DNA from: Stigmatella aurantiaca DW4/3-1 | GTDB lineage: Bacteria > Myxococcota > Myxococcia > Myxococcales > Myxococcaceae | Reading direction: 5' to 3' | Assembly: GCF_000165485.1 (NCBI RefSeq) | Contig: NC_014623.1 | Span: 3,305,501 to 3,369,500 of the forward strand | Length of the DNA: 64,000 bases | Shown here: piece by piece, positions 1-64,000 of the stretch | How the letters are laid out: every line of letters begins with the position of its first letter | Numbering within the stretch: position 1 is the first letter of the stretch | Translations under genes and position numbers: made by a program | The notes under the pieces: model-generated | Databases searched by the model: none | What the model was told of the DNA's origin: nothing | The model's input: only the letters and a program-made list of their open reading frames with translations

Positions 1-832
1 GGAGCACTTCGCCCGCCCGGGCCTCCAGCACCACGTTCGCCAGGGCCGCCCCCCGGCACTCCCCGATGTTGACGAGCGCGATGGGCATGCCGCGCTCGGC
101 GGCCCGGGTCACGAAGCGGTAGCCGGAGAAGATGGCCAGGGACGAGCCCACCACGAGCAGCACATCCCCCTCCTCCAGGAGGGCAAACGCGGCGTCCACC
201 GTGGGGCGGGGGACGTTGTCCCCGAAGAACACGACATCGGGCTTGAGCGGGCCGTCACAGTGGAGACAGTCGGCGGTCCGGAACGCGTGGAGGGTTTCGG
301 TGGACAGCTCGGCGTCGCCATCGGGCCGGAACTCCACCACGTGCTCCAGGAAGCCGGGATTGAGCGCCAGCAGGCGCTCCTGCAAGGAGGCGCGGGCCTC
401 CCGCGTGTGGCAGGTCAGACACCGCACCTCGGCCAGCGCCCCATGCAGCTCGATGACGCGCGTGCTCCCAGCGGCATGGTGCAGGCGGTCCACGTTCTGG
501 GTGATGAGGCCTTGCACGTGCCCGGCCCGCTCCAGGGTGGCCAAGGCATGGTGGGCGGCGTTGGGCTGGGCGGACGAGAACCGGGGCCAGCCGAGCAGGC
601 TCCGGGCCCAGTACCGCGTCCGGACTTCGGCCCGGTGGAGGAACTCCATGTGCTGGATGGGATTTCGCGCCCGGGCGCGGGTTCCAGGGCCGCGGTAGTC
701 GGGGATTCCCGACTCGGTGCTGCATCCGGCCCCCGTGAGCACGACGGCGCGCCGGCCGCGCATCAGGCGGACCAGCGCCTCCACATTGGAGGGCACGGAG
801 GTGGGGGAAGGGGGCACAGGAAGGGCAGACAT
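1..832 (-). CDS. Sir2 family NAD-dependent protein deacylase (3' end cut by window edge)
   Basis: The frame starts at ATG 832-830 (MSALPVPPSP) and stays open to base 1, so about 277 residues are visible and the C-terminus is missing. Sir2 signatures appear in order: the NAD-binding motif TGAGCSTESGIPDYRGPG near residues 33-50, TQNVDR near 113, the catalytic-His motif ELHGAL near 128, Zn-binding CLTC and CLHC pairs, then PDVVFFGDNVP and VGSSL. Sirtuins remove acyl groups from protein lysines using NAD+. It is transcribed away from the kynurenine genes, and no partner gene is visible. The family call is firm. The cellular substrate cannot be read from the sequence. Confidence 0.93.
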   Translation of the reverse strand, partial: MSALPVPPSPTSVPSNVEALVRLMRGRRAVVLTGAGCSTESGIPDYRGPGTRARARNPIQHMEFLHRAEVRTRYWARSLLGWPRFSSAQPNAAHHALATLERAGHVQGLITQNVDRLHHAAGSTRVIELHGALAEVRCLTCHTREARASLQERLLALNPGFLEHVVEFRPDGDAELSTETLHAFRTADCLHCDGPLKPDVVFFGDNVPRPTVDAAFALLEEGDVLLVVGSSLAIFSGYRFVTRAAERGMPIALVNIGECRGAALANVVLEARAGEVL

Positions 833-939
833 GGCCGGAACTTAATAGCGCCGGGACCCCTCTCCTGCAGGCGCTGCGGGAGCCCGCCACCGCCGCCTCG
901 GCGGGTTCCTGGGCAGCCGAGGCAGGGCCGCCCCGTGGC

Positions 940-1725
940 TCAGCGCGTCACCGAGACCGAGACACTTCCCAGTCCTTCGACGGTGAGGCGGACCTCGTCC
1001 CCCGGTTGGAGCATGTGGGCGGCGGTGGCCGCGCCGGCGAGCACGATGCTTCCGGCGGGCAGGGCCTCGTCCCGCTCCGCGAGCAACTCGCAGAGCTGCA
1101 CGACGGACAGAATCGGGTCTCCGGAGATGGCGCTGGAGAGCGCCGACTGCACGGCCGCGCCGTTCACTTCCATGGACATGTCGAGCTTCGCCAGCGCCAG
1201 CTCCCGGGGAGGCCGCTCCAGGGAGCCCAGCACGAACATCGAGGACGAGGAGTTGTCGGCCACCACATCCGGCAAGGAGAAGTACTTGAAGTCGAGGTAG
1301 CGCGAATCGAGGATCTCCATGGCCGCGAACACGCTCGCGCACGCATCGAGGGCTTCCTCCCGGGAGATGCGCCCGCGCAGCTCGCGCGAGGTGCGGAAGG
1401 CGACCTCCGGCTCGATTTTCGGGTGGATAAAACCCTGCAACCGGAAAACGCCTCCAGCGGAGACTTGCATCTGCTGGGTGAGCACCCCGTAGACGGGGGA
1501 ATCCAGGTTCATCTGCTTGCGCTTGGCCTCCGAGGTCAGCCCCATCTTCAGGCCGATGACCCGCTCGCCGCGCGCGGTGCGCAGGCGGACGCCCTCGGCC
1601 TGAATGGCATAGGCGTCCTTCAGCGTCAGGTCCGGGTGCGTGCGTGTGAGGGGCGGAATGGGCTGGGCATCGAGCCGTGCCCGGTCCAGCACGTGGGCCA
1701 GTTCCTGGTGATTCGTCATGGGCAT
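940..1725 (-). CDS. 4-oxalocrotonate decarboxylase / 2-oxopent-4-enoate hydratase family
   Basis: This 261-residue protein belongs to the fumarylacetoacetase-like hydratase/decarboxylase family of meta-cleavage pathways. Characteristic stretches are GLKMGLTSEAKRKQM near residue 58, PKIEPEVAF near 100, AMEILDSR near 133 and VADNSSSS near 150, which carry the acidic metal ligands. The first ATG is used, with a second ATG two codons later. It is divergent from the kynurenine operon 157 bases away. It would decarboxylate 2-oxohex-3-enedioate, the product of 2-aminomuconate deamination, to 2-oxopent-4-enoate. The sister hydratase of the same family is the alternative; EPEVAF together with the operon context favours decarboxylase. 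Confidence 0.8.
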   Translation of the reverse strand: MPMTNHQELAHVLDRARLDAQPIPPLTRTHPDLTLKDAYAIQAEGVRLRTARGERVIGLKMGLTSEAKRKQMNLDSPVYGVLTQQMQVSAGGVFRLQGFIHPKIEPEVAFRTSRELRGRISREEALDACASVFAAMEILDSRYLDFKYFSLPDVVADNSSSSMFVLGSLERPPRELALAKLDMSMEVNGAAVQSALSSAISGDPILSVVQLCELLAERDEALPAGSIVLAGAATAAHMLQPGDEVRLTVEGLGSVSVSVTR

Positions 1726-1882
1726 CGGTGCGCTCCCACAGGCGAGGGGCTGGGAGCTTCGAGGCCGCCTGCCGGGGAGCGCAAGGGGCTTCTGCTCCCT
1801 ATGTGAAACCCTGGGCGGGCGGCAGTGGGCCAGGGCTTGTCAGCGTGCTATTCGGGCGTCAGGTTCACAGGAGGATGCCGGC

Positions 1883-3325
1883 GTGCAGAAGGTCCTCAAC
1901 TATATCGGTGGGGAGCTGGTCCCTCCCGCTTCGGGGCAGTGGCTCGACAAACCCGAGCCCGCGACGGCCGAGCTGTATGCCCACGTGCCCGACTCGGATG
2001 AAACCGACGTCCAGCGCGCCGTCGAGGCGGCCACGAAGGCATTCCCGGCCTGGGCGGCCATGGCCGCGTCCGAGCGGTCCCGGCTGCTGCGCCGCTTGGC
2101 CGACACGGTGCGCACCCGCCTGGAGGCGTTCGCCCGTGCCGAGTCCATCGATACCGGCAAGCCGCTGTCGGTGGCCTCCAGCGTGGACATCCCGCGCAGC
2201 ATCCTGAACCTCGAGTTCTTCGCCGACGCGGTGACGCAGTTCTCCAGCGAAGCCCACGCCACCGACTCGCTGGCGCTCAACTACACCCTGCGCTCGCCGC
2301 TGGGGGTGGTGGGATGCATCTCTCCCTGGAACCTGCCGCTCTACCTGTTCACCTGGAAGATTGCCCCCGCGCTGGCCATGGGCAATTGCGTGGTGGCCAA
2401 GCCCTCCGAGGTGACGCCCATGACCGCCTTTCTCCTGGCGCAGGTGTGCCGGGAGGTGGGGCTGCCGCCGGGCGTGCTCAACATCGTGCACGGGCTGGGG
2501 GCCAAGGTGGGCGCCGCCATGAGCCGCCATCCGGACATCGCCGCGCTCTCCTTCACGGGCAGCACGCGCACGGGGGCCGAGATTGCCCGGACGGCGGCGC
2601 CCCTCTTCAAGAAGCTCTCGCTGGAGATGGGGGGCAAGAACCCCAACGTGGTCTTCGCGGACTGCGACTTCGATGAGGCGCTGGCCACCACCGTCCGTTC
2701 CTCCTTCGCCAACCAAGGGCAGATCTGCCTGTGTGGCCCCCGCATCTTCGTGCAGGCCCCCCTCTACGAGCGCTTCAAGGAAGCGCTGGTGGAGCGCACC
2801 CGGGCCCTGAAGGTGGGAGACCCGCTGGAGCCGGGCACGGAGCAGGGGGCGCTCGTCTCCCAGCAGCATTTCGAGAAGGTGATGGGCTACATCGATCTGT
2901 CCGTCCAGGAAGGAGGCCGGCTCCTGACGGGAGGGCGCCGGGCGAAGCTGGATGGACGGTGCCGCAACGGGTGGTTCGTGGAGCCCACGCTTGTGGAAGG
3001 GCTGGGGCCGGAGTGCCGCACCAACCAGGAAGAGATCTTCGGCCCGGTGGCCACACTCACCCCCTTCGAGCGGGAGGAGGACGTGCTCGCGTGGGCCAAC
3101 GCCACCCGGTACGGGCTGGCGGCGAGCGTGTGGACGAAGGACCTGAGCCGGGCACACCGCTTCGCCGCGAAGCTCCACAGCGGCATCGTCTGGGTGAACT
3201 GCTGGATGCTGAGGGATTTGCGGACGCCCTTTGGCGGGGTGAAGGACTCCGGGGTGGGGCGGGAGGGGGGCCACGAGGTGCTGCGCTTCTTCACCGAGCC
3301 CAAGAACGTGTGCGTGAAGCTATGA
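1883..3325 (+). CDS. 2-aminomuconic 6-semialdehyde dehydrogenase
   Basis: This 480-residue aldehyde dehydrogenase oxidises 2-aminomuconic semialdehyde to 2-aminomuconate with NAD+. I chose the GTG at 1883 because AGGAGG lies 8 bases upstream (1869-1874) and the protein then begins VQKVLNYIGGELV, as expected for the family; the longer open frame upstream has no RBS. Visible landmarks are SPWNLPLYLFTWKIAPAL (cofactor and oxyanion region), FTGSTRTG, catalytic Glu248 in LEMGGKNPN and catalytic Cys282 in NQGQICLCG. The QICLCG form is typical of the semialdehyde dehydrogenase branch. It is first in the + strand operon, and its stop overlaps the next start (ATGA). Confidence 0.9.
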   Translation: MQKVLNYIGGELVPPASGQWLDKPEPATAELYAHVPDSDETDVQRAVEAATKAFPAWAAMAASERSRLLRRLADTVRTRLEAFARAESIDTGKPLSVASSVDIPRSILNLEFFADAVTQFSSEAHATDSLALNYTLRSPLGVVGCISPWNLPLYLFTWKIAPALAMGNCVVAKPSEVTPMTAFLLAQVCREVGLPPGVLNIVHGLGAKVGAAMSRHPDIAALSFTGSTRTGAEIARTAAPLFKKLSLEMGGKNPNVVFADCDFDEALATTVRSSFANQGQICLCGPRIFVQAPLYERFKEALVERTRALKVGDPLEPGTEQGALVSQQHFEKVMGYIDLSVQEGGRLLTGGRRAKLDGRCRNGWFVEPTLVEGLGPECRTNQEEIFGPVATLTPFEREEDVLAWANATRYGLAASVWTKDLSRAHRFAAKLHSGIVWVNCWMLRDLRTPFGGVKDSGVGREGGHEVLRFFTEPKNVCVKL

Positions 3326-3747
3326 GCCAGGACGACCGAGTCGAATCGAAGCGGGCCCCGGAGCCGGTGGGCCATTACCCCCATGCGCGGCGGGTGGGAA
3401 ACCTCCTGTTCCTGTCCGGGGTGGGGCCCCGTGAGCGGGGCAGCAAGAAGATCCCCGGCGTGGAGCTGGACGGGGAGGGCAACATCGTCTCCTACGACAT
3501 CGAGACGCAGTGCCACGCGGTGTTCCGCAACGTGCGCTACATCCTGGAGGAGGCGGGCTCCTCGTGGGACCGGCTGGTGGACGTCACGGTGTACCTCACC
3601 AACATGAAGGCGGACTTCCCCACCTACAACCGGCTGTGGGCGGAGTACTTCCAGGACAACCCGCCCTGCCGCACGACGCTGGAGATCAGCCGGTTGCCCA
3701 CGCCGATCGCCATCGAACTCAAGTGCATTGCCACCCTGGGGGATTGA
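3322..3747 (+). CDS. 2-aminomuconate deaminase (RidA/YjgF family)
   Basis: A 141-residue RidA-fold protein that overlaps the upstream dehydrogenase by 4 bases (ATGA). It shows the RidA layout: GNLLFLSGVGPRE near residue 26, VFRNVRYILEEAGSSWDRLV near 68, and the C-terminal substrate-binding segment PCRTTLEISRLP near 112. In nitrobenzoate and kynurenine degraders this family member hydrolyses 2-aminomuconate to 4-oxalocrotonate and ammonia. The C-terminal Arg and Glu that RidA proteins use are present. A generic RidA imine deaminase would look similar. The position between the dehydrogenase and the dioxygenase supports the specific role. Confidence 0.85.
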   Translation: MSQDDRVESKRAPEPVGHYPHARRVGNLLFLSGVGPRERGSKKIPGVELDGEGNIVSYDIETQCHAVFRNVRYILEEAGSSWDRLVDVTVYLTNMKADFPTYNRLWAEYFQDNPPCRTTLEISRLPTPIAIELKCIATLGD

Positions 3748-3750
3748 GCC

Positions 3751-4272
3751 ATGGGACGCCTGCAACCCATCAACTTCAAGAAGTGGATCGACGAGCACCG
3801 CCACCTGCTCAAGCCGCCCGTGGGCAACCAGCTGGTCTGGGCAGACCGGGAGTTCATCGTGATGGTGGTGGGGGGGCCCAACGCGCGCACCGACTTCCAC
3901 ATCAACGAGGGCGAGGAGTTCTTCTACCAGGTGGAGGGGGACATCAACCTGCGGATCATGGAGGACGGCAAGTCCCAGGACATCCCTATCCACGAAGGGG
4001 AGATCTTCCTGCTGCCTCCCAAGGTGCCACACTCTCCGCAGCGGCCCGCGGGGACGGTGGGACTGGTGCTGGAGCGGCGGCGGCGGCCCGAGGAGCTGGA
4101 CGGCTTTGCCTGGTTCTGCCCCCGGTGTGACAGCAAGCTGTACGAGGAGACGCTGCACGTCACCAACCTCGTCACCCAGCTGCCACCGGTGTTCGACCGC
4201 TTCTTTGGGACGCCCGCGAACTGCACCTGCAAGCAGTGCGGTTTTCAGGCCACCCGGAGCGGGGGCAAGTGA
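3751..4272 (+). CDS. 3-hydroxyanthranilate 3,4-dioxygenase
   Basis: A 173-residue cupin that opens the ring of 3-hydroxyanthranilate to 2-amino-3-carboxymuconate semialdehyde. The catalytic iron ligands of the bacterial family are visible as His50 and Glu56 in [12 protein letters not shown] and His94 in PPKVPHSP. The C-terminus carries the second, rubredoxin-like metal site of bacterial enzymes: CPRC near residue 127 and CTCKQC near 158. It starts 3 bases after the deaminase stop and its own stop overlaps the GTG start of the decarboxylase. Length matches the bacterial enzymes. Confidence 0.95.
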
Positions 4273-5285
4273 AGATCGACATCCACACGCACCTGTTGCC
4301 GGCCGAGCTGCCGCGCTTCGCCGAGCGCTATGGCTACGGGGGGTTCATCACCCTGGAGCACCACCAGCCGTGCCGTGCCCGGATGCTGCGGGATGACGGA
4401 AAGTTCTTTCGTGAAATCGAGAGCAACTGCTGGGACCCGGAACGCCGCCTGACGGAGTGCGATGCCGTGGGCGTCACCGCGCAGGTGCTCTCCACGGTGC
4501 CGGTGATGTTCAGCTACTGGGCCAAGCCGGAGCACGGGCTGGATCTGTCCCGCTTCCTCAATGACCACCTGGCCTCGGTGGTGGGGACGAACCCGCGCCG
4601 CTTCGCGGGGCTGGGCACCGTTCCCTTGCAGGATGTGAATCGAGCGGTGCGGGAGCTGGAGCGCTGCGTGCGCGATCTGGGGCTCGCGGGCGTGCAGATT
4701 GGCTCCCACGTGAATGGCACCAACCTGGGAGACGCTTCGCTCTATCCCTTCTTCGAGGCGGCGGCGGAGCTGGGCGCGGCGGTGTTCGTCCACCCCTGGG
4801 ACATGCTGGGCGGGGCGAGGCTGGAGAAGTACTGGATGCCGTGGCTCGTGGGGATGCCGGCCGAGGTGGCGATCGCCATCTCCACGCTCATCTTCTCGGG
4901 GACGCTGGAGCGGCTGCCGAGGCTGCGGCTGGCCTTTGCGCACGGGGGAGGGTCCTTCCCGGGGACGTTTGGGCGCCTCCAGCATGGCTTCGATGCGCGG
5001 CCGGACCTGGTGGCAGTGGACAATCCCGTGCCGCCCCGGGCCTACCTGGGACGCTTCTGGGTGGACTCCCTGGTGCACGACGCGGAGATGCTGCGCCTCA
5101 TCCTCCGGCTGCTGGGGCCGGAGAAGGTGGCGCTCGGCAGCGACTACCCGTTTCCTCTGGGCGAGGAGCGTCCAGGGGCGCTGCTGGAGTCCCTGACGGA
5201 GCTGGATGCCGCGACCCATGAACGGTTGCTGTGGCGCAACGCCCTCGAATGGCTGGGGCGCTCCCGGGAGGAGTTTGGGGCATGA
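4269..5285 (+). CDS. 2-amino-3-carboxymuconate-6-semialdehyde decarboxylase (ACMSD)
   Basis: A 338-residue amidohydrolase-superfamily decarboxylase. The GTG at 4269 is chosen because it forms a GTGA overlap with the preceding stop and gives [11 protein letters not shown], so the HxH metal motif is at His6 and His8; the longer ATG start would put 11 extra residues inside the upstream gene. Other ligands are seen in VHPWDM, AFAHGGG and GSDYPFPLG. It removes the 3-carboxylate of ACMS and so commits carbon to catabolism rather than to quinolinate and NAD. It overlaps kynureninase by ATGA. Confidence 0.92.
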
Positions 5286-6565
5286 CGGAGGCTTCGATGC
5301 GTTTCGAGGAAGGGGAGGGGTTCGCACGGAGGATGGACGCGGAAGATCCGCTGCGCTCCTTCCGGGAGGAGTTCCTCTTTCCGCAAAGCCCCCAGGGCGA
5401 GCCGCTGGTCTACCTCGCGGGCAACTCCCTGGGGCTTCAGCCTCGCCGGGCACAGCAGTACGTCCAGGAGGAGATGGAGGACTGGGCCCGGCTGGGCGTG
5501 GAGGGCCACTTCCATGCCCGGCGCCCCTGGCTGCCGTACCACGAGAACCTGACTGGGCAGACAGCACGCTTGGTGGGGGCGTTGCCGCTCGAAGTCGTGG
5601 TGATGAATACCCTCTCGGTGAACCTGCACCTGATGATGGTGTCGTTCTACCGGCCTACCCGCGAGCGCTTCAAAATTCTCATTGAAGGAGGAGCGTTCCC
5701 TTCGGACCAGTACGCGGTGGCGTCGCAGGCGCGCTTCCACGGCTTCGATCCGAAGGACGCCGTGCTGAAGCTGGAGCCGCGGGCCGGTGAGGACACACTG
5801 CGCACCGAGGACATCCTCGAGACGCTGGAGCGGCACGGGTCCGAGATCGCCCTGGTGCTGCTCGGCAACGTGAACTACCTCACGGGGCAGGCCTTCGACA
5901 TGAAGGCCCTCACCCAGGCCGCGCACGCGCGTGGCTGCCGGGTTGGGTTCGATCTGGCGCATGGTGCGGGCAACCTGCGGCTCTCGCTGCACGACGATGG
6001 GCCCGACTTCGCCGTGTGGTGCTCGTACAAGTACCTCAATGGAGGGCCCGGCGCGCTGGGCGGCGTCTTCATCCACGAGCGGCATGCCCGGGCGGAGGGA
6101 CTTCCGCGCTTCGAGGGTTGGTGGGGCAACGACAAAGCCATCCGCTTCCAGATGGGGCCTGACTTCGTCCCACTGCCGGGAGCAGAGGGATGGCAGCTCT
6201 CCAATCCGCCCATCTTTCAGCTCGCGGCCCTGAGGGCGTCGATGGAGCTGTTCGACCGGGCCACCATGCCCAGCTTGCGCGGCAAGGGAGACCGGCTCAC
6301 CGGCTATCTGGAGTTCCTGCTCGACCGGCTTCCCTCAGGCTTCGTGCGCATCACCACCCCTCGGGACGTGAAGGCGAGGGGCTCGCAGCTCTCGTTGCGC
6401 TTCTCGAAGGATCCGCGGCGCTTGCTGACGCGGCTCTCCGAGGCGGGCGTCTGCTGTGATTTCCGATCGCCCGACATCATCCGCGCCGCGCCCGCGCCGC
6501 TGTACAACTCCTTTCAGGATGTCTACCGCTTCGTGAAGGTGCTGGAGAGCCATGCCCGAGATTGA
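5282..6565 (+). CDS. kynU: Kynureninase
   Basis: A 427-residue PLP-dependent hydrolase cleaving kynurenine or 3-hydroxykynurenine to (3-hydroxy)anthranilate and alanine. The start at 5282 overlaps the ACMSD stop (ATGA). Family landmarks are YLAGNSLGLQPR near residue 37, MNTLSVNLHLMM near 108, EGGAFPSDQYA near 136, GFDLAHGAGN near 221 and the PLP-lysine motif SYKYLNGGPG near 247. Length is within the bacterial range. It overlaps the downstream monooxygenase by 14 bases, so the two are presumably translated together and act on consecutive intermediates. Confidence 0.95.
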   Translation: MTEASMRFEEGEGFARRMDAEDPLRSFREEFLFPQSPQGEPLVYLAGNSLGLQPRRAQQYVQEEMEDWARLGVEGHFHARRPWLPYHENLTGQTARLVGALPLEVVVMNTLSVNLHLMMVSFYRPTRERFKILIEGGAFPSDQYAVASQARFHGFDPKDAVLKLEPRAGEDTLRTEDILETLERHGSEIALVLLGNVNYLTGQAFDMKALTQAAHARGCRVGFDLAHGAGNLRLSLHDDGPDFAVWCSYKYLNGGPGALGGVFIHERHARAEGLPRFEGWWGNDKAIRFQMGPDFVPLPGAEGWQLSNPPIFQLAALRASMELFDRATMPSLRGKGDRLTGYLEFLLDRLPSGFVRITTPRDVKARGSQLSLRFSKDPRRLLTRLSEAGVCCDFRSPDIIRAAPAPLYNSFQDVYRFVKVLESHARD

Positions 6566-7949
6566 CCGGACGCAGACCGTGACGTTGGCCGGGGCGGGGC
6601 TGGTTGGTTCGCTGCTGGCCATGTTTCTGGCCCGGCGCGGCTTTCAGGTGGAGGTGCTGGAGCGGCGCGCGGACATGCGGCGGGAGGGAGGCTCGGCGGG
6701 ACGCTCCATCAACCTCGCCATCTCCGCGCGGGGGCTGTACGCGCTGCGGCGGGTGGGGCTGGAACAGGAGGCGCTGCGGCACGCCATTCCCATGCGGGGC
6801 CGGATGATCCATCCGGTGTCCGGTGAGCTGAGCCTGCAACCCTATGGGAAGGACGACTCCCAGCACATCAACAGCATCTCCCGGGCGTGGCTCAACAAGT
6901 GCCTGATGACCCACGCGGAAGAAACGGGCCGGGTCAACATTCGCTTCAAGCAACGCATCCAGCAGGTGGATTTCGATACGGGGGCGCTCACCGTGCTGGA
7001 CGAGGCGGGCGGGGGGACCCGCGAGGCGCGGACCTCCGTGCTGTTCGGAACGGATGGCTCGGGCTCGGCGGTGCGGCAGGCGATGATGCGGCTTCCGGGA
7101 TACACCTCGACCCAGGAGCCGCTGAGCCATGGTTACAAGGAGCTCACCATTCCGGCGGGGCCAGGCGGCACGTTCCAGATGGAGAAGAACGCGCTGCACA
7201 TCTGGCCTCGGGGCACCTACATGCTCATTGCGTTGCCGAACGAGGACGGCAGCTTCACCTGCACGCTCTTCCTTCCGTTCGAAGGGCCGGTGAGCTTCGC
7301 GTCGCTGGATTCCCCTGGAAAGGTCCTCGCATTCTTCGAGGAGCGATTCCCGGACGCGGTTCCGCTGCTTCCCGAGCTCACGCACGATTTCTTCCACAAC
7401 CCCACGGGGACCATGGTCACCGTGAAGGGGACGCCTTGGCAGGTGGGAGGCCGTGCGCTGGTGCTGGGAGACGCGGCGCACGCCATCGTGCCGTTCTTCG
7501 GGCAGGGGATGAACTGCGGCTTCGAGGACTGCGGGGTGCTCGATGGGTGCCTGGAGCGCCACCGGACGTGGGAGGAAGCCTTCGCCGAGTTCTTCCACCT
7601 GCGCAAAACGAACGCGGATGCCATCGCGGACATGGCGGTGGAGAACTTCACCGAGATGAGCAGCAGCACCGCCAGCGCGCGCTTCCTGCTGGAGAAGCAG
7701 GTGGAGAAGGCGCTGCTCAATGCGTTTCCAGGACAATTCTTGAGCCGCTACTCGCTGGTGAGCTTTAGCCGGGTGCCCTACCGCATGGCCTATGAGGTGG
7801 GTACCCGGGCGGGGGGCATCGTGTCTGAACTGTCCGAGGGGCTGTCCCGAGTGGAGGACGTGGACCTCGAACGCGCTGCCCAGCTCATCCAGGAGCGGCT
7901 GGTGCCATTCATGAAGGAGCACGCGGATGGATTTCGGACTGAAGGGTAG
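6552..7949 (+). CDS. kmo: Kynurenine 3-monooxygenase
   Basis: A 465-residue FAD-dependent aromatic hydroxylase converting kynurenine to 3-hydroxykynurenine with NADPH and O2. It shows the N-terminal dinucleotide fold GAGLVGSLLAMFLARRGF followed by ERR, the KMO-typical GRSINLAISARG near residue 55, and the second FAD motif LGDAAHAIVPFFGQGMNCGF near 310. The C-terminus (LSRYSLVSFSRVPY) resembles the membrane-association region of other KMOs. It is embedded between kynureninase and the SDR gene with overlaps on both sides. With kynureninase and the dioxygenase it makes the route through 3-hydroxykynurenine explicit. Confidence 0.95.
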   Translation: MPEIDRTQTVTLAGAGLVGSLLAMFLARRGFQVEVLERRADMRREGGSAGRSINLAISARGLYALRRVGLEQEALRHAIPMRGRMIHPVSGELSLQPYGKDDSQHINSISRAWLNKCLMTHAEETGRVNIRFKQRIQQVDFDTGALTVLDEAGGGTREARTSVLFGTDGSGSAVRQAMMRLPGYTSTQEPLSHGYKELTIPAGPGGTFQMEKNALHIWPRGTYMLIALPNEDGSFTCTLFLPFEGPVSFASLDSPGKVLAFFEERFPDAVPLLPELTHDFFHNPTGTMVTVKGTPWQVGGRALVLGDAAHAIVPFFGQGMNCGFEDCGVLDGCLERHRTWEEAFAEFFHLRKTNADAIADMAVENFTEMSSSTASARFLLEKQVEKALLNAFPGQFLSRYSLVSFSRVPYRMAYEVGTRAGGIVSELSEGLSRVEDVDLERAAQLIQERLVPFMKEHADGFRTEG

Positions 7950-8664
7950 ACGGGCGCTGGTGCTGGGCGCCTCCAGCGGGCTGGGGTTCGCCATCGCCTC
8001 GACGCTGGTGAAGGAAGGGACGAAGGTGGCCATCTGCTCGCGCAGCGAGGAGCGGATTCGCGCCGCGGCCTTGAGCATGGGGGCGGTGGAGGGGATCGCG
8101 GCGGACCTCACGGCGCCGGGAAGCACCCGGTCGGTCGTGGAGAAAGCCATCGCGGCGCTGGGAGGCGTGGACATCCTGGTCATCAACACGGGAGGCCCCC
8201 CGAAAGGCGGCATCCTGGAGGTTTCCGACGCCCAGTGGCAGGAGGGGTTCCAGAGCCTGTGGATGGGAGCGGTGGAGGGGATTCGGGCGGCGGTGCCAGG
8301 AATGAAGGAGCGGGGCTGGGGCCGCATCGTGCTGGTGACCTCCTCGTCCGCGCGCGAGCCCATGACGGGTTTGACGATCTCCAGCGGCCTGAGGGCGGGG
8401 TTGATGGGGCTCACCAAGATCGTCAGCGATGAAGTGGCGTGTCACGGCATCACCCTGAACGCGGTGCTCCCGGGCTACCACGCCACGGATCGGCTGAAGC
8501 AACTGGGCATTGCCGAGGATCGTCTCTCCGCGCAGATTCCGGCGCGTCGGCTGGGCCGCCCCGAAGAGTTGGGCGCGTTGGTGGCGTTCCTGGCCTCGGA
8601 GCAGGCGGCGTACATCACCGGCCAGTCCATCGTGGCGGATGGGGGCGCGTCGCGTGGTTTCTGA
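7927..8664 (+). CDS. SDR-family protein with degenerate catalytic tetrad
   Basis: A 245-residue Rossmann-fold short-chain dehydrogenase-like protein, overlapping kmo by 23 bases and last in the operon. The cofactor motif is GASSGLGFA near residue 15 and NTG stands in for NAG near 88. Where classical SDRs have Ser, Tyr-x3-Lys, this one reads TSSSAREPMTGLTISSGLRAG, so the catalytic Tyr and Lys are replaced by Ser and Arg. It looks like the 3-oxoacyl-ACP-reductase-like subgroup that lacks a perfect tetrad. Its role in kynurenine breakdown is unknown. A classical reductase role is unlikely unless other residues substitute. Confidence 0.8.
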   Translation: MDFGLKGRRALVLGASSGLGFAIASTLVKEGTKVAICSRSEERIRAAALSMGAVEGIAADLTAPGSTRSVVEKAIAALGGVDILVINTGGPPKGGILEVSDAQWQEGFQSLWMGAVEGIRAAVPGMKERGWGRIVLVTSSSAREPMTGLTISSGLRAGLMGLTKIVSDEVACHGITLNAVLPGYHATDRLKQLGIAEDRLSAQIPARRLGRPEELGALVAFLASEQAAYITGQSIVADGGASRGF

Positions 8665-8829
8665 AACGCTCCACCAAGCCTATGCGGCCTAAGAGACTCA
8701 TTTGCCATCCGTCCTCGGCCTACCGACGTTTTTGCGAGTGGGCCAAGGCAAAAGACTTGTGAGGTTGTCGGTAACATCGTCTGAATGCTTTCGGCACCTC
8801 GGATCAGGCAGTTCTAAAAAGGAAGTCCC

Positions 8830-9360
8830 TTGATTCCAAGTGACGACGTTCGGTGCTCCTCCTGCGCGTTTGTGATGTGCATGTGCCTCTTGGGATTGGG
8901 GGGATGTAGCTCGACCCTAGCTGCGCACGAAGGCACAGGCGGAGCAGGCTTCCTGGAACTCAATGCACAGAGCGACGGTGCCGTCGCTCAGAGCGGCAGT
9001 GCCATCGCGCAAGGCCCAGAGTGCACGCAGAAGGACACGACCGTCTCCTGCTGCCTCAAGAAGCACCCAGGCGAGTACGAGCGCTGCGGGGCACCGACTC
9101 CCAAGCAGACCCCTAAGAAATCTCCACCGCCCGCCGACGAGCCCAATCGGCTGCCTCCGCTCACGGGTTCATCACCTGAGGGAACAAGAGAGCGGGAGCA
9201 GCGGTGCCGCGAGTATTACTACCGCTGTCTAGATCTCGGCGGGGAGTACGAGCGGCGCGGCATGTTCGGGAAGACGATCTGCCAGTCGTGTTGGACCCGC
9301 TGCAACGCAGAGGGGTCCTGGCCTAAAGAGGTCAACGACTTTCCTTGCCTTGGGGGTTAG
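8830..9360 (+). CDS. Cys-rich lipoprotein, candidate SitA-like polymorphic toxin
   Basis: A 176-residue protein starting at TTG with an AAAAAGGAAG ribosome site just upstream. The N-terminus is a lipoprotein signal with lipobox LGGC near residue 26. A Gly/Ala/Ser linker and a Pro/Lys-rich linker follow. The last 50 residues form a Cys-rich module (CREYYYRC, GKTICQSCWTRC, FPCLGG). Lipoprotein head plus short variable C-terminal domain plus a small gene 2 bases downstream is the layout of myxobacterial Sit toxin-immunity pairs spread by outer-membrane exchange. I cannot name the C-terminal domain, so the toxin role is inferred from architecture. Confidence 0.5.
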   Translation: MIPSDDVRCSSCAFVMCMCLLGLGGCSSTLAAHEGTGGAGFLELNAQSDGAVAQSGSAIAQGPECTQKDTTVSCCLKKHPGEYERCGAPTPKQTPKKSPPPADEPNRLPPLTGSSPEGTREREQRCREYYYRCLDLGGEYERRGMFGKTICQSCWTRCNAEGSWPKEVNDFPCLGG

Positions 9361-9362
9361 CA

Positions 9363-9890
9363 GTGAGACGCCCGCGCAAGGAATGGTGGCGGACGGTCGC
9401 AACAGAGCGTGATGACCTCACGGTGTCACTGCTTGAAGCGGAAGCCTCTTTCGAGGTGGCTGCCCTGTCATTCCAGGATCTGGAGCGGCGGTTTCTCCGC
9501 GAAGCGATGACGCCCACTGAACGGCTACATCTGAAGCGGCTTACGGCGATTAACGTTCTTGACACTGCTTTTTTGCAGCGCCGCCCGTGGAGCGACTTTG
9601 GCCCGTGGCTGCGCAGGCTCAAGCGGCTCGGCTTTCCAGATCTCTGGAGCCGGTTTCACATTGCGACCCTCTACGTGCAATCGTTGTCCACCTTTCCCGA
9701 GCAAGCACGTGACGCCTTTGCCATGCTGGCGGACGTAGAGCGCCGAGTCTTGAGGCGGCGCAAGGACCGGAGTTCCCGCCAGCAGATGCTAGACGGCATT
9801 GAGCACGCCCGGCGCGAGGCTACGAGACACGGCATCCTGCCGCCCAACACCTTGCCAGCTCGGCCCCGGCGGCGCGTGCGCAGCGGATAA
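9363..9890 (+). CDS. Hypothetical protein, possible immunity partner of the lipoprotein
   Basis: A 175-residue protein with GTG start 2 bases after the lipoprotein stop, so the two are almost certainly co-transcribed and coupled. It has no signal peptide or membrane segment. It reads as a mostly helical, Arg-rich cytoplasmic protein (LERRFLREAMTPTERLHLKR, RLKRLGFPDLWSRFHIATLY) with a very basic C-terminus (RPRRRVRSG). I do not recognise the family. The context suggests an immunity factor for the upstream candidate toxin, but a second effector is possible. The longer frame starting at 9345 overlaps the lipoprotein by 16 bases and is less attractive. Confidence 0.5.
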   Translation: MRRPRKEWWRTVATERDDLTVSLLEAEASFEVAALSFQDLERRFLREAMTPTERLHLKRLTAINVLDTAFLQRRPWSDFGPWLRRLKRLGFPDLWSRFHIATLYVQSLSTFPEQARDAFAMLADVERRVLRRRKDRSSRQQMLDGIEHARREATRHGILPPNTLPARPRRRVRSG

Positions 9891-10105
9891 CTCCTGCTCG
9901 GCCTGGTACCACTCGGTCACATCGGCGAGCAGGCATCCACGCGCCACCGTGCATGTCTGTCCTGGCTTCCACTGTTGTCCACTCGGCTGGAATACAGCGC
10001 GGGACCATCGCCGTTCCCAAGCCCGCACTGATTGCGATGAGGCTTGAGCCCCGGTCATTGACCGTCTGTGTGGGCGAGCCTTGTCTTGAACGATCCCAAG
10101 GAAAA

Positions 10106-10816
10106 ATGAACAAGCTCAAGATCATTGGATTGATGGGGTTCACGTTCGCCGCGCTCGCCGCGTGTGGACCGGAACTGACTCCCGAGGCGATGGAACTCGA
10201 GCAGGCGAGTGACCCGCTGCAGGCGCCTCGACCCCCCAGCGACGATTCCGGGGGGGGCGGTGGGGGTATCTCCCTCCCAGCGCCCCAGCCTGCACCGGCT
10301 CCTGCTCCGAGCGCGGAGCTCACCCGCTATTACGGGTACCTGTCCCAGGCCGGGTTCTACAACTCCAGTCAGCTCGGGATGGTGAAGGAGGAGGTTCTCT
10401 GCGACGTATACGTCTCCCAGGGGGCGGGGACGTTTAACCGAGGCGTCACCAAGACCTGCACCTGGCAGCAGACCGAGCCCGGATGGGTACTCCAGAGCGT
10501 TTCGGTAGAGGTGCCAGAGAACAAGAAAGGCCGCGGTAGCTATGCCTACAACACCATGGCCGCAGACGGGCAGTTCTTCATGCACATCCAGGAGACGGGC
10601 GACAAGTGGAAGGCTGCGATTGACCTGGCCGCCAAGGCCGCTGACGTTGAGGTGAAGCAAAAGCTTGAGCTCGACTATCAGCAGCACATGGAGCGGATGG
10701 TGAGCCTCTCTGCGAACAAGAACACCGTGCATCTTGAGGTGACTGCCAATGGTGGGGCCTTTGCGAAGTCCGCCATTCGCGTGATCCTCCGGGGAAAGAA
10801 GATCCGGGTGGAATAA
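10106..10816 (+). CDS. Hypothetical lipoprotein with Pro/Gly-rich linker
   Basis: A 236-residue protein. ATG 10106 is chosen because it gives a clean lipoprotein signal (MNKLKIIGLMGFTFAALAAC, lipobox LAAC at Cys20) with AAGGA just upstream; the longer frame from 9953 would bury it. A flexible linker with a Gly run and a Pro/Ala run (residues 35-70) is followed by a C-terminal domain of about 165 residues. That domain has two cysteines flanking TFNRGVTKTC and a Lys/Glu-rich helix near 170-195. It has its own terminator. No family is recognised. Probably an outer-membrane or periplasmic lipoprotein. Confidence 0.7.
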   Translation: MNKLKIIGLMGFTFAALAACGPELTPEAMELEQASDPLQAPRPPSDDSGGGGGGISLPAPQPAPAPAPSAELTRYYGYLSQAGFYNSSQLGMVKEEVLCDVYVSQGAGTFNRGVTKTCTWQQTEPGWVLQSVSVEVPENKKGRGSYAYNTMAADGQFFMHIQETGDKWKAAIDLAAKAADVEVKQKLELDYQQHMERMVSLSANKNTVHLEVTANGGAFAKSAIRVILRGKKIRVE

Positions 10817-10847
10817 GCCAGATAATGGTCAGGTGATCGCTGAAGAA

Positions 10848-10871
10848 GGGCTCGGAGGTAACTCCGGGCCC
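10848..10871 (+). terminator. Rho-independent terminator
   Basis: GGGCTCGGAG and CTCCGGGCCC pair around the loop GTAA (10 bp with one G-U), followed by GTTTTCATTT. It sits 32 bases after the lipoprotein stop and just before the convergent DpdD-like gene ends, so it may serve both strands. Confidence 0.6.
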
Positions 10872-10879
10872 GTTTTCAT

Positions 10880-13174
10880 TTAGTACGTGGCGTCGCGCAG
10901 CGCCCGGAGCATGCTCGCACTCCCCTGTCCTGCGGCGTAGAGGGTGGCGGCGCCCTTCGGCCGGTTGACCCCGATAAATTCGGTGGCTGCGTGTTTGGCT
11001 GCGGCCGTGGCGATCACGAAGATGTCCGCGGTCGCCGCCTGTTGCTTCAAGGCAGGCGATCCTCCGGCCTTGTCGCTGAAGCACGCGACGCGAGCTGTCG
11101 GGGCAAGTTGCTTGATGACACGTGTAACCCGCTCCAGGACGTTCGCTTTCAGTGAATAGAGAGCGATCTTGCGTCCTTCGAGCGCCGCGGCCAGGGTCCC
11201 ACCGGACGCGGAGTTCTCACGTGATTCATCCTGAAGCCTCTGCTCCAGAGGACTCGGCACGTGCAGGGCAAGTTCTTTCGCCAGGTCCCGCAGCAGCAGA
11301 ATCTGCTCCCGGCTCGTGCGGCGCATGTGGTGCTGCAGGTACCGCGTGACTTCATGGAAGAACTGTGCGCGCTCCTCTGGGTCGGCAGCTGGGTGGTTCA
11401 CCAGCATGTCCAGGGTGTCGAGGGCCCAATCTCCGAGCGAGGCCGCTGCCACTCGCATCCATGTTTCTCTCAGGGACGTGAGCGCGGAACGGTATTCGCC
11501 TGCCGTCAGGCCTATCCGGATCAGTGCCTCGGTCACTTCGCAGAGCGCCTGCAACTGCTCCACGCGGACTTGATCGTCCAGAGCGATGACGACAGCGAGC
11601 TGCTCCAGCACCGGCTTGAGCACTCGCTCGGGTCCTTCGGGGGTCAAAAGAAACGAGAGCAGGTGAGGAAGGCCTGTGCGGAGAGCCTCCTCTCCCCAAG
11701 GTGGGCGGACAGTACCGAGTTCCCTGGCGGTCGCCTCCACACGGGCTGGGTTGCCAATCCATTCGGGCCGAAGCCATTCGCGCATACCGTGCTCGGCCAC
11801 TTCGAGCGCGCTGGGCCATGGCTCCGGATGTCGCAGGCGCTCGAGCCAGCCACTCGGATCCACGGGAATGACAGGAGGGGAGGGGGGAGCCGCTGTCGGC
11901 CGGGCCGGAGGCTGTGTGGCGAGTTCGAGCAGCCGCTCGTAGTGACGGCGCAGGGGCTCCCGGCCCAGGAGCGCCTCGCGTTCGTTGGGAGAGGCACTGT
12001 CCACGGAGGCGAGCGCCTTCCGGGCTGCATCGAGCGTGTCGAGTTCGCTCGCACAACGCAGGAGGAGCGCGAGCCGCTCCACCCCTTCTGGGTGCGTCAG
12101 CGCTTCTTGGAAGGCGCGGTCCACGTCCGCCTCTTCGAATGCCTTGCGAGCTGCGTCGAGGCCATGAGCCGGAGCCATGCCCTGGGGGCCAGGGACGAGC
12201 GCCGCGAGCGCCTCGAGGTAAGGGCGATCCAGGGCATTCACCGGAAGTGCCGCCAAGAGTTCGTCTCGCAGTTCTGGGCGCGCGGGCCGGGCTGCCGCCG
12301 CCAGCATCATGAAGCAGCGCGTGACCTCCGGTGCGGCCATCCCGCGGCGCGTCCGGAACAGCGTGGGGCAGGTGGGCCAAAGTTGGCTGAAGTGCGCGAC
12401 CGCCCCCGCGGCGTCGCACGCCCTCTCGAAGGGCCTCAGCTCCTGGACATAGAGCGCCCGGATCAGTGCCTGGGTCACTCGCCGCGGGCGGGCGAGCGTC
12501 AGCAAGGTATTGAATCGTCTGGGCTCGAGAAGCTCCTCCCACGCCTGGAGGCACTCCGCGCGCAGGACCTCGAGGAAGAGCTGGTTCTGTGCGGAGAGCC
12601 GTCCGAGCCGCCGGAATTCCGCGATGTGACCGGCAGCGGCCGTGCCATCCCCTGCTCTGAGGGCATGTTCAAAGTCTCCGAGGATGCGGCCGGTGGGGCG
12701 GGGAACGGCGAGCAGACGGAGGGGCCGCTCCTTGCGCAGCGTCTGCATCAGCAGGAGCTTCCGCCGCACGTGCTCCCGGTACTCCTTGCGTGGGACTCGC
12801 AAGCGGAAGGCCCGTCCCGGCGCAGCCTGTCTCACTGCCTGATCGATCGGGTCCTGGGTGTCCAGCTGGGACCACGCGGCCCACGGACCGGCGTATGAGG
12901 GACCAACGAAGGCGATCAACTGCTCGCGCAAGGCCCGGGCCCCCGAGGCAGTGGCCGAGAGCGCATACCATTCCACCCGGTCATCCTCCCGCACGCGAGG
13001 AAGACACAACGGGTCTTCCCCGGCGCGGAGCGCCTCAATCCAAGGGGCAAGCCGCTCCAGCGTGTCGTGAGGGAGTCTTTTTTCCTGGATTTTCTCCCAG
13101 CGAAGCTTGTTTCCAGGTCCGAAGAAGCGCTCGGGAAACCCTGGAGGCAGCCATGAACGCGGAGGTGCGCTCAC
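10880..13174 (-). CDS. Large unknown protein, DpdD-like
   Basis: A 764-residue protein starting at GTG 13174, which overlaps the stop of the PLD gene (GTGA); the frame is open further upstream but there it only shadows the PLD gene. The N-terminus reads SWLPPGFPERFFGPGNKLRWEKI. The middle is Leu/Arg/Ala-rich and helical, like TPR or HEAT material. The last 100 residues look like a small Rossmann-type domain (GRKIALYSLKAN, VACFSDKAGGS, ADIFVIATAAAKHAATEFI). Its place after a DpdK-like PLD and a DpdJ-like helicase suggests DpdD of the 7-deazapurine-in-DNA restriction systems. I have no alignment. An unnamed defence protein is the alternative. Confidence 0.5.
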   Translation of the reverse strand: MSAPPRSWLPPGFPERFFGPGNKLRWEKIQEKRLPHDTLERLAPWIEALRAGEDPLCLPRVREDDRVEWYALSATASGARALREQLIAFVGPSYAGPWAAWSQLDTQDPIDQAVRQAAPGRAFRLRVPRKEYREHVRRKLLLMQTLRKERPLRLLAVPRPTGRILGDFEHALRAGDGTAAAGHIAEFRRLGRLSAQNQLFLEVLRAECLQAWEELLEPRRFNTLLTLARPRRVTQALIRALYVQELRPFERACDAAGAVAHFSQLWPTCPTLFRTRRGMAAPEVTRCFMMLAAAARPARPELRDELLAALPVNALDRPYLEALAALVPGPQGMAPAHGLDAARKAFEEADVDRAFQEALTHPEGVERLALLLRCASELDTLDAARKALASVDSASPNEREALLGREPLRRHYERLLELATQPPARPTAAPPSPPVIPVDPSGWLERLRHPEPWPSALEVAEHGMREWLRPEWIGNPARVEATARELGTVRPPWGEEALRTGLPHLLSFLLTPEGPERVLKPVLEQLAVVIALDDQVRVEQLQALCEVTEALIRIGLTAGEYRSALTSLRETWMRVAAASLGDWALDTLDMLVNHPAADPEERAQFFHEVTRYLQHHMRRTSREQILLLRDLAKELALHVPSPLEQRLQDESRENSASGGTLAAALEGRKIALYSLKANVLERVTRVIKQLAPTARVACFSDKAGGSPALKQQAATADIFVIATAAAKHAATEFIGVNRPKGAATLYAAGQGSASMLRALRDATY

Positions 13175-13710
13175 AGGACCCCTCCGTATTCGCGATGGAA
13201 TGAAACGCGAAGGCTGGCCACTTGCGCCGGATCTCTCTGCAGGGTCACCAACTCGGTCTGGATCTCGATACCGCTGTAGGTGAAGTTCATCGAGCCGGTG
13301 AGTCCGAAGTCGTCTCCAATCAGCCCCTTGGCGTGAAGGACATCCCGCTTGAAGAGGGTCAGCGACCCTGAAGGGAGCCTGCCCACCACCGAATCGTGCA
13401 GCGCCTTGCAGAAGCGCACGCTCTCTGGCTCGGACCTCGTGGCCAGCACCAACCGCGTTCCGCGATTCATCAGCCGCCGAAGGACGTCGCTCAGCCGCAG
13501 CCGCGTGGGGGAGAGTTCCGGATCCAGACTTCTGAAGGCCGCCGTCTGGTTGTCGAGCACCTCGATGTCCCTCACCCAGGGGGACACCAGCCACAAGCAC
13601 CGGCTGGGCTTGAGGAACTCGCGCACGAAGAGCCCCTGGAGCACCTCTCGAATCTCGTTCCGGGAAGCGGAGGAGGTCCGGAGGATCTGCCTCGTGGTGA
13701 TCTGGCTCAT
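13171..13710 (-). CDS. Phospholipase D-like protein, DpdK-like
   Basis: A 179-residue protein with one HKD half-site: HAKGLIGDDFGLTGSMNFTY near residues 126-145 supplies His, Lys and the following Ser/Asn. The N-terminal half has PSRCLWLVSPWVRDIEVLDN and RGTRLVLATRSE. One HKD per chain implies a dimeric active site. The SMNFTYSGIE stretch and SPWV-I-VLDN layout fit what I recall of DpdK proteins better than DrmC of DISARM. It overlaps the helicase by ATGA and the DpdD-like gene by GTGA, so one transcript makes all three. Expected role: nuclease or DNA-end processing in a restriction-type defence. Confidence 0.65.
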   Translation of the reverse strand: MSQITTRQILRTSSASRNEIREVLQGLFVREFLKPSRCLWLVSPWVRDIEVLDNQTAAFRSLDPELSPTRLRLSDVLRRLMNRGTRLVLATRSEPESVRFCKALHDSVVGRLPSGSLTLFKRDVLHAKGLIGDDFGLTGSMNFTYSGIEIQTELVTLQRDPAQVASLRVSFHREYGGVL

Positions 13711-16700
13711 TGCACTGCCTCCGGCAGGTCAAAGAGCACGGCCATCCGCCCTTGCTCGCGGCGCGTGCCGCGGACGTGCGGGTGGACGAGCAGTGTGTAG
13801 GTATCGAGCGGCTCGATGAGGACCGCCAAGATGGCTTCCCGGAGCCGTTCGGGCTCGGTGACAGGCCCGGAGAGCCGTGCCGAGCCGTGCTGGACGAGCT
13901 GGGTGGTGAGTGTCTCCATCCAGTCCGGATCCTCCAGCCGCACCTCGTCATGTCTGCGTGGCAGCAGCATCAGTGCAAGGCGGCGGTCAGTGGGAGGCAA
14001 GGAGCAATAGGGATTGGTCGTCTTCATGCTCTCGGCGCGGATTCCCGATCCGCGGGGCCAGAGAAGGCCCATGAGCGCGGAGAAGCGCCACGCTGCCCGG
14101 TCGCCAGGAACCGCTTCCGGGTATCCCAGCGCGGCCTCCAGCGTGTCGTTGCCGCTCTCGCGGCTGGCGATCAGCCGAAGATCGAGCTCGATTCCCAGCC
14201 GTGCCTCTTCGGCATCCCAGTCCGCGAGGATCCGCGAGAGCAGCGCATCTGTTGCAAGTGAACTGCCTGGGCGCAGCGGCCTGGCAAAGATCGCCGCCAC
14301 CACGGGCTGGTTGACCACGAAGCCACGCTCCGCGAGCATGCGGCGCAAGGCATGTGAACGCTGGCTCAACGCCTGATGGCCTCCCGATGCGCGTGTTTCC
14401 TCCACCGCCCGGGCAAGCGCCTCGTCCCGAGGGCCGCGGCTGCCAGTGATACGTCCCAGCAACTCCCGGAGTTGGGTGTCGATCTCCTCGAAATCAGAGG
14501 GAGCCAGGATGGACTCGAGCAGATCGAAGAAGCGCCGGGGATCTTCGCCATAGCGTGCCAGGAATGCCTCGATCACGGCAGCTCCCCCCAGGGCGGCCTC
14601 GGTCAGCCAGATCCGCGAGCTGTCTTTCGCGCCTTCGGCATCCAGCTCGAGCAGGAGATCTCCCGCGTCGATCTGGGCACACAGCAGCTGGAGGGTCCCC
14701 AAGCAGGCCGTGCCCAGCGTGGCCCTGACGCGCCGCCGCAGCCAGGGTTCCCAGGAGGCGTCCGGCGGGGCCCATAGAACGCGCGCCGCATCGTTCAGCG
14801 CCGCCAGCACCGAAGGGCCATCCAGCAGATCGACGAGCGCTTGGTGGCGACGGGAGCGCAGGAGGTTGCCGGGAGCCTCGTCATCGGTGTCATCCTCGCC
14901 GGTGAGGTTGTCTCCGGCGGGCAGGGCCATGAAGAGCGTGTCGAGCGCCTTCCCAAGCAGCACCCCCTCTTGGCCACGGAGCCGCTCTTGCGCTTGCTCC
15001 AGGGTACTTCCACTGCTCAGCGCCTCCAACGCCAAGGCCGAGAGGTAGGCATCCCCCAGCCAGTCGCGCTGGAAGCGATTCGCCAGCCCGTCGAGCCGCT
15101 CATCTTCTTGCAGGCGATGGTGGAAGAGGGCGGGGCGCAGGCCGCGCATCAACTCCGGATCGGTTGCGCAGAGGGGCGCGAGCGGCTCGGGAAGGTTCAG
15201 CCCAATCTCCAGCGCGTCAACCTCGGCGTTGAAGCCCAGGGCTGCTGGCTCCATCCGGCCGTTCGCTGCTTGCCGTTCGAAGGTCACCTTTCCTTCGAAT
15301 TCCTCTCCTCCCTCCAGTTTGAGCGACACGTTTATCGCGGGCGCGTAGCGAGTGAGTTCCACCGGCTGCGAGAGCGCGTGGGTGTGGACTTTCAAGCAGG
15401 TGATCAACTCCCTCCACTGCGAGTGGCGGGGCAGGTCGAGTTCAAGCCCATCAGCAGTGGGACGCAGGGCGGTGAGCCACTGGAGAAATGCATTCGAAGA
15501 AGAGAGGACCTCCGAAGGGGGTTCGCTTGTCGTGAGTTGGAGCGGCCGCACCACGGCCACTTCTTCTGCCGCGCCCGGTACCGGAAACCGGCCGAGATCC
15601 AGGGCGTGCTCTGGTCCGCAGAAATCCTCCAGCCGGAGACTGCCTCCACCCCGGGGAACGGGGATCCAATTCCGCTGCTGGATGTGCTCGATGCTGAAGC
15701 GGTGTGAGACGTGTCCCGGCGCGAACTCACGGAGCGATTGATCGATGGGCATCCATTCGGGGCGGTTGCGGAACCGGTTCTTCAGGAGGATCTCCACCTC
15801 GGGAATGTTGAGGTCGCCGAAGAGCGTGGCAGGGATGAACTCTGGCAGCGGAACCTTCTTTGTGAAGCCCTCCGTCGATTCCACCAGATGGGTGGAAGCC
15901 ACCCGCCAGTTGCGCTCCAACTGGCGCAACCAAGTAGGAATCACGGATGTGAGCAGGGCGCGAGGGGGGTCCCAGAGGAGTGCTTGGGCGGTGGAGTCGT
16001 CCAGGTGCAGCGCATCCTGCAGATAGCCCTTGAAGCGCTCGCGCTCGCGCTGATCCTCCAGCAGGGCCCGGAGGCACTTGACGGCGGCCTGCTGACGCTT
16101 CTGCTTTTCCGGGCCGTCGCTTGGAGCGGTGAGGTCCGACCACGGGTCGATCCGCCGGTCCGTGTATGACAGCCAGTCGAGCAGGACGTAGGTGGCCTGC
16201 ATCTTCAGGACATGCCGGTTTCCGATGGGAAGAGAGCGGGGGGGCAGTTCGGGCGAGAAGAGCTGCTCGTAGCTCCGGTAAGCGGTCCGGTCTCGTCCGA
16301 AGTCCGAGAGGACGACGAGGGTCCACGGCCGCATGACATGGGAACGGCCGGCACGGCCCTTCCGTTGCAAGAAGGCGGCGGAACTCAGGGGGGCCTTGTG
16401 CTGCACGACCGCCCCAACGTGTGGGTCATCGAATCCCACCTCAAGAGACGAGGTCGCCACGACGATCTCCGCCTTCCGGTCGATCCCTCGGTCCAGAGAG
16501 CTCACCCGTTCCACTGGAACGCGGGCGCCGGGCGCCAGGGAGTGGCCGATCCACTCGGCGATGTCCCACGATTGGCCATCGGCCAGACGCGCTGTGTGCT
16601 CGGGGTGAGCGCGAGCACGCAGGGTGGCCAGCGAGCCCCAAGGGCTGCGCTTGTTGGGCTCCCCACTCCGCTTCCAGCCCTCGGCATCCTGCGTGTCGAA

Positions 16701-18257
16701 GAAGAGGCGGTTATTGACGTCGAGGTTGTCTGTGAAGGCGAACACCTTGCTGCCGTAGGCCTCGGGCGTACTTCCGGTGGGCTCGAGCGCCCGCCGCATG
16801 AGCATGACTGTCTGAATGGAGGTGGACAGCAGGCTCGCGCCGGAAACGGGATCCCCACGGAGCGCCACCAGGTATTCCATCCCCTTGTAGATGAACTCAG
16901 ACGGCTCCGGGATCGCCGCGACAACCTCACCCCGCTTCACGCCGGTCAAGTCAGCGAAGAAGCGTTCCGGATCGGCAAGGGTGGCGGACAGACCCACGAA
17001 GTGGGGCTTTGCTCCCGTGAGCTTCTGCCAGCGCCGGAGCAGGAGTGCCACCTGCGCACCGTGGATGCCCTCGTACGTATGGACCTCGTCGAGCAGCACG
17101 AGCCGCGGCAGCTGCTCCTCGGGAACCCCGAACCCGAACAGCTTGCCAAAGGTGGCCATCCGCCTGTTGAGCATTTCGGTGGTGGTGAACAGCAGGTCCG
17201 GAGGCTCGGCGATCATGCGCTTGCGTGTGATGCGCAGGGACTGCGGCCCCAGGGTGAAGCCACAGGATTCGCAGGAGAGCCGCTCCGTGCCATGGTGGAT
17301 GTCTGAGAGGGCCCACAGCAGCCGGTGGCGGCACTGGGGGCAATCGCTCAGGGGACAACGGAGCGCGTTCTTCTCCGCCACCGGCTCCCATGCATCCATG
17401 TACTTTTTGTTCCGCAGCGCTTCCGTCGAGAGATCTTCCGCGTCCCAGGGGACATCTCCGTACAGGACACCGATCGACAGGCATGCGCTCTTGTCCTTGG
17501 AAAGCACTGGGTTGATGCGAGCCACCTGGCCCAGTGACTCGCGCAGTTGGTCCTTCAGCAACTCATTGCGTGGGTAGAGCGCCATGCACTTTGTCCAGGG
17601 GTGTCCATCGATCCAGCTGGACATCGCAGTGAACGCCGGCAGGTAAAACGCGTGCGTTTTCCCACTGCCAGTTCCTGCGCAGACGATGGTGCCTGAGGCA
17701 CGCCGGGAAGCAGCCCGGCTGAGGATGGACTTTGTCGCGGCGAGCTGGAAGCCCGCCAGCCTCATCGGCTCCTTCGAGTCGATTCGGAGCAAGGCCCGAA
17801 GCACCGCTTGCTGCCGCTCGCTGAGCCCTTTGAGTTCATCGAGAACCTTTTGGGGCTCAAGTGTTCGAGCAGGGAAGGCACGAGGACGGAGCAACAGGCG
17901 GAAGTCCGCCACCAACGGCTTCGCGCTTCGCCATCGCTTCTGTGGGTCGCCGGGAAAGATCTGCCGCAGCCGGGCGAGCAGCCGGAGCGTCTCCGCCATT
18001 CGCGAGCGGTACTGGCCTGCCTCGGCGTGGTTTGGCACGTTCCAGAGAAGGCGCTTCTCCTCAAGCCAGGCGAGAAGCTCATCCGGAGTGTTGAATCCGG
18101 CGGACGGGTTCTTGGAGAGGAAGCTGGATGCATTTTGCAAGAGCTCCTCGCGGGTGAAATAGCTGTCGACAATTCCCCACGACAGGAGCGCCGCTTCGGC
18201 TCGCTCCAGCTCACCCAGGAACTCCAGGCCGTGGTGCTGTCGCGCGTCACGGCTCAT
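13707..18257 (-). CDS. Very large superfamily 2 helicase, DpdJ-like
   Basis: About 1516 residues from ATG 18257 (MSRDARQHHGLEFLGELE); the frame is open to 18401, so the start is uncertain. SF2 motifs in order: Walker A AGTGSGKTHAF near residue 195, ALYPRNELLKDQL (Ia), LLDEVHTYEG (II), GLSATLAD (III), ATSSLEVGFDDPHVG (V) and LQRKGRAGRSH (VI). Between Ia and II is a Zn-ribbon-like insert with CPLSDCPQC and CESC. About 800 residues of unknown C-terminal domain follow. The N-terminal AALLSWGIVDSYF is a signature I associate with DpdJ. It heads the three-gene module and would be its DNA translocase. A DISARM-type helicase is less likely, as no DUF1998 partner is seen. Confidence 0.65.
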   Translation of the reverse strand: MSRDARQHHGLEFLGELERAEAALLSWGIVDSYFTREELLQNASSFLSKNPSAGFNTPDELLAWLEEKRLLWNVPNHAEAGQYRSRMAETLRLLARLRQIFPGDPQKRWRSAKPLVADFRLLLRPRAFPARTLEPQKVLDELKGLSERQQAVLRALLRIDSKEPMRLAGFQLAATKSILSRAASRRASGTIVCAGTGSGKTHAFYLPAFTAMSSWIDGHPWTKCMALYPRNELLKDQLRESLGQVARINPVLSKDKSACLSIGVLYGDVPWDAEDLSTEALRNKKYMDAWEPVAEKNALRCPLSDCPQCRHRLLWALSDIHHGTERLSCESCGFTLGPQSLRITRKRMIAEPPDLLFTTTEMLNRRMATFGKLFGFGVPEEQLPRLVLLDEVHTYEGIHGAQVALLLRRWQKLTGAKPHFVGLSATLADPERFFADLTGVKRGEVVAAIPEPSEFIYKGMEYLVALRGDPVSGASLLSTSIQTVMLMRRALEPTGSTPEAYGSKVFAFTDNLDVNNRLFFDTQDAEGWKRSGEPNKRSPWGSLATLRARAHPEHTARLADGQSWDIAEWIGHSLAPGARVPVERVSSLDRGIDRKAEIVVATSSLEVGFDDPHVGAVVQHKAPLSSAAFLQRKGRAGRSHVMRPWTLVVLSDFGRDRTAYRSYEQLFSPELPPRSLPIGNRHVLKMQATYVLLDWLSYTDRRIDPWSDLTAPSDGPEKQKRQQAAVKCLRALLEDQRERERFKGYLQDALHLDDSTAQALLWDPPRALLTSVIPTWLRQLERNWRVASTHLVESTEGFTKKVPLPEFIPATLFGDLNIPEVEILLKNRFRNRPEWMPIDQSLREFAPGHVSHRFSIEHIQQRNWIPVPRGGGSLRLEDFCGPEHALDLGRFPVPGAAEEVAVVRPLQLTTSEPPSEVLSSSNAFLQWLTALRPTADGLELDLPRHSQWRELITCLKVHTHALSQPVELTRYAPAINVSLKLEGGEEFEGKVTFERQAANGRMEPAALGFNAEVDALEIGLNLPEPLAPLCATDPELMRGLRPALFHHRLQEDERLDGLANRFQRDWLGDAYLSALALEALSSGSTLEQAQERLRGQEGVLLGKALDTLFMALPAGDNLTGEDDTDDEAPGNLLRSRRHQALVDLLDGPSVLAALNDAARVLWAPPDASWEPWLRRRVRATLGTACLGTLQLLCAQIDAGDLLLELDAEGAKDSSRIWLTEAALGGAAVIEAFLARYGEDPRRFFDLLESILAPSDFEEIDTQLRELLGRITGSRGPRDEALARAVEETRASGGHQALSQRSHALRRMLAERGFVVNQPVVAAIFARPLRPGSSLATDALLSRILADWDAEEARLGIELDLRLIASRESGNDTLEAALGYPEAVPGDRAAWRFSALMGLLWPRGSGIRAESMKTTNPYCSLPPTDRRLALMLLPRRHDEVRLEDPDWMETLTTQLVQHGSARLSGPVTEPERLREAILAVLIEPLDTYTLLVHPHVRGTRREQGRMAVLFDLPEAVQ

Positions 18258-18390
18258 GGACACCTGACGCGACGCGTCGCTTCGTGCCAATGCATTCGGC
18301 TCCCGCTTTTGCTCCGTGGTCGGTCGGCCCGGACCCCCGTCCACCATACCTACCACGTTCTTGGCCTTCGTCACACCCCCCTGGGGTGTG

Positions 18391-18921
18391 TCAGGGCCCA
18401 TGACCGGTGGGATCGGAGCGGGCCCAGTCCATGGACTTGAAGAGCGTGTGGTTCATCATCAACGCACCACAGGGACTCTGCGTTTCGAGCATGCGCTCGC
18501 CGCGCATGGCACTGCGCACCCATCCGCGCACGAGAGGTCGCCCCTCCGTCGTGCGTACCCAGACGTCGAGGTCGAAACTGAGCTCCACGACGGTGATGGG
18601 GATGGGGGCGGTCCGGAGGGAGTGAATCAGCATCCGTTCGAATCCGGCGTTGGATGACTCGTGCTCGTCCCAGGTGCGCTCGGGCACGGGAAGCGGTTGG
18701 GATTCTGGCGGTCCACCGAAGAAAGCCTTTCGGACGCGGGCGAGAGGCCGGAGTGCCTCCACGAGTTGCGAAAGCTGCTCTGCACTCTACGCATTGAGGA
18801 CCGGAGCATCGTCGCGTTCCGGTCGGCTCCGCGGTTCCCAGATCCAACTCGCTGCAGAGGAATGGTTGCGCCAGGTGTCCATCACGGGGTCGATGGTTGG
18901 ATTGTCTCGTGAGGAGTTCAC
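18391..18921 (-). pseudogene. Unknown gene split by an in-frame amber codon
   Basis: A reading frame starts at GTG 18921 (GTGA overlap with the preceding fragment) and runs VNSSRDNPTIDPVMDTWRN to a TAG at 18787-18789. It then continues in the same frame without a shift for 131 more codons (SAEQLSQLVEALRPL to ARSDPTGHGP) to a stop at 18391. The downstream part has coding-like composition and ends next to the helicase start. I recognise no family. Reading it as a gene inactivated by one nonsense mutation is the simplest view; a downstream GTG (18762) could still make a 123-residue product. It was probably part of the helicase operon. Confidence 0.45.
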
Positions 18922-19040
18922 TTCATCACCTCTTGGGAGTGCACCTTGAAGCGGGGCCCGCGCTCGAGCACCACGCGGACAACCTCCCCGTGGGAGTCTT
19001 TGTAGAGAATCTCCACCCAGCGAGTGACATGCGGTGTGGA
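18918..19040 (-). pseudogene. C-terminal stub of a gene cut by an IS element
   Basis: On the minus strand the last 37 codons read HVTRWVEILYKDSHGEVVRV and on to HSQEVMK, then stop with a GTGA overlap into the next frame. The coding-like pattern disappears at the IS end at 19046, so the 5' part of the gene was replaced by the insertion. Too short to assign. It shows that the defence operon once extended further upstream. Confidence 0.4.
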
Positions 19041-19045
19041 TGTCA

Positions 19046-19056
19046 AGCTCCTAACA
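19046..19056 (+). repeat. IS5-type terminal repeat, left end
   Basis: AGCTCCTAACA lies 10 bases before the transposase frame and is matched exactly, inverted, at 20781-20791. This is where an IS inverted repeat is expected. A third similar copy is at 24408. Confidence 0.5.
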
Positions 19057-20424
19057 GTGGGAGCGAGTGGACCCTCTGTTGCCAGTGGCCAAGAAGAAGG
19101 AGCTTGGGCGAGGCCGACCTCGGGCAAACGACCGGGCCGCACTGGAAGCCAGCGTCGTTGTGCAGCGGACTGGAATCCCTTGGGAAATGCTTCCGGCGAA
19201 GCAGTTTGGTCTGTCGGGAATGACCGCCTGGCGGCGCTTGGAGCAATGGACGCGTGCCGGGGTGTTTGAGCCATTGCAGCGCGTGCTCCTGGACGAACTG
19301 GAACATTGGGGAAAGGTGGACCGCAACCGCGCATCGATCGACTCTTCAGCCGTTCTATCCAGGAGGAGGTGTCCGCCCTCTCTGCCCAGGAGCTCACCCC
19401 CCGTGCTCGAGCTAACCGGAGCCTGGGACGGTCGCTCCTGGAGGCCAGGCTGCACCCTTCGCGATTCTTCCTGGCCCTGAGAGACATCCGTGCCGGGCGC
19501 CCCCTCTACCAGAGGGGTGCGTAAGTCAGAGGAAGGAGCCTCGGGTGGGGGGCCACCCGTGGGTGGCCGTTGGCTCGAACCTGTAGGGCAAGCAGACAGG
19601 ATGGGACCCTTCGCCTCCGACGACCTCCCCGTGGCGTCTTCATGCTCCGGGGTGGGGTGAGAGGGGACCGTGTCTGCGCAGAGTGGGGGCCGTGACGACC
19701 CCCTGGGCTCCTGCGGGGGTGGAAGGCCTGCAAGTAGGTGCGCATCGCTCGCCTGGAGCAAGGCGGGCAGTTCCCGGCGCAGGGGCTGCGCGTCCTTGGC
19801 AGCCAAGGCGTGCAGCGCACAGAGTGCCCACTGCCGAGTGGCCTGCGCATTCAGGTGCGGCCTCAGCCGCCGAGCCATTTCCCGGTACGAGCGCTCCAGT
19901 GATTGCAGCAACAGGGCCTGTCCGGGACGGTCCACCGCGCGGGCTGCTTGCCTCAGCAACGCGAACTCCAGCTCCACCCACCTGCCGGGGTTGTCGCCCC
20001 AGCGGGCCTCCTCCGCCAACTCGAAGCACAGGCCTGCCAGCGTGTCCAAGTCCCTGGCAGAGGCCTGCTGGCAACACGCCGCCAGCAGTTCCACAGCCGT
20101 CTCTCGCTTGAGGGCCAGAAAACCCTCCAGCAGCTTCCGTCTGTCCGGTTGAGCGACGCCCGGGCCCTCCAGCACCACCCCCAGGTTCTCCAGGGTCACC
20201 GCCCCCTCCAAGGGGAGGGCTCGGCTGCGGCGGCCTGGGTGCTGCTCAATCAATGCTCTGGCGGCCAGGCGCTTCAGTGCTTCACGGACGGTGCTGCGTG
20301 AAAGGCCGTAGTGCTTGGCCAGAGTGTTTTCTGAGGGAAGCAATCCATCCTGGGGCAGCAGGCCGTGCGAAATCATCCGCTCCAGGTCCTGCTCCACTCG
20401 TCCGACGAGCCCCGACCATTCCAT
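19051..20424 (-). CDS. GntR-family regulator with long tail
   Basis: A 457-codon frame whose first 240 residues are a clear FadR-type GntR protein: MEWSGLVGRVEQDLERMI, then LLPSENTLAKHYGLSRSTVREALKRLAARALIE as the winged helix, and a helical C-terminal domain (LEGFLALKRETAVELLAACC). After residue 240 comes a Pro/Gly/Ser-rich tail with ACPTGSSQRPPTGG. The last 90 or so codons are antisense to the IS5 fragment, so the original C-terminus was probably altered by the insertion. Targets are unknown. Its neighbour on the left is the IS remnant rather than a functional gene. Confidence 0.7.
   Translation of the reverse strand: MEWSGLVGRVEQDLERMISHGLLPQDGLLPSENTLAKHYGLSRSTVREALKRLAARALIEQHPGRRSRALPLEGAVTLENLGVVLEGPGVAQPDRRKLLEGFLALKRETAVELLAACCQQASARDLDTLAGLCFELAEEARWGDNPGRWVELEFALLRQAARAVDRPGQALLLQSLERSYREMARRLRPHLNAQATRQWALCALHALAAKDAQPLRRELPALLQASDAHLLAGLPPPQEPRGSSRPPLCADTVPSHPTPEHEDATGRSSEAKGPILSACPTGSSQRPPTGGPPPEAPSSDLRTPLVEGAPGTDVSQGQEESRRVQPGLQERPSQAPVSSSTGGELLGREGGHLLLDRTAEESIDARLRSTFPQCSSSSRSTRCNGSNTPARVHCSKRRQAVIPDRPNCFAGSISQGIPVRCTTTLASSAARSFARGRPRPSSFFLATGNRGSTRSHC
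19067..19350 (+). pseudogene. IS5-family transposase, N-terminal fragment
   Basis: The frame (GTG 19067) reads MDPLLPVAKKKELGRGRPRA, then DRAALEASVVVQRTGIPWEM, FGLSGMTAWRRLEQWTRAGV and VDRNRASIDSSAV. This is the DUF4096-type N-terminal domain of IS5-family transposases: GRPRANDRAAL, RTGIPW, SGMTAWRR and the first catalytic Asp in SIDSS. Similarity stops after about 95 codons, and the rest of the DDE domain is absent. The element is dead. It interrupts the minus-strand gene at 18918-19040 and lies against the tail of the GntR gene. Confidence 0.75.
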
Positions 20425-20618
20425 GTCCCGCCCCCCTGCTTGTTTCAGGCTGGGCCATCACACCACCTGGGGCTGACAGGGTGGGGGGAGCTTGCCCCGC
20501 TTGGGAGACTCTCCCTCACTTCTCATGGATGACGCAGCCAGAAGCCACACGCCGCCGCAGCCAATCAACGCTGGCGCGCCTGTACATTTGACGCTTGAGG
20601 AACTTGAGCCTCGTGCAT

Positions 20619-20882
20619 TCAGAGTTCGATCCGGGATGCCTTTTTATCGACCAGCGGATGTCCGTGCTCCACCGCCAGAAGCGTCTGCGCGTGCGCGATA
20701 AGAGGCGCGACGATGTCCACTTCGGCCTCCTTGTTCTGAGCTGCTGCCTGATATTCTTCCGGAACCTTAAACCTTATTTTTGTTAGGAGCTCGTAGTGGA
20801 GTCCGCCGCGACGCGAAAGCGGCGCTCTGAAAAGGCTGTGCAGAGGCACCGAAGCACTCTCAAAAGTGCGAAACTCGAACAT
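20619..20882 (-). CDS. Doubtful small ORF in the 20425-20911 gap
   Basis: Within the 487-base stretch between the GntR and oxidoreductase genes, the only coding-like frame is 87 codons from ATG 20882. It contains LLTKIRFKVPEEYQAAAQNK and ends VDKKASRIEL. It crosses the IS end at 20781-20791 and has no RBS, so it may be chance or a chimera. Otherwise the gap holds lower-GC sequence with no recognised element. Confidence 0.15.
   Translation of the reverse strand: MFEFRTFESASVPLHSLFRAPLSRRGGLHYELLTKIRFKVPEEYQAAAQNKEAEVDIVAPLIAHAQTLLAVEHGHPLVDKKASRIEL
20781..20791 (-). repeat. IS5-type terminal repeat, right-end orientation
   Basis: TGTTAGGAGCT is the exact inverted complement of 19046-19056 and is preceded by TTTT. 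It could be the distal end of the element whose transposase fragment lies at 19067, or a solo end. Confidence 0.4.
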
Positions 20883-20911
20883 GGTGCGCTCAAGGAGCGA
20901 GGAGGACGTTG

Positions 20912-21883
20912 TCAGCCGACCGAGAGCACTGTGCTTCCGAGCTTGTGGCCGGACGCCACCTCGCGGTACGCGTCTGCGATCTGCGCAAAGGCCAGGACCC
21001 TGCCAACTGTCGGCCTGAGCGCGCCTCGATCGGCCAAACGAACGAGCTGCTCCATCGGATCTTCCACCGGTGCCGCCCCGGCAACGACGATCCTCTTGTC
21101 GCTCGTCATGGCGACCCACGGCGCGCGGAGCCCATCGGCCAGTGTACCGTTGACCAGAAGAAGCCGGCCATTCGGGCGAAGCACGGATTTCACTCGCCCG
21201 TAGGTCGCCGTCCCCGCGGTGTCCAGGATGACCTCCCAAGATCGGCCGACCTTGGCGAAGTCATCGCGGGTGTAGTCGACGACTTCATCGGCGCCGAGCG
21301 TCTTGGCGAGTTCCGTGTGTTCGGTCCGGCAGACCGCTGTGACGCGTGCGCCGAGGTGCTTGGAGATCTGGACCGCCGCGCTTCCAACGGCACCCGTGGC
21401 ACCGTTCACGAGTACCTCGGCGCCGGGAGCGAGCTTGGCCGCGGCGAGGAACGAGAGGCTCGTCACCCCACCGAACGGGAGGGAGGCCGCCTCTTCGAAG
21501 CTCAGATTCTCTGGCTTCTTCGCGAGCCCTCTCGCCTCCGGTACCAGGACGTACTCGGCATGCGTTCCGAAGCGGAGCCCCGTCTGCCCCACCACGGCGT
21601 CACCGACGTCGAAGCGCGTGGTGCCGGGGCCGAGCGCCGTGACCACGCCGGCGAAGTCGTTTCCGAGAACCGTGTGACGCGGCGTGAAGTAGCCGAACCG
21701 AGCCCCAGCGACGAGGCGAACACCGCCAGGAAACGTGTTGGTCAATGCGCGCCAATCGGCAGCGGACACCGTCGTGGCCCGAACGCGAACGAGGATTTGC
21801 CCGGGGCCTGGGGTGGGCTCTGGTCGCTCGATCCACTCGAGCACCTCCGGTCCGCCGAACCGCCGATGGAACGAGACCTTCAT
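20912..21883 (-). CDS. NADP-dependent MDR oxidoreductase (quinone-reductase type)
   Basis: A 323-residue zinc-independent medium-chain dehydrogenase/reductase. The start at 21883 (MKVSFHRRFGGPEVLEW) forms an ATGA overlap with the SDR gene before it. Landmarks are GNDFAGVVTALGPGTTRFDVGD in the GroES-like domain, the nucleotide-fold segment VLVNGATGAVGSAAVQISKH near residue 150 and ADEVVDYTRDDF. No structural zinc cysteines are seen. It probably reduces an enone, quinone or aldehyde. It forms a two-gene operon with the SDR under the divergent TetR regulator, which suggests inducible detoxification. Confidence 0.85.
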   Translation of the reverse strand: MKVSFHRRFGGPEVLEWIERPEPTPGPGQILVRVRATTVSAADWRALTNTFPGGVRLVAGARFGYFTPRHTVLGNDFAGVVTALGPGTTRFDVGDAVVGQTGLRFGTHAEYVLVPEARGLAKKPENLSFEEAASLPFGGVTSLSFLAAAKLAPGAEVLVNGATGAVGSAAVQISKHLGARVTAVCRTEHTELAKTLGADEVVDYTRDDFAKVGRSWEVILDTAGTATYGRVKSVLRPNGRLLLVNGTLADGLRAPWVAMTSDKRIVVAGAAPVEDPMEQLVRLADRGALRPTVGRVLAFAQIADAYREVASGHKLGSTVLSVG

Positions 21884-22707
21884 CGGGGCAGTTCCTTGCG
21901 CGCCGCCCGCGCAGAGGAGAGACCGAACCCTTGGCGGACGAGCGCTCGCCAAGCGGTCTCGGGCAGCATCGCGTGGAGCGCCAGCAGCGCAGCGGCGTTG
22001 GAGGCACGGTAACGCAGGCGGTCGGATGAGTCGTTGGCAGCAGCGAAGATCGTTTTGGCTGCGGCCTCTGGGCGCGCCGAGCGCTCCTGGCCGCGCTCCA
22101 TCGTTTCCTGCACCGCGCGCGCCTCACGCTCGTAGGCGACATGTTTGACCCACGGATGCGTGAACTTCGAGCGCACGCCGCCCGGCTCGACCAGCTTCAC
22201 GCGCACACCGTGTGGCTTGAGTTCGAAGTGAAGAGACTCGGTCAGTCCTTCGACCGCGAACTTGCCCGCGTTGTACGGGCTCAAGAAGGGCAGCCCCACG
22301 CGGCCCGCCGCCGACGAGACATTGATGATGAGGCCCGCTCTCCTCGGCCGCATGTGCGCGACGGCGACGCGGCACACCGCGACCACGCCCATCAGGTTCA
22401 CCTCGAAGTGCTCTCGCCACTGTGAGAGCTCGATGGCTTCGAGCGGCCCGCCGAGGCCGACGCCTGCGTTGTTCACCACGACGTCGATGGCGCCGAAGCG
22501 CGACGCCGCTTCCTCGAAGACAGCGTCGATGGACGAGGCGTCCGTCACGTCGAGACGGGCACGCAAGAGGTTCGAGCCCGCGGCCCCCTGCACCGCGGCC
22601 CCTGCGTCTCGCGCGGTAGCGACCACGTTCCAGCCACGAGCGAGGAACAGTCGTGCCGCGGCCTCGCCAAGCCCGCTCGAGGTCCCTGTGAGCAGTACGG
22701 TCTTCAT
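21880..22707 (-). CDS. SDR-family oxidoreductase
   Basis: A 275-residue classical SDR: cofactor motif LTGTSSGLGEA at residues 6-16, VVVNNAGVGLGG near 85, catalytic Ser in NVSSAAG and YNAGK as the Tyr-x3-Lys pair near 153, then VEPGGVRSKF. The C-terminal extension past residue 230 is Ala-rich. It is the promoter-proximal gene of the pair transcribed away from the TetR regulator. The substrate cannot be told; ketone or aldehyde reduction or oxidation is expected. The codon choice resembles other high-GC bacteria more than the flanking fragments do. Confidence 0.85.
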   Translation of the reverse strand: MKTVLLTGTSSGLGEAAARLFLARGWNVVATARDAGAAVQGAAGSNLLRARLDVTDASSIDAVFEEAASRFGAIDVVVNNAGVGLGGPLEAIELSQWREHFEVNLMGVVAVCRVAVAHMRPRRAGLIINVSSAAGRVGLPFLSPYNAGKFAVEGLTESLHFELKPHGVRVKLVEPGGVRSKFTHPWVKHVAYEREARAVQETMERGQERSARPEAAAKTIFAAANDSSDRLRYRASNAAALLALHAMLPETAWRALVRQGFGLSSARAARKELPR

Positions 22708-22797
22708 TCGTTGTTGACGAGCACGTCGATGCGCCCGCCGAGGTCGGCTTCGCCGCCGCTCCCACGGAGTCGTCCATTCATACCCGGTTCGTATTTC

Positions 22798-22819
22798 TTC
22801 TGGACTGATCTGTCCAGAA
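22798..22819. promoter_or_regulatory. TetR-type operator 1
   Basis: TTCTGGAC-TGATCT-GTCCAGAA is a perfect 8-bp inverted repeat with a 6-base centre. It lies in the divergent gap between the SDR (start 22707) and TetR (start 22866) genes, where an autoregulatory operator is expected. Confidence 0.7.
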
Positions 22820-22823
22820 TAAA

Positions 22824-22839
22824 TGGACGGACCTGTCCA
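22824..22839. promoter_or_regulatory. TetR-type operator 2
   Basis: TGGAC-GGACCT-GTCCA repeats the core of operator 1 (TGGAC N6 GTCCA), with centres 23 bp apart, about two helical turns. Two same-face sites suggest cooperative binding of two TetR dimers. It lies 27 bases upstream of the TetR start. Confidence 0.7.
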
Positions 22840-22865
22840 AAAAGCCGGCTGCTACGCTCGACGGC

Positions 22866-23447
22866 ATGGCTCGTGTCAAGGAGTTCGACCGCGACGAGGC
22901 GCTCGACGCCGCAATCGTCACCTTCGCCGCCCACGGCTTCGCTGGAACCTCGACCGAGACCTTGCTCGAGGCGATGGGGATCGGGCGTCAGAGCATGTAC
23001 GACACATTCGGCGACAAGCGGCAGCTCTACCTCGCTGCACTCCGCAAGTACGGCTCCGACAGCGTGAGCGAGATCCTCGCTTTGCTCGATCGCGCGACGT
23101 CGCCTCTGGCGGGCATGGAGGCGGTGCTCCGTGACTTCGCGCGCAATCCTCGTCGCCTGGGTATGTCGTCCTGCCTGGGGGTGTCGTCGATCTGCGAGTT
23201 CGGCCGCTCTGATCGCGATATCGCGGCCATCAACGACGAGTTCGGCAAGCTGCTCGAACACGCCTTCGAGACTCGGGCTCGCGCCGCCATCGAGGCGGGC
23301 GAGGTCGACGAGACGCTGAACGCGCGCGAGGTGGCTCACTACCTGAGCACGACGCTCTGCGGCATGAAGGTGGCCGCCGAGGGAGGTGCATCGTCGGCTC
23401 AGTTGGCCGGTGTCGTGCGGATGACGCTCCGGAGCCTCGCCCGCTGA
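22866..23447 (+). CDS. TetR/AcrR-family repressor
   Basis: A 193-residue regulator with the N-terminal HTH in order: DEALDAAIVTFAAHGFAGTS, TETLLEAMGIGRQSMYDTFG and DKRQLYLAALRKY. The C-terminal domain (GMSSCLGVSSICEFGRSD, LEHAFETRARAAIEAGEV) is of the TetR_C type common in NemR-like proteins, and its cysteines near residues 100-110 could sense electrophiles. It is divergent from the SDR-MDR pair, and the 158-base gap holds two matching operators. It likely represses both itself and that pair. Confidence 0.88.
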   Translation: MARVKEFDRDEALDAAIVTFAAHGFAGTSTETLLEAMGIGRQSMYDTFGDKRQLYLAALRKYGSDSVSEILALLDRATSPLAGMEAVLRDFARNPRRLGMSSCLGVSSICEFGRSDRDIAAINDEFGKLLEHAFETRARAAIEAGEVDETLNAREVAHYLSTTLCGMKVAAEGGASSAQLAGVVRMTLRSLAR

Positions 23448-23455
23448 TCGCGACC

Positions 23456-23681
23456 GCGTCAGGAGCGTCGTGAGCGTCCGGCGGATGACCTCCTCTCCTG
23501 CTTCGAGCCGCTCGCGCACCTCCTTCACGGTGCAGCCCTTGGGGCCAGCGTTGCCAAGTGCCGCGATGACGTGAGGGCGGTAACTCTCGACGGCTTCAAA
23601 CAGGGTCGTCCTTTGTTGTCGGTTCCTTGTCTCGTGTAAATGGGTGGCGATTTCCGCAGGTGGCTCACGCGCCAGCGTCAC
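23456..23681 (-). pseudogene. Truncated gene fragment with HTH-like end
   Basis: From GTG 23681 about 75 codons read MTLAREPPAEIATHLHETRN, LFEAVESYRPHVIAALGNAG and CTVKEVRERLEAGEEVIRRT. These look like a real N-terminus with a winged-helix start. The frame then runs antisense into the TetR gene and loses coding character, so the 3' part seems to have been lost where the TetR segment joins. Unknown family. Confidence 0.3.
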
Positions 23682-23841
23682 CGCAGGAGGTTGTCGTCGC
23701 CCCGTTGCTCGCGGCTCATGGGTCCAAGCGTTTCAGGCGCATGCAGTACGGATGCGGTGATGAGGTTCATCGCTGGGGGGGGCGGTTTTTCACGGCTCCC
23801 CTGGGTGGACCGTTCTACGCACTGCACCCTTCGGGCTTCTG

Positions 23842-24042
23842 ATGCAGGGTACCCCACCACCGCTCGCGCGCCTTTCCTCTCGCCTGGGCGTGCCCGCCTT
23901 TCAGTACAACATCTACGGCACTACCTCAGAGTTCTTGATGGAGGTGGATGCCGGCGGCCGCGTCGAACTCTCAGGGTGCGTCGGTCACGATGTCACGCTC
24001 CTTGAGTCAGAGCGGGAGGATCTCGTGCGGTGGCTCGGTTAG
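23842..24042 (+). CDS. Hypothetical 66-residue protein
   Basis: ATG 23842 overlaps the stop of a short upstream frame (TGATG). The product reads MQGTPPPLARLSSRLGVPAF, QYNIYGTTSEFLMEVDAGGR and ends EREDLVRWLG. It could be a small intact protein or the C-terminus of a larger one. It belongs to no family I know and sits among gene fragments, so it may be non-functional. Confidence 0.3.
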   Translation: MQGTPPPLARLSSRLGVPAFQYNIYGTTSEFLMEVDAGGRVELSGCVGHDVTLLESEREDLVRWLG

Positions 24043-24267
24043 CTTGTCGCTCGAATTGATCCCGGGAGCCGTGAGTGGAGGGGTCATCCTGCGCACATCG
24101 TTCGCAGGCTCGCCGCTGAAGAGTGCGTGGAGCCGGCCATCAAGACTGTTTTTGGCGGGTCGAACGCCAAGCACTGCGACAACCTCTTTCTCGTGGAGAC
24201 GCTCGTCCCCCATGCACCTTTGCCCGTCGATGGGTTTGTGCTGTACGCGGAGGCGAGCAATCGCTAG
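24043..24267 (+). pseudogene. C-terminal gene fragment
   Basis: In the same frame as the 66-codon ORF but after its stop, about 70 codons look coding (HIVRRLAAEECVEPAIKTVF, GGSNAKHCDNLFLVETLVPH, LPVDGFVLYAEASNR) and end at TAG 24265-24267. No start codon with an RBS is visible. It is probably the 3' end of a decayed gene. Between 24268 and 24564 I see only the IS-like end at 24408 and an AT-rich patch. Confidence 0.3.
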
Positions 24268-24407
24268 ACAGCTCCCCGCATACCAAGCGTCAGGAGAACA
24301 CCCCGGCGTGGCCGCGGACCGCCCCTGCTGGCCCCCGAAGCTTCAAGGGGGCTCAGCAGCCCGAAGGAAGCCCCGCCACAGATCGGAACTGAGCATCAGC
24401 ATGATGA

Positions 24408-24421
24408 ACTCCTAACAAAAA
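24408..24421 (+). repeat. IS-like end, third copy
   Basis: ACTCCTAACAAAAA matches the complement of 20779-20790 over 13 bases (CTCCTAACAAAAA). It may mark the left boundary of the segment that brought in the mlaC-like gene. Confidence 0.35.
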
Positions 24422-24564
24422 ATTGCCCCAGGGGGATCTTCCGCTCGAGGTGGTGGCTCCAGTATTTATTTTTTGTCAAGAAGTCTTGATGCGTTGTCGC
24501 TGCTGCATGAGCCGGGCCGGCAGTGACGACATACCGGACGAATCAATCAAGGAAGAGGATGACC

Positions 24565-25197
24565 ATGTTCAAGCGCATCATGATGCTCACCATGATGGTA
24601 ATCGCGCCGCTGGCTACTGCTGCGGATCAGACAAACCCATACAAACTCACGAACGAAGTGGCACAGAAAACCTTTGACCGCCTGAAACGCGAACAGCCCC
24701 AGATCCGTCAGCATCCTGACCACCTGCGGACCATTGCCCATCAAGAACTGCTCCCTTATACACAGTTGAAGTACGCGGGTGCACTGGTGTTAGGGGCCTA
24801 CTACAAGTCGGCGACGCCGACGCAGCGTGACGCTTACTTCAAGGCGTTTGAAGAATATGTGGCACAGGCCTTCGGCCAAGCGCTGGGGTATACGCATAGC
24901 GACCAGACCTACCAGATTGCTCCAGAGCAACCGCTGGGCGACAATAACAAGGCGGCGATCCGTGTCACCATCATCAAGTCGAACGACCGTCCGCCGCTTC
25001 ACCTGGACTTCCAGTGGCGCAATTACAGCAAGAAGGGTTATTGGCAGGCTTATGACGTAATTATCGAAGGTGTCAGCATGGTCACCACGAAGCAAAACGA
25101 GTGGGCTGATATCCTGCGCACCAAAGGTATCGATGGTCTGACCGCGCATCTGCAGGACAGTGCCAAGCAGCCGATCACCCTGGACAATAATAAATAG
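24565..25197 (+). CDS. mlaC: MlaC-like phospholipid-binding protein of enterobacterial type
   Basis: A 210-residue protein beginning [19 protein letters not shown], a signal peptide cleaved before ADQTNPYKL, with GGAAGAGG upstream. The mature protein follows E. coli MlaC as I remember it almost throughout: [61 protein letters not shown] and [19 protein letters not shown]. MlaC ferries phospholipids between the outer-membrane MlaA complex and the MlaFEDB transporter. No other mla gene is nearby, base composition is clearly lower in GC than the neighbours, and flanks are gene debris. Recent transfer from a gammaproteobacterium or an assembly chimera are both possible. Confidence 0.85.
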
Positions 25198-25299
25198 TAA
25201 GGCCTCGTGAGATTTGTCTGAAGCGGCAGGTGCGTCGTGCCGTCCGGCAGCGGACGCTTCATGCGTCGGGCGTGACGGCCACTCTCCCAGTGCGTGGAG

Positions 25300-25732
25300 C
25301 TAATGGCGAGTGCGGAATGGGCTGGACAGGGCTGAAACGGAGTATCGCGTGGCTCGATCCACCTGCAAGCGCACGAAATCCGCGCCGTCTTCGCGCCGCA
25401 GGTTGGCGTAGAACACCAGTCCGTGCTGATCCCGTCGCGGCGCCTCCCAGCGCGCCCCGACGGTGCCGCTGAGGTAGCCCAAGTCCTCCTTCGTGCGAAT
25501 CCCCTCCGCCCTGGTTGCCAGCGCCACCAGCTCCATCACCTCCTCGAGGTTTGCCTCCGAATCCAGCTCCGCCTGCGATCCTCGCAGCGCTTCGTTCAGC
25601 TCTTCGACGGAGCGCTGCGCTGGCACGAACCTCTCTCCGAACTCCGGCCAGTTCGGTCCAATGCTTCGCCCCGAGTTCCTCGAGCTTCGCGCGCAGCGCT
25701 GGCTCAGCCTCGTTGATGTCGTGTTTTTTCAT
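25300..25732 (-). pseudogene. Unknown gene with an apparent frameshift
   Basis: ATG 25732 opens MKKHDINEAEPALRAKLEEL GAKHW, after which coding character passes to another frame, WPEFGERFVPAQRSVEELNE through DRATRYSVSALSSPF to a stop at 25300. Together about 140 residues, helical and acidic. A one-base shift near 25655 would join them; alternatively the GTG at 25626 starts an intact 108-residue protein. Family not recognised. It is divergent from the KAS III fusion gene. Confidence 0.35.
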
Positions 25733-25820
25733 CGCAGTGCCTCTGACAGGGTGGGGCTTCTCGCCCCCCGCGCTCCCAGGGTCGCACGAAGACAGCAGAA
25801 GACGTATCGTGCTCCCTTCC

Positions 25821-27695
25821 ATGCCCCAAGACGTATTCATCACGGCCCTGGGCAAGTTTCTCCCGGGCGACCCCATTCCCAATGAGCAGATCGAGGACTA
25901 CCTCGGCAAGGTCCGGGGCAAGCCCTCGCGCGCACGCAGCCGGGTCCTCGCACAGAACGGCATCACCCAGCGACACTATGCCCTCGATCGGGAGCAGCGC
26001 ACGCGCTTCCGCAACTGGGAGTTGGCCGTCCATGCCATCCAGGATGCGCTGGGGCGCTCGCCCATCACCCTGGGGGAGATGGACCTGCTCGTCACCGCGA
26101 CCACTCAGGCGGATCTCGTCCTTCCCGGCTTCGCCAGTCAGGTCCACCGGGCCCTGGGCGGACCCGCCTGTGAGGTCTCCTCTATCCAGGGCATCTGCTC
26201 CAGCGGCATGCAGGCGCTGCGCGCCGCCTCGTTGCAGGTGGCCAGCGGCGAGGCATCGCGCGCCATTGTCTGCGCCAGCGAACTGGTGAGCCGGCTGCTC
26301 AAGGCCGCCCACTATGAGGAGGTGTCCGACGGTTCGAACTCGGTGCCCTTCGAGGCCGAGTTCCTGCGCTGGATGCTCTCCGATGGCGCGGGGGCCGCGG
26401 TGCTTCAGGACCGGCCCCACCCCTCGCGGCCGAGCCTCAAGGTGGACTGGATCGACATCCGCTCTCACGCCAACAAGTACGAGCTGGGCATGTACGTGGG
26501 GGCCCACCGCGGCCCGGACGGAGGCTTCGGCACGGGGTGGATTGACTATCCCTCCTTTACCGAGGCCGCCGCGGCGGGGGTCTTCACCATCAAGCAGGAC
26601 ATCCGGCGGCTGGACTCCCTGGTGGCGCTGGGCGTGGACGGATTCTTCGCGCTCATGGACCAGGGCCTCCTCCAGCCCGCCGAGATCGACTGGTGCCTCA
26701 TCCACTACTCATCCCTCCACTTCAAGCAGCCCATCATCGATCTGCTGGAGAAGGGTGGCGTGCGCATTCCCCAGGAGCGCTGGTTCAGCAACCTGTCCAC
26801 GCGTGGAAACACCGGGTGCGCTTCCATCTTCCTCATGCTCGAGGAACTGGTGAACGAGGGCCGCGTCCGGCCAGGCGAGCGCATCTTCTGCATGGTCCCG
26901 GAGAGCGGCGGCTTCATCACCTGCTACGCCATGCTCACCGTGGTTTCTCCTACTGCCCCCCAGCGCTCGGCCCTCTCCCTGACCACCTTGCCGGCCTCCG
27001 AGACGGCCCTCCTGGCCCCCTCCCCGGGAGATCCTCTTCGCGAGAAGCTGGTGCGGGAGCTGACGCACGTCTGGGTGGACTTCGAGGGGAAGCTCCAGCG
27101 TGTGCCCATCCTCGAGAAGCTCTCGCGCGGCGTGTTCTCCGTGGAAGACTACCAAGCGCTGCTCATCAACCTCCGCCAACAAGTGGTGGAAGGTTCACGG
27201 TGGATTGCCCGCGCCGCCTCCCACATCACCGAGGAGCACCTGGCGCTGCGCTCGTCCTTCATCCGCCACGCCCGGGACGAGCACCGCGACTACGAGATGC
27301 TGGAGCGCCACTACGTCTCCCTGGGCGGCAGGCAGGAGGACATTGCCCACGCACCGAAGAACATCGGCAGCGAGGCCCTCTCCGCGTGGATGTTCCACCG
27401 CGCCGGCCAGGACAATCCGTTTGATCTGCTGGGCGCCATGTTCATCATCGAGGGCCTGGGCAGTCGCGTGGCGCGGCGCTGGGGTCTGGCCATCCGCGAG
27501 CAGCTCGGGCTCACGGAGGATCAGGTGCGCTTCTTCCTCTACCATGGCGAGAACGACGGCTCGCACATGGAGCGGCTGGAGGCGGCGCTGGGCTCCGGCA
27601 TCCTCACGCCCGAGCTGGCCGCTCGCATCGTCAAGACGGCGAAGGTGACGGCACGGCTCTACCTGCTGCAACTCGAGGAGCTGGGAAATGTCTGA
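25821..27695 (+). CDS. Fusion: KAS III-like ketosynthase + heme-oxygenase-like diiron/redox domain
   Basis: A 624-residue two-domain protein (ATG 25821; the upstream open frame is a shadow of the preceding region). Residues 1-375 are a FabH-type thiolase fold with the complete triad: Cys126 in GICSSGMQ, His295 in LIHYSS and Asn330 in RGNTGCAS. Residues 395-624 match the TENA/PqqC-like iron-containing redox fold, with likely ligands in EEHLALRSSFIRHARDEHRD, MLERHY and later Glu/His helices. Such oxidases cleave or desaturate acyl or amino-acid substrates. The fusion suggests that a condensed acyl product is handed to an oxidative step. It overlaps the desaturase gene by 8 bases. Confidence 0.8.
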   Translation: MPQDVFITALGKFLPGDPIPNEQIEDYLGKVRGKPSRARSRVLAQNGITQRHYALDREQRTRFRNWELAVHAIQDALGRSPITLGEMDLLVTATTQADLVLPGFASQVHRALGGPACEVSSIQGICSSGMQALRAASLQVASGEASRAIVCASELVSRLLKAAHYEEVSDGSNSVPFEAEFLRWMLSDGAGAAVLQDRPHPSRPSLKVDWIDIRSHANKYELGMYVGAHRGPDGGFGTGWIDYPSFTEAAAAGVFTIKQDIRRLDSLVALGVDGFFALMDQGLLQPAEIDWCLIHYSSLHFKQPIIDLLEKGGVRIPQERWFSNLSTRGNTGCASIFLMLEELVNEGRVRPGERIFCMVPESGGFITCYAMLTVVSPTAPQRSALSLTTLPASETALLAPSPGDPLREKLVRELTHVWVDFEGKLQRVPILEKLSRGVFSVEDYQALLINLRQQVVEGSRWIARAASHITEEHLALRSSFIRHARDEHRDYEMLERHYVSLGGRQEDIAHAPKNIGSEALSAWMFHRAGQDNPFDLLGAMFIIEGLGSRVARRWGLAIREQLGLTEDQVRFFLYHGENDGSHMERLEAALGSGILTPELAARIVKTAKVTARLYLLQLEELGNV

Positions 27696-28560
27696 GCGCC
27701 TGCATCCCCTGTGGCTGGTGCCGTTCTGCCTGGGCTACTACCTGCTGGCGGGACTGGCCATCAACGTGGCCTATCACCGCGTGCTCTCGCACCGCTCGCT
27801 CACGCTCAACCGCTGGCTGGAACGGCTGTTCGTCCTCCTGGGGCTGCCCGCGGGCACCCCCATCCAGTGGGCCGGCAACCACCGCTGGCATCATGGGCAC
27901 ACGGACGTGCTGGGAGACCCGCATTCGCCCGTGCTCAACGGATTCTGGTGGGCGCACGTGGGCTGGTACATCGGCACGCGCAACCCCGTGGTGTGCTTCC
28001 TCTACTCCATCGCGGGTCCTCTGCGCGTGCTGTACGACGGGTGGCACCGGCCTCGAAGCAACCAGCAGTTCAACCACCTGGCGAAGGACGTGGCGGCGGA
28101 CCCCTGGTACGTCTTCATGAGCCGCCCCATTCCCTACCAGTTCTTCTGCACGCTCCACGTGCTGGTTCCCGCGGGAGGGGGCTACCTGCTCTTCGGCCCC
28201 GCCGGCGTGGCCGCGTTTTGGGGCATGCTGGTGCTCCTCTTCAACCTGGGGGATGCCATCGACAGTGTCTCGCACATCTGGGGCGAGCGGCCCTTCGCCG
28301 AAGTCCACCAGGCCCGCAACGGCCTCTTCATGGGCCTGTTCACGCTGGGAGAAGGCTGGCATGCCAACCACCACAGCTTCCCCTCCAGTGCCCGCCACGG
28401 GCTGCTGCCCGGCCAGTTCGACTTCATCTGGCACGTCATTCGCGGTTTGGAGTGGCTGGGGCTCGCCAAGGACCTCCATGTTCCCAGCGCGGAGGCCATC
28501 GAAGCCCGGAAGCTCCGGCCCGTGCCCACGCCACCCATCCGCGTCACCCTTCCCGAGTGA
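27688..28560 (+). CDS. Acyl desaturase (delta-9 type, membrane di-iron)
   Basis: A 290-residue integral-membrane desaturase with the three histidine clusters in order: HRVLSH (HX4H) near residue 30, HRWHH near 66 and HANHH near 227. Hydrophobic spans flank them (LVPFCLGYYLLAGLAINVAY at the N-terminus, YLLFGPAGVAAFWGMLVLLF near 170). It places a cis double bond in an acyl chain using O2 and an electron donor. It is translationally coupled to the KAS III fusion and followed 3 bases later by an unknown gene, so the three are one operon. Confidence 0.9.
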   Translation: MSERLHPLWLVPFCLGYYLLAGLAINVAYHRVLSHRSLTLNRWLERLFVLLGLPAGTPIQWAGNHRWHHGHTDVLGDPHSPVLNGFWWAHVGWYIGTRNPVVCFLYSIAGPLRVLYDGWHRPRSNQQFNHLAKDVAADPWYVFMSRPIPYQFFCTLHVLVPAGGGYLLFGPAGVAAFWGMLVLLFNLGDAIDSVSHIWGERPFAEVHQARNGLFMGLFTLGEGWHANHHSFPSSARHGLLPGQFDFIWHVIRGLEWLGLAKDLHVPSAEAIEARKLRPVPTPPIRVTLPE

Positions 28561-28563
28561 GTC

Positions 28564-29505
28564 ATGGCGTCCGTCGATCCTGTCGAGCTGCTCCGCAACG
28601 AACCGCATGATCCACGCGACCCCGACCCCTGGGTGGCGCTCTTCTTGGACCGAAGCCTGCCCATGCACGAGCGCACCAAGGCGGCCCTGCTCGTGGATCA
28701 GCGCTCGGCCTCGCGGCAGTTTCTCTTGCCCGTCCTCCGGCCCTTTTCGCGGCTGCTGATCATCGTCTTCCAGATCCTGAAGATCTTCGTCCCCAAGCGG
28801 TTCACCTCCTCGAAGCTGCTGCACCGGTTGCTGTCCTGGGGATTGCGGAACTTCGTGAGCCCGGAGGCCAACTACCTCATCCTGCGCCACTTCCACGTGG
28901 GCTCGGAGATCCTGGACTTCATCGCGAGAAACACGCCCGAGCTGGGCGTGCCCACGAATCCCATCCGTCCGACGAACCTGGGGCACGTCAAGGGGGAGAT
29001 CTTCCTCAACCATGACTTGAACCTCTACAACTTCGTCATCCGCCTCAACCGCGCCATGAGGGAGCAGGACCGCACCCTGGCACCGCCTCGGAAGCTGGAC
29101 TTCAGCGGCATCTCGAACGAGTTCCCCATCGAGCCCATGCCACGGCGGTGGACGAACTTCATGGATCTCCAGTCGGCGATCGAAATCTTCACGCCGATGT
29201 ACCAGCTCTTCCTCACGGACCGGGACTTCTGGCGCGCGAGCAACTCGCTTCAGCTCGACGAGACCATCGCCATCTACGTCGCCACGCTGCTCCAGGCGCC
29301 CGGGCTCGTGGCCATCGTGAACAACCGCCACCCGATGGTGCCGCTTTCGACGATGCGCGCAGGCTTCCGGCTGATGCTGCACGGGCTCTCGGCGGAGTCT
29401 CTCCACGGCTTTCTGGTGGAGTGCAAGAACGGGCGGATGCCGCAGCTGGCGCGCATCGTCGCCCCTTCACTCCAGGTGCACCTGCCCGTCACCGAGGTGG
29501 CTTGA
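28564..29505 (+). CDS. Conserved-looking unknown protein of the lipid cluster
   Basis: A 313-residue protein starting 3 bases after the desaturase stop. It has one hydrophobic stretch (LLIIVFQILKIFV near residue 60) and otherwise looks soluble. Patterns worth noting are NYLILRHFHVGSEILDFIAR near 100, GEIFLNHDLNLYNFVIRLNR near 138 and SLQLDETIAIYVATLLQAPG near 223, with spaced His/Asp/Glu that could bind metal. No known family is recognised. Being third in a KAS III-desaturase operon, it may act on or carry the acyl product. Its 3' end overlaps the convergent hydroxylase gene by 39 bases. Confidence 0.75.
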   Translation: MASVDPVELLRNEPHDPRDPDPWVALFLDRSLPMHERTKAALLVDQRSASRQFLLPVLRPFSRLLIIVFQILKIFVPKRFTSSKLLHRLLSWGLRNFVSPEANYLILRHFHVGSEILDFIARNTPELGVPTNPIRPTNLGHVKGEIFLNHDLNLYNFVIRLNRAMREQDRTLAPPRKLDFSGISNEFPIEPMPRRWTNFMDLQSAIEIFTPMYQLFLTDRDFWRASNSLQLDETIAIYVATLLQAPGLVAIVNNRHPMVPLSTMRAGFRLMLHGLSAESLHGFLVECKNGRMPQLARIVAPSLQVHLPVTEVA

Positions 29506-30243
29506 GCCGCGGCTCAACGCGGACCCCAGGAGCCGATCGAGCACCGGGCTCTGAAAGCCGAAGTTCCCGTTCACCTTGCGGTGGTGCAGGGAGTGGTGCT
29601 CGCTCGCGCGCAGCGGCGCGCTCCACCAACGCGGGGTGGCCAGGGCGTAGTTGAGGTGGCCCAAGGTGTTCATCCACAAGCTCACCAGGGGGTAGGTGAG
29701 CGCCGCCCAGAAGCTCAAGTCGTAGAAGAGCTGGAGGGTCACCATCACGCTGCCCAGCAGGAGCGCCTCCACCGGGTGGAAGCTGTACGTCGAAAAGGGC
29801 GTCGGCACCCGGGAGCGGTGATGAACGGCGTGCACGTGACGGAAGAGCCATCGCGTGTGCAGCAAGCGGTGACAGAGGTAGAAATGCACTTCGTTCCAGA
29901 GCGTGAGGACCCCCAGATCGACGGCGAGTCCGGTGGCTGTCAGCTCCCAGCGGATGTGCGTGAGGCCCCGGGCGTCGAGCGCCAGGGTGAGCGCGCCATA
30001 GCCTCCGAAAATGGCAATCGACACGAGCGACAAGCCCACCTCCTCGCGCACCTGCCCGGGGCGCAAGGGCCGCTCGTCAATCACGTGCCCAACGCCGAGC
30101 CGGGGAAAGACACGGCGGGACAGCCAGGAGCCCAGGATTCCGAGGCCGAAGTAGATCAGCGCGAAGCCCGCGGCGGTGAGGGCGCCCAGCACGGGCAGCG
30201 AAGAGCGCTGGACAAAGCCATAAAGCGATTGCTCGAAGTTCAT
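29467..30243 (-). CDS. Sterol desaturase / fatty acid hydroxylase family protein
   Basis: A 258-residue membrane protein with the fatty-acid-hydroxylase histidine pattern: HFYLCHRLLH near residue 120, HAVHHRS near 138 and EHHSLHHRKVNGNFGF near 215. Four hydrophobic spans are visible (VLGALTAAGFALIYFGLGIL, VGLSLVSIAIFGGYGALTLA and two between the His boxes). Members insert hydroxyls or double bonds into sterols, carotenoids or acyl chains with a di-iron centre. It converges on the KAS III-desaturase operon and may modify the same lipid. Confidence 0.88.
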   Translation of the reverse strand: MNFEQSLYGFVQRSSLPVLGALTAAGFALIYFGLGILGSWLSRRVFPRLGVGHVIDERPLRPGQVREEVGLSLVSIAIFGGYGALTLALDARGLTHIRWELTATGLAVDLGVLTLWNEVHFYLCHRLLHTRWLFRHVHAVHHRSRVPTPFSTYSFHPVEALLLGSVMVTLQLFYDLSFWAALTYPLVSLWMNTLGHLNYALATPRWWSAPLRASEHHSLHHRKVNGNFGFQSPVLDRLLGSALSRGSSHLGDGQVHLE

Positions 30244-30262
30244 GGGGGCCTGAAGCCCAAGG

Positions 30263-30436
30263 CTACCTCTTCTTCATCCAGCGCACAGGCCGCGGGGGGT
30301 TCGGGTTCGACAACCGGGCCGCTCCAGCCCGTCCACGAGCCCCATCCGCATTCGCGCGGTTGCCCAGGAGGAGCAGGCACCGCTGGTGAAGGTCATAACC
30401 GTACTTGTCGTACAGCGCTGATACTGGCTTACGCCC
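30263..30436 (-). pseudogene. Remnant of an ECF-type sigma factor
   Basis: About 50 codons read SALYDKYGYDLHQRCLLLLG NRANADGARG, like the start of sigma-70 region 2 in ECF factors (LY-RYG--LH-RC--LLGD-ADAED). The expected acidic helix and the rest of the protein are replaced by RAGAARLSNPNPPRPVRWMKKR and a stop. Only the N-terminal stub remains. Confidence 0.3.
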
Positions 30437-30464
30437 CTCATTCGTCCCCTCATAAAGTGGCGCC

Positions 30465-31205
30465 ATGCCCGATACGTACCGGTTCTTGGTGGACGGACAC
30501 ATTCCCGTTCTCAAGCTGCACTTCGAGCCCCGGCCTGGCCCGGCCGTCCTGGTTCTGCACGGCTTGGGGGCGAACGCCGACACCCAGTACGGAGAATTGA
30601 ACGCGCTCGCCCACTGGGGGCTGAGCGCCGTGGGGGTGGACGCCCCGCACCATGGCGCCCGGCGCGATGCGTGGCTCGACGAGATGGCGGGGCTCGGTTT
30701 CCCGGAGTCCCATGCCCGCCTGTTGCATGCCATTCGCGAGGCTGCCCGGGATGTGTCACGCGTCATCGACCATGTGGTGCGCGAGGGCCATGGCCCTATC
30801 GGGCTCGTGGGCATCTCGTTTGGCGCGTACACGGCACTGGCGGTGGCCGCGGAAGACTCGCGGGTCCAGGCGACCGTGTCGCTGCTGGGCTCGCCGGACT
30901 GGTCTCCCCGGGAGGGACCCATCACCGAGGAGATTCGCGAGTTGATGCGCCACGCCCCCGTTCACCGCCCTTGGGACTGTGCACGCCACCCCTTGCTGCT
31001 GGTGACCGCGGGCCGTGACACGGTCGTTCCTCCCCACTGGGCCCGCGACTTTGCCCGGACCTTCTGGGAGGGAGCTTCCGGGTGGGACTCCCACGTCGAG
31101 TACGTCGAGTACTCAGAGTCGGAGCACATGATGCGGCAGCAGGATTGGGAGGCATGCTGGGACCGGTCGCTGCGCTTTCTCCGGCGCCACCTGTACCACG
31201 AGTGA
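30465..31205 (+). CDS. Alpha/beta hydrolase
   Basis: A 246-residue hydrolase. The oxyanion region is LVLHGLGANADT near residue 29, the nucleophile elbow GISFGAYTALA near 116, the acid in TAGRDTVVPP near 188 and the His in SESEHMM near 223. The compact size and the acid-His spacing fit the dienelactone-hydrolase/prolyl-oligopeptidase-like esterases. No signal peptide, so it is cytoplasmic. It stands alone between the sigma remnant and the convergent GlxA-type regulator; no operon partner. Substrate unknown. Confidence 0.82.
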   Translation: MPDTYRFLVDGHIPVLKLHFEPRPGPAVLVLHGLGANADTQYGELNALAHWGLSAVGVDAPHHGARRDAWLDEMAGLGFPESHARLLHAIREAARDVSRVIDHVVREGHGPIGLVGISFGAYTALAVAAEDSRVQATVSLLGSPDWSPREGPITEEIRELMRHAPVHRPWDCARHPLLLVTAGRDTVVPPHWARDFARTFWEGASGWDSHVEYVEYSESEHMMRQQDWEACWDRSLRFLRRHLYHE

Positions 31206-31244
31206 CGGAGCAAGAATCCCGGACTCAGCCGGCGTGCAGCCGCT

Positions 31245-32219
31245 TCAGGCACCCACTCGCGTGTTTGCGCGCAGTTCGCGCACGCCTCGGCCGAGCTTTC
31301 GCCGGAGCAGCGTCCGCAGCGTCACCCCGTCGGAGTAGCCCACCTGCGATGCAATCTCGTCGATGCTCGCGCTGCTTGTCTGAAGCAGGTGGACCGCGCG
31401 CTCGACGCGCAGGTCTTGGAAGTACGAGAGCGGGGATCTGTCGAGCACGCTCCGCAGCCGGCGAGCGAGTGTCCGCTCACTGGCTCCGACCGCGCGGGCC
31501 GCTGCTCCCAGGGAGAAGCCCTCCGCGAGCTGGAGCCGGGCCCAGCGCTCGAAGCGCACGACGATGGGGTCTTCGTGGGCGAGGTGGTCGGGGATGACGT
31601 AGGCTGCTTGCGAGGGGCGCGGATCGACGACGAGGTAACGGGCCGTCAACGCCGCCAAATCCGGGCTGTGCTGCCGCACCAGCCACAATGCCAGATCGAG
31701 ATGGGCCAGCGCGGCTCCCGCCGTCACGCAGAGTGAGTTCGCGGCCACCATGCGCGACTCATCGAGTTCTACGCGCGGATAGCGCTTCCGGAACAGGGGC
31801 GCGAGCCACCACGTCGTTGTCGCGGTCTGCCCATCGAGCAGGGAAGCCTCCGCGAGGACGAAGGTCGCCGAGCAGGCCGCGGCCACCCGCGTTCCGGCCG
31901 CGGCGTGTCTCCGCAGGAGGCTGACTGCATCCGCCACGTCCCGCCGTTCCAGCGCCACCTGGAGCATCTCGGGCGTCTTGGCACCCAACCCTGGCATGAC
32001 GATGACGTCCGGACGCGGGAGCCCCGTTGCCAGGACGGCCGGAACCCCGAGACCTTGGCCCGTGCGCACGCGGCGACGAACTCCCACGGTGCGGACCTCG
32101 AAGCACATGGAAGGTGTCCTGGACGCTGCGGCCAGCTCGTTCGCCGTGGCGAACGTGTCGAGGATCGCTGCCAGCCCGGTGTCGAAGACGCCGTCGAGGG
32201 CGAGGACATGGATTCTCAT
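31245..32219 (-). CDS. GlxA-type AraC regulator with DJ-1/PfpI domain
   Basis: A 324-residue regulator. The start at 32219 (MRIHVLALDGVFDTGLA) is preferred over the longer frame, which overlaps the divergent gene. Residues 1-185 are a DJ-1/PfpI-like domain (VIVMPGLGAKTPEML, AACSATFVLAEASLLDG, TTTWWLAPLFRKRYP); residues 215-315 are two AraC HTH motifs (EGFSLGAAARAVGASERTLA, SIDEIASQVGYSDGVTLRTL). Such proteins sense small metabolites through the N-terminal domain. It is divergent from the small monooxygenase 106 bases away, its likely target. Confidence 0.9.
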   Translation of the reverse strand: MRIHVLALDGVFDTGLAAILDTFATANELAAASRTPSMCFEVRTVGVRRRVRTGQGLGVPAVLATGLPRPDVIVMPGLGAKTPEMLQVALERRDVADAVSLLRRHAAAGTRVAAACSATFVLAEASLLDGQTATTTWWLAPLFRKRYPRVELDESRMVAANSLCVTAGAALAHLDLALWLVRQHSPDLAALTARYLVVDPRPSQAAYVIPDHLAHEDPIVVRFERWARLQLAEGFSLGAAARAVGASERTLARRLRSVLDRSPLSYFQDLRVERAVHLLQTSSASIDEIASQVGYSDGVTLRTLLRRKLGRGVRELRANTRVGA

Positions 32220-32325
32220 GGCGGGAATCGTACCATGATTGTCATTTCCGCCAACTGTTCGGGATCCCCCGCCTTCTCTATCTTCGCCCTCGTCCTCGAA
32301 TGGACGTTCGAAAGGAGTCCCAATC

Positions 32326-32628
32326 ATGGTGCGCGTGGGTTTGCTCGTACGGTTGCAGGCAAAGCAGGGGAAGGAAGAGGAGGTCGCGCGGTTTCTCCAG
32401 GGGGCGTTGCCCCTGGCGAACGAGGAAGCCGCCACGCCAGTCTGGTTCGCCCTCCGCCTGGGGCCGTCCTCGTTCGGAATCTTCGATGCCTTCGCCGACG
32501 ATGCGGGGCGTCAGTCTCACATGGCGGGGCGGATTGCCGCCGCGCTGATGGCCAAGGCGCCGGAGCTGCTCTCGGAGCCTCCGAGCATTGAGAAGGTGGA
32601 CGTGCTCGCCAGCAAGATCCCTGGCTGA
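32326..32628 (+). CDS. Putative quinol/antibiotic-biosynthesis-type monooxygenase
   Basis: A 100-residue ferredoxin-like-fold protein, ATG 32326 with AAGGAG 8 bases upstream. It reads MVRVGLLVRLQAKQGKEEEV, LPLANEEAATPVWFALRLGP and SFGIFDAFADDAGRQSHMAG, the pattern of the ABM/YgiN family, which act as cofactor-free dimeric monooxygenases on quinols or aromatic rings. It is divergent from the GlxA-type regulator, a frequent pairing. The substrate is unknown. Confidence 0.82.
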   Translation: MVRVGLLVRLQAKQGKEEEVARFLQGALPLANEEAATPVWFALRLGPSSFGIFDAFADDAGRQSHMAGRIAAALMAKAPELLSEPPSIEKVDVLASKIPG

Positions 32629-32661
32629 CCTGGAGCACCTGTCACATTAGGCTCCCGAGGC

Positions 32662-34023
32662 GTGACCTCGGTCTTGCTTGCTCCTGGAACGGAAGTGGGC
32701 ACCTGGCGCGTGCTGGAAGCGCGCGGCCAGGGCTCCTACGGCGCCGTCTACCGCGTCGAAAAGGCAGGGCATCCGGAGGACGGCCCCTTCGCGCTGAAGC
32801 TGGCCCTTTACCTGAATGACCCTCGGTTCGAGCGGGAGGGGGAGGTGCTCTCACGCCTCCAGCACCCTCATGTTCCCCGGCTCCTGGAGCGGGGGTCATG
32901 GGAAGTGCCGGGCGGTGGGGCCTTCCCCTTCATCGTCATGGAGTGGGTGGAGGGCGTGCCCTTGTACGAGTGGGCCGCTCAGTATCCGCTCACATCCCGT
33001 CAAGCCTTGAAGCTCCTGGCGCAGGTGGCCTCCGCCTTGGTGGCCACACACGAGGCGGAGGGCGTGCACCGCGACGTCAAGGGTGACAATATTCTCGTGC
33101 GGACCAGGGACGCCCATGCGGTGCTGATGGACTTCGGCTCGGCGTACTATCGAAGGGCGCGGGTGCTGACGCACCAGTTTCCGCCTCCCGGAACCCCTCA
33201 GTACCAGAGTCCCGAATCCCAGCGTTTCCAATGGGAGCAGCGGCACCAGCCTCTGGCCCGCTACGAGGCTCAGCCCTCCGATGACCTGTATGCGCTGGGG
33301 GTGACGGCGTATCGCTGGGTTACCGGCCGGTACCCCCCAGCGGCCCTGGACATGAAGGTGACCGAGGAGGGGTTCGAGTTCTTTCAGCCCCCCTGGGTGC
33401 CTCCCGAGACACTGTGCTCCGTGTGCCCAGAGCTGGCGCAAATCATTCAGCGGCTTCTCAGCGACCAGCCCTCCTCGCGGGGGAGCACTTCGGAGGTTTT
33501 CGAGGCATTGGAGCGCTTGGCCAAGACAGCCGGGCCTCGGGCGGATCGGCCCATTGCACCCTTGCCGGCTCAAGCAGACGCGGTGCGGACATCCCGGCCG
33601 CTGTCGTCCTGGGCGGAGGCACCGTGGCTTGCAATGGTGGCACTGGTGTACCTGGTGCTCGGGGCCTGGTGGATGAGGGGCGGGCAAGACTTCCTCTCAG
33701 CGAGAAGCCATGGCGCGCAGCGCGGCGAACAGCGGGACGCTGGCACGGTGGGGTTGGGGGAGGAAGTGCTCTCCGGTCCTGCGCTGATGGGCCCGAATGA
33801 GCCGGGGAGCAGGGGACTCGGTCTCGAGATGCCGAGGAAGCCACTGCCCGGTCAGCGGCGCCCTCCCTGTGAAAAGCCCTTGGTGGAGATCAACGAAGGG
33901 TGCTGGGGTCGTTTGGGCGATGCCGTGCCGCCATGCGGTGCCAACGCCTACGAGTGGAAGAAGGGATGCTATCTACCCCTTGTCGCTCCGCGGAGGCCGT
34001 CGACCTCCGATGCGCCGCAGTGA
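32662..34023 (+). CDS. Membrane-anchored Ser/Thr protein kinase
   Basis: A 453-residue kinase from GTG 32662. Kinase subdomains: the Gly-loop GQGSYGAVYRVEK near residue 22, ALKLALYL for the ATP lysine, the HRD loop HRDVKGDNIL near 133, DFGSAYYRR near 153 and GTPQYQSPE as the APE-like segment. A single transmembrane span (WLAMVALVYLVLGAWWM near residue 317) is followed by an extracytoplasmic tail of about 120 residues. The tail has paired cysteines (PPCEKPL, EGCWGRLGDAVPPCGANAYE, KKGCYLPL), a small C-terminal motif that recurs in myxobacterial kinases. Ligand and substrates are unknown. Confidence 0.9.
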   Translation: MTSVLLAPGTEVGTWRVLEARGQGSYGAVYRVEKAGHPEDGPFALKLALYLNDPRFEREGEVLSRLQHPHVPRLLERGSWEVPGGGAFPFIVMEWVEGVPLYEWAAQYPLTSRQALKLLAQVASALVATHEAEGVHRDVKGDNILVRTRDAHAVLMDFGSAYYRRARVLTHQFPPPGTPQYQSPESQRFQWEQRHQPLARYEAQPSDDLYALGVTAYRWVTGRYPPAALDMKVTEEGFEFFQPPWVPPETLCSVCPELAQIIQRLLSDQPSSRGSTSEVFEALERLAKTAGPRADRPIAPLPAQADAVRTSRPLSSWAEAPWLAMVALVYLVLGAWWMRGGQDFLSARSHGAQRGEQRDAGTVGLGEEVLSGPALMGPNEPGSRGLGLEMPRKPLPGQRRPPCEKPLVEINEGCWGRLGDAVPPCGANAYEWKKGCYLPLVAPRRPSTSDAPQ

Positions 34024-34095
34024 ACCCCGGTCTCAAGGCGTGTCCGCAGCCCGCAGGACATCCACGGAGGTTTCCAGCGAGCGCCTTTGAATAGT

Positions 34096-35811
34096 TCACG
34101 CAAGCTGTAGGAAGCGTCCATCAATGAGATGCTCAATGACTTCGTGCGCCGAGCCAGGATCGAGCTTCACTTTGGTCCCCAACTGCGCCACCGCGCTGGC
34201 GACCGTTGTCGGACGTTCGAAGGCAGCCAGGGCGGTGAGAAGGATTTGGCCGTCCTTGCCCTGATCCAGCGTCGGATCGGTGAACCGTCGCGGGCTGACC
34301 GAGGGCGCACAGACGATGCCTGTTCCGTCAATCGATCGCACGACGGTCACCTGTTCCTGGGCCACTTTCGCGGGGACCCGGTGCGGTCCCAGCCAATCCC
34401 CGAGCTTGAACTGGAGCGTCGAGGGGGCGGTGTTCAAGAGGCGCGTGCGCCCGTTGACCGCGATTCTTCGCCTCGACTCTCGGTGCTCCCAGGCGAGGGC
34501 ATCCACGTGCTCCGAGGTGCGTTGCACGGCCTCCTCGAGCGCCGTGTCGCGGAAGCGCAGCATGGGCACCGTCGCCTCGCCTGGCGCGCGCTGCTCGAAG
34601 TATTCGAGAAACTCCGTGAACGTTCGCGCCTCGGTCACCATGTCGAACCGCGCCGGGTGCTCGGTGGCGAGCGCCCCGGGTTGTGCTTCGAGCCGTTGGT
34701 AGCCCACCACGCAATCGAGGCGGATCACGCGCTCCACCAGACGCACTTCCTCTTCGAGCGTGGCGGCGCTGGCGAAGGGGAGGCCCGCGATTCCAGAGAT
34801 CTCGATGTCCAGGTTCGGATGGCGGCGGCAGCGGTCGATGAGCTCGAAGAGCTCCCGGTCCGAGGCACACGGCTTGAGCAGGCCGCGGCGCATCTGCTCG
34901 TGCCGCTGTTGCTCCGAGAAGCAGCCGATGTCGAGCACCATGTGGACGCGCTCGAAGGTCTGGGCCAGCGCGTCGATGAGTTCGATCCGGGCCACCCCCC
35001 ACAGGAAATAGGTGCAGGAGTGGCGTGAGAGATCGACCCCCGCCCAGGTGCTTTGCAGAAACTCCGCCGAGCTTCCCGAGAAGTCGTAGCGAAGCTGCCA
35101 TGTCCGGGGGGAGATCTCCTGGTGATCGCGGCGCACGCTCTCCTCGGACCGCAGGAACGGCTTCGCGCGTCCGAAAGCCGCCTTCTGGTTGCCACGGGCC
35201 CCGCCGCAATAGAGGCAGTTCTCGCCGCACCCCTTGCCGGGCGCAACCCACCCCGAGAAGGCGTGGCGATCCTGGTGGCTCAGGAAGATGTCGTTGAAGT
35301 GCGAGTAGTAGACGTCTTCGCTGTTCGTGGCGCCTTGCACGTACGTCAGCGGCAAGCGCTTCGGGGTGCCATCCGCCGCCCGGGTGACGCAGTTGGGCGG
35401 GGAGGGCTCGCCTTGGCAGAGCGCCAGCAGCGGCAGCTCTCCATCGCCCAGGACGATGTGATCGATGCAGTCATACGCGCTCAGCTCCCGCCACCAGTAC
35501 GACGCCGTGTTGCCACCCACGACGATCCGGATGCTGGGATCGATCTGGCGCAGCGTCCGGGCCAAGAGCAGGGCGCGGTGGACGTGGTGGAACCACTTGA
35601 GGCTGATCCCGACGAGCCGGGGGCGGACGCGGGCCACCAGGGCTTCGAGCGAGCGGGTTACCTCTTCCTGGGAGTCGTCCCCGTCGTAGAGCCGGACGAA
35701 GGCCTCGATGCCGTTCCGCCGCAGGTAGCCCGCGAGATAGAGGATCCCGCAGGTGGCCTCGCCGGTGCCGGCGCCGAGAAGGAGGACTGGAGAGAGGTGA
35801 CGGCGATGCAT
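34096..35811 (-). CDS. Radical SAM protein with B12-binding-like N-terminal domain
   Basis: About 571 residues from ATG 35811 (MHRRHLSPVLLLGAG); the frame is open to 35874. The N-terminal 170 residues have the cobalamin-binding-type alternation seen in B12 radical SAM enzymes (GILYLAGYLRRNGIEAFVRL, PRLVGISLKWFHHVHRALLL, IVVGGNTASYWW), without DxHxxG. The radical SAM cluster motif CGENCLYC is near residue 195, and the barrel runs to about 430. A C-terminal 60-residue winged-helix-like tail (LTALAAFERPTTVASAVAQL) resembles the recognition elements of peptide maturases. It is divergent from two Cys-rich lipoprotein genes. Substrate unknown. Confidence 0.8.
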   Translation of the reverse strand: MHRRHLSPVLLLGAGTGEATCGILYLAGYLRRNGIEAFVRLYDGDDSQEEVTRSLEALVARVRPRLVGISLKWFHHVHRALLLARTLRQIDPSIRIVVGGNTASYWWRELSAYDCIDHIVLGDGELPLLALCQGEPSPPNCVTRAADGTPKRLPLTYVQGATNSEDVYYSHFNDIFLSHQDRHAFSGWVAPGKGCGENCLYCGGARGNQKAAFGRAKPFLRSEESVRRDHQEISPRTWQLRYDFSGSSAEFLQSTWAGVDLSRHSCTYFLWGVARIELIDALAQTFERVHMVLDIGCFSEQQRHEQMRRGLLKPCASDRELFELIDRCRRHPNLDIEISGIAGLPFASAATLEEEVRLVERVIRLDCVVGYQRLEAQPGALATEHPARFDMVTEARTFTEFLEYFEQRAPGEATVPMLRFRDTALEEAVQRTSEHVDALAWEHRESRRRIAVNGRTRLLNTAPSTLQFKLGDWLGPHRVPAKVAQEQVTVVRSIDGTGIVCAPSVSPRRFTDPTLDQGKDGQILLTALAAFERPTTVASAVAQLGTKVKLDPGSAHEVIEHLIDGRFLQLA

Positions 35812-35936
35812 GAGACGAGCCCCGGTGTTCCGAACGCCGCGACTGTATCCGCTCTGGCGCCGAGGCGCTTTCACCGACGTCTGGGCTGTACTCAGTAAAC
35901 AAGTTTAAGCCGGAAATGTCGCTAGATGACACAATG

Positions 35937-35965
35937 TTGACAGGCCAGTCTATGTGAATTAATCT
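35937..35965 (+). promoter_or_regulatory. Sigma-70-like promoter for the Cys-rich lipoprotein
   Basis: TTGACA (35937-35942) and TAATCT (35960-35965) are separated by 17 bases in an AT-rich patch, 51 bases before the GTG start. The -35 is a perfect consensus; the -10 is only a partial match. Confidence 0.5.
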
Positions 35966-36016
35966 GCTATTCCTGTTGGTCGCCTGATCAGCACTTTTTT
36001 CCGAAGGATCTCTTCC

Positions 36017-36304
36017 GTGAACGTAAAGAGCCTCATTCTCAGCGTGTCGTTGGGTGGTCTTCTGGCTGCTTGTGGTGGATCTCCCGAGGAGTTGCCGGCC
36101 GACCCGTCATCTCCTCTCGGGGAGACGGAGCAAGGCATCTGTGAGGGGTGGGAGAACGGGGCGCGCCACTGTACCTTCAAGTGCACTGCCAACGATTACC
36201 GGCACTGGGCGGGTTATGGCGATGTCGCTTACGGCCAATGTCATGACCTGGCGGTCCGTTACTGTGGCCGCGAGCCGTACAGCGCCTGCTGGAGCATTCC
36301 TTGA
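36017..36304 (+). CDS. Small Cys-rich lipoprotein, paralogue 1
   Basis: A 95-residue protein from GTG 36017, with GAAGGAT upstream. The lipoprotein signal is MNVKSLILSVSLGGLLAAC (lipobox LAAC, Cys19), followed by an acidic linker (GSPEELPADPSSPLGETEQG). The C-terminal domain of about 52 residues has six cysteines: CEGWENGARHC, KC, YGQC, YCG and YSACW. It shares this pattern with the next gene: C-x-GWE-GAR-x-C-x2-KC, YGQC, an aromatic-CG pair and a final Y-x-ACW. The domain is presumably disulfide-bonded and outside the cytoplasm. No known domain is recognised. Confidence 0.8.
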   Translation: MNVKSLILSVSLGGLLAACGGSPEELPADPSSPLGETEQGICEGWENGARHCTFKCTANDYRHWAGYGDVAYGQCHDLAVRYCGREPYSACWSIP

Positions 36305-36433
36305 GTCGAGGTGTCTCGCCCGAGCGGGCGTGAACGGCACCTCCTCCGCATCTTCTGTCAGCGGTATTTTCACTCCACCTGAAGGGTGCCGCACTCCGTG
36401 CAGGCCCCTGCGTCAAGGAAAGCTCTCATACAC

Positions 36434-36775
36434 ATGAAGACCCTGCTCATTGGTCTGTTCTCCGGCGTCCTCCTGGCAGCCTGTGGCGGCGCACCCGAGG
36501 AACTCGAGAACACCGCGGCGCCCGCGGTGGCTCCGGAACTTGTGGCGGTTTCGGCGCCCAGCGAGGGCCCAGGCGATATCAGCGCTCAGTGGACCGCCAA
36601 CTGCGCCGGTTGGGAATCCGGCGCGCGCACCTGCTCGTGGAAGTGCCGCAGCAGCAGCGAATGGCTGTGGGCGACGCAGTCTGTTTCCTATGGGCAATGC
36701 GGCGCCTACGCGGACGACTTCTGCGGCCATGCGGCTTACAAGGCCTGCTGGAGTTCGAACAAACCGAGCTATTGA
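36434..36775 (+). CDS. Small Cys-rich lipoprotein, paralogue 2
   Basis: A 113-residue protein; ATG 36434 is chosen because it gives the signal MKTLLIGLFSGVLLAAC (lipobox LAAC). After an Ala/Pro/Ser linker the C-terminal domain repeats the pattern of the preceding gene: CAGWESGARTCSWKC, SVSYGQCG, DDFCG and YKACW, with six cysteines at nearly the same spacing. The two genes lie 129 bases apart and have different linkers, so they are an old tandem duplication rather than a recent copy. Function unknown; a surface or periplasmic role is likely. Confidence 0.82.
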   Translation: MKTLLIGLFSGVLLAACGGAPEELENTAAPAVAPELVAVSAPSEGPGDISAQWTANCAGWESGARTCSWKCRSSSEWLWATQSVSYGQCGAYADDFCGHAAYKACWSSNKPSY

Positions 36776-37002
36776 TGGACGGTGGGGGGCCCTCCTGGGA
36801 ACTGGGCGGTCCCCTGCGTGGCGCTGTCCTGGCAGGCAGGCGGACAGGGGGCGGCCCTCGCTATCGCCATGTCTGGACGAGGCGAATAGGGTGGCCGTCG
36901 GTGGTGTCTCCGCCCAGCGAGCAGCAGCTGGGTGGTCCGAAGACGAGGACGCCCCGGGAGAAGCTGCGTGCCGTTGCCGCTCGCTGAAATGGGGGAAGGG
37001 CC

Positions 37003-39000
37003 GTGAGTGCGCTCGCGGAGCTGATCGAGTCGGAGCTGTCTCTGCTCGTGCGGCGCTGGACCGGGCAGGTTCAGGATCAGCTCTCTTTCGAAGCGCACGC
37101 CGGCCCCGATGTGCACGGTCAGGTTCAGGGCGTGCTGCGCGAGCTGGTCTTCTGTTTGCGCCGGGGCGCCGTGCCTGAGCCAGGTCTGCGAGCGAGCGAG
37201 CACAGCTTCCAGCGGCATCGCATGGGCTGTCGTCTGGAGGCGCTCGTCCGAGCGTATGACCTCTTGCGCGGCGTCATCATGGATCTCATGGAAGAGCGCC
37301 TCCTGCCGGTGACGCTCTCCGAGGTGCGTGTCCTCTCCGATTTCTTCTCCACGGCCATCCGCGAGGGCGTCTCGGAGCATCACCCGCGCAGCGAGGCGCT
37401 GGTGGCAAGGCTCGCCGAGAACGAGGGCCAGGAGGGAGCGCCTGCGCGTCCTCTGGGCACGATGACCGACATCACCGGACTGAAGCAGGCGGCCGATGAG
37501 CGTGAGAGGCTGCTGGGAGAGGTGGAAGCAGCGCGCAACCGGTTGCTCAGCGTCTTCGAGAACGCCCCCGCCTTTCTCGCGCTGCTGAAGGGGCCCGAGC
37601 ACGTGATGGAGGTGGTCAACACGCCCTACCAGCGGCTCGTCGGCACCGGGCGAAAGTTGGTGGGCTTGTCCGTCGCCGAAGCGCTGCCAGAGGTGGTACC
37701 GCAGGGGTTCGTGGCGCTCCTGGACGGCGTCTACCGTACGGGCACGCCGTACATTGGGAACGAAACCTTCGCACGCTTCGACCGGCAAGGCCGCGGCGAG
37801 TTGGAGGAGGTATGCGTCAATTTCGTTTACCAGCCGCTGCGGGACGCCAGGGGCCAGGTGGACGGCATCTTCGTCTTCGGCTTTGACATCACCGAGCAGG
37901 TGCAATCCCGTCAGCGCGCGGAGACCCTGGCCAGAAAGGTCCAAGCGAGTGAAACCCAGTTGCGTCAGGTGACGGATGCGATTCCGGTCCTCGTCTCCCT
38001 GGTGACGGCGGAGGAGCGCTACGGTTTTGCCAACAAGGCCTATGAGGACTGGTTCGGCCACCCACGTGAAACCCTGATCGGGCGTCCCGTCCGGGAGGTC
38101 ATCGGGGAAGCGGCCTATGCGGTGCTGGGGCCCTACGTGCAGCGAGGCCTCGCCGGCGAGAGCTTCTCCTTCGAGCAGCACGGAGTGCCCTATCGTTTCG
38201 GGGGCACGCGGGATGTGAAGGTGACCTTCAATCCCTACCGGGACATGAATGGCCAACCGGACGGCTACGTCGCGCTCCTTCAGGACATCACGGTGCAGCG
38301 CCGCATGGAGGCCGCGCTCAAGCGTCAGGCGGAGTTCGAGCAGCACCTCATTGGCATCGTGAGCCATGACCTGAGGAGCCCGCTGGGGGCCATCCATCTG
38401 GGCGCCACCGCCATGGCCCGGCGCGAGGATCTGGACGAGCGCAGCCGCAAGAGCGTGATGCGCATCCAGAACGCGGCCGAGCGGGCCATCCGCATGGTGA
38501 AGGACCTCCTGGATTTCACCCAGGCGCGCCTGGGGGGCGGCATCCGCATTGAACGGCGGCCGACGAACCTGCACGAACTGGCGCGTGGCGTGGTGGACGA
38601 GGTCGAAGCGGCCTACCCGGCCCGTGAGCTGAGGGTGCGCCGGTCGGGAGATGGCCGAGGCTCCTGGGATCCGGACCGGCTCTCGCAGGTGGTGCAGAAC
38701 CTCGTCACCAACGCGCTCAAGTACAGCCCCGATGACACCCCCATTCAAGTGGAGACGTTCGGAGTGGACGGCGAAGTCACGCTGTCCGTGCACAATCAGG
38801 GCGCGCCCATCCCCCCCGAACTGCTCGCGTCCCTTTTTCAACCCCTGACGCGGGGCACGGCGGAGATCGACACGGCGGGCCGCAGCGTGGGCTTGGGCCT
38901 CTACATCGTGCAGTCCATCGTGGAGGCCCATGGGGGCCGGGTCGAGGTCCAGTCCACCGCCGAGGTAGGCACCACGTTCACCGTGCGCCTGTCCCGGTGA
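37003..39000 (+). CDS. PAS sensor histidine kinase with RsbRD-like N-terminal domain
   Basis: A 665-residue soluble hybrid-less sensor kinase. Residues 1-135 are a helical RsbRD-type sensor domain (ELIESELSLLVRRWTGQVQD, RLEALVRAYDLLRGVIMDLM). The linker GTMTDITGLKQAADERERLL looks like the end of a PAS domain whose front is missing. Two PAS domains follow (residues 180-300 and 320-430). HisKA has the phospho-His in GIVSHDLRSPLGAI near 450, and HATPase_c shows VVQNLVTNALKYSPDD, plus SVGLGLYIVQSIVEAHGG. No transmembrane segment, so it senses an internal signal. No response regulator is adjacent; the AraC gene downstream is a separate type. Confidence 0.92.
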   Translation: MSALAELIESELSLLVRRWTGQVQDQLSFEAHAGPDVHGQVQGVLRELVFCLRRGAVPEPGLRASEHSFQRHRMGCRLEALVRAYDLLRGVIMDLMEERLLPVTLSEVRVLSDFFSTAIREGVSEHHPRSEALVARLAENEGQEGAPARPLGTMTDITGLKQAADERERLLGEVEAARNRLLSVFENAPAFLALLKGPEHVMEVVNTPYQRLVGTGRKLVGLSVAEALPEVVPQGFVALLDGVYRTGTPYIGNETFARFDRQGRGELEEVCVNFVYQPLRDARGQVDGIFVFGFDITEQVQSRQRAETLARKVQASETQLRQVTDAIPVLVSLVTAEERYGFANKAYEDWFGHPRETLIGRPVREVIGEAAYAVLGPYVQRGLAGESFSFEQHGVPYRFGGTRDVKVTFNPYRDMNGQPDGYVALLQDITVQRRMEAALKRQAEFEQHLIGIVSHDLRSPLGAIHLGATAMARREDLDERSRKSVMRIQNAAERAIRMVKDLLDFTQARLGGGIRIERRPTNLHELARGVVDEVEAAYPARELRVRRSGDGRGSWDPDRLSQVVQNLVTNALKYSPDDTPIQVETFGVDGEVTLSVHNQGAPIPPELLASLFQPLTRGTAEIDTAGRSVGLGLYIVQSIVEAHGGRVEVQSTAEVGTTFTVRLSR

Positions 39001-39070
39001 CCGGGTACCGCCGCTTGGGAGGCTTCCCGGGGGCCTCGGCGTTTCGGGGGCGGGGCGGTAACATCGTGGG

Positions 39071-39877
39071 GTGCGCCTCCCGGATGTACCCCCGTTCTCC
39101 TTCGAGAGACCTCCGCCGCTCTGGCCTCCGTTGCTCGCCTCGCGAGGCCCCGGCACGGCGAGCACGGGCCATTCCCACCACGCCATGCACCTGGTGCTGG
39201 GGCTCGACGGGCCTCTGCGGGTGCGGGTGGCCGACGCGCCCTGGGTGCACCTGGCCGGTGTGCTGACGGCGCCGGATGTGCCCCACTGCCTGGATGCCGA
39301 GGGCCGCGAGGTGTTGCTCGTCTTCCTCGATCCAGAGAGCGAAGTGGGGGCCTCGCTGGCCGCGGCCCTCACGGGCCCCATTCGGGGGCTCTCCGCCGCC
39401 GAGCGCGATACGCTCGCCCGGGAGGCCGACCCCTCGCGCCTCATGGGCCCCGAGGGGGCCGCTTGGACGCGGCGGGTGGTGGAGGTGCTCGGTGCCGGAG
39501 CCCTCCCACCTTCCCGGTCCATCCACCCCCGCGTGCGGCGGGTGCTGCGGTTGCTGCACGAATTGCCGCCGGGACAGGACGCCTCGCTCGCCACCCTCGC
39601 GGCCCAGGTGCGGCTGTCTCCCGGGCGCCTGATGCATGCCTTCACCGAGTCCATCGGGCTGCCCTTGAGGCCCTACCTCGCCTGGCTGCGCCTCCAGCGG
39701 GCAGCGGCCGCCATCGTCTCGGGCATGCCCCTGGGGGACGCCGCGCAGGCTGCTGGATTCGCCGACTCCGCCCACATGTCGCGCACCTTCCGGCGCATGC
39801 TGGGGATGTCACCGTCGGCCCTGCGGGGCGCTCACCGTAGCCAGCTCGTTCAAGACCGTGGCGCCCGGCGCGTGTAG
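39071..39877 (+). CDS. AraC-family transcriptional regulator
   Basis: A 268-residue regulator from GTG 39071. The N-terminal cupin-like domain has GHSHHAMHLVLGLDGPLRVR and PDVPHCLDAEGREVLLVFLD. The C-terminal 100 residues carry both AraC HTH motifs (DASLATLAAQVRLSPGRLMH and LGDAAQAAGFADSAHMSRTF, then RRMLGMSPSALR). It is close to the small membrane protein gene that follows (9 bases), a plausible target or partner. Effector unknown. Confidence 0.88.
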   Translation: MRLPDVPPFSFERPPPLWPPLLASRGPGTASTGHSHHAMHLVLGLDGPLRVRVADAPWVHLAGVLTAPDVPHCLDAEGREVLLVFLDPESEVGASLAAALTGPIRGLSAAERDTLAREADPSRLMGPEGAAWTRRVVEVLGAGALPPSRSIHPRVRRVLRLLHELPPGQDASLATLAAQVRLSPGRLMHAFTESIGLPLRPYLAWLRLQRAAAAIVSGMPLGDAAQAAGFADSAHMSRTFRRMLGMSPSALRGAHRSQLVQDRGARRV

Positions 39878-39886
39878 AGCGTCCTC

Positions 39887-40258
39887 ATGATGGATCGTGC
39901 TGAGAAACTTCTCCCTTGGCAGTGGAAGCTCTACGCGGGCAACCACGCCGCGCGCCGCAACCTGCTCCTGCACATGCTGTCCGTCCCTGTGTTCCAGCTC
40001 GGCACGGTGGCGCTCGTCACCGCGCCTTTCACCTCGCTGATGTGGGCAATCCCCGGCGTCGTGGCCATGGTGGGGGCAGTGGCGGTTCAGGGACGCGGTC
40101 ACCGGGGGGAGCCCGTCGCGCCAGTGCCCTTCCTCGGGCCCTGGGATGTGGTCTCTCGCATCTTCGCGGAGCAGTGGGTGACGTTCCCCCGCTTCGTGCT
40201 GTCGGGAGGGTTCGCCCGCGCTTGGCGCTCGGCGGGTTCTGCCCCCACGGCCCGGTGA
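39887..40258 (+). CDS. Small membrane protein, possibly Mpo1/DUF962-like
   Basis: A 123-residue protein with two hydrophobic spans (LLLHMLSVPVFQLGTVALVT near residue 28 and LMWAIPGVVAMVGAVAV near 50) and a conserved-looking C-terminal part (GHRGEPVAPVPFLGPWDVVS, FAEQWVTFPRFVL). The N-H-x3-N-x3-H order near the first span and the later H/E-P pattern recall Mpo1 (DUF962) 2-hydroxy fatty acid dioxygenases, but I cannot confirm the four histidines. It lies 9 bases after the AraC gene. Confidence 0.55.
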   Translation: MMDRAEKLLPWQWKLYAGNHAARRNLLLHMLSVPVFQLGTVALVTAPFTSLMWAIPGVVAMVGAVAVQGRGHRGEPVAPVPFLGPWDVVSRIFAEQWVTFPRFVLSGGFARAWRSAGSAPTAR

Positions 40259-40264
40259 GGAGGC

Positions 40265-41539
40265 CTATGGGGGGGCGAGCTGTGTGAGCTTCTCGAGGAG
40301 GCCCGAGCGCTGGAGCCACAACATGAGGGCGAAGTTGACGGTGTTGAAGGCCGCGTGGGCGAGCATGACCGAGGGCAGGCGAGCGCGGTGGACGAAGACG
40401 AAGCCGAACCAGGCCCCAAGCAGGGCGGTCTGAAGGACGGCGAGGGTGCCCTCGTAGACGTGTCCCAGCCCGAAGAGCGCGGCGGCCAGGATCACCGCCG
40501 CGTGCCAGTGTCCTCCCAGCACCCCCCGCAGCCGTGGCACCAGGAAGCCCCGGAAGGTGAGTTCCTCGAAGCCGGTGACGAGCACCATCATCAGGGCGAA
40601 GGCGGGCACCCCCAGCCCCGTCTCCACGAGCGAGGAGGCCACCTCCCGGCGGGCAGCCATCTCCTGGCCAGAGAGCTTGAGGAGCGCGCCCAGGGCGGCC
40701 AGGGGAAGGGACGCGGCGATGTGGACGGCGTACGTGCCGGCAAACACGGGGATTCCCCAGAGCAACTCGCGTCCGAGCCCCGCGCGCGCAAGCCCGACCT
40801 GTGCAGGGCCCTGGCCGTTGCGCCATAGCAGCAGGGCCACGAGCAGGCTCATTCCGAGCGCCCGGATGCACAGCCAGGTCATGGCCTCGCCTTGGAAGGG
40901 CCGGGTTTTGCGCGAGGGGCCCACGGAGACGGTCACCTCGCGCACCTCGCCCGCGCGCTCCAGGGTGAAGCGCAGCGGCGTGTCCTGGCCGCCTCCGGCC
41001 TCGCGCACGCGCGTCTGAAAGTCCAGCTCAGGTTCGGTCACGGACAGGGGTGTCCCGTCCACGGCGAGGATGCGGTCCCCCACCTCGAGCAGCCCGTCGG
41101 CTGGCAGCCCCGGCTTCACGGAGGTGAGTTCGATGCCTGCCCCGGAGGGTTGGGTGTGGGTGACCCCCAAGCGGGGAGGGGGCGCGGGCACCTCCATGAA
41201 CCAGGCGCTTCCTATCGAGGCCCCGAGCGCCAGGGGCCACAGGAGCACCGTGGCCACGGCCTGAGCCCGTTGGCCCGCGCGCCACGCCGTCCAGGGGTGC
41301 AGCAGGGCAAGCCCCCCGAGCGCCAGCACGCCCGTGACAGCCACCAGGGGGCCGCGTCCCAGGGCGCCGAGGTTCGCTGGAAGGAACACGGTGGCAAGCA
41401 CGAGTGCCACTTCGGCCAGGGCCCGCCCCCGGCGAGGGGCGTTGTCACAGAGGGGAGCGGCAAGGGGTGCGGCGTCGAGCACGGTGCATTCCACGGGTGA
41501 GGAGCTTGCTGCACGAGGGCTCCAGGGAGTCCGGGCCAT
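40265..41539 (-). CDS. CPBP-family intramembrane protease with N-terminal PDZ domain
   Basis: About 424 residues from ATG 41539 (MARTPWSPRAA). Two to three N-terminal membrane spans, then a PDZ-type segment (GAGIELTSVKPGLPADGLLE VGDRILAVDG near residue 135), more spans, and the CPBP/CAAX protease motifs EELTFRGFLVPRLRG (EExxxR) near 330, FGLGHVYEG near 365 and HAAFN near 398. CPBP proteins cleave within or near the membrane or act in membrane-protein maturation. The PDZ-CPBP combination is uncommon and suggests substrate tethering by C-termini. No operon partner on this strand. Confidence 0.88.
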   Translation of the reverse strand: MARTPWSPRAASSSPVECTVLDAAPLAAPLCDNAPRRGRALAEVALVLATVFLPANLGALGRGPLVAVTGVLALGGLALLHPWTAWRAGQRAQAVATVLLWPLALGASIGSAWFMEVPAPPPRLGVTHTQPSGAGIELTSVKPGLPADGLLEVGDRILAVDGTPLSVTEPELDFQTRVREAGGGQDTPLRFTLERAGEVREVTVSVGPSRKTRPFQGEAMTWLCIRALGMSLLVALLLWRNGQGPAQVGLARAGLGRELLWGIPVFAGTYAVHIAASLPLAALGALLKLSGQEMAARREVASSLVETGLGVPAFALMMVLVTGFEELTFRGFLVPRLRGVLGGHWHAAVILAAALFGLGHVYEGTLAVLQTALLGAWFGFVFVHRARLPSVMLAHAAFNTVNFALMLWLQRSGLLEKLTQLAPP

Positions 41540-41776
41540 GCTAGGCCATCTGGAGGCGGGGGGCCGCGTGGAGGCCGATGACCAATGGCTTGCCATACTC
41601 TGTGCCATGGCCAATCGCCCGCGGACCGTCGGCCTTGCGGATGCCATTGCATGAATGGGAAGCCTCGCTCCTCTTCGCGCATGAGTATTTTATAGGTGCG
41701 CAATTCAAGCTTATGGCGTACAAGCGGATTTTGGTTGCCGCCCTGGTGCCAGCGAGATCCTGCCGCCACTGCCCCC

Positions 41777-42634
41777 ATGCTCCGCCCTCGCCTCTACCTG
41801 CTGGGTGCCGCCGTGCTCTGGTCCACGGCTGGTGCCGCCATCAAGCTGTCCACCCTCAACGCCTATCAGCTTGCATCCGGGCGCTCCCTGATCGCTGCCC
41901 TGGTGCTGTTCCTCCTCTTTCCGGAAGGTCGCCGCCGTCCCACCCTCCGGATGTTGAGCGTGGCGGCAGCCAGTGCAGCCACGGTGGTACTGTTCATCTT
42001 CGCCAACAAGCTCACCACCTCCGCCAACGCGATCTTTCTTCAAGACACAGCGCCCCTCTATGTCTTGCTCCTCTCCCCGGTGCTGCTGCGGGAGCGGCCT
42101 TCACGCGGTGAGTGGGTGGCTGTCCCCATCTTCTTGATAGGCCTGAGCCTGTTCTTCTTCGACCAGCTCTCGCCAGGGCAACTCCAAGGCAACCTCGTCG
42201 CCATGGGGTCGGGTGTGGCCTTTGCACTCACCATCCTGGGGATGCGCGCGGCCAGCACGGAGGGCTCTGCCATTCTCATCTGGGGCAACCTTCTGGCGGG
42301 ACTTGCCTTTCTAGGGCCCGCCCTGAACAGTCCCATGCCCACCCTGCTGGATATCGCACTGCTCGCTTTCCTGGGCATTTTCCAGCTGGGTATGGGCTAT
42401 GCCCTCTTCTACCGGGGCCTGCGCGACGTTCCCGCGGTGGAGGCCTCGCTGTTGGTGCTCCTGGAGCCCGTGCTCAACCCGGTGTGGGCTTTCCTGGTGG
42501 CGGGCGAGCAGCCCGGCCCCTGGGCACTGCTCGGCGGAGGCATCATCCTGCTGGCCACCGCGTGGCGGACCCTTCTGGGGGTCCGCGGTCCTGGCGCCGA
42601 GCCTCCTCCTGTCCCAGTGCAGGACAAGGCCTAA
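41777..42634 (+). CDS. EamA/DMT-family transporter
   Basis: A 285-residue membrane protein with ten predicted spans in two EamA repeats (LYLLGAAVLWSTAGAAIKLS at the N-terminus, AMGSGVAFALTILGMRAAST at the start of the second repeat). It ends with PVWAFLVAGEQPGPWALLGG GIILLATAWRTLL, a typical DMT finish. ATG 41777 is chosen because the family begins with the first span; the longer frame adds 27 unlikely residues. Family members export amino acids, nucleosides or metabolites. It precedes the ACP cluster on the same strand but is separated by 326 bases, so a link is possible but unproven. Confidence 0.9.
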   Translation: MLRPRLYLLGAAVLWSTAGAAIKLSTLNAYQLASGRSLIAALVLFLLFPEGRRRPTLRMLSVAAASAATVVLFIFANKLTTSANAIFLQDTAPLYVLLLSPVLLRERPSRGEWVAVPIFLIGLSLFFFDQLSPGQLQGNLVAMGSGVAFALTILGMRAASTEGSAILIWGNLLAGLAFLGPALNSPMPTLLDIALLAFLGIFQLGMGYALFYRGLRDVPAVEASLLVLLEPVLNPVWAFLVAGEQPGPWALLGGGIILLATAWRTLLGVRGPGAEPPPVPVQDKA

Positions 42635-42960
42635 TACAGACGTCGGCGGTTCCAGGTGCTCCGGGCGAGCGGCGCCGCGCCAATGCAATGACTGATGCGC
42701 CAATCAGTGATGCCAGAGCACATCGCGGAAAAGCCGTGAAATTGGAGCAATGCTGAAATGCGTCAAGTGATGAACATTCTGATTGAACTTGGCGTTTGTG
42801 CTGGCATACTCCGCCCGTAAAGACGCAATCCCGGGAAGGCACCGGCTTCAGCCGGTGAGGCCGCAGCATCACCCGTTGCGGATGGGTTTCGCACCCACAC
42901 TGGAGTGGAGCCAATCACAGCCCTGGGAGGGTTTTCCGCTCCCGATGGCAGGGCAGGGCC
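42635..42960 (+). other. 326-base leader region upstream of the ACP cluster
   Basis: No gene is seen. The first half is lower in GC. At 42840-42857 CACCGGC-TTCA-GCCGGTG forms a perfect 7-bp hairpin, and GGGTTTCGCACCC further on could form a smaller one. I looked for known riboswitch cores and did not find one. A promoter and structured leader for the YbaK-ACP operon are the likely content. Confidence 0.35.
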
Positions 42961-43440
42961 ATGCCTGATTTGAGCGAGTTTCTGACACGGGAGCAGGTGG
43001 CGGCGCAATTGCTGACATTGGCCACGCCCATGACAACGGCGGCGGCGGCGGCGAGGGAGCTGGGCATTCCGGTGGGAGGGATTTTCAAGTCCCTGGTATT
43101 CACCACGGACACGGACGAAGTGCTGGTGGTTGTCTTGCCGGGAGACCGACGTGTGGACTTCAAGGCGGTGGCGCGGGTGGCAGGCTGCCGCAAGGTGGCG
43201 TTCGCGAGCCCCGCCCGGGCGCTGGAGGCGACGGGTTACCCCCCGGGCGGCACGCCGCCGCTGGGCTACCCCCAGCCGCTGCGGGTGTTCGTGGACGAGG
43301 CGCTCCTCCAGTACGCCCAAGGCTACGGCGGCGGGGGACGGCCCGAGCTGCTGTTGCGGCTGACGCCCCAAGAGCTGCTGCGTGTGACGAAGGGCACCGT
43401 GGGTGCCTTGAGCATTCCAACCGAAACATCGATCCCCTGA
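42961..43440 (+). CDS. YbaK/EbsC-family aminoacyl-tRNA deacylase
   Basis: A 159-residue protein of the YbaK fold: TREQVAAQLLTLATPMTTAA, GIPVGGIFKSLVFTTDTDEV with the catalytic-type Lys near residue 43, VVVLPGDRRVDFKAVARVAG and GGTPPLGYP near 94-102. Family members remove amino acids from mischarged tRNAs. Its stop is 15 bases before the ACP start, so it seems to be the first gene of the biosynthetic operon. It could protect against an amino-acid-like intermediate of the pathway, or be a chance neighbour. Confidence 0.85.
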   Translation: MPDLSEFLTREQVAAQLLTLATPMTTAAAAARELGIPVGGIFKSLVFTTDTDEVLVVVLPGDRRVDFKAVARVAGCRKVAFASPARALEATGYPPGGTPPLGYPQPLRVFVDEALLQYAQGYGGGGRPELLLRLTPQELLRVTKGTVGALSIPTETSIP

Positions 43441-43455
43441 AACGAGGACTCAGCC

Positions 43456-43728
43456 ATGCAGGAAGAAGTCTCGAAAAGCCTCAAGAAGATCCTGACAACC
43501 AACCTCTTCGTGGAGATTCCCGAGGAGCAGATTGGCGGAGATGACGGGCTTCAGTCCGTTGTCGGCCTGGACTCCGTGGGGTTTCTGGAGCTGCGGGTCA
43601 TCTGCGAGGACCAGTTTGGCGTGAGCATCTCCGATGAGGACTTCGACGCGGAGAACTTCCGCACCGTCAACTTGCTGTCGGCGCTCATCGTGAAGCTGAA
43701 GGCCCAGCAACAGGGGAGGGCGAAATGA
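43456..43728 (+). CDS. Acyl carrier protein
   Basis: A 90-residue acidic ACP with the 4'-phosphopantetheine Ser40 in GLDSVGFLEL, the DSx motif followed by helix III (VSISDEDFDAENFRTVNLLS). The C-terminus is basic (KLKAQQQGRAK). GAGGACTC precedes the ATG. It overlaps the aminotransferase by ATGA. It is the obvious carrier for the cluster that follows. No phosphopantetheinyl transferase is in the window, so one must be supplied elsewhere. Confidence 0.93.
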   Translation: MQEEVSKSLKKILTTNLFVEIPEEQIGGDDGLQSVVGLDSVGFLELRVICEDQFGVSISDEDFDAENFRTVNLLSALIVKLKAQQQGRAK

Positions 43729-45122
43729 AAGTGCCTGTGGCGGGAGAGACCTTGGGCGCTGGCGAGCTGGCCCGGCTGCGTGCCGGTCTGGCTTTGCAGA
43801 TGGACCACTATGGCGGTGGGCGCCTGCCCTTCGTCTGCCTCCAAGCGCGGGGGCTCGTGCAGCACATGGCGGCGCTGGAGGGGCCGGACGCCGGCCGCGT
43901 GGTCGAGGTGATGGACGCCAGCGGCGGCTACGCCAGCGCCTGCCTGGGCGCGGGGCATCCGCGCATGCAGGAGGCGCTGCGCGAAGGGCTGGAGCGCACG
44001 GGCTACGTCACGGACGAGCTGGGCTCGCTGGAGCGCATCCTGCTTCTGGAGGAGCTGTTCGGGCCCCAGGGCCGGTGGGCGGACCGCTTCCCGGGGAATG
44101 CCTACCACGCGAGCGGGCGCAACTCGGGCTCGGAAGGCTTGGAGCTGGCGTTGCGGCTGGTGCTGGAGTCGGGTTTCGACCGGCGCCGGCTGGTGCCGAA
44201 GCCCGAGCGCGCGGAGCGGCGGACAATCCTCGCCTTCGAGGGCGCCTGGCACGGCTGGACGCAGGGGCTGGTGAGCCTGCTCAACCGCCGGCACTACCGG
44301 ATGGGTCTGCCACTGCCCGCCACGGAGGGCCCCGCGGGGCTGGACGTGCAGTTCCTGCCGTTCGGTGAGGCGGCACACCTGGAGTCGTTCTTCGCGGAGC
44401 ACGGGCGCAAGCTGGCGGCGGTCTTCGTGGAGCCCATCCAGGGAGATGCCGGCATCCTGGTTCCTCCGGTGGGTTACCTGCGTCGGCTGGCCGCGCTCTG
44501 CCGGGAGCACGAGGTGTTGCTGGTGGCGGACGAGGTGCTCACGTTCGCGAAGACGGGCCGTTTCTTTGGCATGACGGACGAGCAGGGCCCCATCCCCACG
44601 GACATCACCGTCATCGGCAAGAGCCTGGGCATGGGCGTTGTCTCCACGTCCATGGTGATTGCCCGGCGCGAGCTGTCGGTGCGCTCCAGTGGCGCGGTGT
44701 CCACCTCTGACTTGCGGCCCCTGACGAGCGCGGTGATGCGCGCGGGCATCCAGTACATCGCCAGCGAGGGGCTCGTGGAGCGCGCGGGGCCGCTGGGGGA
44801 GGAGCTGCGAGGGCGCCTGCGCAAGGATGTGGTGGAGGTGTTCCCAGAGCTGTTCCAAGAGGTCCGTGGCCTGGGCTACATGAATGGCATCGAGCTGACC
44901 GAGCGGTCCGCGGGGAGCTTGAGCAAGCTGCGCGCGAGGCTGCTCGAGGCGGGCATCTTCGTGGAGTTCATGGCTGGGGCGGGACGCCGCTCGCGGGGCC
45001 TGCGCTACGTGTTCCCGGCGATGCGCATCGCGCCACCGCTCATCGCGGGGGAGGCGGACCTCCAGGAGATGGTCGCGCGCCTCCAGCGCGGGGTGCGGAA
45101 GTTCGTGGAGGCGGGGTCGTGA
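43725..45122 (+). CDS. Class III PLP-dependent aminotransferase
   Basis: A 465-residue enzyme of the glutamate-1-semialdehyde/omega-aminotransferase fold. Landmarks are VVEVMDASGGYASACLGAGH near residue 60, FEGAWHGWTQG near 172, VEPIQGDAGILVPP near 237, LLVADEVLTFAKTGRFF near 265 with the PLP-binding Asp, and the Schiff-base Lys in VIGKSLGMGVVS near 302. Being coupled to an ACP suggests it aminates an ACP-bound or freed beta-keto or aldehyde intermediate; GSA-type mutase activity is the alternative. The next gene overlaps by GTGA. Confidence 0.9.
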   Translation: MKVPVAGETLGAGELARLRAGLALQMDHYGGGRLPFVCLQARGLVQHMAALEGPDAGRVVEVMDASGGYASACLGAGHPRMQEALREGLERTGYVTDELGSLERILLLEELFGPQGRWADRFPGNAYHASGRNSGSEGLELALRLVLESGFDRRRLVPKPERAERRTILAFEGAWHGWTQGLVSLLNRRHYRMGLPLPATEGPAGLDVQFLPFGEAAHLESFFAEHGRKLAAVFVEPIQGDAGILVPPVGYLRRLAALCREHEVLLVADEVLTFAKTGRFFGMTDEQGPIPTDITVIGKSLGMGVVSTSMVIARRELSVRSSGAVSTSDLRPLTSAVMRAGIQYIASEGLVERAGPLGEELRGRLRKDVVEVFPELFQEVRGLGYMNGIELTERSAGSLSKLRARLLEAGIFVEFMAGAGRRSRGLRYVFPAMRIAPPLIAGEADLQEMVARLQRGVRKFVEAGS

Positions 45123-45562
45123 CGCAGGCGGCTCCCACGGTGCCGGCGAGTGCGCCCGCGCAGCGCCGCCGGGTCGAGCATGTGGACACGGATGCCTCGG
45201 GCGTCGTGCACTTCTCCCGCTACGCGTCGATGTTGGAGACGGCGGGGCTGGAGGAACTGGAGCGGCGGGGAGCCGGGCTGGACGTGCTCTCCTTGCAGGG
45301 CCTGGACCTGCGGGTGCGGGAGCTGCGCGTCAGCTACCGCGCCGCGGCGCGCTTCCAGGACTGGTTGTTGCTGGTGCCCGCCGTGGAGCACGTCGGGCCC
45401 GCCAGCTTGAAGCTGGGCGTGAAGCTGTACCGCGAGGGCTCCGGGCCCGAGCCGTTGCTGCTCGCCTTTGGAAGTCTGGATATGGCTGTCGTCAACCGAG
45501 AAAACGGAGTGCCCGCATGTCTACCGCCGTCCCTCAGCAGCGCGCTCAAGCAGGCGCCGTGA
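45119..45562 (+). CDS. Hotdog-fold acyl thioesterase (4HBT type)
   Basis: A 147-residue hotdog protein from GTG 45119. The catalytic pattern VEHVDTDASGVVHFSRYASM near residue 17 is the D-x-G-x-V-H/Y-F signature of 4-hydroxybenzoyl-CoA/YbgC thioesterases. It probably releases the product from the ACP or edits misprimed chains. Overlaps: GTGA with the aminotransferase and 46 bases with the FabZ-like gene if that starts at 45517. Confidence 0.87.
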   Translation: MTQAAPTVPASAPAQRRRVEHVDTDASGVVHFSRYASMLETAGLEELERRGAGLDVLSLQGLDLRVRELRVSYRAAARFQDWLLLVPAVEHVGPASLKLGVKLYREGSGPEPLLLAFGSLDMAVVNRENGVPACLPPSLSSALKQAP

Positions 45563-46041
45563 GCGAAGCAGAACGCCCACCAAAGGCCCTGGGCTTCACC
45601 GCGCTGCGCCAGTGGCTGCGGCACCGCCACCCGATGATCTACCTGGATCGGATCGTGGATCATGAGCCGGGGAAGTTCCTGGACGCGCTCATCTCCGTCT
45701 CCGGCAACCTGGATTTCATCGCCGGCCATTTTCCCGAGCGGGCCATTTACCCGGGCAGCCACCTCATCCAGGCCTTCGCGCAGTCGGGCATCATCCTCTA
45801 CCAGATGAGCACGTCGATGCTGGCCGAGGACGAGCTCACGCTCATCGGCTCGGTGGAGGCGCGCTTCCTGAAGGTGGTGGTGCCAGGGGATCAGATCCTG
45901 CTGCGCGTCCAGGCCGGGCGGCTGGCGAGCGGATTGTTCCACTTCACGGGCAAGGCGCTGGTGGGCTCGAACCGGGTGGCGGCATTCCGCGCGAGTCTCG
46001 TCCGCTCCAAGATCTCCGAGCTGGGCGCCCCGCTATGGTAG
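45517..46041 (+). CDS. FabZ-like hotdog protein lacking the catalytic Glu
   Basis: A 174-residue hydroxyacyl-ACP dehydratase-like protein. ATG 45517 has GGAG 8 bases upstream; GTG 45559 (GTGA overlap) is the other option. FabZ features HRHPMIYLDRIVDHEPGK near residue 37 and GHFPERAIYPGSHLIQAFAQ near 69 are clear. In FabZ the helix after the catalytic His has Glu (LEAMAQ); here it is Gln (IQAFAQ). It may be a weak dehydratase, an acyl-binding scaffold or a different hotdog enzyme. Confidence 0.85.
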   Translation: MSTAVPQQRAQAGAVSEAERPPKALGFTALRQWLRHRHPMIYLDRIVDHEPGKFLDALISVSGNLDFIAGHFPERAIYPGSHLIQAFAQSGIILYQMSTSMLAEDELTLIGSVEARFLKVVVPGDQILLRVQAGRLASGLFHFTGKALVGSNRVAAFRASLVRSKISELGAPLW

Positions 46042-47168
46042 CGCCCGTCGTCGTCACCGGCGCGGCATGGGTGACGCCGCTGGGCAGTGGCCTGGAGGCC
46101 GTGTGGCGGCGGCTGCTCGCGGGCGAGCACGGTTTTGTCGAGGTCCCCTCGCCCCACCGGGTGCGCAACACCCTGGCGGCGGTGGTCCCGCCGGCGAGCG
46201 CCCAGGCATCGGAAGCCGCCGCGGGGCGGTTGCGGCGGCTGGCGGTGGAGACCTTGCGCGGTGCCCTGGAGAACGCGGGCATTCCCGGCGATGGGGCCCG
46301 GACGCGCTTCGTTCTGGGCACGAGCCTGGGTGCCTTCCTGGATGACGACGGCGAGCGGCAGGCGCCGCTGCACCAGTGGGCGGACGCGGTGGCGGAGGCG
46401 CTGGGCGCGCGAGTTCCACCCGTGGTGCTGTCCACGGCGTGCTCGTCCGGTTCCGATGCGCTCCTGGTGGGCGCGGAGTGCGTGCGCGCGGGTTTGGCCG
46501 ACGTGTGCGTGTGTGGGGGCGTGGATGTCCTCACGCCGAGCAAGCGGTTGGCACACTCGGCGCTGTCCACCCTGTCCCCCACGCGTCCGCGGGCCTATGA
46601 CTCGCGGCACGACGGGATGTTGTTGGGGGAGGGGGCGGCGTTCCTCGTACTGGAGTCGGCAGCGCATGCGGAGCGCCGGTCGGCGCGCGTCCTGGCACGG
46701 TTGTGCGGTGCGGGCTCCGCCAACGATGCGGCCAGCATGACGTCTCCGGATCCGGCAGCCGCGGGCGCCCGTTTGGCGATGACGCGTTCCTTGGAGGATG
46801 CGGGGCTCGCGGCCTCGGCCATTGGCCTGGTCAATGGCCACGGCTCCGCGACCCCGGTCAATGATCAGGCGGAGCGCGAAGCATTCCGGAGCGTGTTTGG
46901 TCCAAGCGGCGGGCCGCTCGTGTTCGCCACCAAGGGTGCGTTTGGGCACAGCCTGGGGGCCACGGGCGCGATGGAGGCCATCGCGCTCATCCTGGGGCTT
47001 CGGGAGGGCATCGTTCCCCCCATCGTGGGGCTGGAGCAGCCGGACCCAGATTTCCCTTGTCCATTGTCCGTGGGCGGGGCGACGCGGCACAGCGCCCAGG
47101 TGGGCCTGAGCGTGACGCTGGGCTTCGGTGGCTTTGACACGTCGCTCGTCTTCGAGGTCTCTCGATGA
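46035..47168 (+). CDS. FabF-like beta-ketoacyl-ACP synthase
   Basis: A 377-residue condensing enzyme, shorter than FabF (about 410). The complete triad is present: Cys136 in STACSSGSDAL, His in NGHGSATPVNDQAE near 268 and His in KGAFGHSLGATGAM near 304. The ending GFGGFDTSLVF is typical. It overlaps the FabZ-like gene by 7 bases and its partner by ATGA. With the Cys-less neighbour it resembles the KS pairs of type II polyketide, aryl-polyene or specialised fatty acid systems. Confidence 0.92.
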   Translation: MVAPVVVTGAAWVTPLGSGLEAVWRRLLAGEHGFVEVPSPHRVRNTLAAVVPPASAQASEAAAGRLRRLAVETLRGALENAGIPGDGARTRFVLGTSLGAFLDDDGERQAPLHQWADAVAEALGARVPPVVLSTACSSGSDALLVGAECVRAGLADVCVCGGVDVLTPSKRLAHSALSTLSPTRPRAYDSRHDGMLLGEGAAFLVLESAAHAERRSARVLARLCGAGSANDAASMTSPDPAAAGARLAMTRSLEDAGLAASAIGLVNGHGSATPVNDQAEREAFRSVFGPSGGPLVFATKGAFGHSLGATGAMEAIALILGLREGIVPPIVGLEQPDPDFPCPLSVGGATRHSAQVGLSVTLGFGGFDTSLVFEVSR

Positions 47169-47731
47169 AGCCCTCCTTCCCGGTGCTCCTGCGTGGGAGC
47201 GCGAGGGCGCTCACGGATGCGCCGAATCCCTACATTTCCCGGTGGAAGTCCTCCGTGCGCTACGCGGATCCCCTGTCCTGGGCACTGGCCCAGGCGGCCG
47301 GGGAGGCGGTAGCGCCGTTGGGTGAGGCGTTCACACGCGCAACGGACCGTTGCTCGCTCATCCAGGTGGGGGCGGCAGGGCCGCGTGAGACCTGGACACA
47401 GGTGGCGAGCGATGCCGCGCGGGGCTTTGCATCCCCGATGCGTTTCCCGGCCGCGACGCCGAGCGCACCCACGGGTTTGTCCTGCATCGTCCATGGCCTG
47501 CGAGGGCCCTCGCTGGCCCTGACGATGCCCGTGGAGACGGGCGTGGAGGTGGCGCTGACGCTGTCCTCCGCGTGGCTCGAGCGCGGGGTGGTGGATTGGG
47601 CCCTCATTGGCTCCGTGTTCGCGTCTGGCCTGGGGCCATCAGGCGCAAGCTGTGTCGTGTTGTCGCGGGGGACGGGGCAGGGCGTTGACGTGGGCTCTGT
47701 GGCGCGGGCCCTCCAATTCCAAGCGGAGTAA
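47165..47731 (+). CDS. Short ketosynthase-like protein without active-site Cys
   Basis: A 188-residue protein that matches only the N-terminal half of a KS: LSCIVHGLRGPSLALTMPVE TGVEVALTLSSAWLERGVVD WALIGSVFASG, then GPSGASCVVLSRG. Where a KS has TACASG this reads MPVETG, so the nucleophile is absent, as in chain-length factors, but the protein is half the usual length. It starts inside the KS stop codon. A regulatory or structural partner of the KS is the likely role. Confidence 0.7.
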   Translation: MKPSFPVLLRGSARALTDAPNPYISRWKSSVRYADPLSWALAQAAGEAVAPLGEAFTRATDRCSLIQVGAAGPRETWTQVASDAARGFASPMRFPAATPSAPTGLSCIVHGLRGPSLALTMPVETGVEVALTLSSAWLERGVVDWALIGSVFASGLGPSGASCVVLSRGTGQGVDVGSVARALQFQAE

Positions 47732-47733
47732 AC

Positions 47734-49143
47734 ATGGCCTCACCTCTTCTGGAACTCGCGGATGTTCCCCTGTCTTCCATCCAGGCGTTCCTGGACGGCA
47801 TCCGAGATCTGACCGGCGCGGGCGCACAGGCGGACCGCTCCGTGAAGCAGTTGGCCGCCGAGTGGATTGCGAAAGGCCTGCGGCCGGGAGACGTGGTGTT
47901 GCTGGCGCTGCCCAATGGGGCGGGCTTGCTGGCCCACGTCTTCGCGGTGCTCGCGGCCCAAGGGGTGCCCGCCCTGGTATCGCCCGCCTCGCCTGCCAGC
48001 CGTCAGCAGTCGCTGGTAGAAGCGTTGCCGGCGCGCGCGCTGGTGGCCATGCGAAGCCCCGCGCCGAACATGACGGCGGCGGAGCGGTTCTCGCTGGGCG
48101 GAGCGGAGGTGGCGCTGTTCCCTGACGCCCTGCCCCCGGGGGCGCAGCCTGGAGAGATGGTGCTGCTCACGTCCGGCACTTCGGGCTTCGCGAGCGGCTG
48201 TGTGTTCGACCTTCCCGCGCTCTTCCGCAACGCGGACCGGCACGCCGATGCCCTGGGCCTGCGCGCGGGTGACACCGCGCTGATCAACCTGCCGCTGTAC
48301 TACTCCTATTCCATGGTGGCCCAGGCGTTCTCCGCCCTGCGGCGAGGGCTGGAGTTGGTCATCAGCGGACCTCCCTTCCAGCCCGCGGCCTACTTGCGGC
48401 TCCTGGCCGAGCACGGCATCACCGTGTCCGCGTTGACGCCCCTCTTGACGCGTGGATTGCTCCAGCACGGCGAGCCCTTCCCAGAAGAGTTGCGGTGCTT
48501 GGGGGTCGGTGGAGACGTGCTCGCGCCCGAGCACGTGAAGCACATGCTGCGGCTGCGGCCGCGCGGAGAGCTGTATTTGACGTATGGCTTGTCCGAAGCG
48601 GGGCCCCGGGTCTCGACGCTCGCGGCGCACGCGGAGCCCGAGCCCCGCTTCGCGTCGGTGGGCCTCCCGCTGCCGGGCACGGAGGTATCGCTTGTTCCAC
48701 GTATCCCCGGTGGGGAACGGGAATTGTTCGTTTCATCGGATACGGTGATGAAGCGGCGCATCGGCATCGTGGAGGGGGAGAAGCTCCACGCCCTCAGGGG
48801 CCCCCAGTTGCTGGCCACGGGGGATGTGTTCGACATCGACGACGACGGCTACCTGTACTTCCAGGGACGCCTCTCCGATTTCCTGGTGCGCGGCAGCGAG
48901 AAGATCAGCATGGCTTCGGTGCGGCGGCTGGCCATGATGCTTCCCGGGGTGCTGACGGCGCGCACGAAGGTCATCCGGGGCGCGGAGGGGGACGACTACG
49001 AGGTCATGCTCACCGTGGAAGACGAGCGGTGCTCCGTGGATCACCTGTCCCGCGAGCTGTTCCGTCTGCTGCGCCTCGCCGAGCGGCCGCGCTCCGTGCA
49101 GGTGGTCGCGGCGGATCTCGCCGCAGCCTCCCTGCACAAGTAG
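47734..49143 (+). CDS. AMP-dependent acyl/aryl ligase
   Basis: A 469-residue adenylating enzyme of the ANL family. P-loop-like motif VLLTSGTSGFASG near residue 144, INLPLYYSYSMVAQAF near 185, YLTYGLSEAGPR near 277 (A5), ATGDVFDIDDDGYLYFQGRL SDFLVRGSEKIS near 366 (A7-A8). The C-terminal Lys-containing A10 segment is short. It starts 2 bases after the KS-like gene. It would activate the starter acid for loading onto the ACP. Length is slightly below acyl-CoA ligases, similar to stand-alone ACP-loading ligases. Confidence 0.87.
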   Translation: MASPLLELADVPLSSIQAFLDGIRDLTGAGAQADRSVKQLAAEWIAKGLRPGDVVLLALPNGAGLLAHVFAVLAAQGVPALVSPASPASRQQSLVEALPARALVAMRSPAPNMTAAERFSLGGAEVALFPDALPPGAQPGEMVLLTSGTSGFASGCVFDLPALFRNADRHADALGLRAGDTALINLPLYYSYSMVAQAFSALRRGLELVISGPPFQPAAYLRLLAEHGITVSALTPLLTRGLLQHGEPFPEELRCLGVGGDVLAPEHVKHMLRLRPRGELYLTYGLSEAGPRVSTLAAHAEPEPRFASVGLPLPGTEVSLVPRIPGGERELFVSSDTVMKRRIGIVEGEKLHALRGPQLLATGDVFDIDDDGYLYFQGRLSDFLVRGSEKISMASVRRLAMMLPGVLTARTKVIRGAEGDDYEVMLTVEDERCSVDHLSRELFRLLRLAERPRSVQVVAADLAAASLHK

Positions 49144-49554
49144 AAGGAGCGAAGCCCCCAGGCCGGTGAGTGCACAGGCCTGGCGTTTCGCCGTGAGTCT
49201 TGAGCCCCCGGGAGGACATCCGGCGGCGCAGCGCCTCGGTCATTCTCCTGGCTCCCCGGACAGGCAGGTGAACCCCCCTGGGGCTCCCGTTGCTGTTCAC
49301 CTCAGTCTTCACTGGGAGAGAACTTCGAGGGGCGGCCCCGGAGCCGCTGCCGGTGAGGGGTCTGCGGGGGGGGGACGCTTTATTCCTTGTGAAAGGTTCC
49401 ATGGCTTGCAGGTGGCGCGTCCGCCGTCCTACGGTCCGGCTCCGTGACGCAAAGGGAAATTCATGACCGTCGAGTCCAGGCTCTCGAACCGCACAAGCGC
49501 GAAATTCGGCGCGGGGGCAGTGGCCGGTTGTCCCTTCTCCGCTGTGGAATTCGT
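49144..49554 (+). other. 410-base gap between the ligase and desaturase genes
   Basis: No gene is supported. A hairpin CCAGGCC (49158-49164)/GGCCTGG (49177-49183) just after the ligase stop may be a weak terminator. A run of nine G is near 49367. The open frame beginning at GTG 49444 is joined to the desaturase but adds 37 arginine-rich residues, so I do not use it. Confidence 0.3.
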
Positions 49555-50421
49555 ATGACCCTGTTCCGGCACCCCCAAGACCGCATCCCCGTCCTGCTGT
49601 TTGCCTGTGTGTTCGCGCTCGACCTGACCGTGTACTTCACGGCTCAGAGCGGGTGGTTCCCGATCCTGTGGCTCGCCGTGTGCGCGATTCCAAAGGGATG
49701 GATCAGCGCATGGAATCACCATCATCAGCACGTGCCGATGTTCCGCCACGCTCTGCCCAACCGCCTCCTCGAGGTGGTGTTTGGGTTCCAGACGGGGGTG
49801 ACCTCGCACGCGTGGTTCCTGCACCACGTGCTGGGCCATCACCGCAACTACCTGGATCAAGAGAAGGACGAGTCGCGCTGGAAGCGCCGCGATGGAACGC
49901 CCATGGGGGAACTGGAGTACTCAGCCATCACGGCACTCGTGGCGTATCCGAGAGCGTTCTTCGTGGGGCGGGAACACCCCCGGGCCCTGCGCATCTTCCT
50001 GGGGATGGGCGCACTGCAACTGGTGTTGCTCGGCTTGCTGTTCTGGCACAACGCGTACAACGCGCTCTGGGTGTTCTTTCTCCCCATGTGCCTGTCCCTC
50101 TTCCTGACCGTCTGGGCCACCTATTTTCACCATGTGGGGCTCGACGCGGCGGAGCACAGCAAGGCCTCGTATAACATCCTGCACCGGGGCTACAACCTGA
50201 TGACGGGCAACCTCGGCTACCACACCGCGCACCATGCGCGTCATGGATTGCACTGGTCCCAGTTGCCCGCGCTGCATGCGCAGTTGGCGAAGGAGATTCC
50301 CGCCACACATTACCGCCAACCCGGCATTCCCTTTGTTTGGTTTGGGTCGGAGGCGAAGGTGGAGTTGAGTCCCGCGGAGATCGAGGCGGTGGCTCAGTAC
50401 CATCCGCCAGCGCATACATGA
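49555..50421 (+). CDS. Fatty acid desaturase
   Basis: A 288-residue membrane desaturase (ATG 49555, MTLFRHPQDRIPVLLFAC). His clusters: WNHHHQHVP near residue 55, HHVLGHHRNY near 90, ATYFHHVGLDAAEH near 187, GYHTAHHARHG near 222. Four hydrophobic spans are visible. It is distinct from the delta-9 type enzyme at 27688; the HHxxGHH and YHTxHH spacing is closer to the delta-12/alkane-hydroxylase-like group. Coupled by ATGA to a FabG-like gene, it likely finishes or modifies the acyl chain made by the upstream cluster. Confidence 0.87.
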   Translation: MTLFRHPQDRIPVLLFACVFALDLTVYFTAQSGWFPILWLAVCAIPKGWISAWNHHHQHVPMFRHALPNRLLEVVFGFQTGVTSHAWFLHHVLGHHRNYLDQEKDESRWKRRDGTPMGELEYSAITALVAYPRAFFVGREHPRALRIFLGMGALQLVLLGLLFWHNAYNALWVFFLPMCLSLFLTVWATYFHHVGLDAAEHSKASYNILHRGYNLMTGNLGYHTAHHARHGLHWSQLPALHAQLAKEIPATHYRQPGIPFVWFGSEAKVELSPAEIEAVAQYHPPAHT

Positions 50422-51140
50422 CCTCCCGCACCTTTCTCATTACTGGCGCCAGCAGGGGCATTGGCCGTTCGCTCTCCGAGCGGTTGGCAAGAGCTGGCCA
50501 CACCGTGGTCGGCATCGCCCGCGACGCCCGCGATGCCAGCTTTCCAGGCACGCTCGTGTCCGTTGATCTCTCTCATCGCGCCGAGACGGAAGCGGCCCTC
50601 GCCACGCTCGTCCAGCGCTATGCCTTCGATGGCGTGGTGAACAATGCCGGGCTCATCCGTCCCCAGCGGTTGGGGGAGATTGGTTTGAATGATCTCGACG
50701 CGGTGCTCCAGCTCAACCTTCACCCAGCCATCCAGACGGTCCAGGCGCTGCTGCCCACCCTGCGCGCCAAGGGCTGGGGGCGCATCATCAACATCTCCAG
50801 CCTCACCCTTCTCGGGGTGATCGAACGCACGTCTTACGCGGCCGCCAAGGCGGCGCTGGTGAGCTTCGTCCGTTCTTGGGCTCTGGAACTGGCGCAGACC
50901 GGTATCACGGTGAACTCCGTGGCACCGGGTCCTACCGAGACCGAGATGTTTCGAGCCAATAATCCACCGGGCAGCAGCGGCGAGCGCCGCTATCTCTCTT
51001 CCATTCCGATGGGGCGCTTGGGCAGACCCGAAGAAATCTCCGCCGCCATCGCCTTCCTCCTCTCGGAAGAGGCCAGCTTCATCACGGGGCAGACGCTCTT
51101 TGTCGACGGGGGCGCCTCGATCGGCAAGGCGATGCTCTGA
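50418..51140 (+). CDS. FabG-like SDR reductase
   Basis: A 240-residue SDR with all classical features: LITGASRGIGRSLSERL near residue 7, VNNAGLIRP near 77, catalytic Ser in NISSLTLLG, SYAAAKAAL as Tyr-x3-Lys near 147, VAPGPTETEM near 177 and GQTLFVDGGASIGKAML at the end. The start overlaps the desaturase stop (ATGA). A 3-oxoacyl-ACP reductase would complete the elongation cycle with the KS and FabZ-like proteins upstream. A stand-alone alcohol dehydrogenase is the alternative. Confidence 0.88.
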   Translation: MTSRTFLITGASRGIGRSLSERLARAGHTVVGIARDARDASFPGTLVSVDLSHRAETEAALATLVQRYAFDGVVNNAGLIRPQRLGEIGLNDLDAVLQLNLHPAIQTVQALLPTLRAKGWGRIINISSLTLLGVIERTSYAAAKAALVSFVRSWALELAQTGITVNSVAPGPTETEMFRANNPPGSSGERRYLSSIPMGRLGRPEEISAAIAFLLSEEASFITGQTLFVDGGASIGKAML

Positions 51141-51200
51141 AGGTTTCCGGTCCAGCGCACGCCTGCCTGGCCGCTGTCCCGCCAAGGAGGCGCGGGCGGC

Positions 51201-52232
51201 TCAGAAAGAGCCCATGCTGACCAGGCCGAAGGTGTTTCTCACGTAGTCCTGGTTGCCCAGGAACAGGCCTGACAGCACCGGGCCCGTGCGCAGCGTGGCC
51301 GTGGCCAGGAGGCGGGAGCGCGCGGTCTTCCACTGGCGGCTGAGCACCGCGCGCACGCTGTAGTGTTCCTGCTGAACCCCCGTTTCGAAGTCCGTCCAGA
51401 GGTTCGGCTCGGCCCGGCTGGAATGGACGCCCACAGACAATTCGAGCCACGACAGCCGGCCCCGCAGGTTCGTCCAGCGTGTGTCGAGAAGAAGACCCTC
51501 GGGAGTCCGCGTGGCCGCGCCTCCGATCTCGAATTGCTCGATGCGGAGGGCGGGCAGCGGCAACTCCGGCAACTGGAAGCGCGCCGCGATGTCCGCGCGG
51601 GCGTTCTGAAACCGGGGCTCGGACTGTAGCTTGAGGGACGTGTTCAGGCGTTTCTTGAGGAAGGAGCCACTCACCGTGGGAGACATCCCGAGGTGGGTGG
51701 CTTGCGCGGTGCCGAATTGGTGGATCAGCCCGAGCGCCACCACGCTGGCGGACACCACCGCCACCGGCTTGGGGATGTGGAGGTAGTCGAGCGCGGAGTT
51801 GAGCCCCTTTTGCAGCGCGCTGTCTGATCTGCTGAGCCGCAGGCCCAGGTCGCGCACTCGCAGCTGTTCTCCATCGGGGCCGAGGGAGAGGAAGGAGGCG
51901 AGGTGCCGGCCTGCCGGAAGCTCGGAGAGGGTCACATCCCGCGCTGGCTGTGAGAGCGCCTTCAGCGCATCCCTCTGCCCGTGGGAACCGGACGGCACAA
52001 AGGCCCAGGCCCGGGAGCGCACGGCGAGGGAGAGGGAGGGCGCGATGAACCCGCCTTCCAGCGCACGATCCGGGTCCGCGAATGAGAAGAGGAGTTCCTC
52101 GAAAGAAGGGCGGTCGGGCATGCTGGGCGGAGGGCCCAAGGAGCGATGGATCTCCAGCATCTCGGCCCTGGACGGGAGCGCCCAGAGTGCCACGGTGAAC
52201 ATCACCGCCCAGACTGAGGCTCCTTGGCTCAT
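51201..52232 (-). CDS. Secreted, beta-barrel-like outer membrane protein
   Basis: A 343-residue protein; ATG 52232 is chosen for the signal peptide MSQGASVWAVMFTVALWALP ending SRA. The mature part alternates polar and hydrophobic residues in many short strands (RADIAARFQLPELPLPALRI, RLSWLELSVGVHSSRAEPNL, SRLLATATLRTGPVLSGLFL) and ends in Phe (TFGLVSMGSF), the C-terminal signature of outer-membrane barrels. Family not recognised. It converges on the FabG-like gene, so a link to export of the cluster product is only a possibility. Confidence 0.65.
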   Translation of the reverse strand: MSQGASVWAVMFTVALWALPSRAEMLEIHRSLGPPPSMPDRPSFEELLFSFADPDRALEGGFIAPSLSLAVRSRAWAFVPSGSHGQRDALKALSQPARDVTLSELPAGRHLASFLSLGPDGEQLRVRDLGLRLSRSDSALQKGLNSALDYLHIPKPVAVVSASVVALGLIHQFGTAQATHLGMSPTVSGSFLKKRLNTSLKLQSEPRFQNARADIAARFQLPELPLPALRIEQFEIGGAATRTPEGLLLDTRWTNLRGRLSWLELSVGVHSSRAEPNLWTDFETGVQQEHYSVRAVLSRQWKTARSRLLATATLRTGPVLSGLFLGNQDYVRNTFGLVSMGSF

Positions 52233-52900
52233 TGGAGCAAAGGTGGTCAGACCTCGGCTTGCCCGCAAGGTGCCGGGAATAAATGGAGAGGCTCTGGCCC
52301 GGGGACGCGCTGGGGACTGGGTTGCGCTCCCTCTCCTTCCTGGCGGGCAAGCGTGCCTCGGACGACCCCCCTCTTGCGCGCGGGCAGGTCCGGACACAGA
52401 CCGCGTGGTTCGAGCCCTTCAGCGGTGTTGCCGCTGCTGAAAACAGACTGTATGCGTGGTGTTGGCTTGCCGGGCGGTTGTGTGGCGTTTGGCTTGAGCT
52501 GGGATCACACCGAGACAGGTCTCCAAACACTGTGCATGGATCTGACGCGCCGCGTCGGTGGTCCCGCTGTGCCGTCGCCGTTGTATTCGCCTGTCTTCCT
52601 CTCAACAACAGAGACTCGCTGTCCCGTGTTGTCAGGCTGGTGCGGTGCGTCAATTCCGGAAGAGAAATTTTTCCCAGCTTCCCCTGGAAAAAGAGAGAAG
52701 AGCGCCTGTATCATGGCGTGCCTCATCCCCCGAACCATTCACGGAAACAGAGGAGTTGCTTCAAGCGGAGCGTCGGCGAAACAAGGTTTCACCGGAACGG
52801 CGCTTCGAGCAGGGATGGGACGCAAGCCTCACCCCAGAACCCCGCCTCTCGGCGTCAATCAAAACCCGATTCATCCCATGCAGCCGTGGGAGGAAATGCA
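52233..52900 (+). other. 668-base stretch upstream of the beta-helix gene
   Basis: The frame is open from 52283 but the product would be Arg/Ser-rich without domain sense, and a good RBS and signal peptide occur only at 52901. I see lower GC toward the right, a weak TTTTTCC/GGAAAAA inverted repeat near 52675, and no recognised RNA element. It may hold a long leader or regulatory region. Confidence 0.3.
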
Positions 52901-55375
52901 ATGCTCAGAAGAGTGTCATCGAAGCTTCCCGTATGGGCCACTGTCGCCAGTTTGTGCTCGCTCTACCCGCATGTTTCAACGGCGGCAACGATTGGGGAGG
53001 CGAACACGACCATCTTTGGTCCCAAGGTGTATGTGTTCGACCCGACCATGCCGGCGGCCGACATCACCAACGTGGCCAACACCGTGTACTCCTCGCTGGA
53101 GTCCGCCGAGTTTAGCAGCCAGCGGTATGCCCTGCTCTTCAAGCCAGGCAATTACAACGTTACGTTCAACGTGGGCTTCTACACCCACGTGGCGGGTCTG
53201 GGACAGAACCCTGACAACGTTAATATCAACGGCGGCGTGAACGTGAACGCCGACTGGGACAATGGCAACGCCACCCGTAACTTCTGGCGGGCCCTTGAGA
53301 ACTTCGCCGTCACCCCCTCCAACGGCCAGACGCAGATCGCCGTGTCACAGGCCGCCCCTTTGCGACGTTTGCACATCAAGGGGGAGCTGCACCTGTTCGA
53401 CTTCGACGCGAACTGGAACGCCGGTTGGGCGAGCGGTGGATTCCTCGCCGACTCGCTCGTAGATGGCCTGGTCGTTCCCGCCTCGCAACAGCAATGGTTC
53501 TCGCGCAACAGCCGGTGGGGAGGCTGGAACAACGCGGTGTGGAACATGGTCTTCGTGGGCAGCGTCAACACGCCCGCGGCAACGTTCCCGGAGCCGCCCT
53601 ACACGGTGATCGACAGGACGCCCGTCATCCGGGAAAAGCCCTACCTCTACATCAACAACGCCGGGCAGTACAACGTCTTCGTCCCGGACCTGCAGACGAA
53701 CACGCAGGGCATCAGCTGGGCCAACGGCTCCACGCCGGGAACGTCCATTTCCATTGATCAGTTCTACATCGCCCGGCCGGAGACGGCCACGGCGGCCGCC
53801 CTCAACACGGCGCTCGGCCAGGGCAAGAACCTGCTGTTCACCCCGGGCATCTACCAGCTGAATGACACGGTTCGCATTACCCGGGCCAACACCGTGGTGC
53901 TCGGCATCGGCCTTGCCACGCTGGTGCCGACCAACGGGAACGTGGCCATGTCGGTTGCCGACGTGGACGGCGTGAAGATCGCGGGATTGACGTTCGATGG
54001 TGGCCCGGTCAACTCGCCGTCCGTCTTGGAAGTCGGCCCCACGGGCAGCTCGGCGAATCACTCGGCCAACCCCACCTCGCTGCACGACATCACGGTCAGG
54101 ACCGGTGGCGCGACCGTGGGCCGGTATGACGTGGGCATCAAGATCAACAGCAACCACGTCATCGGCGACCACTTCTGGCTGTGGCGCGCGGACCACGGTG
54201 CGGGCGCTGCCTGGAATACCAACATCTCGAAGAACGGTCTGGTCGTGAATGGGGCCAACGTGACGGTGTACGGCCTGTTCAACGAGCACCACAACGAGTA
54301 CCAGACTCTGTGGAACGGCAACGGCGGCCGCGTCTACTTCTATCAGTCCGAGATTCCCTACGACGTTCCCAACCAGGCCGTGTGGAAGAGCAAGAACGGC
54401 ACGGTGAACGGGTTCGCTTCGTACAAGGTTGCTGACTCGGTGAGCACCCACGAGGCGTGGGGCTTGGGCGTGTACTCCTACTTCCGGGATGCGGCCGTGA
54501 AGCTGGAGAACGCGATCGAGGTTCCCAACGTCGCGGGCGTCAAGCTGCACAGCATGACGACCATCTGGTTGAACGGAACGCCCGGCAGCGAAATCACCCA
54601 TGTGGTCAACGGTCTGGGGGGCCGCGTCTATGCGAACACTCCCGCTGAGGCCATGCGGCAGACCTATACCAACTTCACGGGCTCTGGTGCCGCCGACACC
54701 CAGGCGCCGAGCACGCCCGCGGGTCTGACGGCGACGGCCGTGTCGAGCAGCCAGATCAACCTGAGCTGGACTGCCTCGACGGACAATGTGGGCGTCAGCG
54801 GGTATGACATCTACCGTGGCGGCGCGCTCGTGGCTTCCTCCGGCACGAACTCGTTCAGCAACACGGGGCTGTCGCCCTCGACGGTCTACAGCTACACGGT
54901 CCGGGCGAAGGATGCGGCCGGGAACGTTTCGGCCGCCAGCAACACCGCGAGCGCCACCACGCAGCCGGGTGGCAGCACGGGTTCGCCGCTGGCGCGGACC
55001 GGATGGACCGCCACCTCGTCGCCGACGAGCGGTGAGCCCGCGTCGGCCCTGCTGGACGGCAACATGGCCACGCGCTGGACCACGGGCGTGCCGATGGCGG
55101 CTGGCCAGACGCTGACCGTGGACATGGCGGCCTCGAGAACCTTCAACAAGATCGTGTTGGATGCCACGGGCAGCGACCTGGACTATGCCCGCGGCTATCA
55201 GATTCACGTGTCGACCGACGGGACGAACTGGGGCAGCGCCATCGCCACCGGAACGGGCACCGGGCCGGTGATCACGGTCACCTTCACGGCGAGGTCCGCC
55301 CGCTACATCCGGGTGACGCAGACCGGGACGAACTCGAGCTGGTGGTCCGCTCGCGAGTTCAACGTGTATTACTAA
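52901..55375 (+). CDS. Secreted beta-helix protein with FN3 and F5/8C domains
   Basis: An 824-residue secreted protein: AGGA at 52891, ATG 52901, signal peptide MLRRVSSKLPVWATVASLCS ending near STAA. Residues 30-585 are Asn/Gly/Val-rich with beta-helix character (IFGPKVYVFDPTMPAADITN, RYALLFKPGNYNV, LLFTPGIYQLNDTVRITRAN, DGVKIAGLTFDGG, NHVIGDHFWLWRADHG). An FN3 domain (about 598-685) and a discoidin-type F5/8C carbohydrate-binding domain (about 690-824) follow. Similar actinobacterial proteins are often misnamed adenylyl cyclase. Most likely it binds or degrades a polysaccharide; the exact enzyme class is not clear. Confidence 0.82.
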   Translation: MLRRVSSKLPVWATVASLCSLYPHVSTAATIGEANTTIFGPKVYVFDPTMPAADITNVANTVYSSLESAEFSSQRYALLFKPGNYNVTFNVGFYTHVAGLGQNPDNVNINGGVNVNADWDNGNATRNFWRALENFAVTPSNGQTQIAVSQAAPLRRLHIKGELHLFDFDANWNAGWASGGFLADSLVDGLVVPASQQQWFSRNSRWGGWNNAVWNMVFVGSVNTPAATFPEPPYTVIDRTPVIREKPYLYINNAGQYNVFVPDLQTNTQGISWANGSTPGTSISIDQFYIARPETATAAALNTALGQGKNLLFTPGIYQLNDTVRITRANTVVLGIGLATLVPTNGNVAMSVADVDGVKIAGLTFDGGPVNSPSVLEVGPTGSSANHSANPTSLHDITVRTGGATVGRYDVGIKINSNHVIGDHFWLWRADHGAGAAWNTNISKNGLVVNGANVTVYGLFNEHHNEYQTLWNGNGGRVYFYQSEIPYDVPNQAVWKSKNGTVNGFASYKVADSVSTHEAWGLGVYSYFRDAAVKLENAIEVPNVAGVKLHSMTTIWLNGTPGSEITHVVNGLGGRVYANTPAEAMRQTYTNFTGSGAADTQAPSTPAGLTATAVSSSQINLSWTASTDNVGVSGYDIYRGGALVASSGTNSFSNTGLSPSTVYSYTVRAKDAAGNVSAASNTASATTQPGGSTGSPLARTGWTATSSPTSGEPASALLDGNMATRWTTGVPMAAGQTLTVDMAASRTFNKIVLDATGSDLDYARGYQIHVSTDGTNWGSAIATGTGTGPVITVTFTARSARYIRVTQTGTNSSWWSAREFNVYY

Positions 55376-55401
55376 GGCATCGGTTGTCGATGCTTGCAGC
55401 G

Positions 55402-55442
55402 CAACGGCCTTGCTTCAGAAGTCCTCTGAAGCAAGGCCGTTG
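55402..55442. terminator. Strong 18-bp hairpin, likely terminator
   Basis: CAACGGCCTTGCTTCAGA (55402-55419) pairs perfectly with 55425-55442 around the 5-base loop AGTCC, 27 bases after the beta-helix gene stop. No long T-run follows, so it may act with other factors or in RNA stability. Confidence 0.6.
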
Positions 55443-55497
55443 TACGTCCAGCCAGGCCGCTCTAAGAACGCGGTGTCCAAGCGACCAGGAGCACGGC

Positions 55498-57594
55498 ATG
55501 CGTGATGGCACTCCCTTCTGGGCTGCGGCGGCCCTGAGCTTTACCGCCTGGGGAGGCGGACCCTCCCAGGACCTCCCAGCCCTCGCGGCGGTGCATTCCC
55601 CGCACGTGCGGCACGAGGGGCGGTTTCTCCGCAATCCGAATCCTGTCCGGGGCCAGTACATCGTTGTGATGAAGCAGGGCGAGGAGAAGGCCCCGGCCAT
55701 CGAGCAGGCCGCGCTGGACCTCGCGGGCCGCTATCGCGGCCAGATGGGCCGTACCTTTCACCACGCGCTGCGCGGCTTCGTGGTGACGATGGCCGAGGCG
55801 GATGCCCAGTCCCTGGCGAAGGATCCGGGGGTGGCGTACGTGGAGGAGGATGGCTGGGCCTATCCGGAGGCGGTCCAGACGGGCGCCACCTGGGGCCTTG
55901 ACCGGGTGGACCAGCGGAACCTTCCGCTGAACGGCGGGTACACCTATCAGAACAACGCCATGGGCAGTGGTGTGCACGTGTATGTCATCGACACGGGCAT
56001 CTTCGCCAACCACTTCGATTTCGGCGGGCGCGTCTCGCTGGACTACACCGCCGTCGACGATGGCAATGGCGCAGGGGACTGCAACGGCCACGGCACCCAC
56101 GTGGCTGGCACCATTGGTGGCACCACGTACGGTCTTGCCAAGGCCGCGCGTTTGCACTCGGTACGGGTGTTCGGGTGCTCAGGTGGCACCACGTGGTCCA
56201 CGATCATTGGGGCCGTGGATTGGGTGACGGCCCACCACACCCAGCCCGCGGTGGTGAACATGAGCCTGGGCGGGGGCGCCACCCAGGCCGTGGATGATGC
56301 CGTCAGCAACTCCGTGGCCGCTGGCATCGTTTACGCAGTGGCCGCGGGCAACAATGCCTCGGATGCGTGTGGGTTCTCGCCGGCACGCACGCCCGCGGCC
56401 CTCACGGTGGGGGCCACGGAGAACACCGACGCGCGCGCCTCTTACTCAAACTTCGGTCCGTGCGTGGACCTCTTCGCGCCTGGCACGGACATCACGTCCA
56501 CCTGGATGGGCAGCATCGTCGCCACCAGCAAGCTCAGCGGGACGTCCATGGCCTCCCCGCATGTGGCGGGCGCGGCGGCGATGTACCTGAGCACGGTTCC
56601 CACCGCCACCCCGGCTCAGGTGGAGAGCGCGCTGCTTGGGAATGCCACCTTGGATCGGGTCACCAATGTGGGCGTGGGCTCTCCCAACCGGTTGCTCTAC
56701 TCGGCCTTCACGGGCCTCAACCCGGCCTCCGCCTGCACGGGACAGACGCCGCCGGGGGCCACGGCCTGGCAGCAGTACAGCACCGACGGCATCTACCTCG
56801 ACGTGAACACTGGCCAGTGTGGCTTCATCTCGACGCCTGTGTACTTCACGTCCCTGGGGGGCCTGAGTGGTCACTGGACGACCACGGGCGCCACCTCGAT
56901 CTACTCAGCAACCCCCGCGGGTTTCCGCGTCTACGTCCGTGCTCCAGGCATCACCCCCGCGCTGGCCAACCAGGAGGGCTGGCATCTCAACTGGCAGGCC
57001 GCGCCGAATTCTCCGCAGTCGACGGTCTGCGCTGGCCAGACGACGAACAGTACGCCCTGGCAGCAGTACGGCACCGATGGCATCTACCTCGACGTGAACA
57101 CCACCCAGTGCGGCTTCACGTCGACGCCGCTGTATTTCACGTCCCTGGATGGGCTGAGCAACCATTGGGTGACCACAGGCGCGACGTCGATCTACTCACC
57201 GACGCCCACGGGGTTTCGCGTCTACATCCATTCCCCGGGCATCACCCCCACGCTGGCCAGCCAGCTCGGTTGGCACCTCAATTGGCAGGCCGCGCCGAAC
57301 AACCTCCAGGTTGGCAACGTTTGCACCGGACAGACGCCGCAGGGGGCCACGGTCTGGCAGCAGTACAGCACCGACGGCATCTACCTCGACGTGGACGCCT
57401 CTGCTTGCAGTCTTTCTTCAGCGCCGAGGTACCTCACGTCCCTGGGGGGACTGAGTCGCCATTGGGAGACCACAGGCGCGACGTCGATCTACTCACCGAC
57501 GCCCACGGGCTTCCGCGTCTACGTCCACTTCCCGGGGATCACCCCCACGCTGGCCAATGAGTATGGATGGCACCTCAACTGGATCCGGAGGTAG
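55498..57594 (+). CDS. Secreted S8 subtilisin-like protease with three C-terminal repeats
   Basis: A 698-residue protease (AGGAG 7 bases before ATG 55498). Short signal region, then an I9 propeptide (GQYIVVMKQGEEKAPAIEQA, HHALRGFVVTMAEADAQSLA), the S8 catalytic domain with Asp in VYVIDTGIFANH, His in NGHGTHVAGT and Ser in GTSMASPHVAGAA, and the oxyanion Asn in AAGNNASDACG. This is the proteinase K-like subgroup with extra cysteines. The last 290 residues are three 98-residue repeats. It fits an extracellular predatory or scavenging protease. It converges with a lipoprotein gene 8 bases away. Confidence 0.93.
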   Translation: MRDGTPFWAAAALSFTAWGGGPSQDLPALAAVHSPHVRHEGRFLRNPNPVRGQYIVVMKQGEEKAPAIEQAALDLAGRYRGQMGRTFHHALRGFVVTMAEADAQSLAKDPGVAYVEEDGWAYPEAVQTGATWGLDRVDQRNLPLNGGYTYQNNAMGSGVHVYVIDTGIFANHFDFGGRVSLDYTAVDDGNGAGDCNGHGTHVAGTIGGTTYGLAKAARLHSVRVFGCSGGTTWSTIIGAVDWVTAHHTQPAVVNMSLGGGATQAVDDAVSNSVAAGIVYAVAAGNNASDACGFSPARTPAALTVGATENTDARASYSNFGPCVDLFAPGTDITSTWMGSIVATSKLSGTSMASPHVAGAAAMYLSTVPTATPAQVESALLGNATLDRVTNVGVGSPNRLLYSAFTGLNPASACTGQTPPGATAWQQYSTDGIYLDVNTGQCGFISTPVYFTSLGGLSGHWTTTGATSIYSATPAGFRVYVRAPGITPALANQEGWHLNWQAAPNSPQSTVCAGQTTNSTPWQQYGTDGIYLDVNTTQCGFTSTPLYFTSLDGLSNHWVTTGATSIYSPTPTGFRVYIHSPGITPTLASQLGWHLNWQAAPNNLQVGNVCTGQTPQGATVWQQYSTDGIYLDVDASACSLSSAPRYLTSLGGLSRHWETTGATSIYSPTPTGFRVYVHFPGITPTLANEYGWHLNWIRR
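56734..57591 (+). repeat. Three tandem 294-bp repeats in the protease gene
   Basis: Copies start at Cys codons 56734, 57028 and 57322, exactly 294 bases (98 codons) apart. Each encodes C-x-GQT, STDGIYLDVN, P-YFTSL-GLS-HW, TTGATSIYS-TP-GFRVY and PGITP-LA---GWHLNW. High DNA identity implies recent duplication or gene conversion. Confidence 0.85.
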
Positions 57595-57602
57595 CACGGC
57601 TC

Positions 57603-58766
57603 CTACGGGCGGACGCGGGAGGCGGGGGCCTTGGCGGCTCCAGGCTTCCGGGGAGCGGCTTTCGGTTTCGCATCCTCGGAGGCCAGCGTCTGCTTCACCC
57701 ACGTGCGCCAGGCCTCGACGTCGCTGCCAAGGTCTTGCCCGGAGAGGGCCTGGAGCGCCTTGAGCGCGACCTCGCGGTCGATAATCTGCCGCTGGCCGGC
57801 CATTTCCAGGAGCACGTCGCCCGCGTCCCGCAGGACGCGTCCCCGGATGGACGGATCCTTCTCCGCGAGCGCCTGGAGCATGGCGCCGGCCTTGTTCCGG
57901 TCGCTGATGAGCGGCCCGTGGATGGCGCGCAGCACCGGCTCCAGCGGCAGGAGCGCCCGGTCCGCGCCCTGCTGCGCCTGCCAGAGCACCCGCATCGCGG
58001 CGTTGCGCGGCGCCTCGCCCGCATCATTCATGGAGGGCACGAGCGCCTGGATGAGCTCCTCGCGCGAGCGCCCATAGGCCAGCAGGTAGGCGGCCGTGGC
58101 GCGCTTCTCCTGGTCCTTGTCGGTGCGCAGGACCTGCACCAGCTCCGCGAAGTGCCGGGGAACCTCTTCCACGAGGCGATCTTCCAGCGGGACGAGCCTC
58201 GGGTCCGTGGCGCCATAGAAGCAGTGGAAGGACCGGGGGCAGGCCGTGTCCTTCGAGGAGATCTCTCCCGCGTTGACGAGCTTCCACATCCGCGAGTGGT
58301 ACGCGTTCCACGCGGCCAGCAATCCGGCGGGATCTCCGGTCGAGCCTGTGGGCTCCGGGGCATAGGCCAGCCGCCACTCATCGCCCTTGTCCACCAGGTC
58401 CACCGTCACGGCCACGGTTTTGTTCGCCTCGTAGTTCGTGACCGAGGTGCGCACGAACACAGGGGAGAAGCGCTCCTGGAGCCGTGCCTTGCCCTCCTGG
58501 AGGGCCTTGATGAAATCGCCCGCCGCCATGTCCACGTCCGTGCCTGGGACGGGCAGCCCCGTGAAGCACTCCAGGACTTGCTCCTTGGGCAGGTGCGTGC
58601 CGAAGACCTCGATGCCCTCGTAGCGGTAGACGTATGAGGGGGGCGGCTGGGGGGCCGCCGCGGCGGGACGCTCCTGGACCGCCGGGGGAGGGCGGGGGGC
58701 CGGGGGCTGGGAGGTGGCACAGGCGGAGGAGAGCGCCAGAACAGTGGCGCAGAGCGTTCGGTTCAT
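57603..58766 (-). CDS. Lipoprotein with HEAT-like repeats
   Basis: A 387-residue lipoprotein: MNRTLCATVLALSSACATSQ (lipobox SSAC, Cys16), a Pro/Ala linker to residue 42, a mixed domain (YEGIEVFGTHLPKEQVLECF, VTNYEANKTVAVTVDLVDKG) with a Cys pair in ACPRSFHCF, then helical repeats resembling HEAT (PRHFAELVQVLRTDKDQEKR, ALVPSMNDAGEAPRNAAMRV LWQAQQGADR). The tail is Lys/Ala/Pro-rich. Family not recognised. Probably an outer-membrane lipoprotein binding a protein partner. Confidence 0.75.
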   Translation of the reverse strand: MNRTLCATVLALSSACATSQPPAPRPPPAVQERPAAAAPQPPPSYVYRYEGIEVFGTHLPKEQVLECFTGLPVPGTDVDMAAGDFIKALQEGKARLQERFSPVFVRTSVTNYEANKTVAVTVDLVDKGDEWRLAYAPEPTGSTGDPAGLLAAWNAYHSRMWKLVNAGEISSKDTACPRSFHCFYGATDPRLVPLEDRLVEEVPRHFAELVQVLRTDKDQEKRATAAYLLAYGRSREELIQALVPSMNDAGEAPRNAAMRVLWQAQQGADRALLPLEPVLRAIHGPLISDRNKAGAMLQALAEKDPSIRGRVLRDAGDVLLEMAGQRQIIDREVALKALQALSGQDLGSDVEAWRTWVKQTLASEDAKPKAAPRKPGAAKAPASRVRP

Positions 58767-58832
58767 GGGGGCACGTCACCACGCGGGCTTTCTGGGGAAC
58801 AACCCCCAAGAAGGGCGGTGCCCCCAGCAGGC

Positions 58833-59639
58833 TCACATCAACGAGCGGATGGCCTCCACCACCTGTTCCCATTCCGGAGCCAGTGGGTTGATGACCTCGA
58901 AGTGCGCGGCGTTGGGCAGGGTGACGAGCTGGACGTCATCTCCCAGCGCGGCGGCACGGGCCTGGTAGGCCACGCTCAGCGAAAGTGGGACAATGTCGTC
59001 CTTGGCGCCGTGCAGGAGCACCTGGCGGACACCCAGCGGGACCAGCGCCATCGGGGAGCCCAGCTGGTAGGGCTCGGGGAGCTGGGAGGGCGTGCCCCCG
59101 AGGAATGCCTCGACGATGCCGTCCCCCAGGCCCAGTTCCTGGGCACGCACAAGGTCCGATACCGCCGCGAGCGGGACGACGCCGCGCATCTGGAGCGGCG
59201 AGGGGCTGTGGTGCGGTTGTCCGGGGCGGAGGCGATGGCGCGCGGCGAGCCACAGGACGAGGTGGCCTCCCGCCGAGTGTCCGAGCACGACCACCCGGTT
59301 CAGGTCCAGCGGCCAGGCGTCCGCGAGGGTCCGCAAGTGGTCGGCGCCCCGCGCGACATCCTCCAGGGTTCCGGGCCAGCCGCCTCCGGGGTGGCCCACG
59401 CGCCGGTACTCCAGGTTCCAGGTCGCGAAGCCCCTCCGCGCGAGATCCGCGCACAGGTGCCCCGCGTGCTCCAGGTTGTACCGGGCGCGCCAGAAGCCTC
59501 CGTGCACCACCAGCACGACGGGATGGGGGCCAACACCCGGGGGCAGGCGCAACTCGCCGAAGTGGTGTTCTCCGTCGCCATAGGGCAGCCGGGCGTTCGC
59601 GGGCGGAGGCGGCGCGTCGAGCATCCAGAGAGGATTCAT
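58833..59639 (-). CDS. Alpha/beta hydrolase, kynurenine formamidase-like
   Basis: A 268-residue carboxylesterase-type hydrolase of the HGG group: VVLVVHGGFWRARYNLEHAG near residue 41 (oxyanion hole), the nucleophile GHSAGGHLVLW near 120, AKDDIVPL near 213 and AHFEVINP near 244. The HGGFW/GHSAGG arrangement is shared with eukaryote-type arylformamidases. That is suggestive because the kynurenine operon in this window lacks a formamidase, but the gene is 50 kb away and generic esterases look the same. It is 9 bases from the cNMP-binding gene. Confidence 0.8.
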   Translation of the reverse strand: MNPLWMLDAPPPPANARLPYGDGEHHFGELRLPPGVGPHPVVLVVHGGFWRARYNLEHAGHLCADLARRGFATWNLEYRRVGHPGGGWPGTLEDVARGADHLRTLADAWPLDLNRVVVLGHSAGGHLVLWLAARHRLRPGQPHHSPSPLQMRGVVPLAAVSDLVRAQELGLGDGIVEAFLGGTPSQLPEPYQLGSPMALVPLGVRQVLLHGAKDDIVPLSLSVAYQARAAALGDDVQLVTLPNAAHFEVINPLAPEWEQVVEAIRSLM

Positions 59640-59648
59640 GTCCGCGTC

Positions 59649-60107
59649 CTAGAAGCGGGAGGTGGCGAAGAAGAGCTTGAGCCGGTCATTGCTCTCCCGG
59701 AGCCGATCGGAGAGCGTGCGGACGAAGGTCCAGAGCAGCACGTAGGCCAGCTCCTTGTCGGTGAACATCAGCTGGTCCAGCAAATCCCTCTGGATGACCC
59801 ACACCGTGCACTCCGTGTGGGCAATGGCGTCGGCCGATCGCGGGTTGTCCGTGATAACGGACATTTCCCCAAAATACTGGCCTTCTTCCAGGACGCCGAG
59901 CGCTTCCTCGCCAATTCCCGGCACATTCTTGGAGATGCGCACCTTGCCCCCGGCGACGATGAACATCTCCTGGCCGGATTCCCCCTCGCGGAACAGGAAG
60001 GTGCCCCGGGGATAGGAGCGGGGACGGGCGATGGAGGCCACCTTGGCAAGCTGGCCCTGGGTCAAGCCCTCGAAGAGCGCAACCTTTTTAAGGGCAGTGG
60101 CATCCAT
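59649..60107 (-). CDS. Cyclic nucleotide-binding domain protein
   Basis: A 152-residue protein from ATG 60107 (MDATALKKVALFEGLTQGQL; AAGGTG 5 bases upstream). It is a single cNMP-binding beta-roll: PRGTFLFREGESGQEMFIVA near residue 34, GQYFGEMSVITDNPRSADAI as the phosphate-binding cassette near 75, then a C-terminal helix. There is no HTH, so it is not a CRP regulator by itself. It is divergent from trxB. Confidence 0.88.
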   Translation of the reverse strand: MDATALKKVALFEGLTQGQLAKVASIARPRSYPRGTFLFREGESGQEMFIVAGGKVRISKNVPGIGEEALGVLEEGQYFGEMSVITDNPRSADAIAHTECTVWVIQRDLLDQLMFTDKELAYVLLWTFVRTLSDRLRESNDRLKLFFATSRF

Positions 60108-60178
60108 GGAGACACCTTCGTACCACGCGTCCGAGACGCTCTGGTACTTTCCGGCCCCTTTCTGAAGGAGCAACCACC

Positions 60179-61141
60179 GTGGCGGACGAGAAGATCAACA
60201 AGGTCACCATCATTGGCTCAGGGCCCGCGGGCTACACCGCGGCCGTTTATGCGGCGCGCGCCAACTTGGAGCCGGTGGTGTTCGCGGGCGGCCCCACCAT
60301 GGAGGATCCGCAGCGGGTCCCGGGCGGCCAACTCATGGTCACCACGGATGTCGAGAACTACCCAGGGTTCCCCGAGGGCATTACCGGTCCGGAGCTGATG
60401 GAGCGCTTCCAGAAGCAGGCCGAGCGCTTTGGCACCCAGATCCACATGGAGAACGTCGTCAAGGTGGACCTCTCCTCGCGCCCCTTCCTCATCCAGGGCG
60501 AGAGCGCCAGCTACCGCTCGGAGGCGATCATCATCGCCACGGGGGCCTCCGCCAAGTGGCTGAACGTCAAGGGAGAGGACCGCTACAAGAACCGGGGTGT
60601 GTCCGCGTGTGCCACGTGTGACGGGGCCTTCTACAAGAAGCAGGACGTGTTGGTGGTGGGCGGTGGCGACACGGCCATGGAGGAGGCCACCTATCTGGCG
60701 AAGATCGTCAACCGCGTCACCTTGTTGCACCGGCGGGACACCCTGCGCGCCTCGAAGATCATGCAGGAGCGTGTGCTGAAGAACCCGAAGATCACCGTCA
60801 TGTGGAACAGCGCGGTGGACGAGGTGGTGGGCAACGAGAAGGGGATGACGGGCGCCGTGGTGCGCAACCTGAAGACGAACGACACCCAACTGCTCAACGC
60901 CACGGGACTGTTCGTCGCCATCGGCCACACGCCCAACACGCACCTCTTCCAGGGCGTGCTGGAGACGCACCCGAGCGGCTATCTGAAGACGGTGCCGGGC
61001 TCCACCCGCACGAATATCGAAGGGGTGTTTGCCTGTGGGGATGTGCAGGACAGCACCTACCGGCAGGCCATCACCGCTGCGGGCACGGGGTGTATGGCCG
61101 CCATCGAAGCGGAGCGCTGGCTCATCGAACAGGGCAAGTGA
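60179..61141 (+). CDS. trxB: Thioredoxin-disulfide reductase
   Basis: A 320-residue FAD/NADPH enzyme from GTG 60179 with AAGGAG upstream. FAD motif IIGSGPAGYTAAVYAARANL near residue 11, the redox-active CATCDGAF near 143, the NADPH motif VVGGGDTAMEEATYLAKIV near 160 and GVFACGDVQDSTYRQAITAA near 283. It reduces thioredoxin. It leads a + strand group with a Cys/Met-metabolism enzyme, 28 bases downstream. Confidence 0.96.
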   Translation: MADEKINKVTIIGSGPAGYTAAVYAARANLEPVVFAGGPTMEDPQRVPGGQLMVTTDVENYPGFPEGITGPELMERFQKQAERFGTQIHMENVVKVDLSSRPFLIQGESASYRSEAIIIATGASAKWLNVKGEDRYKNRGVSACATCDGAFYKKQDVLVVGGGDTAMEEATYLAKIVNRVTLLHRRDTLRASKIMQERVLKNPKITVMWNSAVDEVVGNEKGMTGAVVRNLKTNDTQLLNATGLFVAIGHTPNTHLFQGVLETHPSGYLKTVPGSTRTNIEGVFACGDVQDSTYRQAITAAGTGCMAAIEAERWLIEQGK

Positions 61142-61169
61142 CGGCGGCGCTCCACCGGGACGACGGCAT

Positions 61170-62360
61170 ATGAGTTCGAAGCGACTGAAGACGGTGGCGG
61201 TGCACGCGGGCAGCCGGCTGGCGGACAGCAAGTCCCAGCCGTTGGTGCCCGCCATTCACATGTCCACCGTGGGCTGGTTCGACAGCAGCGAGGATCTGGA
61301 CGGGGCGCTGGACGGCAAGGACTACGTCTATTCGCGCATCAGCGCCCAGAACACCGCGCTGCTGGAGGAGGCGGTGGCGGCGCTGGAGGGCGCCGAGGCG
61401 TGCGTCTCCTATGCCAGTGGCATGGCGGCGCTCCGGGCCGTCTTCGAGGCGCAGAACCTCCAGCGGGGCGACCGGGTGGTGATGCCTGGGGACGGGTACG
61501 GCGTCACGCGCGCGCTCTACAAGGCCCTGTGCGCCCGCATGGGCGTGGAACTGCACGCGCTGTCCCTGTCCGAGGCCCAGGCTCCCGGGCGCATCATGGA
61601 ATTGCGGCCGAAGTTCGTGCTCGCCGAGAGCATCACCAACCCGCTGCTGTCCGTGCCGGACATCCGCGCCCTGGCGCAGGCCTGCGAGAAGGTGGGCGCG
61701 GCACTCGCGGTGGACGCCACCTTTCCGTCTCCTTACGGGCAGCGGGCCTTGTCGCTCGGGGCCCACTATGCCGTCCAGTCCGCGACGAAGTGGCTCAATG
61801 GGCACAGCGATGCCCTGGTGGGCACGGTCAGCGCCTCGCGCGAGCGGCTGGCCCCGCTGCGCTCCATGCGCCTGCTGGCGGGGGATGTGCTGGGACCTTT
61901 CGAGGCCTGGCTCACCCTGCGGGGGTTGCGCACGTTGCCGGTGCGCATGAAGGCCCACTGTGAGCACGCCGCGCACGTGGCCCGGCGCCTGGCGGAGTCT
62001 CCCTTGCTGGAGCGGGTCTATTACCCGGGCCTGCCGTCCCATCCAGACCACGCGGTGGCCCAGGCGGTGCTGGAGGGAGGGTTCGGCCCCATGGTGGCCT
62101 TTGAAATCAAGGGCGCGGACCGGGCGGAGTCCTTCCGCGTGCTGGAGGCGCTGCGGCTGGCGCGCCCAGGGCCTTCGCTCGGGGACGTGTGCACGCTGGT
62201 GATGCACGCGGCCAGCGCCAGCGCGCGCCGGTTGACGCCCGAGGAGCGCGCGGCGGCGGGCATCCGCGAGAGCCTCATCCGGGTGTCGGTGGGGTTGGAG
62301 GACCCGGACGACATCGTGGAGGATCTGCTCGGCGCGGTGGAACGCAGGGGCGCGCCGTGA
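61170..62360 (+). CDS. Cys/Met-metabolism PLP enzyme (cystathionine synthase/lyase family)
   Basis: A 396-residue trans-sulfuration enzyme (ATG 61170). Signature points: YSRISAQNTALLEEAVAALE near residue 54, SYASGMAALRAVFEA near 80, ESITNPLLSVPDI near 152, VDATFPSPYG near 177 and the PLP-lysine motif VQSATKWLNGHSDALVG near 198. It ends VSVGLEDPDDIVEDL. Whether it is cystathionine gamma-synthase, gamma-lyase or beta-lyase cannot be decided by eye. It overlaps moaC by GTGA. Confidence 0.9.
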   Translation: MSSKRLKTVAVHAGSRLADSKSQPLVPAIHMSTVGWFDSSEDLDGALDGKDYVYSRISAQNTALLEEAVAALEGAEACVSYASGMAALRAVFEAQNLQRGDRVVMPGDGYGVTRALYKALCARMGVELHALSLSEAQAPGRIMELRPKFVLAESITNPLLSVPDIRALAQACEKVGAALAVDATFPSPYGQRALSLGAHYAVQSATKWLNGHSDALVGTVSASRERLAPLRSMRLLAGDVLGPFEAWLTLRGLRTLPVRMKAHCEHAAHVARRLAESPLLERVYYPGLPSHPDHAVAQAVLEGGFGPMVAFEIKGADRAESFRVLEALRLARPGPSLGDVCTLVMHAASASARRLTPEERAAAGIRESLIRVSVGLEDPDDIVEDLLGAVERRGAP

Positions 62361-62827
62361 AGATGGTGGATGTGGGCGGCAAGAAGAAGACCGGGCGGGT
62401 GGCGGTGGCCATCGCTCGCCTGCGGATGCTCGCCGCGACGCTCGAGCGCATCCAACAGGGCAAGGTGGAGAAGGGGGATGTGCTGGCCGCGGCGCGGCTC
62501 GCGGGCATCATGGCCGCCAAGCGGACCCCGGATGTGGTGCCGCTGTGCCACCCCATCGCGCTCTCCGGGGTGGAGGTGACGCTGGCCCCGTTCGAGGCGG
62601 GGCTGGAGGTGCGCGTGGAAGTGCGCACGGTGGACCGCACGGGCGTGGAGATGGAGGCGCTCACGGCGGCGTGCGCGGCGGCCCTCACCGTCTACGACAT
62701 GTGTAAGAGCGTGGACCGGGGCATGGTCATCGAGAACGTACAGCTCGAGCACAAGTCCGGAGGCCGCTCGGGCACCTGGAACCGGACGCCCCCGGCGACC
62801 CAGCGCCGGGCCCCCCGGAAGCGCTAG
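62357..62827 (+). CDS. moaC: Cyclic pyranopterin monophosphate synthase
   Basis: A 156-residue MoaC starting at GTG 62357 inside the preceding stop. VDVGGKKKTGRVAVA at the N-terminus, PLCHPIALSGVEV near residue 74, VEVRTVDRTGVEMEALTA near 92 and YDMCKSVDRGM near 113 are the active-site segments of the hexameric enzyme, which makes cPMP in molybdenum cofactor synthesis. The C-terminus is a basic extension. It shares its stop region (CTAG) with the convergent Nudix gene. No other moa gene is in view. Confidence 0.95.
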   Translation: MKMVDVGGKKKTGRVAVAIARLRMLAATLERIQQGKVEKGDVLAAARLAGIMAAKRTPDVVPLCHPIALSGVEVTLAPFEAGLEVRVEVRTVDRTGVEMEALTAACAAALTVYDMCKSVDRGMVIENVQLEHKSGGRSGTWNRTPPATQRRAPRKR

Positions 62828-63381
62828 CGCGCGGCATCCGCGTGCAGCCGCGCCAAGTGGAAGGCGGCCACGATGATGGCGTGGGTGATGTGGCCCTCGC
62901 GGATGAGGCGCGGCATGTCCGCGTAGGGGTGCAGTTCCACGACGAGGTCCTCCCCCTCGTCCGGGCGGCCCCCGTGCTGCTTCACGCAATCGCGCGCGAG
63001 GAACGAGTAGCACGTGTTGCCCTGGAGGGCAGGGTTGGGCTTCACGTGCCCCAGCGCCTCCACCCGGCCCGGCACATAGCCCGTCTCCTCTTCCAACTCC
63101 CGGGCCGCGGCCACCGCCGGGTCCTCCCCGGCGTCCACCAGGCCCCCCGGAATCTCCAGGGTGCTCTCGCACGTGCCGAAGCGGAACTGCCGCACCAGGA
63201 CGATGTGGTTCTCGGGCGTCAGGGCGATGATGTTCACCCAGTCCGGGGTGTCGATGAGCAGGCGCGGGTGCTCGTGGCCCGTGCGCGGGTCGGCGAAGAT
63301 GTCGCTGCGGACCTTGGCGATGCGGTAGTCGTGCTCGAGGCCACGGCGTAGGCGCTGCCAGGGGCGGGGAAGGGAGGACAC
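62824..63381 (-). CDS. Nudix hydrolase, ADP-ribose pyrophosphatase type
   Basis: A 185-residue protein from GTG 63381 (TGGAG 5 bases upstream); the longer open frame is antisense to its neighbour. The Nudix box spans GGLVDAGEDPAVAAARELEEETGYVPG near residue 88 (GX5EX7REUXEEXGU). The preceding IALTPENHIVLVRQFRFG and following HVKPNPALQGNTCYSFLARD fit the ADP-ribose/nucleoside-diphosphate-sugar pyrophosphatases. Confidence 0.9.
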   Translation of the reverse strand: MSSLPRPWQRLRRGLEHDYRIAKVRSDIFADPRTGHEHPRLLIDTPDWVNIIALTPENHIVLVRQFRFGTCESTLEIPGGLVDAGEDPAVAAARELEEETGYVPGRVEALGHVKPNPALQGNTCYSFLARDCVKQHGGRPDEGEDLVVELHPYADMPRLIREGHITHAIIVAAFHLARLHADAAR

Positions 63382-63395
63382 GGGGACTCCAGAGG

Positions 63396-64000
63396 TCAGT
63401 TGAGTTGCTCCAACCGCTCGCGCAGCTCCTTGGCCAGCAGCTCCAGGCGCTCGCGGTCGGGGGCGTCGGGCGACAGCTCCAGGCAGCGGTCCACGTCCTT
63501 GAGGGAGGAGCGGAACGCCCCCACCTTCATCAGCAGCAGGGCGCGGGTGCGCAGCTCCCCGGGGTGGTCCGGTGCCAGCAGCAGCAGCAGGTCCACCACG
63601 GTGAGTCCTCGCTCGGCGTCGTCGCGATCCAGGTACACGCGCTTGAGGTTGGACAGCATCCGGTAGGTGATGAGCTCCACCGGAGCGGGGGTGAGCTTGG
63701 CGCTGTCGAAGCGCAGTTGCGGCGCCACCCGCTTGAGCAGCTCCTCGCACCCGTGCTCGGTGAGGATGTCACCGTTGTGGAACGGATCGATGACCAGCTT
63801 GTGGTCTCCGGCGTTGCACGCCACCAGGAAGTGGCCGGGGAAGGCCACCCCATACAGGGGGATGCCTGCACGCCGGGCCACTTCCAGGTACACCACCGAC
63901 AGCGTGATGGGCAGGCCCACCTTGTTCTCCAGCACCTGGTCCAGGAAGCTGTTGCTGGGCGAGAAGTAGTCCTTCTCGTTGCCGCGGAAGCCCTCGATGT
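63396..64000 (-). CDS. SirB1/transglutaminase-like protein (5' end cut by window edge)
   Basis: About 201 C-terminal residues are visible, continuing past base 64000. IEGFRGNEKDYFSPSNSFLD, QVLENKVGLPITLSVVYLEV ARRAGIPLYGVAFPGHFLVA and IDPFHNGDILT are the conserved core of SirB1_N/transglutaminase-like proteins, which lack the classical Cys-His-Asp order; a TPR-like helical tail (HPGELRTRALLLMKVGAFRS) follows. The role is unknown in myxobacteria. Confidence 0.88.
   Translation of the reverse strand, partial: IEGFRGNEKDYFSPSNSFLDQVLENKVGLPITLSVVYLEVARRAGIPLYGVAFPGHFLVACNAGDHKLVIDPFHNGDILTEHGCEELLKRVAPQLRFDSAKLTPAPVELITYRMLSNLKRVYLDRDDAERGLTVVDLLLLLAPDHPGELRTRALLLMKVGAFRSSLKDVDRCLELSPDAPDRERLELLAKELRERLEQLN

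Follow-up and report, generated by a model that had tools for sequence, protein, structure and literature searches.

Three genes of Stigmatella aurantiaca DW4/3-1 that resemble the restriction side of a 7-deazapurine DNA (Dpd) system, with no modification genes beside them, raise the question of how such a module could tell self from non-self. They lie in a window (the whole stretch of DNA that was analysed, 64,000 nucleotides) at C1:3305501-3369500 of a genome that consists of a single contig of 10,260,756 bases. A sequence-only reading of the window had described them as an orphan DpdJ-DpdK-DpdD-like module, made up of a giant helicase with a Cys-rich insert, a single-HKD phospholipase D (PLD) protein and a 764-residue protein, which would need some other means of recognizing self. 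The three overlap-coupled minus-strand genes are present as it described:

13707..18257, minus strand: dpdJ, a YprA-family SF2 helicase with a Cys-rich insert in RecA1, 1516 aa; NF041067, 1625.6 bits
13171..13710, minus strand: dpdK, a single-HKD phospholipase-D-fold nuclease, 179 aa; NF041068, 182.8 bits
10880..13174, minus strand: dpdD, 764 aa, GTG start; NF041061, 526.9 bits

The dpdJ and dpdK genes are joined by a 4-bp ATGA overlap and dpdK and dpdD by a 4-bp GTGA overlap (window 10880-18257). All three products score far over the curated NCBIfam equivalog cut-offs (800 bits for DpdJ, 100 for DpdK, 300 for DpdD), and the best PADLOC scores are in agreement (DpdJ 1773 bits, from PDLC02896 at 1772.8; DpdK 202; DpdD 1794). 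The best non-Dpd PADLOC scores are far weaker, namely SngC 71, BrxH 67, DruE 61 and DrmA 41 bits for the helicase and DrmC 21 bits for the nuclease. In the profile comparison with DrmA, DrmB and DrmC that the sequence-only reading had proposed, the Dpd families win and no unrelated named system emerges. Judged by these scores, the identity of the genes as DpdJ-DpdK-DpdD, the predicted restriction side of Dpd, is confirmed.

According to PMC12458937, DpdJ is a helicase of the YprA family that is paired with a PLD nuclease; it has an N-terminal winged helix, a RecA1 with a zinc insert and an ALBA-like domain at the C terminus. Helicase motifs I, II, III, V and VI are all intact in the window DpdJ, and the Cys-rich insert, starting at residue 301, has the form C-x4-C-x2-C ... 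C-x2-C. DpdK has one HKD motif, also intact (HAKGLIGDD...GSMN). DpdD contains the motif AAAKHAATEFI, of which KHAATEFI is invariant across the alignment. Six of ten aligned DpdD members have a DUF2325 match in the C-terminal region; the window DpdD itself has none, and a profile search with it against the PDB returned nothing useful. A phage origin of the three genes was considered and rejected, given that DpdD relatives are absent from viral contigs and that DpdJ has two weak matches in phage records. An unverified faecal phage scaffold, MT835580.1 (L124), carries a DpdJ-like helicase matching at 28.6% over half the query.

No dpdA, dpdB or dpdC was found within the 64-kb window, as had been claimed from the sequence alone. 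A TGT profile search of the genome recovered three genes, of which two are ordinary tgt genes and the third, at C1:8416117, is divergent; all three modification genes lie around this divergent copy:

C1:8414609-8415565: dpdC; PADLOC PDLC02817, 353 bits, with a weak DUF6884 match below cut-off
C1:8415658-8416965: dpdA; NF041059, 568 bits, cut-off 200
C1:8416950-8418065: dpdB; NF041060, 477 bits, cut-off 300

The restriction genes do lack a linked modification set, but they are not an orphan module: an intact dpdC-A-B operon (C1:8414609-8418065) is on the same chromosome, ~5.1 Mb away in either direction if the chromosome is circular, and the two sets of genes do not form one island on this contig. 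Since dpdC-A-B is present, no other self-marking scheme is needed, and self-discrimination without modification was set aside as the main reading. Residues 2-409 of DpdA (408 residues) align to 7UI4, the S. Montevideo DNA-guanine transglycosylase. A congener (G005) has the dpdC-A-B region in collinear order, at ~86-94% nucleotide identity. The dN/dS values relative to a congener are 0.19 for dpdC, 0.10 for dpdA and 0.19 for dpdB, similar to those of adjacent genes, and the three genes are under purifying selection. The supply of preQ0 was judged on QueC alone, which is present at C1:8749700 with 249 bits. Another QueC-like gene, divergent and scoring 86 bits, occurs at G000:C1:8370697, ~44 kb from dpdC-A-B.

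Profile searches indicate that the true gap, which the sequence-only reading had not noticed, is dpdE-F-G-H(-I). In relatives, the canonical restriction operon runs E-F-G-H-I-J-K-D or, where the contig stops short, shows the downstream portion of this order, and dpdE-F-G-H(-I) accompany J-K-D in nearly all other relatives examined whose contig extends far enough. DpdH occurs in 11 of 13 DpdD genomes; it is missing only from S. aurantiaca and from a 1.9-Mb MAG in which the DpdD contig is 3.7 kb. DpdG and DpdH have zero matches genome-wide in S. aurantiaca, and the same search does find the divergent copies in a congener (G002). Genome matches to DpdF are RecQ-like only. The best genome match to DpdE is a RapA-like helicase at C1:9239923, which was rejected as DpdE because it scores higher to RapA (416 vs 303 bits) and relatives have copies scoring alike. 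There is no dpdI in the window, and a tblastn search of the whole window with the E-I proteins of two relatives gave chance-level matches only, the DpdF query matching only the helicase motifs of DpdJ. The restriction set dpdD-K is thus incomplete, with G and H absent, only generic helicases for E and F, and no remnants of E-I in the window.

The congener G002 (C2:238.8-256.6 kb) and the relative G089 (C1:8.056-8.074 Mb) have J-K-D in the same order and strand, with dpdA likewise unlinked. Unlike S. aurantiaca, both retain E-F-G-H-I upstream of J, and their proteins are only 34-43% (G002) or 26-33% (G089) identical to those of the window genes. The succession J, K, D is shared with most relatives examined; in a Nostoc plasmid several small genes lie between J and K. 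The best reading of these comparisons is that J-K-D represents the 3' end of a canonical E-F-G-H-I-J-K-D operon, and that the peculiarity of the locus is a reduced J-K-D set with putative modification genes in trans.

Upstream of dpdJ are two features that bear on how the reduced set could have arisen:

19067..19360, plus strand: fragment of an IS4/5-family transposase gene; DUF4096, 64.6 bits, covering only residues 2-69 of a 137-aa frame
19346..20485, minus strand: copy of a GntR-like element with a GntR domain, 87% identical in nucleotides to L016:3243-4424

The transposase fragment is 0.8 kb upstream of dpdJ and is joined to the GntR-like element. The genome has this element once more, upstream of dpdC, and the orthologous site in G005 is continuous without it; judged from these sites, the element is mobile. 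Synteny with three congeners stops at window position 8662, the 3' end of an SDR gene (7927-8664), and J-K-D lies just beyond. G005 has a repeat of ~200 bp from the 3' end of this gene 8 kb further downstream (L110:17255-17455), a pattern that suggests insertion of an element at an attachment site in the gene end. The GC3 of J, K and D is 75-83%, vs roughly 85% in most window genes. The dpdC-A-B genes are in the conserved genome backbone (8.41 Mb) and J-K-D is in an accessory region (3.32 Mb). Removal of dpdE-I by a transposition-linked deletion is plausible.

Signs of decay were sought at near-invariant columns. With 14 relatives aligned, the window DpdJ shows none: it departs at 8 of 240 such columns (3%), within a range of 0-23% among relatives, and its zinc-binding cysteines are intact. 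DpdK departs at 3 of 22 columns and DpdD at 1 of 9, both weak tests. The intact motifs and columns argue against old decay, not against recent loss. In the RecA1 insert of the G089 DpdJ (L049) the zinc-binding cysteines are missing; nearly all other aligned DpdJ proteins retain them.

The 195 Myxococcota genomes include 4 with DpdD and 16 with a DpdA over cut-off, and DpdA is present in three of the four DpdD genomes (hypergeometric p 0.0017, a value that is uncorrected, ignores kinship and rests on three related genomes). All three Myxococcaceae with DpdD also have DpdA, unlinked in every case: 5.1 Mb apart in S. aurantiaca (G000), 6.6 Mb apart in G089 and on different contigs in G002. G171, the remaining DpdD genome, has dpdB beside dpdE right where a contig terminates, and its dpdA may lie just off the contig. 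Outside the phylum, DpdA occurs in 8 of 9 DpdD genomes, the exception being a 1.9-Mb MAG. In Myxococcaceae, dpdC-A-B is commonly found on its own, with no DpdD in the genome (G005, G013, G088, G090), and G005 has no DpdD match at E <= 0.001. A published survey, which took a within-island view only, had already reported that restriction content is reduced in Myxococcota, and had described Archangium islands without the restriction operon (PMC11888242).

Other arrangements were seen along the way. A dpdC-B-A-B order with dpdE, F and H nearby occurs at L054, L118 (G002 C15), L128-L129 (G091) and L138-L139 (G075). These loci have a divergent DpdJ-like helicase match, with G nearby also in G002 and G091, and DpdD is absent from G091, from G075 and from the G002 C15 locus; by gene content they are a different Dpd arrangement. 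The restriction operon on plasmid p057_I of Nostoc sp. C057 (L121) reads E-F-G-H-(I)-J...K-D; DpdA has no match on this plasmid, which makes it possibly another split system. Plasmid pART37 of Paenibacillus sp. 37 (L122) carries dpdJ twice within a single cluster. Behind one copy come dpdK and a hypothetical protein that the DpdD query matches; behind the other come a small hypothetical protein and a DUF2325 protein. Duplication of the whole J-K-D block as a unit may be the explanation there.

For S. aurantiaca we lean, with modest confidence, towards a split and reduced Dpd system in which J-K-D would restrict DNA lacking a mark made in trans. The dpdC-A-B products are predicted to introduce dPreQ0/dADG into the DNA of the host, with the queuosine pathway supplying the preQ0. 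DpdJ, as a helicase or translocase with a zinc insert, would load on DNA and move along it, DpdK, as a PLD nuclease, would cut, and the DUF2325-related DpdD would link or sense, likely in a bridging or sensing role; the three would act together on unmarked DNA. Three steps of this are inferred: production of the mark, its reading by J-K-D, and an ability of J-K-D to restrict without E-I. This reading draws on J, K and D scoring over cut-offs in a genome that also encodes DpdA, DpdB and DpdC, on the match of DpdA to 7UI4, the purifying selection on dpdC-A-B and the presence of QueC, on the frequency of DpdA in Myxococcota DpdD genomes (3/4, vs 16/195 overall), and on a DpdJ deviation within the range of its relatives. 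It is weakened by the missing E-I and by transposase debris where the promoter would have to be. That J-K-D is a self-sufficient minimal core that dispenses with DpdE-I and reads the mark from unlinked, core-genome dpdC-A-B, the mark being ancestral in Myxococcaceae while restriction modules come and go, seems to us rather unlikely.

The main rival, doubtful but to be taken seriously, is that an IS-mediated deletion took dpdE-I, and probably the promoter too, stranding a J-K-D that is intact but inactive, the loss being too recent for decay. The genome-wide absence of E-H, the window's lack of E-I, the transposase fragment and mobile element directly upstream of dpdJ, the break in congener synteny at 8662, which indicates a rearranged region, and the lower GC3 all suit such a history; ~2459 intact codons, the retained DpdJ motifs and near-invariant columns, and both retained 4-bp overlaps speak against it. 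An improbable alternative makes J-K-D independent of deazaguanine marks, with another self/non-self cue and with dpdC-A-B as an unrelated solitary modification unit. The solitary dpdC-A-B of other Myxococcaceae makes such independence conceivable, but DpdA accompanies DpdD in 8 of 9 genomes outside the myxobacteria and in all three Myxococcaceae that have DpdD. It is very improbable indeed that the system is complete but scattered, with dpdE-I homologues too divergent for the profiles. The helicase at C1:9239923, with 303 bits to DpdE, and the divergent G and H homologues of G002 could be cited for this, but that helicase is nearer to RapA and has similar-scoring copies in relatives, and G and H are unmatched in S. 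aurantiaca by a search that picks up the G002 copies.

A natural three-gene J-K-D with in-trans modification would be the simplest setting for working out which of the proteins cut DNA and how the mark is recognized; its interest is modest unless J-K-D is active alone. The locus also illustrates that gene counts inside one window or island miss unlinked partners. The S. Montevideo dpd cluster is cited in PMC5567051 as restricting unmodified plasmid >1000-fold, and a 2025 review states that the restriction activity associated with Dpd has seen no further exploration (PMC12707154).

Among known systems, the DISARM core (DrmA helicase, DrmB DUF1998 protein and DrmC PLD nuclease) likewise has three genes and combines a YprA-family helicase with a PLD nuclease. 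Membership of DISARM (DrmA, DrmB and DrmC plus a DNA methyltransferase) was rejected because the DISARM scores, at <=41 bits for DpdJ to DrmA and <=21 bits for DpdK to DrmC, are far under the Dpd scores and the cut-offs; no methyltransferase is linked to J-K-D, and DpdD has no DrmB profile match. The S. aurantiaca genes differ from the known Dpd system in that dpdG and dpdH are absent, dpdE and dpdF were not detected and no dpdI lies in the window. The known system keeps its synthesis and restriction genes in one island, whereas in S. aurantiaca they are ~5.1 Mb apart; as in the known system, DpdJ, DpdK and DpdD and DpdA, DpdB and DpdC are all recognizable in this one genome.

Follow-up and report, generated by a model that had tools for sequence, protein, structure and literature searches.

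Results

The window analysed here is a stretch of 64,000 nucleotides from Stigmatella aurantiaca DW4/3-1, taken from positions 3305501 to 3369500 of a genome that consists of one contig of 10,260,756 bases. On its plus strand, at window positions 24565 to 25197, lies an intact mlaC open reading frame of enterobacterial type, with 210 codons, an ATG at 24565, a stop codon at 25195–25197, and a signal peptide in its product; its identity rests on the reading frame, profile matches, phylogeny, and predicted structure. The protein scores 348 bits over its full length (residues 1–210) against the NCBIfam MlaC equivalog NF011697, which has a curated cut-off of 195 bits, and PF05494 (MlaC) was the sole family found in a Pfam search (149 bits vs 26). 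The related HpnM family (TIGR03481), which belongs to the same MlaC superfamily, gave 64 bits, short of its cut-off of 160. Among solved structures, E. coli MlaC was the top match, and an AlphaFold2 model (pLDDT 81) superimposes on it (6gki_A) with a TM score of 0.97 (by target length) and an rmsd of 1.1 Å; the product is thus predicted to adopt the MlaC fold. Its N-terminus, as read from sequence, aligns with the E. coli MlaC signal peptide. A ribosome-binding site is kept upstream of the gene, and a scan limited to sigma-70-type promoters returned none on the plus strand. There was no Rfam match to a structured RNA nearby, and predicted RNA folding downstream was not unusual.

The closest relatives of the window MlaC are from Cedecea and near Enterobacteriaceae, with at most 74% protein identity, followed at about 70% by Buttiauxella, Dryocola, and others; all of its close relatives are Enterobacterales, and none of 392 further genomes of the donor family held a closer sequence than 74%. 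Homology to the MlaC proteins of Enterobacteriaceae MlaFEDCB systems is full-length (74% for Cedecea neteri, L034; 72% for E. coli, 5uwa/6gki). In a maximum-likelihood tree, the window sequence was placed beside the Enterobacteriaceae clade, with moderate support at the enclosing nodes (85 and 77), and its branch, at 0.40 substitutions per site, is the second longest in the tree, after that of L072 (0.55), every other sequence having a branch of at most 0.18. The GC content of the gene is 54.4% (GC3 0.69), as compared with about 64–67% (GC3 0.85–0.91) in neighbouring host genes and a GC3 of 0.56–0.71 in Cedecea-type genes. Its codon choice likewise resembles that of the donors more than that of the host, whereas a control host gene shows the opposite. 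We considered amelioration towards host-like GC, but did not see it: substitutions at unanimous sites lean from G to A. The original prediction had read the product as gammaproteobacterial MlaC along its length, encoded in lower-GC sequence, and both points are borne out, with nearest relatives that are clearly enterobacterial and not myxobacterial.

Remnants of the donor operon lie directly upstream. A piece of mlaE occupies positions 24491 to 24528 (plus strand) and codes, with one base deleted, for the ALSLLRELGPVV core of donor MlaE, encoded in donors at this site as Leu-Ser-Leu-Leu-Arg-Glu-Leu-Gly-Pro. It matches the mlaE of L048 at 89% over 38 bp, and the mlaE genes of L080, L063, and L046 align with it at that position too. 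When the 64-kb window, with mlaC masked, was compared with donor mlaF–mlaD DNA, this remnant was the top match at 48.2 bits, the best match elsewhere reaching 34.6; the supporting matches from other species, at 36.5 bits, are little above that chance level. An operon profile scored the remnant at just 1.0 bit, the best of 300 dinucleotide shuffles scoring −7.9. Derivation from the host's own mlaE was ruled out, as the host mlaE genes give no match. At positions 24537 to 24564 (plus strand) follow the 3′ edge of mlaD, its stop codon lost, and the mlaD–mlaC gap with the ribosome-binding site (AGGAAGAGGA); blastn alignments to L074, L045, L079, and L041 run from mlaC back to 24537. The order and strand of the three, mlaE-mlaD-mlaC, are those of the donor operon. 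Because the mlaE and mlaD-end match points, which are about 1,020 bp apart in donors, now stand 9–17 bp apart, and because a base has been lost from mlaE and the stop codon from mlaD, the captured segment probably began as part of an mla operon and was shortened afterwards.

Beyond mlaC, donor alignments stop at 25200, and the 3′ limit of the enterobacterial DNA falls within positions 25198 to 25226 (plus strand). The ends of the captured segment can thus be placed between 24381 and 24491 on the left and between 25200 and 25226 on the right. No match to mlaB was found downstream of mlaC. A second scrap of mlaC at positions 24395–24420 (85% over 26 bp to a stretch inside donor mlaC, E 0.13) was weak and was set aside as a chance match. 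The original prediction described a gene with no mlaA, mlaB, mlaD, mlaE, or mlaF around it. This is right insofar as no intact mlaF, mlaE, mlaD, or mlaB adjoins it, but the mlaE and mlaD remnants, which are the strongest evidence of where the DNA came from, had been overlooked.

The captured DNA sits among decayed sequence. A remnant of an IS91-type Y2 transposase, 20 amino acids long, abuts it at positions 25227 to 25286 (minus strand; tblastn, 85% to the transposase L089, a PF04986 Y2_Tnp protein), and many related copies of this IS91-type transposase, often degraded, were present across the congeners, with some in all six that were searched. On the left, the captured DNA has as its neighbour a repeat containing a G+C-rich hairpin (GCTGGCCCCCGAAGCTTC...GGGGGCTCAGCAG) at positions 24294 to 24381 (plus strand), of which five further full or partial copies occur in the host genome and many in congeners. 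That the repeat and the IS91 scrap are the two ends of one element is unsupported, their copies lying at different places in the congeners. Further left, positions 23737 to 24267 (plus strand) hold a decayed host gene with 91% identity to L125 and 72–83% to L128 and L135 in congeners; like it, positions 25344–25738 resemble better-preserved stretches of congener genomes. The gene debris and IS-like end that the original prediction had placed beside mlaC are thus both there. Synteny on the right resumes at about 25803–25819, in G005 and G003 only; the left flank showed no synteny with the congeners, and no clean empty site was found in the sister genomes. Past the point where synteny resumes, a reading frame at 25821–27695 combines a ketoacyl-ACP synthase III-like domain with an iron-containing redox domain (PF14518) at the C-terminus, and desaturase-like reading frames follow it.

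A search of 195 Myxococcota genomes at E≤1e-20 returned a match in this genome only. All six of the six congeneric species lack a mlaC of the window type, their best matches being MlaC-family proteins with 23–30% identity. The nearest relatives of the gene therefore lie outside the host phylum while close relatives of the host are without it, as is expected of a recent transfer. The host genome holds two other MlaC-family genes (L002 at 5176348 and L003 at 8957599) whose products share PF05494 with the window protein, the closer being 28% identical; unlike the window gene, these have related copies spread across the genus and family.

Constraint was measured by pairwise dN/dS values and by invariant alignment columns. 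Among 95 positions invariant in the other aligned Enterobacterales sequences, 17 (18%) are changed in the window MlaC; in leave-one-out controls, there were 0–2 such changes in seven other Enterobacterales and 8 in the very long-branched L072. Residues that bind MlaD or MlaA or that line the pocket are kept at 9 of 12 positions (Y72, L76, Y82, R134, R153, D165, N179, R186, and E63), and E. coli I130, R147, and A168 are replaced by K, H, and I. In E. coli MlaC, the I130D variant neither binds MlaD nor complements, R147D reduces binding, and A168R does not complement (PMC10245069); the substitutions in the window protein (I130K, R147H, and A168I) differ from those assayed. The overall dN/dS estimate is low with dS saturated, and pairwise dN to donors exceeds dN between donors. 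When drift to an equal number of changes was simulated, about 9–14% of genes stayed free of stop codons, so an open frame alone is no proof of selection. Taken together with the low overall dN/dS, however, the intact frame makes some selection on mlaC after its transfer possible.

Discussion

We found that the window carries a scrap of an mla operon whose nearest relatives are enterobacterial, and the capture itself is very likely to be real whichever of the readings below is preferred. Its fate is less certain, but we consider it probable that this horizontally acquired enterobacterial fragment now holds an orphan carrier on which constraint has relaxed and which is heading for loss, rather than part of a working Mla pathway. 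The gene resembles Enterobacteriaceae mlaC in its signal peptide, predicted fold, most partner-binding residues, and upstream ribosome-binding region; it departs from it in lacking intact mlaFEDB neighbours, in residing in a genome without MlaA, and in the changes at partner-binding and invariant sites. We propose that a fragment comprising at least mlaE-mlaD-mlaC entered the myxobacterial lineage from an Enterobacteriaceae-like donor after the split from the sister species and settled in a decaying stretch rich in mobile elements; the DNA may have come from lysed prey, been taken up, and then been inserted either illegitimately or in connection with IS91. IS91-type elements are able to move neighbouring DNA, and a role for the adjoining one in the insertion is therefore possible. 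A deletion of ~1 kb, presumably later, would then have fused mlaE with the mlaD end while sparing mlaC. We expect the product still to fold and to reach the periplasm as a predicted lipid-binding protein. Because its cognate partners were lost, the host has no MlaA, and partner-binding residues have changed, the carrier is most likely under relaxed constraint, and at present it is most likely non-functional or weakly functional. The original prediction also raised capture of a prey gene as a real possibility. Capture from an enterobacterium is strongly supported; a prey-type enterobacterium as its source is plausible.

The main rival to the relic reading accepts the same capture and holds that MlaC was kept in use as an auxiliary periplasmic lipid shuttle, alone or with a host MCE/MlaE system, its surface adapted to new partners. 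The intact reading frame, signal peptide, ribosome-binding site, and predicted fold would all be expected of such a protein, as would the retention of Y72, L76, Y82, R134, R153, N179, and R186; the substitutions at invariant sites are a little less drastic than random ones would be (P about 0.05), and two loci of MlaE type and two of MlaD type could offer a carrier partners in the host. However, the host MlaE proteins are just 35–37% identical to donor MlaE, the host is without MlaA, I130K falls at the MlaD-binding cleft, close to a fifth of the invariant sites are changed, and the sigma-70-type scan, confined as it was to promoters of that type, offers the gene none. We thus regard continued use as doubtful, and the suggestion in the original prediction that the lone carrier may work with host Mce/Mla parts is unsupported in a genome without MlaA, where MlaD-binding and lipid-pocket residues have been replaced. 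A bolder version, in which a prey lipid carrier was domesticated without its operon as a stand-alone shuttle for prey or self phospholipids, needing neither MlaA nor MlaFEDB, is improbable.

Two further alternatives concern how the DNA came to be here. The long branch and deep position beside the Enterobacteriaceae, along with the IS91-type scrap at the edge, could be accounted for by indirect capture from a plasmid, a phage, or another bacterium that already carried the fragment, the immediate donor then not being a prey enterobacterium. Plasmids, phage records, and viral contigs contained no closer copy, however, and their best matches were ordinary enterobacterial mlaC at 73% or less; a phage, plasmid, or viral vehicle was rejected accordingly, and we consider the indirect route highly improbable. 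Alternatively, a stray enterobacterial read or clone could have been joined into the assembly, as the original prediction cautioned, and a sequence that is clearly enterobacterial and absent from all relatives is what such a chimera would yield. E. coli, the usual contaminant, is nevertheless only about 70% identical in DNA across 5375 E. coli genomes, which rules it out, and no genome searched exceeded 74%. With its internal deletion, its frameshift, and its missing conserved residues, the fragment is also unlike the mla operon of a living enterobacterium, and it sits between decayed elements. Because an internally deleted mla fragment that differs from all known donors by 26% lies within a genome of one contig, a chimera is disfavoured and appears most improbable.

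Predatory myxobacteria are thought to acquire genes from their prey, although a review of myxobacterial genomes describes signatures of such gain as missing or elusive (PMC8538405). In Bdellovibrio, prey-derived gene transfer has been reported (PMC3539863; mentioned in PMC8538405), and the two cases are alike in that a predator gene has its nearest relatives in distant prey-type bacteria and differ in that the structure of the donor operon is still readable at the Stigmatella locus. Here the transfer is legible from its foreign composition, a donor-close protein, operon scraps in order, a deletion scar, a mobile-element scrap at the edge, and its confinement to one lineage. The case is a rare one in which a gene transfer can be clearly traced. 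What survives is probably a relic that is fading, not a transport system still at work, and it provides a concrete locus for studying how prey DNA is taken up, inserted, ameliorated, and lost.

The host's own machinery may be of a different kind. PF04333, the profile for MlaA, gave no match in the host genome, whereas the E. coli control was positive; with mlaF, mlaE, mlaD, and mlaB not adjacent to the captured gene, the components of a working enterobacterial pathway are not in place. The layout of MlaE-, MlaD-, and MlaC-family genes without MlaA suggests that the host has a lipid-transport route of another design. On the host contig, MlaE/MlaD-type genes (5147169 and 5148921) lie about 30 kb from the MlaC-family gene at 5176348, which by eye adjoins a TolC-like reading frame (28–1368 of L002).

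Follow-up and report, generated by a model that had tools for sequence, protein, structure and literature searches.

In Stigmatella aurantiaca DW4/3-1, a ketosynthase of the KAS III type (KAS) and a heme-oxygenase-like oxidase domain (HDO) are encoded as one protein, which raises the question of what such a condensing and oxidising enzyme would make and with which partners. The original prediction was an oxidised or terminally unsaturated lipid, made together with a desaturase and a facing hydroxylase. From the analysis presented here, the operon would rather be a conserved aerobic lipid-biosynthesis module with a predicted product, in which DarB-like ring formation from two acyl chains would be followed by O2-dependent oxidation by the fused domain, a tentative reading to which a probability of about 0.4 is given.

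Organisation of the operon

The window, i.e. the whole stretch of DNA analysed, covers 64,000 nt (NC_014623.1, positions 3,305,501-3,369,500, forward strand) and all coordinates refer to it (Table 1). The fusion is a single ORF of 624 aa (25821-27695, +) with its ATG at 25821 and Pfam domains in both halves, as anticipated. The start of the desaturase gene overlaps this ORF by 8 bp, in agreement with the proposed coupling; the label "delta-9-type" once given to the desaturase relies on a resemblance of its histidine motifs and is kept as an assumption. The facing sterol-desaturase-type hydroxylase was likewise recovered as a convergent gene, the 3' end of which overlaps the preceding gene by 39 bp. 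The product of the latter, first described as an unknown protein, is indeed without assigned function but does bear a family name, DUF6999.

Table 1. Features of the ketosynthase-oxidase operon and of the convergent gene, in window coordinates
Feature	Position	Strand	Remarks
StlD/DarB-type ketosynthase half of the fusion	25821..26948	+	Residues 1-376; Pfam ACP_syn_III, ACP_syn_III_C
Heme-oxygenase-fold oxidase half of the fusion	27003..27695, stop included	+	Residues about 395-624; PF14518
Membrane fatty acid desaturase, accessory	27688..28560	+	PF00487, 73.6 bits, cut-off 29.7
DUF6999 protein, conserved partner of the ketosynthase-oxidase	28564..29505	+	PF22523, 412.3 bits, cut-off 27
Sterol-desaturase-type fatty acid hydroxylase, convergent, accessory	29467..30243	-	PF04116, 91.6 bits, cut-off 31

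A conserved core with exchangeable companions

When the domain pair and the operon were searched for in other genomes, the same fusion and gene order were found to recur in other species, which argues against a chance arrangement. The ketosynthase, the oxidase and DUF6999 are found together in Myxococcota, Acidobacteriota, Pseudomonadota, Cyanobacteriota/Melainabacteria and Poseidoniales archaea, the first two being either fused or encoded by adjacent split genes. Of the 195 genomes of Myxococcota searched, 21 have a strong HDO match, DUF6999 or both, and 19 of these 21 carry the two; in Pseudomonadota the two are present in the same 9 of 398 genomes; co-occurrence was assessed by Fisher test, the p-values of which treat genomes as unrelated and ignore shared ancestry. 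Both are even retained in one genome (G005) where they lie 3.75 Mb apart. As read from these gene sets, the conserved core is the ketosynthase, the oxidase and DUF6999. Such recurrence suggests a lipid or a signal molecule as the product, and makes the fusion part of a gene set that spans bacteria and archaea and can be put to the test.

The desaturase and the hydroxylase, originally placed at the heart of the system, do not belong to this core. The desaturase is present in some relatives only and is missing beside many intact KAS-HDO-DUF6999 sets, and other membrane enzymes replace the pair in relatives. Homologues of the PF04116 hydroxylase stand beside the set at L006, L013, L125-L129 and L144, and also in G005. 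The desaturase, the PF04116 hydroxylase and a His-rich membrane protein of relatives (C5) are thereby shown to be common but exchangeable companions. Regarding C5, no consistent Pfam or NCBIfam match was obtained over 17 rows, and its identity as a diverged fatty acid hydroxylase or desaturase was discarded by profile comparison (probability <1%). C5 was not found in the Stigmatella genome, a weak absence as the query was not controlled on a known positive genome.

The partner that goes with the ketosynthase and oxidase in almost every case is DUF6999, which gains a functional context from this association. Its predicted model is helical (pLDDT 86.4) and invariant His, Asp and Glu residues are present, from which one may guess at a further, perhaps metal-using, enzyme. 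Comparison of the model with solved structures gave no usable match (best Foldseek probability 0.10; best VIA-align 2 Z 4.5), which does not prove a new fold; nor did profile-based searching against solved structures yield one. A diverged HDO was ruled out by profile comparison (probability <1%). A literature search returned no paper bearing the name DUF6999, nor any on StlD with an iron-containing redox enzyme, on heme-oxygenase-like diiron enzymes with a ketosynthase, or on a redox enzyme of the iron-containing kind combined with ketoacyl and desaturase proteins; the words "fused", "fusion", "ketosynthase" and "resorcinol" have zero occurrences in the text of an HDO review (PMC13108848).

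The ketosynthase half

The best NCBIfam models for the ketosynthase are those of StlD/DarB (NF005293, 392.5 bits; NF053539, 353.8 bits), and the best solved structures are those of StlD (5gk0-5gk2, E 6.5e-81), with homology over the full length. Since both scores fall under the curated cut-offs (450 and 550, respectively), the enzyme is classed as DarB-like rather than as DarB, and DarB activity is not to be assumed. The proposed triad of Cys126, His295 and Asn330 was read as such and is invariant in 86/86 ketosynthase rows; E154, R183 and the FLRWMLSDGAGA stretch are further features in common with the StlD/DarB ketosynthase-cyclases, from which the fusion differs by its lower scores, by the fused or adjacent HDO and by the presence of DUF6999. 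In a tree built from 70 of the 87 rows, after omission of those more than 95% alike, StlD clusters with free-standing ketosynthases and the HDO-linked rows are placed elsewhere. At the thresholds applied, no position distinguished the HDO-linked rows from the others.

This kinship points to the joining of two chains and to ring formation, instead of the simple terminally unsaturated lipid first envisaged. DarB makes 4-carboxy-2,5-dialkylcyclohexane-1,3-diones, as described in PMC5515871, and in a dialkylresorcinol (DAR) cluster darB is presented as encoding the cyclase and darA the aromatase (PMC3949708). Given that the scores stay under the StlD/DarB cut-offs, a condensation lacking the cyclisation step also has to be weighed. 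OleA and PpyS, in the same thiolase superfamily, join two acyl thioesters head-to-head to a long beta-keto acid or a pyrone, and the HDO could then desaturate or hydroxylate the resulting chain; consistent with this, neither an acyl carrier protein nor a fatty-acid elongation gene was recognised with Pfam and NCBIfam among the ten window proteins scanned. Such a non-cyclising route nonetheless appears unlikely, as StlD/DarB are by far the best matches, ahead of OleA-type models, and the StlD-type stretch is retained.

The oxidase half

The second half of the fusion matches Haem_oxygenas_2 (PF14518) over residues 461-614 (45.3 bits, cut-off 28.9) and its structure was predicted with a mean pLDDT of 91.9. 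Against solved structures, the model reached a Z of 25.4 to 3dde, 23.1 to CADD, 20.5 to PqqC and 19.5 to UndA. As a description of the fold, the seven-helix one of heme oxygenases, the announced "TENA/PqqC-like" is correct; among structures of known function, however, CADD lies closest (209 residues, rmsd 2.0).

Seven residues, namely H483, E487, D490, E544, H575, D579 and H582, are invariant in 62/62 oxidase rows, bearing in mind that these, like the 61 DUF6999 rows, contain near-duplicates, L006 and L146 being probably one contig (11728 each). Loci were omitted from the structure alignments when their frames contained stops or ambiguous letters, when coverage was low or when they were more than 93% alike; 21 HDO and 17 DUF6999 loci were retained, of which 20 and 17, respectively, entered the alignments together with the window (L024 being omitted from the HDO set). 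The metal motifs given for HDOs in PMC11363339 are E-H-E-H-(D/E)-H and few others. Five positions of this canonical motif are kept in the fusion (E487, E544, H575, D579 and H582), but the alpha-1 His is replaced by Asp490 in every row, so the metal ligands expected of the domain were recovered only in part; an extra His483 sits four residues before E487. The fold, PF14518, the alpha-2 Glu and the alpha-3 H-D-H are therefore in common with the heme-oxygenase-like dimetal oxidases CADD, UndA, BesC, SznF and FlcD, the alpha-1 E-x2-H of which is E487-x2-D490 plus His483 here, and which differ in that the present oxidase is joined to a ketosynthase. In the search of Pseudomonadota, the HDO group that ranks next (L157-L164, up to 83.7 bits) is free-standing near AMP-ligase, SDR and TPR genes, with 3dde as nearest solved structure; its members align without gaps through alpha-1 with the oxidase of the fusion but retain the canonical E-x2-H (8/8 rows), and neither KAS nor DUF6999 was found at these loci.

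With the alpha-1 His replaced throughout, the metal site may be altered, may take up a single metal or may have no activity. Instead of a dimetal oxidase, the domain would then be a catalyst with one metal, or with none as in PqqC, or else would serve as a scaffold holding the ketosynthase product; PqqC is a strong structural match and, as indicated for FlcD in PMC11363339, an altered motif can mean one iron. This seems improbable in view of the invariance of E544 and H575-x3-D579-x2-H582, aligned with the canonical alpha-2 and alpha-3 ligands, and of E487 and the extra His483. The second half is best described as a heme-oxygenase-like and probably metal-dependent oxidase.

What such an oxidase would act upon is a separate matter. 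According to PMC13108848, HDOs typically act on fatty acids, and UndA has the same fold, so that an ordinary fatty acyl chain could be turned into a terminal alkene, or be cleaved at a C-C bond to an oxidised lipid, while the ketosynthase would serve ordinary chain initiation. This is quite improbable: across phyla, a DarB-type ketosynthase is linked to the oxidase, whether fused or split, and an enzyme of free fatty acids would not need such a link; besides, the alpha-1 ligands depart from the canonical E-H pair and UndA is not the nearest structure. A terminal alkene is hence a possible product, but not a favoured one.

A predicted pathway

Under the DarB-like reading, the ketosynthase would join two activated acyl chains, the most likely ring being of the 4-carboxy-2,5-dialkylcyclohexane-1,3-dione type, as with DarB. 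The ring carboxylate would pass to the attached oxidase and be oxidised with O2, plausibly by UndA-like oxidative decarboxylation that would aromatise the ring into a dialkylresorcinol-like head. The oxidase domain would in this way take over the step for which DarA is the dedicated, separate aromatase, and the ring or its chains could then be modified by DUF6999 and the membrane oxygenases. If true, the aromatisation of a DarB-type ring would be a reaction absent from the HDO reactions presented in the part of a 2026 review (PMC13108848) covered here, and the invariant ligand change would broaden the metal-binding repertoire of the heme-oxygenase fold beyond the motifs listed in PMC11363339.

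A more speculative and rather doubtful extension is that an undescribed class of ring-headed, possibly redox-active membrane lipid would be common to marine archaea, myxobacteria of the soil and further bacteria. Its aromatase would have the heme-oxygenase fold and a metal site that is rearranged (the seven invariant residues above), would be fused to the condensing enzyme and would replace the aromatase of flavin type; DUF6999 would be a new family of enzymes. To provide a query for the Stigmatella genome, a DarA sequence was looked for beside two plasmid DarB-like genes and not found. At one locus (L142), KAS and DUF6999 are present without HDO and the ORF adjoining KAS clusters with a P450 found near KAS on two Streptomyces plasmids, as if another oxidase took the role of the HDO.

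Organization and conservation of the gene set

The gene set is real, widespread and unstudied, and brings known enzyme kinds into a new combination with one metal site changed. The original prediction of a KAS III-oxidase fusion in a lipid-type operon is correct, since the ORF layout and the Pfam assignments match it, and its interpretation, i.e. synthesis of an unusual oxidised or terminally unsaturated lipid, is supported in part. The host genome (10.26 Mb, one contig) carries the full fusion only once, the four other KAS matches being weak and partial; close relatives belong to the Myxococcaceae, e.g. L006, 84% identical across the fusion.

Genes of the fusion locus in the window, as assigned with Pfam
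Gene	Position	Strand	Remark
Fusion (ACP_syn_III/_C + Haem_oxygenas_2)	25821-27695	+	
FA_desaturase	27688-28560	+	overlaps fusion by 8 bp
DUF6999	28564-29505	+	3 bp gap after desaturase gene
FA_hydroxylase, convergent	30243-29467	-	overlaps DUF6999 gene by 39 bp

With the fusion as sole query, 35 loci carrying KAS and oxidase (L006-L040) were recovered, plus L063, where only the oxidase half is present. Of the 35, 33 have DUF6999 (PF22523) adjoining the oxidase gene, as does L063, and the contigs of the two loci lacking it (L009 and L010) both stop within the desaturase gene. The two halves are fused in nine loci (L006-L014) and split in the other 26 into adjoining, mostly overlapping genes. 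Sources of the split loci are Melainabacteria/Cyanobacteria, Gammaproteobacteria, a single bin labelled 'Actinobacteria' and, among archaea, 16 contigs with the label Poseidoniales or Euryarchaeota. Reversely, among 26 loci excised around DUF6999 (L125-L150, L146 being probably L006 again), the oxidase adjoins DUF6999 in 24. Of the two exceptions, L143 lies in genome G005, where DUF6999 (C2:5981653) is 3.75 Mb away from the fusion, desaturase and hydroxylase (L165, C2:2229182) on the same contig; both separated parts are intact, which makes G005 a natural experiment on whether they are linked in function when they do not share an operon. At L142 (genome G195), KAS and DUF6999 are present but the fusion-family HDO (heme-oxygenase-like dimetal oxidase) is absent genome-wide, and the KAS-adjoining ORF clusters with a P450 near the KAS of two Streptomyces plasmids. 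In these plasmid regions (L073, 11712-19351; L074, 7703-15349), the neighbours of the StlD/DarB-like KAS are an ACP, an unassigned 321-aa protein without Pfam match, an FAD oxidoreductase, SCP2, FabF, the P450 and an ACP.

DUF6999 scores above cut-off in 21/195 genomes of Myxococcota, 9/398 of Pseudomonadota, 17/292 of the archaeal phylum and 7/292 of the Cyanobacteriota/Melainabacteria phylum. The oxidase profile scores split into two groups with a wide gap between them, namely 19/195 Myxococcota at 158.9 bits or more (next 50.2) and 9/398 Pseudomonadota at 169.5 bits or more (next 83.7). All 19 strong-oxidase Myxococcota genomes possess DUF6999, and the nine of Pseudomonadota are exactly the nine DUF6999 genomes (Fisher tests ignoring shared ancestry, 2e-24 and 2e-18, respectively). 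Besides G195, the only Myxococcota genome with DUF6999 but no strong oxidase is G035, where a broken DUF6999 remnant is spread over two frames (L071, C2:170404), consistent with joint loss of the whole set. The set is patchy even inside Myxococcaceae, which suggests loss and transfer.

The domain pair recurs with DUF6999 in other genomes; the desaturase and hydroxylase vary. The desaturase adjoins the set in Myxococcaceae and some archaea; in six Pseudomonadota loci a different PF00487 protein precedes the fusion, with a PF04116 hydroxylase in addition in five. In split-gene loci, their place is taken by C5, a membrane-type protein of about 190 aa (31 loci rows), directly upstream of the KAS gene in L016, L019, L021, L025, L072, L132, L139, L140, L150 and others. 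C5 received no family assignment in Pfam or NCBIfam scans and, with its invariant D26, H30, E36, E43, H47, H81, H86, D88, E102, H104 and H106 (A4 numbering), is possibly a new membrane metalloenzyme. Cyanobacterial loci L133-L138 have no common neighbour beyond the fusion and DUF6999; in L133 a PF00487-type match lies 2 kb away.

Regarding DUF6999, the predicted model is helical (pLDDT 86.4, pTM 0.85) and structural comparison gave no confident match. D29, R51, R108, H109, N123, H150, D151 and D201 are invariant in 61/61 rows, and D232, H273 and E278 in 60/61, the remaining row being gapped; taking DUF6999 for a second metal enzyme is at best a reasonable guess.

Ketosynthase half

The top NCBIfam models are StlD/DarB (392.5 bits) and then DarB (353.8 bits), both below cut-off, and the closest solved structures are those of StlD (E 6.5e-81), with which E154, R183 and the FLRWMLSDGAGA stretch, among others, are shared. 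C126, H295 and N330 are unchanged in 86/86 KAS rows, including free-standing relatives, and under the thresholds applied no position tells HDO-linked and free-standing rows apart. An unrooted KAS tree built from 70 rows places 22 of the 23 split rows in a single supported group (99/99) and the free-standing ones, StlD among them, in another (23 rows, 100/99), with fused rows scattered over several places. In Desulfobulbales and other mostly anaerobic lineages, the free-standing KAS lies near FabF-like KS, ACP and acyltransferase-like genes, as read from sequence, with no HDO around it.

Oxidase half and its metal site

The predicted oxidase domain (239 residues, 21 rows, mean pLDDT 91.9) resembles 3dde (Z 25.4, rmsd 1.9, 217 aligned), CADD (Z 23.1, rmsd 2.0, 209 aligned), PqqC (Z 20.5), and UndA and FlcD (Z 19.5 each). 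Known HDOs are reported to share a metal motif E-H / E / H-(D/E)-H on three helices (PMC11363339; PMC13108848). The ligand set is present but rearranged, because five canonical positions are kept (E487, E544, H575, D579 and H582, unchanged across 62 rows), the alpha-1 His is replaced by Asp490 (62/62) and His483, four residues N-terminal of E487, is likewise invariant. Eight HDOs from another gene setting, aligned there without gaps, all read E-x2-H in place of E487-x2-D490 and carry Tyr at the position of His483; the 3dde profile alignment concurs with this placement. Residue 457 is Glu in 60/62 rows and Asp in two, while H488, kept in 55 rows and replaced by Gln in seven, is not needed. The domain would bind two metals.

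A different HDO set, composed of AMP-ligase, HDO, SDR and TPR-type protein (neighbours named from sequence), occurs in L157, L158, L160 and L163, with AMP-ligase and HDO as one fused protein in L160; 3dde, a solved structure without assigned function, is related to the HDO of this set.

Proposed role of the fusion

DarB is reported to yield 4-carboxy-2,5-dialkylcyclohexane-1,3-diones (PMC5515871), after which the pathway is described as requiring the aromatase DarA (PMC3949708), and UndA, a member of the heme-oxygenase fold, reportedly carries out oxidative decarboxylation of carboxylates (PMC13108848). Because the DarB product is carboxylated, an aromatase is required and UndA decarboxylates oxidatively, the attached oxidase may be a natural DarA replacement, i.e. 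the fused O2-dependent oxidase would take over the aromatase role on a DarB-type ring. The same pairing logic is found in cyanobacterial dialkylresorcinol clusters, as described, where the dimetal partner added is a halogenase (PMC8406957).

Elsewhere in the window, an MlaC gene (24523-25197, + strand) reaches 347.9 bits with the MlaC model of E. coli type (cut-off 195). Its GC content is 0.54 vs. 0.67 in the window, and 88% of the 721-base query aligns to E. coli mlaC with 69.6% DNA identity; the gene looks like a recent acquisition by the myxobacterium from an enterobacterium-like donor.

Follow-up and report, generated by a model that had tools for sequence, protein, structure and literature searches.

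Genes at the locus and limits of the island

The window analysed here, a 64-kb stretch of the genome of Stigmatella aurantiaca DW4/3-1 (G000), contains seven tightly coupled genes on the plus strand whose products are homologous to the proteins AmcB to AmcH (Table 1). The acyl carrier protein, aminotransferase, thioesterase, FabZ-like protein, ketosynthase, Cys-less ketosynthase-like protein and AMP-ligase named in the original prediction were all recovered in the order and coupling claimed there, neighbouring genes overlapping by at least four bases apart from one 2-base gap. While these seven genes stood, the proposed start of the cluster did not: position 42961 opens a tRNA_edit gene that had been left unmentioned, here designated tedit, instead of the acyl carrier protein gene, and a gene encoding an EamA-type transporter also belongs to the island. 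A scan for promoters and terminators returned nothing above chance.

Table 1. Features of the amc locus (positions in the window; bit scores are given with the cut-off of the respective model).
Feature	Position	Strand	Evidence and remarks
amc island, absent from the matching site in the sister genome G095	about 41503-49340 (~7.8 kb)		blastn
EamA/DMT-family transporter	41696-42634	+	PF00892 1.7e-31; start probably ATG near 41777
tedit, predicted trans-editing aminoacyl-tRNA deacylase, ProXp-x/YbaK-like	42961-43440	+	PF04073 2.8e-30
amcB homolog, acyl carrier protein, Ser40	43456-43728	+	NF058660 108.9 bits, cut-off 80
amcC homolog, class III omega-aminotransferase, PLP Lys299	43725-45122	+	NF058664 738.5 bits, cut-off 600
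amcD homolog (putative), 4HBT-fold thioesterase, product release	45119-45562	+	PF03061 7.3e-11 and synteny
amcE homolog, hot-dog decarboxylase, FabA/FabZ-like, His71	45517-46041	+	NF058663 251.4 bits, cut-off 140; real start perhaps a few codons 3' of the called one
amcF homolog, ketosynthase, Cys136-His269-His305	46035-47168	+	NF058662 514.9 bits, cut-off 325
amcG homolog, Cys-less ketosynthase-like cyclization factor (CYF)	47165-47731	+	NF058659 109.8 bits, cut-off 80
amcH homolog, 2-oxoglutaryl-ACP ligase (AMP-ligase)	47734-49143	+	NF058661 552.5 bits, cut-off 370
Fatty acid desaturase, conserved flank, outside the cluster	49555-50421	+	PF00487; ORF from 49444 onwards, with a conserved ATG start at ~49555
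SDR (FabG-like), conserved flank, outside the cluster	50418-51140	+	NF005753 324.5 bits; ORF opens at 50337

The limits of the island were derived from a comparison with G095, a genome of the same genus without amc genes, in which the window segments 36403-41502 and 49341-55448 are adjacent to each other (L167, 3970-7703 followed by 7723-13645; blastn). The island comprises the EamA transporter gene, tedit and amcB-amcH only. The desaturase and the FabG-like SDR are present 3' of the operon as originally described; their inclusion in the cluster, however, could not be upheld. The pair is separated from amcH by ~300-400 nt, adjoins none of the other amc clusters and is joined directly to the upstream flank as one block in G095. 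The synteny with G095 and the lack of linkage to other amc loci rule out these two proteins as tailoring enzymes.

The amc operon is 85% identical to that of Corallococcus at the DNA level. Compared with Corallococcus, AmcC shares 90% identity and the prolyl-tRNA synthetase (ProRS) of the host 82%, whereas this relation is reversed in the comparison with Archangium (AmcC 81-82%, ProRS 86%). Since AmcC is thus closer to Corallococcus than the core genes of the host are, the sequence comparison favours a horizontal gain of the operon by S. aurantiaca rather than its loss in G095, and the island appears to be a small mobile element. A tblastn search with AmcC detected no amc genes on plasmids. 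The EamA gene of the island has a paralog with 87% DNA identity in the same genome (G000:C1:3885264-3886104), and as this resident paralog is conserved across the genus the island copy looks like a recent duplicate of it.

Assignment to the cispentacin pathway and predicted product

Six of the seven proteins (AmcB, AmcC, AmcE, AmcF, AmcG and AmcH) exceed the cut-offs of the NCBIfam equivalog models. No Amc-specific NCBIfam model was matched by AmcD, the assignment of which rests on its fold and on synteny, a 4HBT protein being located at the amcD position in essentially every amc cluster found. The same seven genes occur in identical order in about 50 loci of Myxococcota, Actinomycetota and Bacillota and in one gammaproteobacterial MAG, a recurrence that far exceeds chance. 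The cispentacin producer Bacillus cereus was not among the organisms recovered in these searches. Over 53-54 amc loci the residues listed in Table 1 are at least 95% conserved, and D269 of AmcC, alongside K299, and D25/H31 of AmcD are conserved as well. Judged from these comparisons, the seven coupled genes very probably represent amcB-amcH, the type II PKS-like operon for cispentacin (2-aminocyclopentanecarboxylic acid), our high confidence referring to the biosynthetic identity only and not to the protective role considered for tedit below.

The cispentacin pathway has been reconstituted in vitro with purified proteins by Hibi et al. 2023, and the expression of amcB-amcH alone in S. albus yielded ~200 mg/L cispentacin (PMC10698177). 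AmcH adenylates 2-oxoglutarate to form 2-oxoglutaryl-AmcB, which undergoes a single elongation by a C2 unit with malonyl-AmcB and subsequent cyclization by AmcF-AmcG; AmcE decarboxylates the product and the FabI protein of the host then reduces the ring double bond, before AmcC introduces the amine from ornithine or lysine and AmcD releases free cispentacin by thioester hydrolysis (PMC10698177). By homology, the Stigmatella operon would follow the same route from AmcH via AmcF/AmcG, AmcE, FabI and AmcC to AmcD, and the genome encodes a FabI homolog with 40% identity to E. coli FabI (G000:C1:8221130-8221879; E 1e-45). The sequence of loading an acid, extending, aminating and releasing it that had been suggested for the cluster agrees with the reconstituted pathway. 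AmcG, a protein of 188 aa without the ketosynthase cysteine, is encoded directly 3' of AmcF and would be its partner. The best solved match of its predicted model (mean pLDDT 75) is the chain length factor of ishigamide biosynthesis (6kxe_B, E 5.7e-5), in agreement with the cyclization factor proposed for this protein family (PMC10698177).

Since cispentacin-type clusters in Corallococcus and Stigmatella were already listed by Hibi et al. 2023 (PMC10698177), the present cluster is another example of a known cluster type. The original prediction had recognised no described cluster of this composition and had named aryl polyenes as an example of characterised clusters whose similarity would count against it; such a similarity does exist, but to the cispentacin cluster, with six proteins above the Amc cut-offs. 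The reference operon, amcB-amcH of the amipurimycin cluster in Streptomyces sp. SN-C1, shares the seven genes, their operonic order and the catalytic residues (PMC10698177), while the Stigmatella locus lacks nearby nucleoside and peptide genes and combines the operon with the EamA gene and tedit in a small island. The acyl carrier protein, hot-dog enzyme, ketosynthase, CYF and ligase encoded by cfa1-cfa5 of the coronafacic acid cluster of Pseudomonas syringae are homologous to AmcB, AmcE, AmcF, AmcG and AmcH (PMC10698177). In contrast to the Stigmatella operon, clusters of this type are devoid of the AmcC aminotransferase and the AmcD thioesterase.

The product of the operon is thus predicted from sequence to be a small cyclic beta-amino acid, most likely free cispentacin, (1R,2S)-2-aminocyclopentanecarboxylic acid, given that the window, unlike most myxobacterial amc loci, appears to contain neither an NRPS nor a tailoring module. 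The closest sequences are those of the Corallococcus and Archangium cispentacin-type clusters (AmcC 81-90% identity), which share the linkage of tedit and amcB. Their operons, however, extend upstream with genes encoding a CitE-like protein (HpcH/HpaI), an alpha-oxoamine-synthase-like protein, a MaoC protein and an MDR reductase, and they are usually located beside an NRPS gene. None of these four upstream gene types was found among the genes scanned in the window, and the large ORFs scanned in it encode no NRPS or amide-bond enzyme.

Alternatively, cispentacin might not be released as such but incorporated into a peptide by an NRPS whose gene lies at another site in the genome. A gene for a C-A-T NRPS adjoins the amc operon in most of the other Myxococcaceae, many of these loci also carry the CitE/alpha-oxoamine synthase/MaoC/reductase module, amipurimycin belongs to the peptidyl nucleosides (PMC10698177), and the Stigmatella genome is rich in PKS genes with dozens of PKS ketosynthase domains. 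Taking into account the gene content of the window and of the island, and that AmcD gives a hydrolytic release, this fate of the product seems unlikely.

An aryl-polyene-like or highly reducing type II PKS whose product would be an amino-lipid or amino-polyene tailored by the desaturase and the FabG-like SDR, as first suggested, is extremely improbable and already refuted by the Amc family assignment and synteny: although the gene types are superficially alike (ACP, FabZ-like, 4HBT, ketosynthase with its partner, AMP-ligase) and AmcF and the ketosynthases of highly reducing type II PKSs are related (PMC10698177), the Amc-specific models, which point to a cyclic beta-amino acid, win by wide margins, the short ketosynthase partner is of the AmcG type and not a full-length chain length factor, and the island encodes no ketoreductase, the sole nearby ketoreductase-like gene being the SDR outside it.

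The editing gene upstream of amcB

The remaining interest of the locus lies in tedit, which ends 15 nt upstream of amcB and is apparently the first gene of the operon, co-transcribed with amcB-amcH. What is new here is the association of this operon-first gene with amc; the amc cluster itself had already been described.

The structural model of the tedit product (pLDDT 92.7) resembles 2z0k (Thermus ProX with AlaSA; Z 24.6), APE2540 (Z 24.5) and YbaK (1dbx; Z 23.6), the nearest solved structures being 1wdv and 2cx5. It is therefore predicted to be a trans-editing aminoacyl-tRNA deacylase of the INS superfamily. With the ProXp-x and YbaK deacylases it has in common the fold, Lys43 and the motif TGYxxGGxxPxG, and K43, G96, G97, P100 and G102 are invariant or nearly so in our alignment (A1). 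The entry 2CX5 represents the same Thermus protein (TTHA1699) as 2z0k ProX and has been classed as ProXp-x, a type of deacylase that acts on tRNAs charged by ProRS, ValRS, LeuRS and IleRS and strips them of aminobutyrate (PMC11295145). In the phylogenetic tree, in which several long branches are uncertain, tedit is placed on the ProXp-x/APE2540 side, split from YbaK with support of 98/97. Unlike the known deacylases of this superfamily it forms a clade of its own that is tied to amc, and its substrate role is putative.

The close tedit clade (57-100% identity) was detected in 12 of the 195 Myxococcota genomes, in every case immediately upstream of amcB, and it was found together with amc only, in four genera and several cluster contexts. 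Ten of the twelve genomes have a gap of 14-26 nt between both genes. In G099 it amounts to 41 nt or the genes overlap, depending on the start (at most 41 nt by the likely start), and in G065 it ranges from 7 to 181 nt with the start chosen. The twelfth genome, G086, was missed by the search with AmcE and appears to be identical to the MAG locus L048, in which amcE is interrupted. A linked tedit is absent from about 13 of the 25 amcE-positive Myxococcota genomes; it is lacking in the amc clusters of Myxococcus, Pyxidicoccus and Citreicoccus and in most actinobacterial clusters.

Two further associations were observed outside the myxobacteria. In Polycladospora coralii (Bacillota), whose genome has a single free-standing tRNA_edit gene, this gene ends the amc operon, 3' of an EamA gene and a nitroreductase-like gene. 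In Couchioplanes a tRNA_edit gene is located 4.4 kb upstream of amc; its product carries Asn at the position of the conserved Lys43, for which reason the gene counts for less as support of the linkage. According to a rough Poisson estimate, the probability of at least two such co-locations by chance in the 28 non-myxobacterial loci is p = 0.018. A single origin of all amc-linked editing genes was rejected, as the copies of Couchioplanes and Polycladospora fall outside the myxobacterial clade, on long branches of unsure placement.

A possible role of tedit in self-protection

Cispentacin is an antifungal proline-like beta-amino acid with isoleucyl-tRNA synthetase (IleRS) as its reported fungal target (PMC10698177). 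Its uptake is mediated by proline permeases, and IleRS is competitively inhibited by the cispentacin analogue BAY 10-8888 (PMC10698177, PMC9293202, PMC5877770). The tedit product would hydrolyse cispentacin mischarged onto tRNA and thereby protect the producer, while the EamA protein would export the compound. The latter is a plausible candidate exporter, since Couchioplanes, two Streptomyces, Kutzneria, Polycladospora and the myxobacterium G065 also carry EamA-type genes close to amcH.

Duplicated resistant synthetases were rejected as the basis of protection. The copy number of IleRS genes does not track amc, the same set being present in the Corallococcus-genus genome G077 that lacks amc, and ProRS is a single-copy family I enzyme in all ten Myxococcaceae sampled. 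No synthetase copy is listed at the amc locus of the Stigmatella genome, and the host ProRS is of the family I type without an INS domain. Considering the proline-like product, the IleRS-inhibiting analogue and the lack of a resistant IleRS or ProRS copy with the cluster, a deacylase clearing cispentacinyl-tRNA is the most economical reading. We thus tentatively propose, with a confidence just short of even, that tedit confers self-protection by clearing cispentacin-charged tRNA(Pro/Ile) in place of a resistant synthetase. No demonstration of the attachment of cispentacin to tRNA was found in the literature searched.

A working analogy is provided by CtdA, the canavanyl-tRNA(Arg) deacylase (PMC10018355), a stand-alone editor that guards the cell against an antimetabolite amino acid. 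CtdA, however, contains a B3/4 editing domain unrelated to tedit, and it originates from a canavanine user and not from the biosynthetic operon of a producer.

Alternatively, tedit may be an ordinary proofreader of Cys-, Ala- or aminobutyryl-tRNA whose position in the operon is unrelated to cispentacin. Genes of the INS superfamily are common (one to six in each of the genomes sampled), stand-alone editors should be generally useful alongside a family I ProRS without an INS domain, and the amc-positive myxobacterial genomes without a linked tedit would fit such a function. On the other hand, the host retains two other tRNA_edit genes, the housekeeping YbaK copy and a third paralog, the close clade is confined to amc loci across genera and contexts, and a separately derived editing gene is part of the Polycladospora operon, with the chance estimate given above. 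A mere proofreading function is consequently regarded as possible, though on the doubtful side.

As to the self-protection by tedit, the constant adjacency to amcB, the separate clade, the ProXp-x-like class and the operon copy of Polycladospora speak in its favour, whereas the amc genomes lacking tedit and the exchange of Lys43 for Asn in Couchioplanes weigh against it.

The Stigmatella locus presents the known pathway to a clinically studied antifungal scaffold in a minimal form without NRPS partners, which makes it a good candidate for the formation of free cispentacin by a myxobacterium. If the self-protection by tedit holds true, cispentacin would owe at least part of its action to its attachment to tRNA, and proofreading of tRNA would have been recruited more than once for self-resistance, in Myxococcota and in Bacillota, a consequence held with the same reserve as the proposal itself. 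It would then bear on the question whether cispentacin is an inhibitor only or also a mischarged substrate, tRNA proofreading would serve antibiotic self-resistance, and tedit would be a marker in genome mining for clusters which produce tRNA-directed amino acid antimetabolites.

Genes in and around the amc island of the window

The EamA gene on the amc island shares 87% DNA identity with a resident paralog (G000:C1:3885264-3886104) that is conserved in the genus, and apparently represents a recent duplication into the island. Elsewhere in the window, an ORF of 726 aa, a desaturase and a DUF6999 protein possibly form another small biosynthetic locus with a fatty-acid-derived product.

Locations of features at amc loci and at the second candidate locus
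Feature	Location	Description
Island EamA gene	window 41696-42634	
726-aa ORF	within window 25515-29505, 5' of the desaturase	KAS III C-terminal domain and haem-oxygenase-like (iron redox) domain
Fatty acid desaturase	window 27688-28560	follows the 726-aa ORF
DUF6999 protein	window 28564-29505	follows the desaturase
Operon extension, Polycladospora coralii	L051, about 5.3-8.1 kb downstream of amcC start	
tRNA_edit gene, Couchioplanes caeruleus	L049 5555-6049	4.4 kb upstream of amcC

amc loci and isoleucyl-tRNA synthetases in other genomes

In Polycladospora coralii the amc operon is extended by type II thioesterase-like, EamA, nitroreductase-like and tRNA_edit genes, the last being the sole stand-alone family member in the genome. 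In the tRNA_edit gene of Couchioplanes caeruleus, whose genome encodes ProRS of each family (I and II), the conserved Lys is replaced by Asn. The amcE match in a Myxococcaceae MAG locus (L048, probably belonging to G086) covers only 83 aa with shifted spacing; this gene seems to be either disrupted or misassembled, in contrast to the remaining amc genes, which seem intact.

Two types of IleRS, the reported fungal target of cispentacin, were detected. The higher-scoring type, found in most Myxococcaceae sampled, is missing from G000 (the genome of the window) and its two sisters G095 and G096, which have only the lower-scoring one; compared with the other Myxococcaceae sampled, its absence does not track with amc.

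A module upstream of amcB

A module of CitE-like, alpha-oxoamine-synthase-like, MaoC and MDR-reductase genes is conserved upstream of amcB (L079, L086-L098, L062). It adjoins the amc operons of Corallococcus, Archangium, Myxococcus and Pyxidicoccus, often accompanied by an NRPS gene, and related genes are present in the actinobacterium Lentzea xinjiangensis. The module-bearing amc loci point to an uncharacterised family of products that would contain cispentacin.
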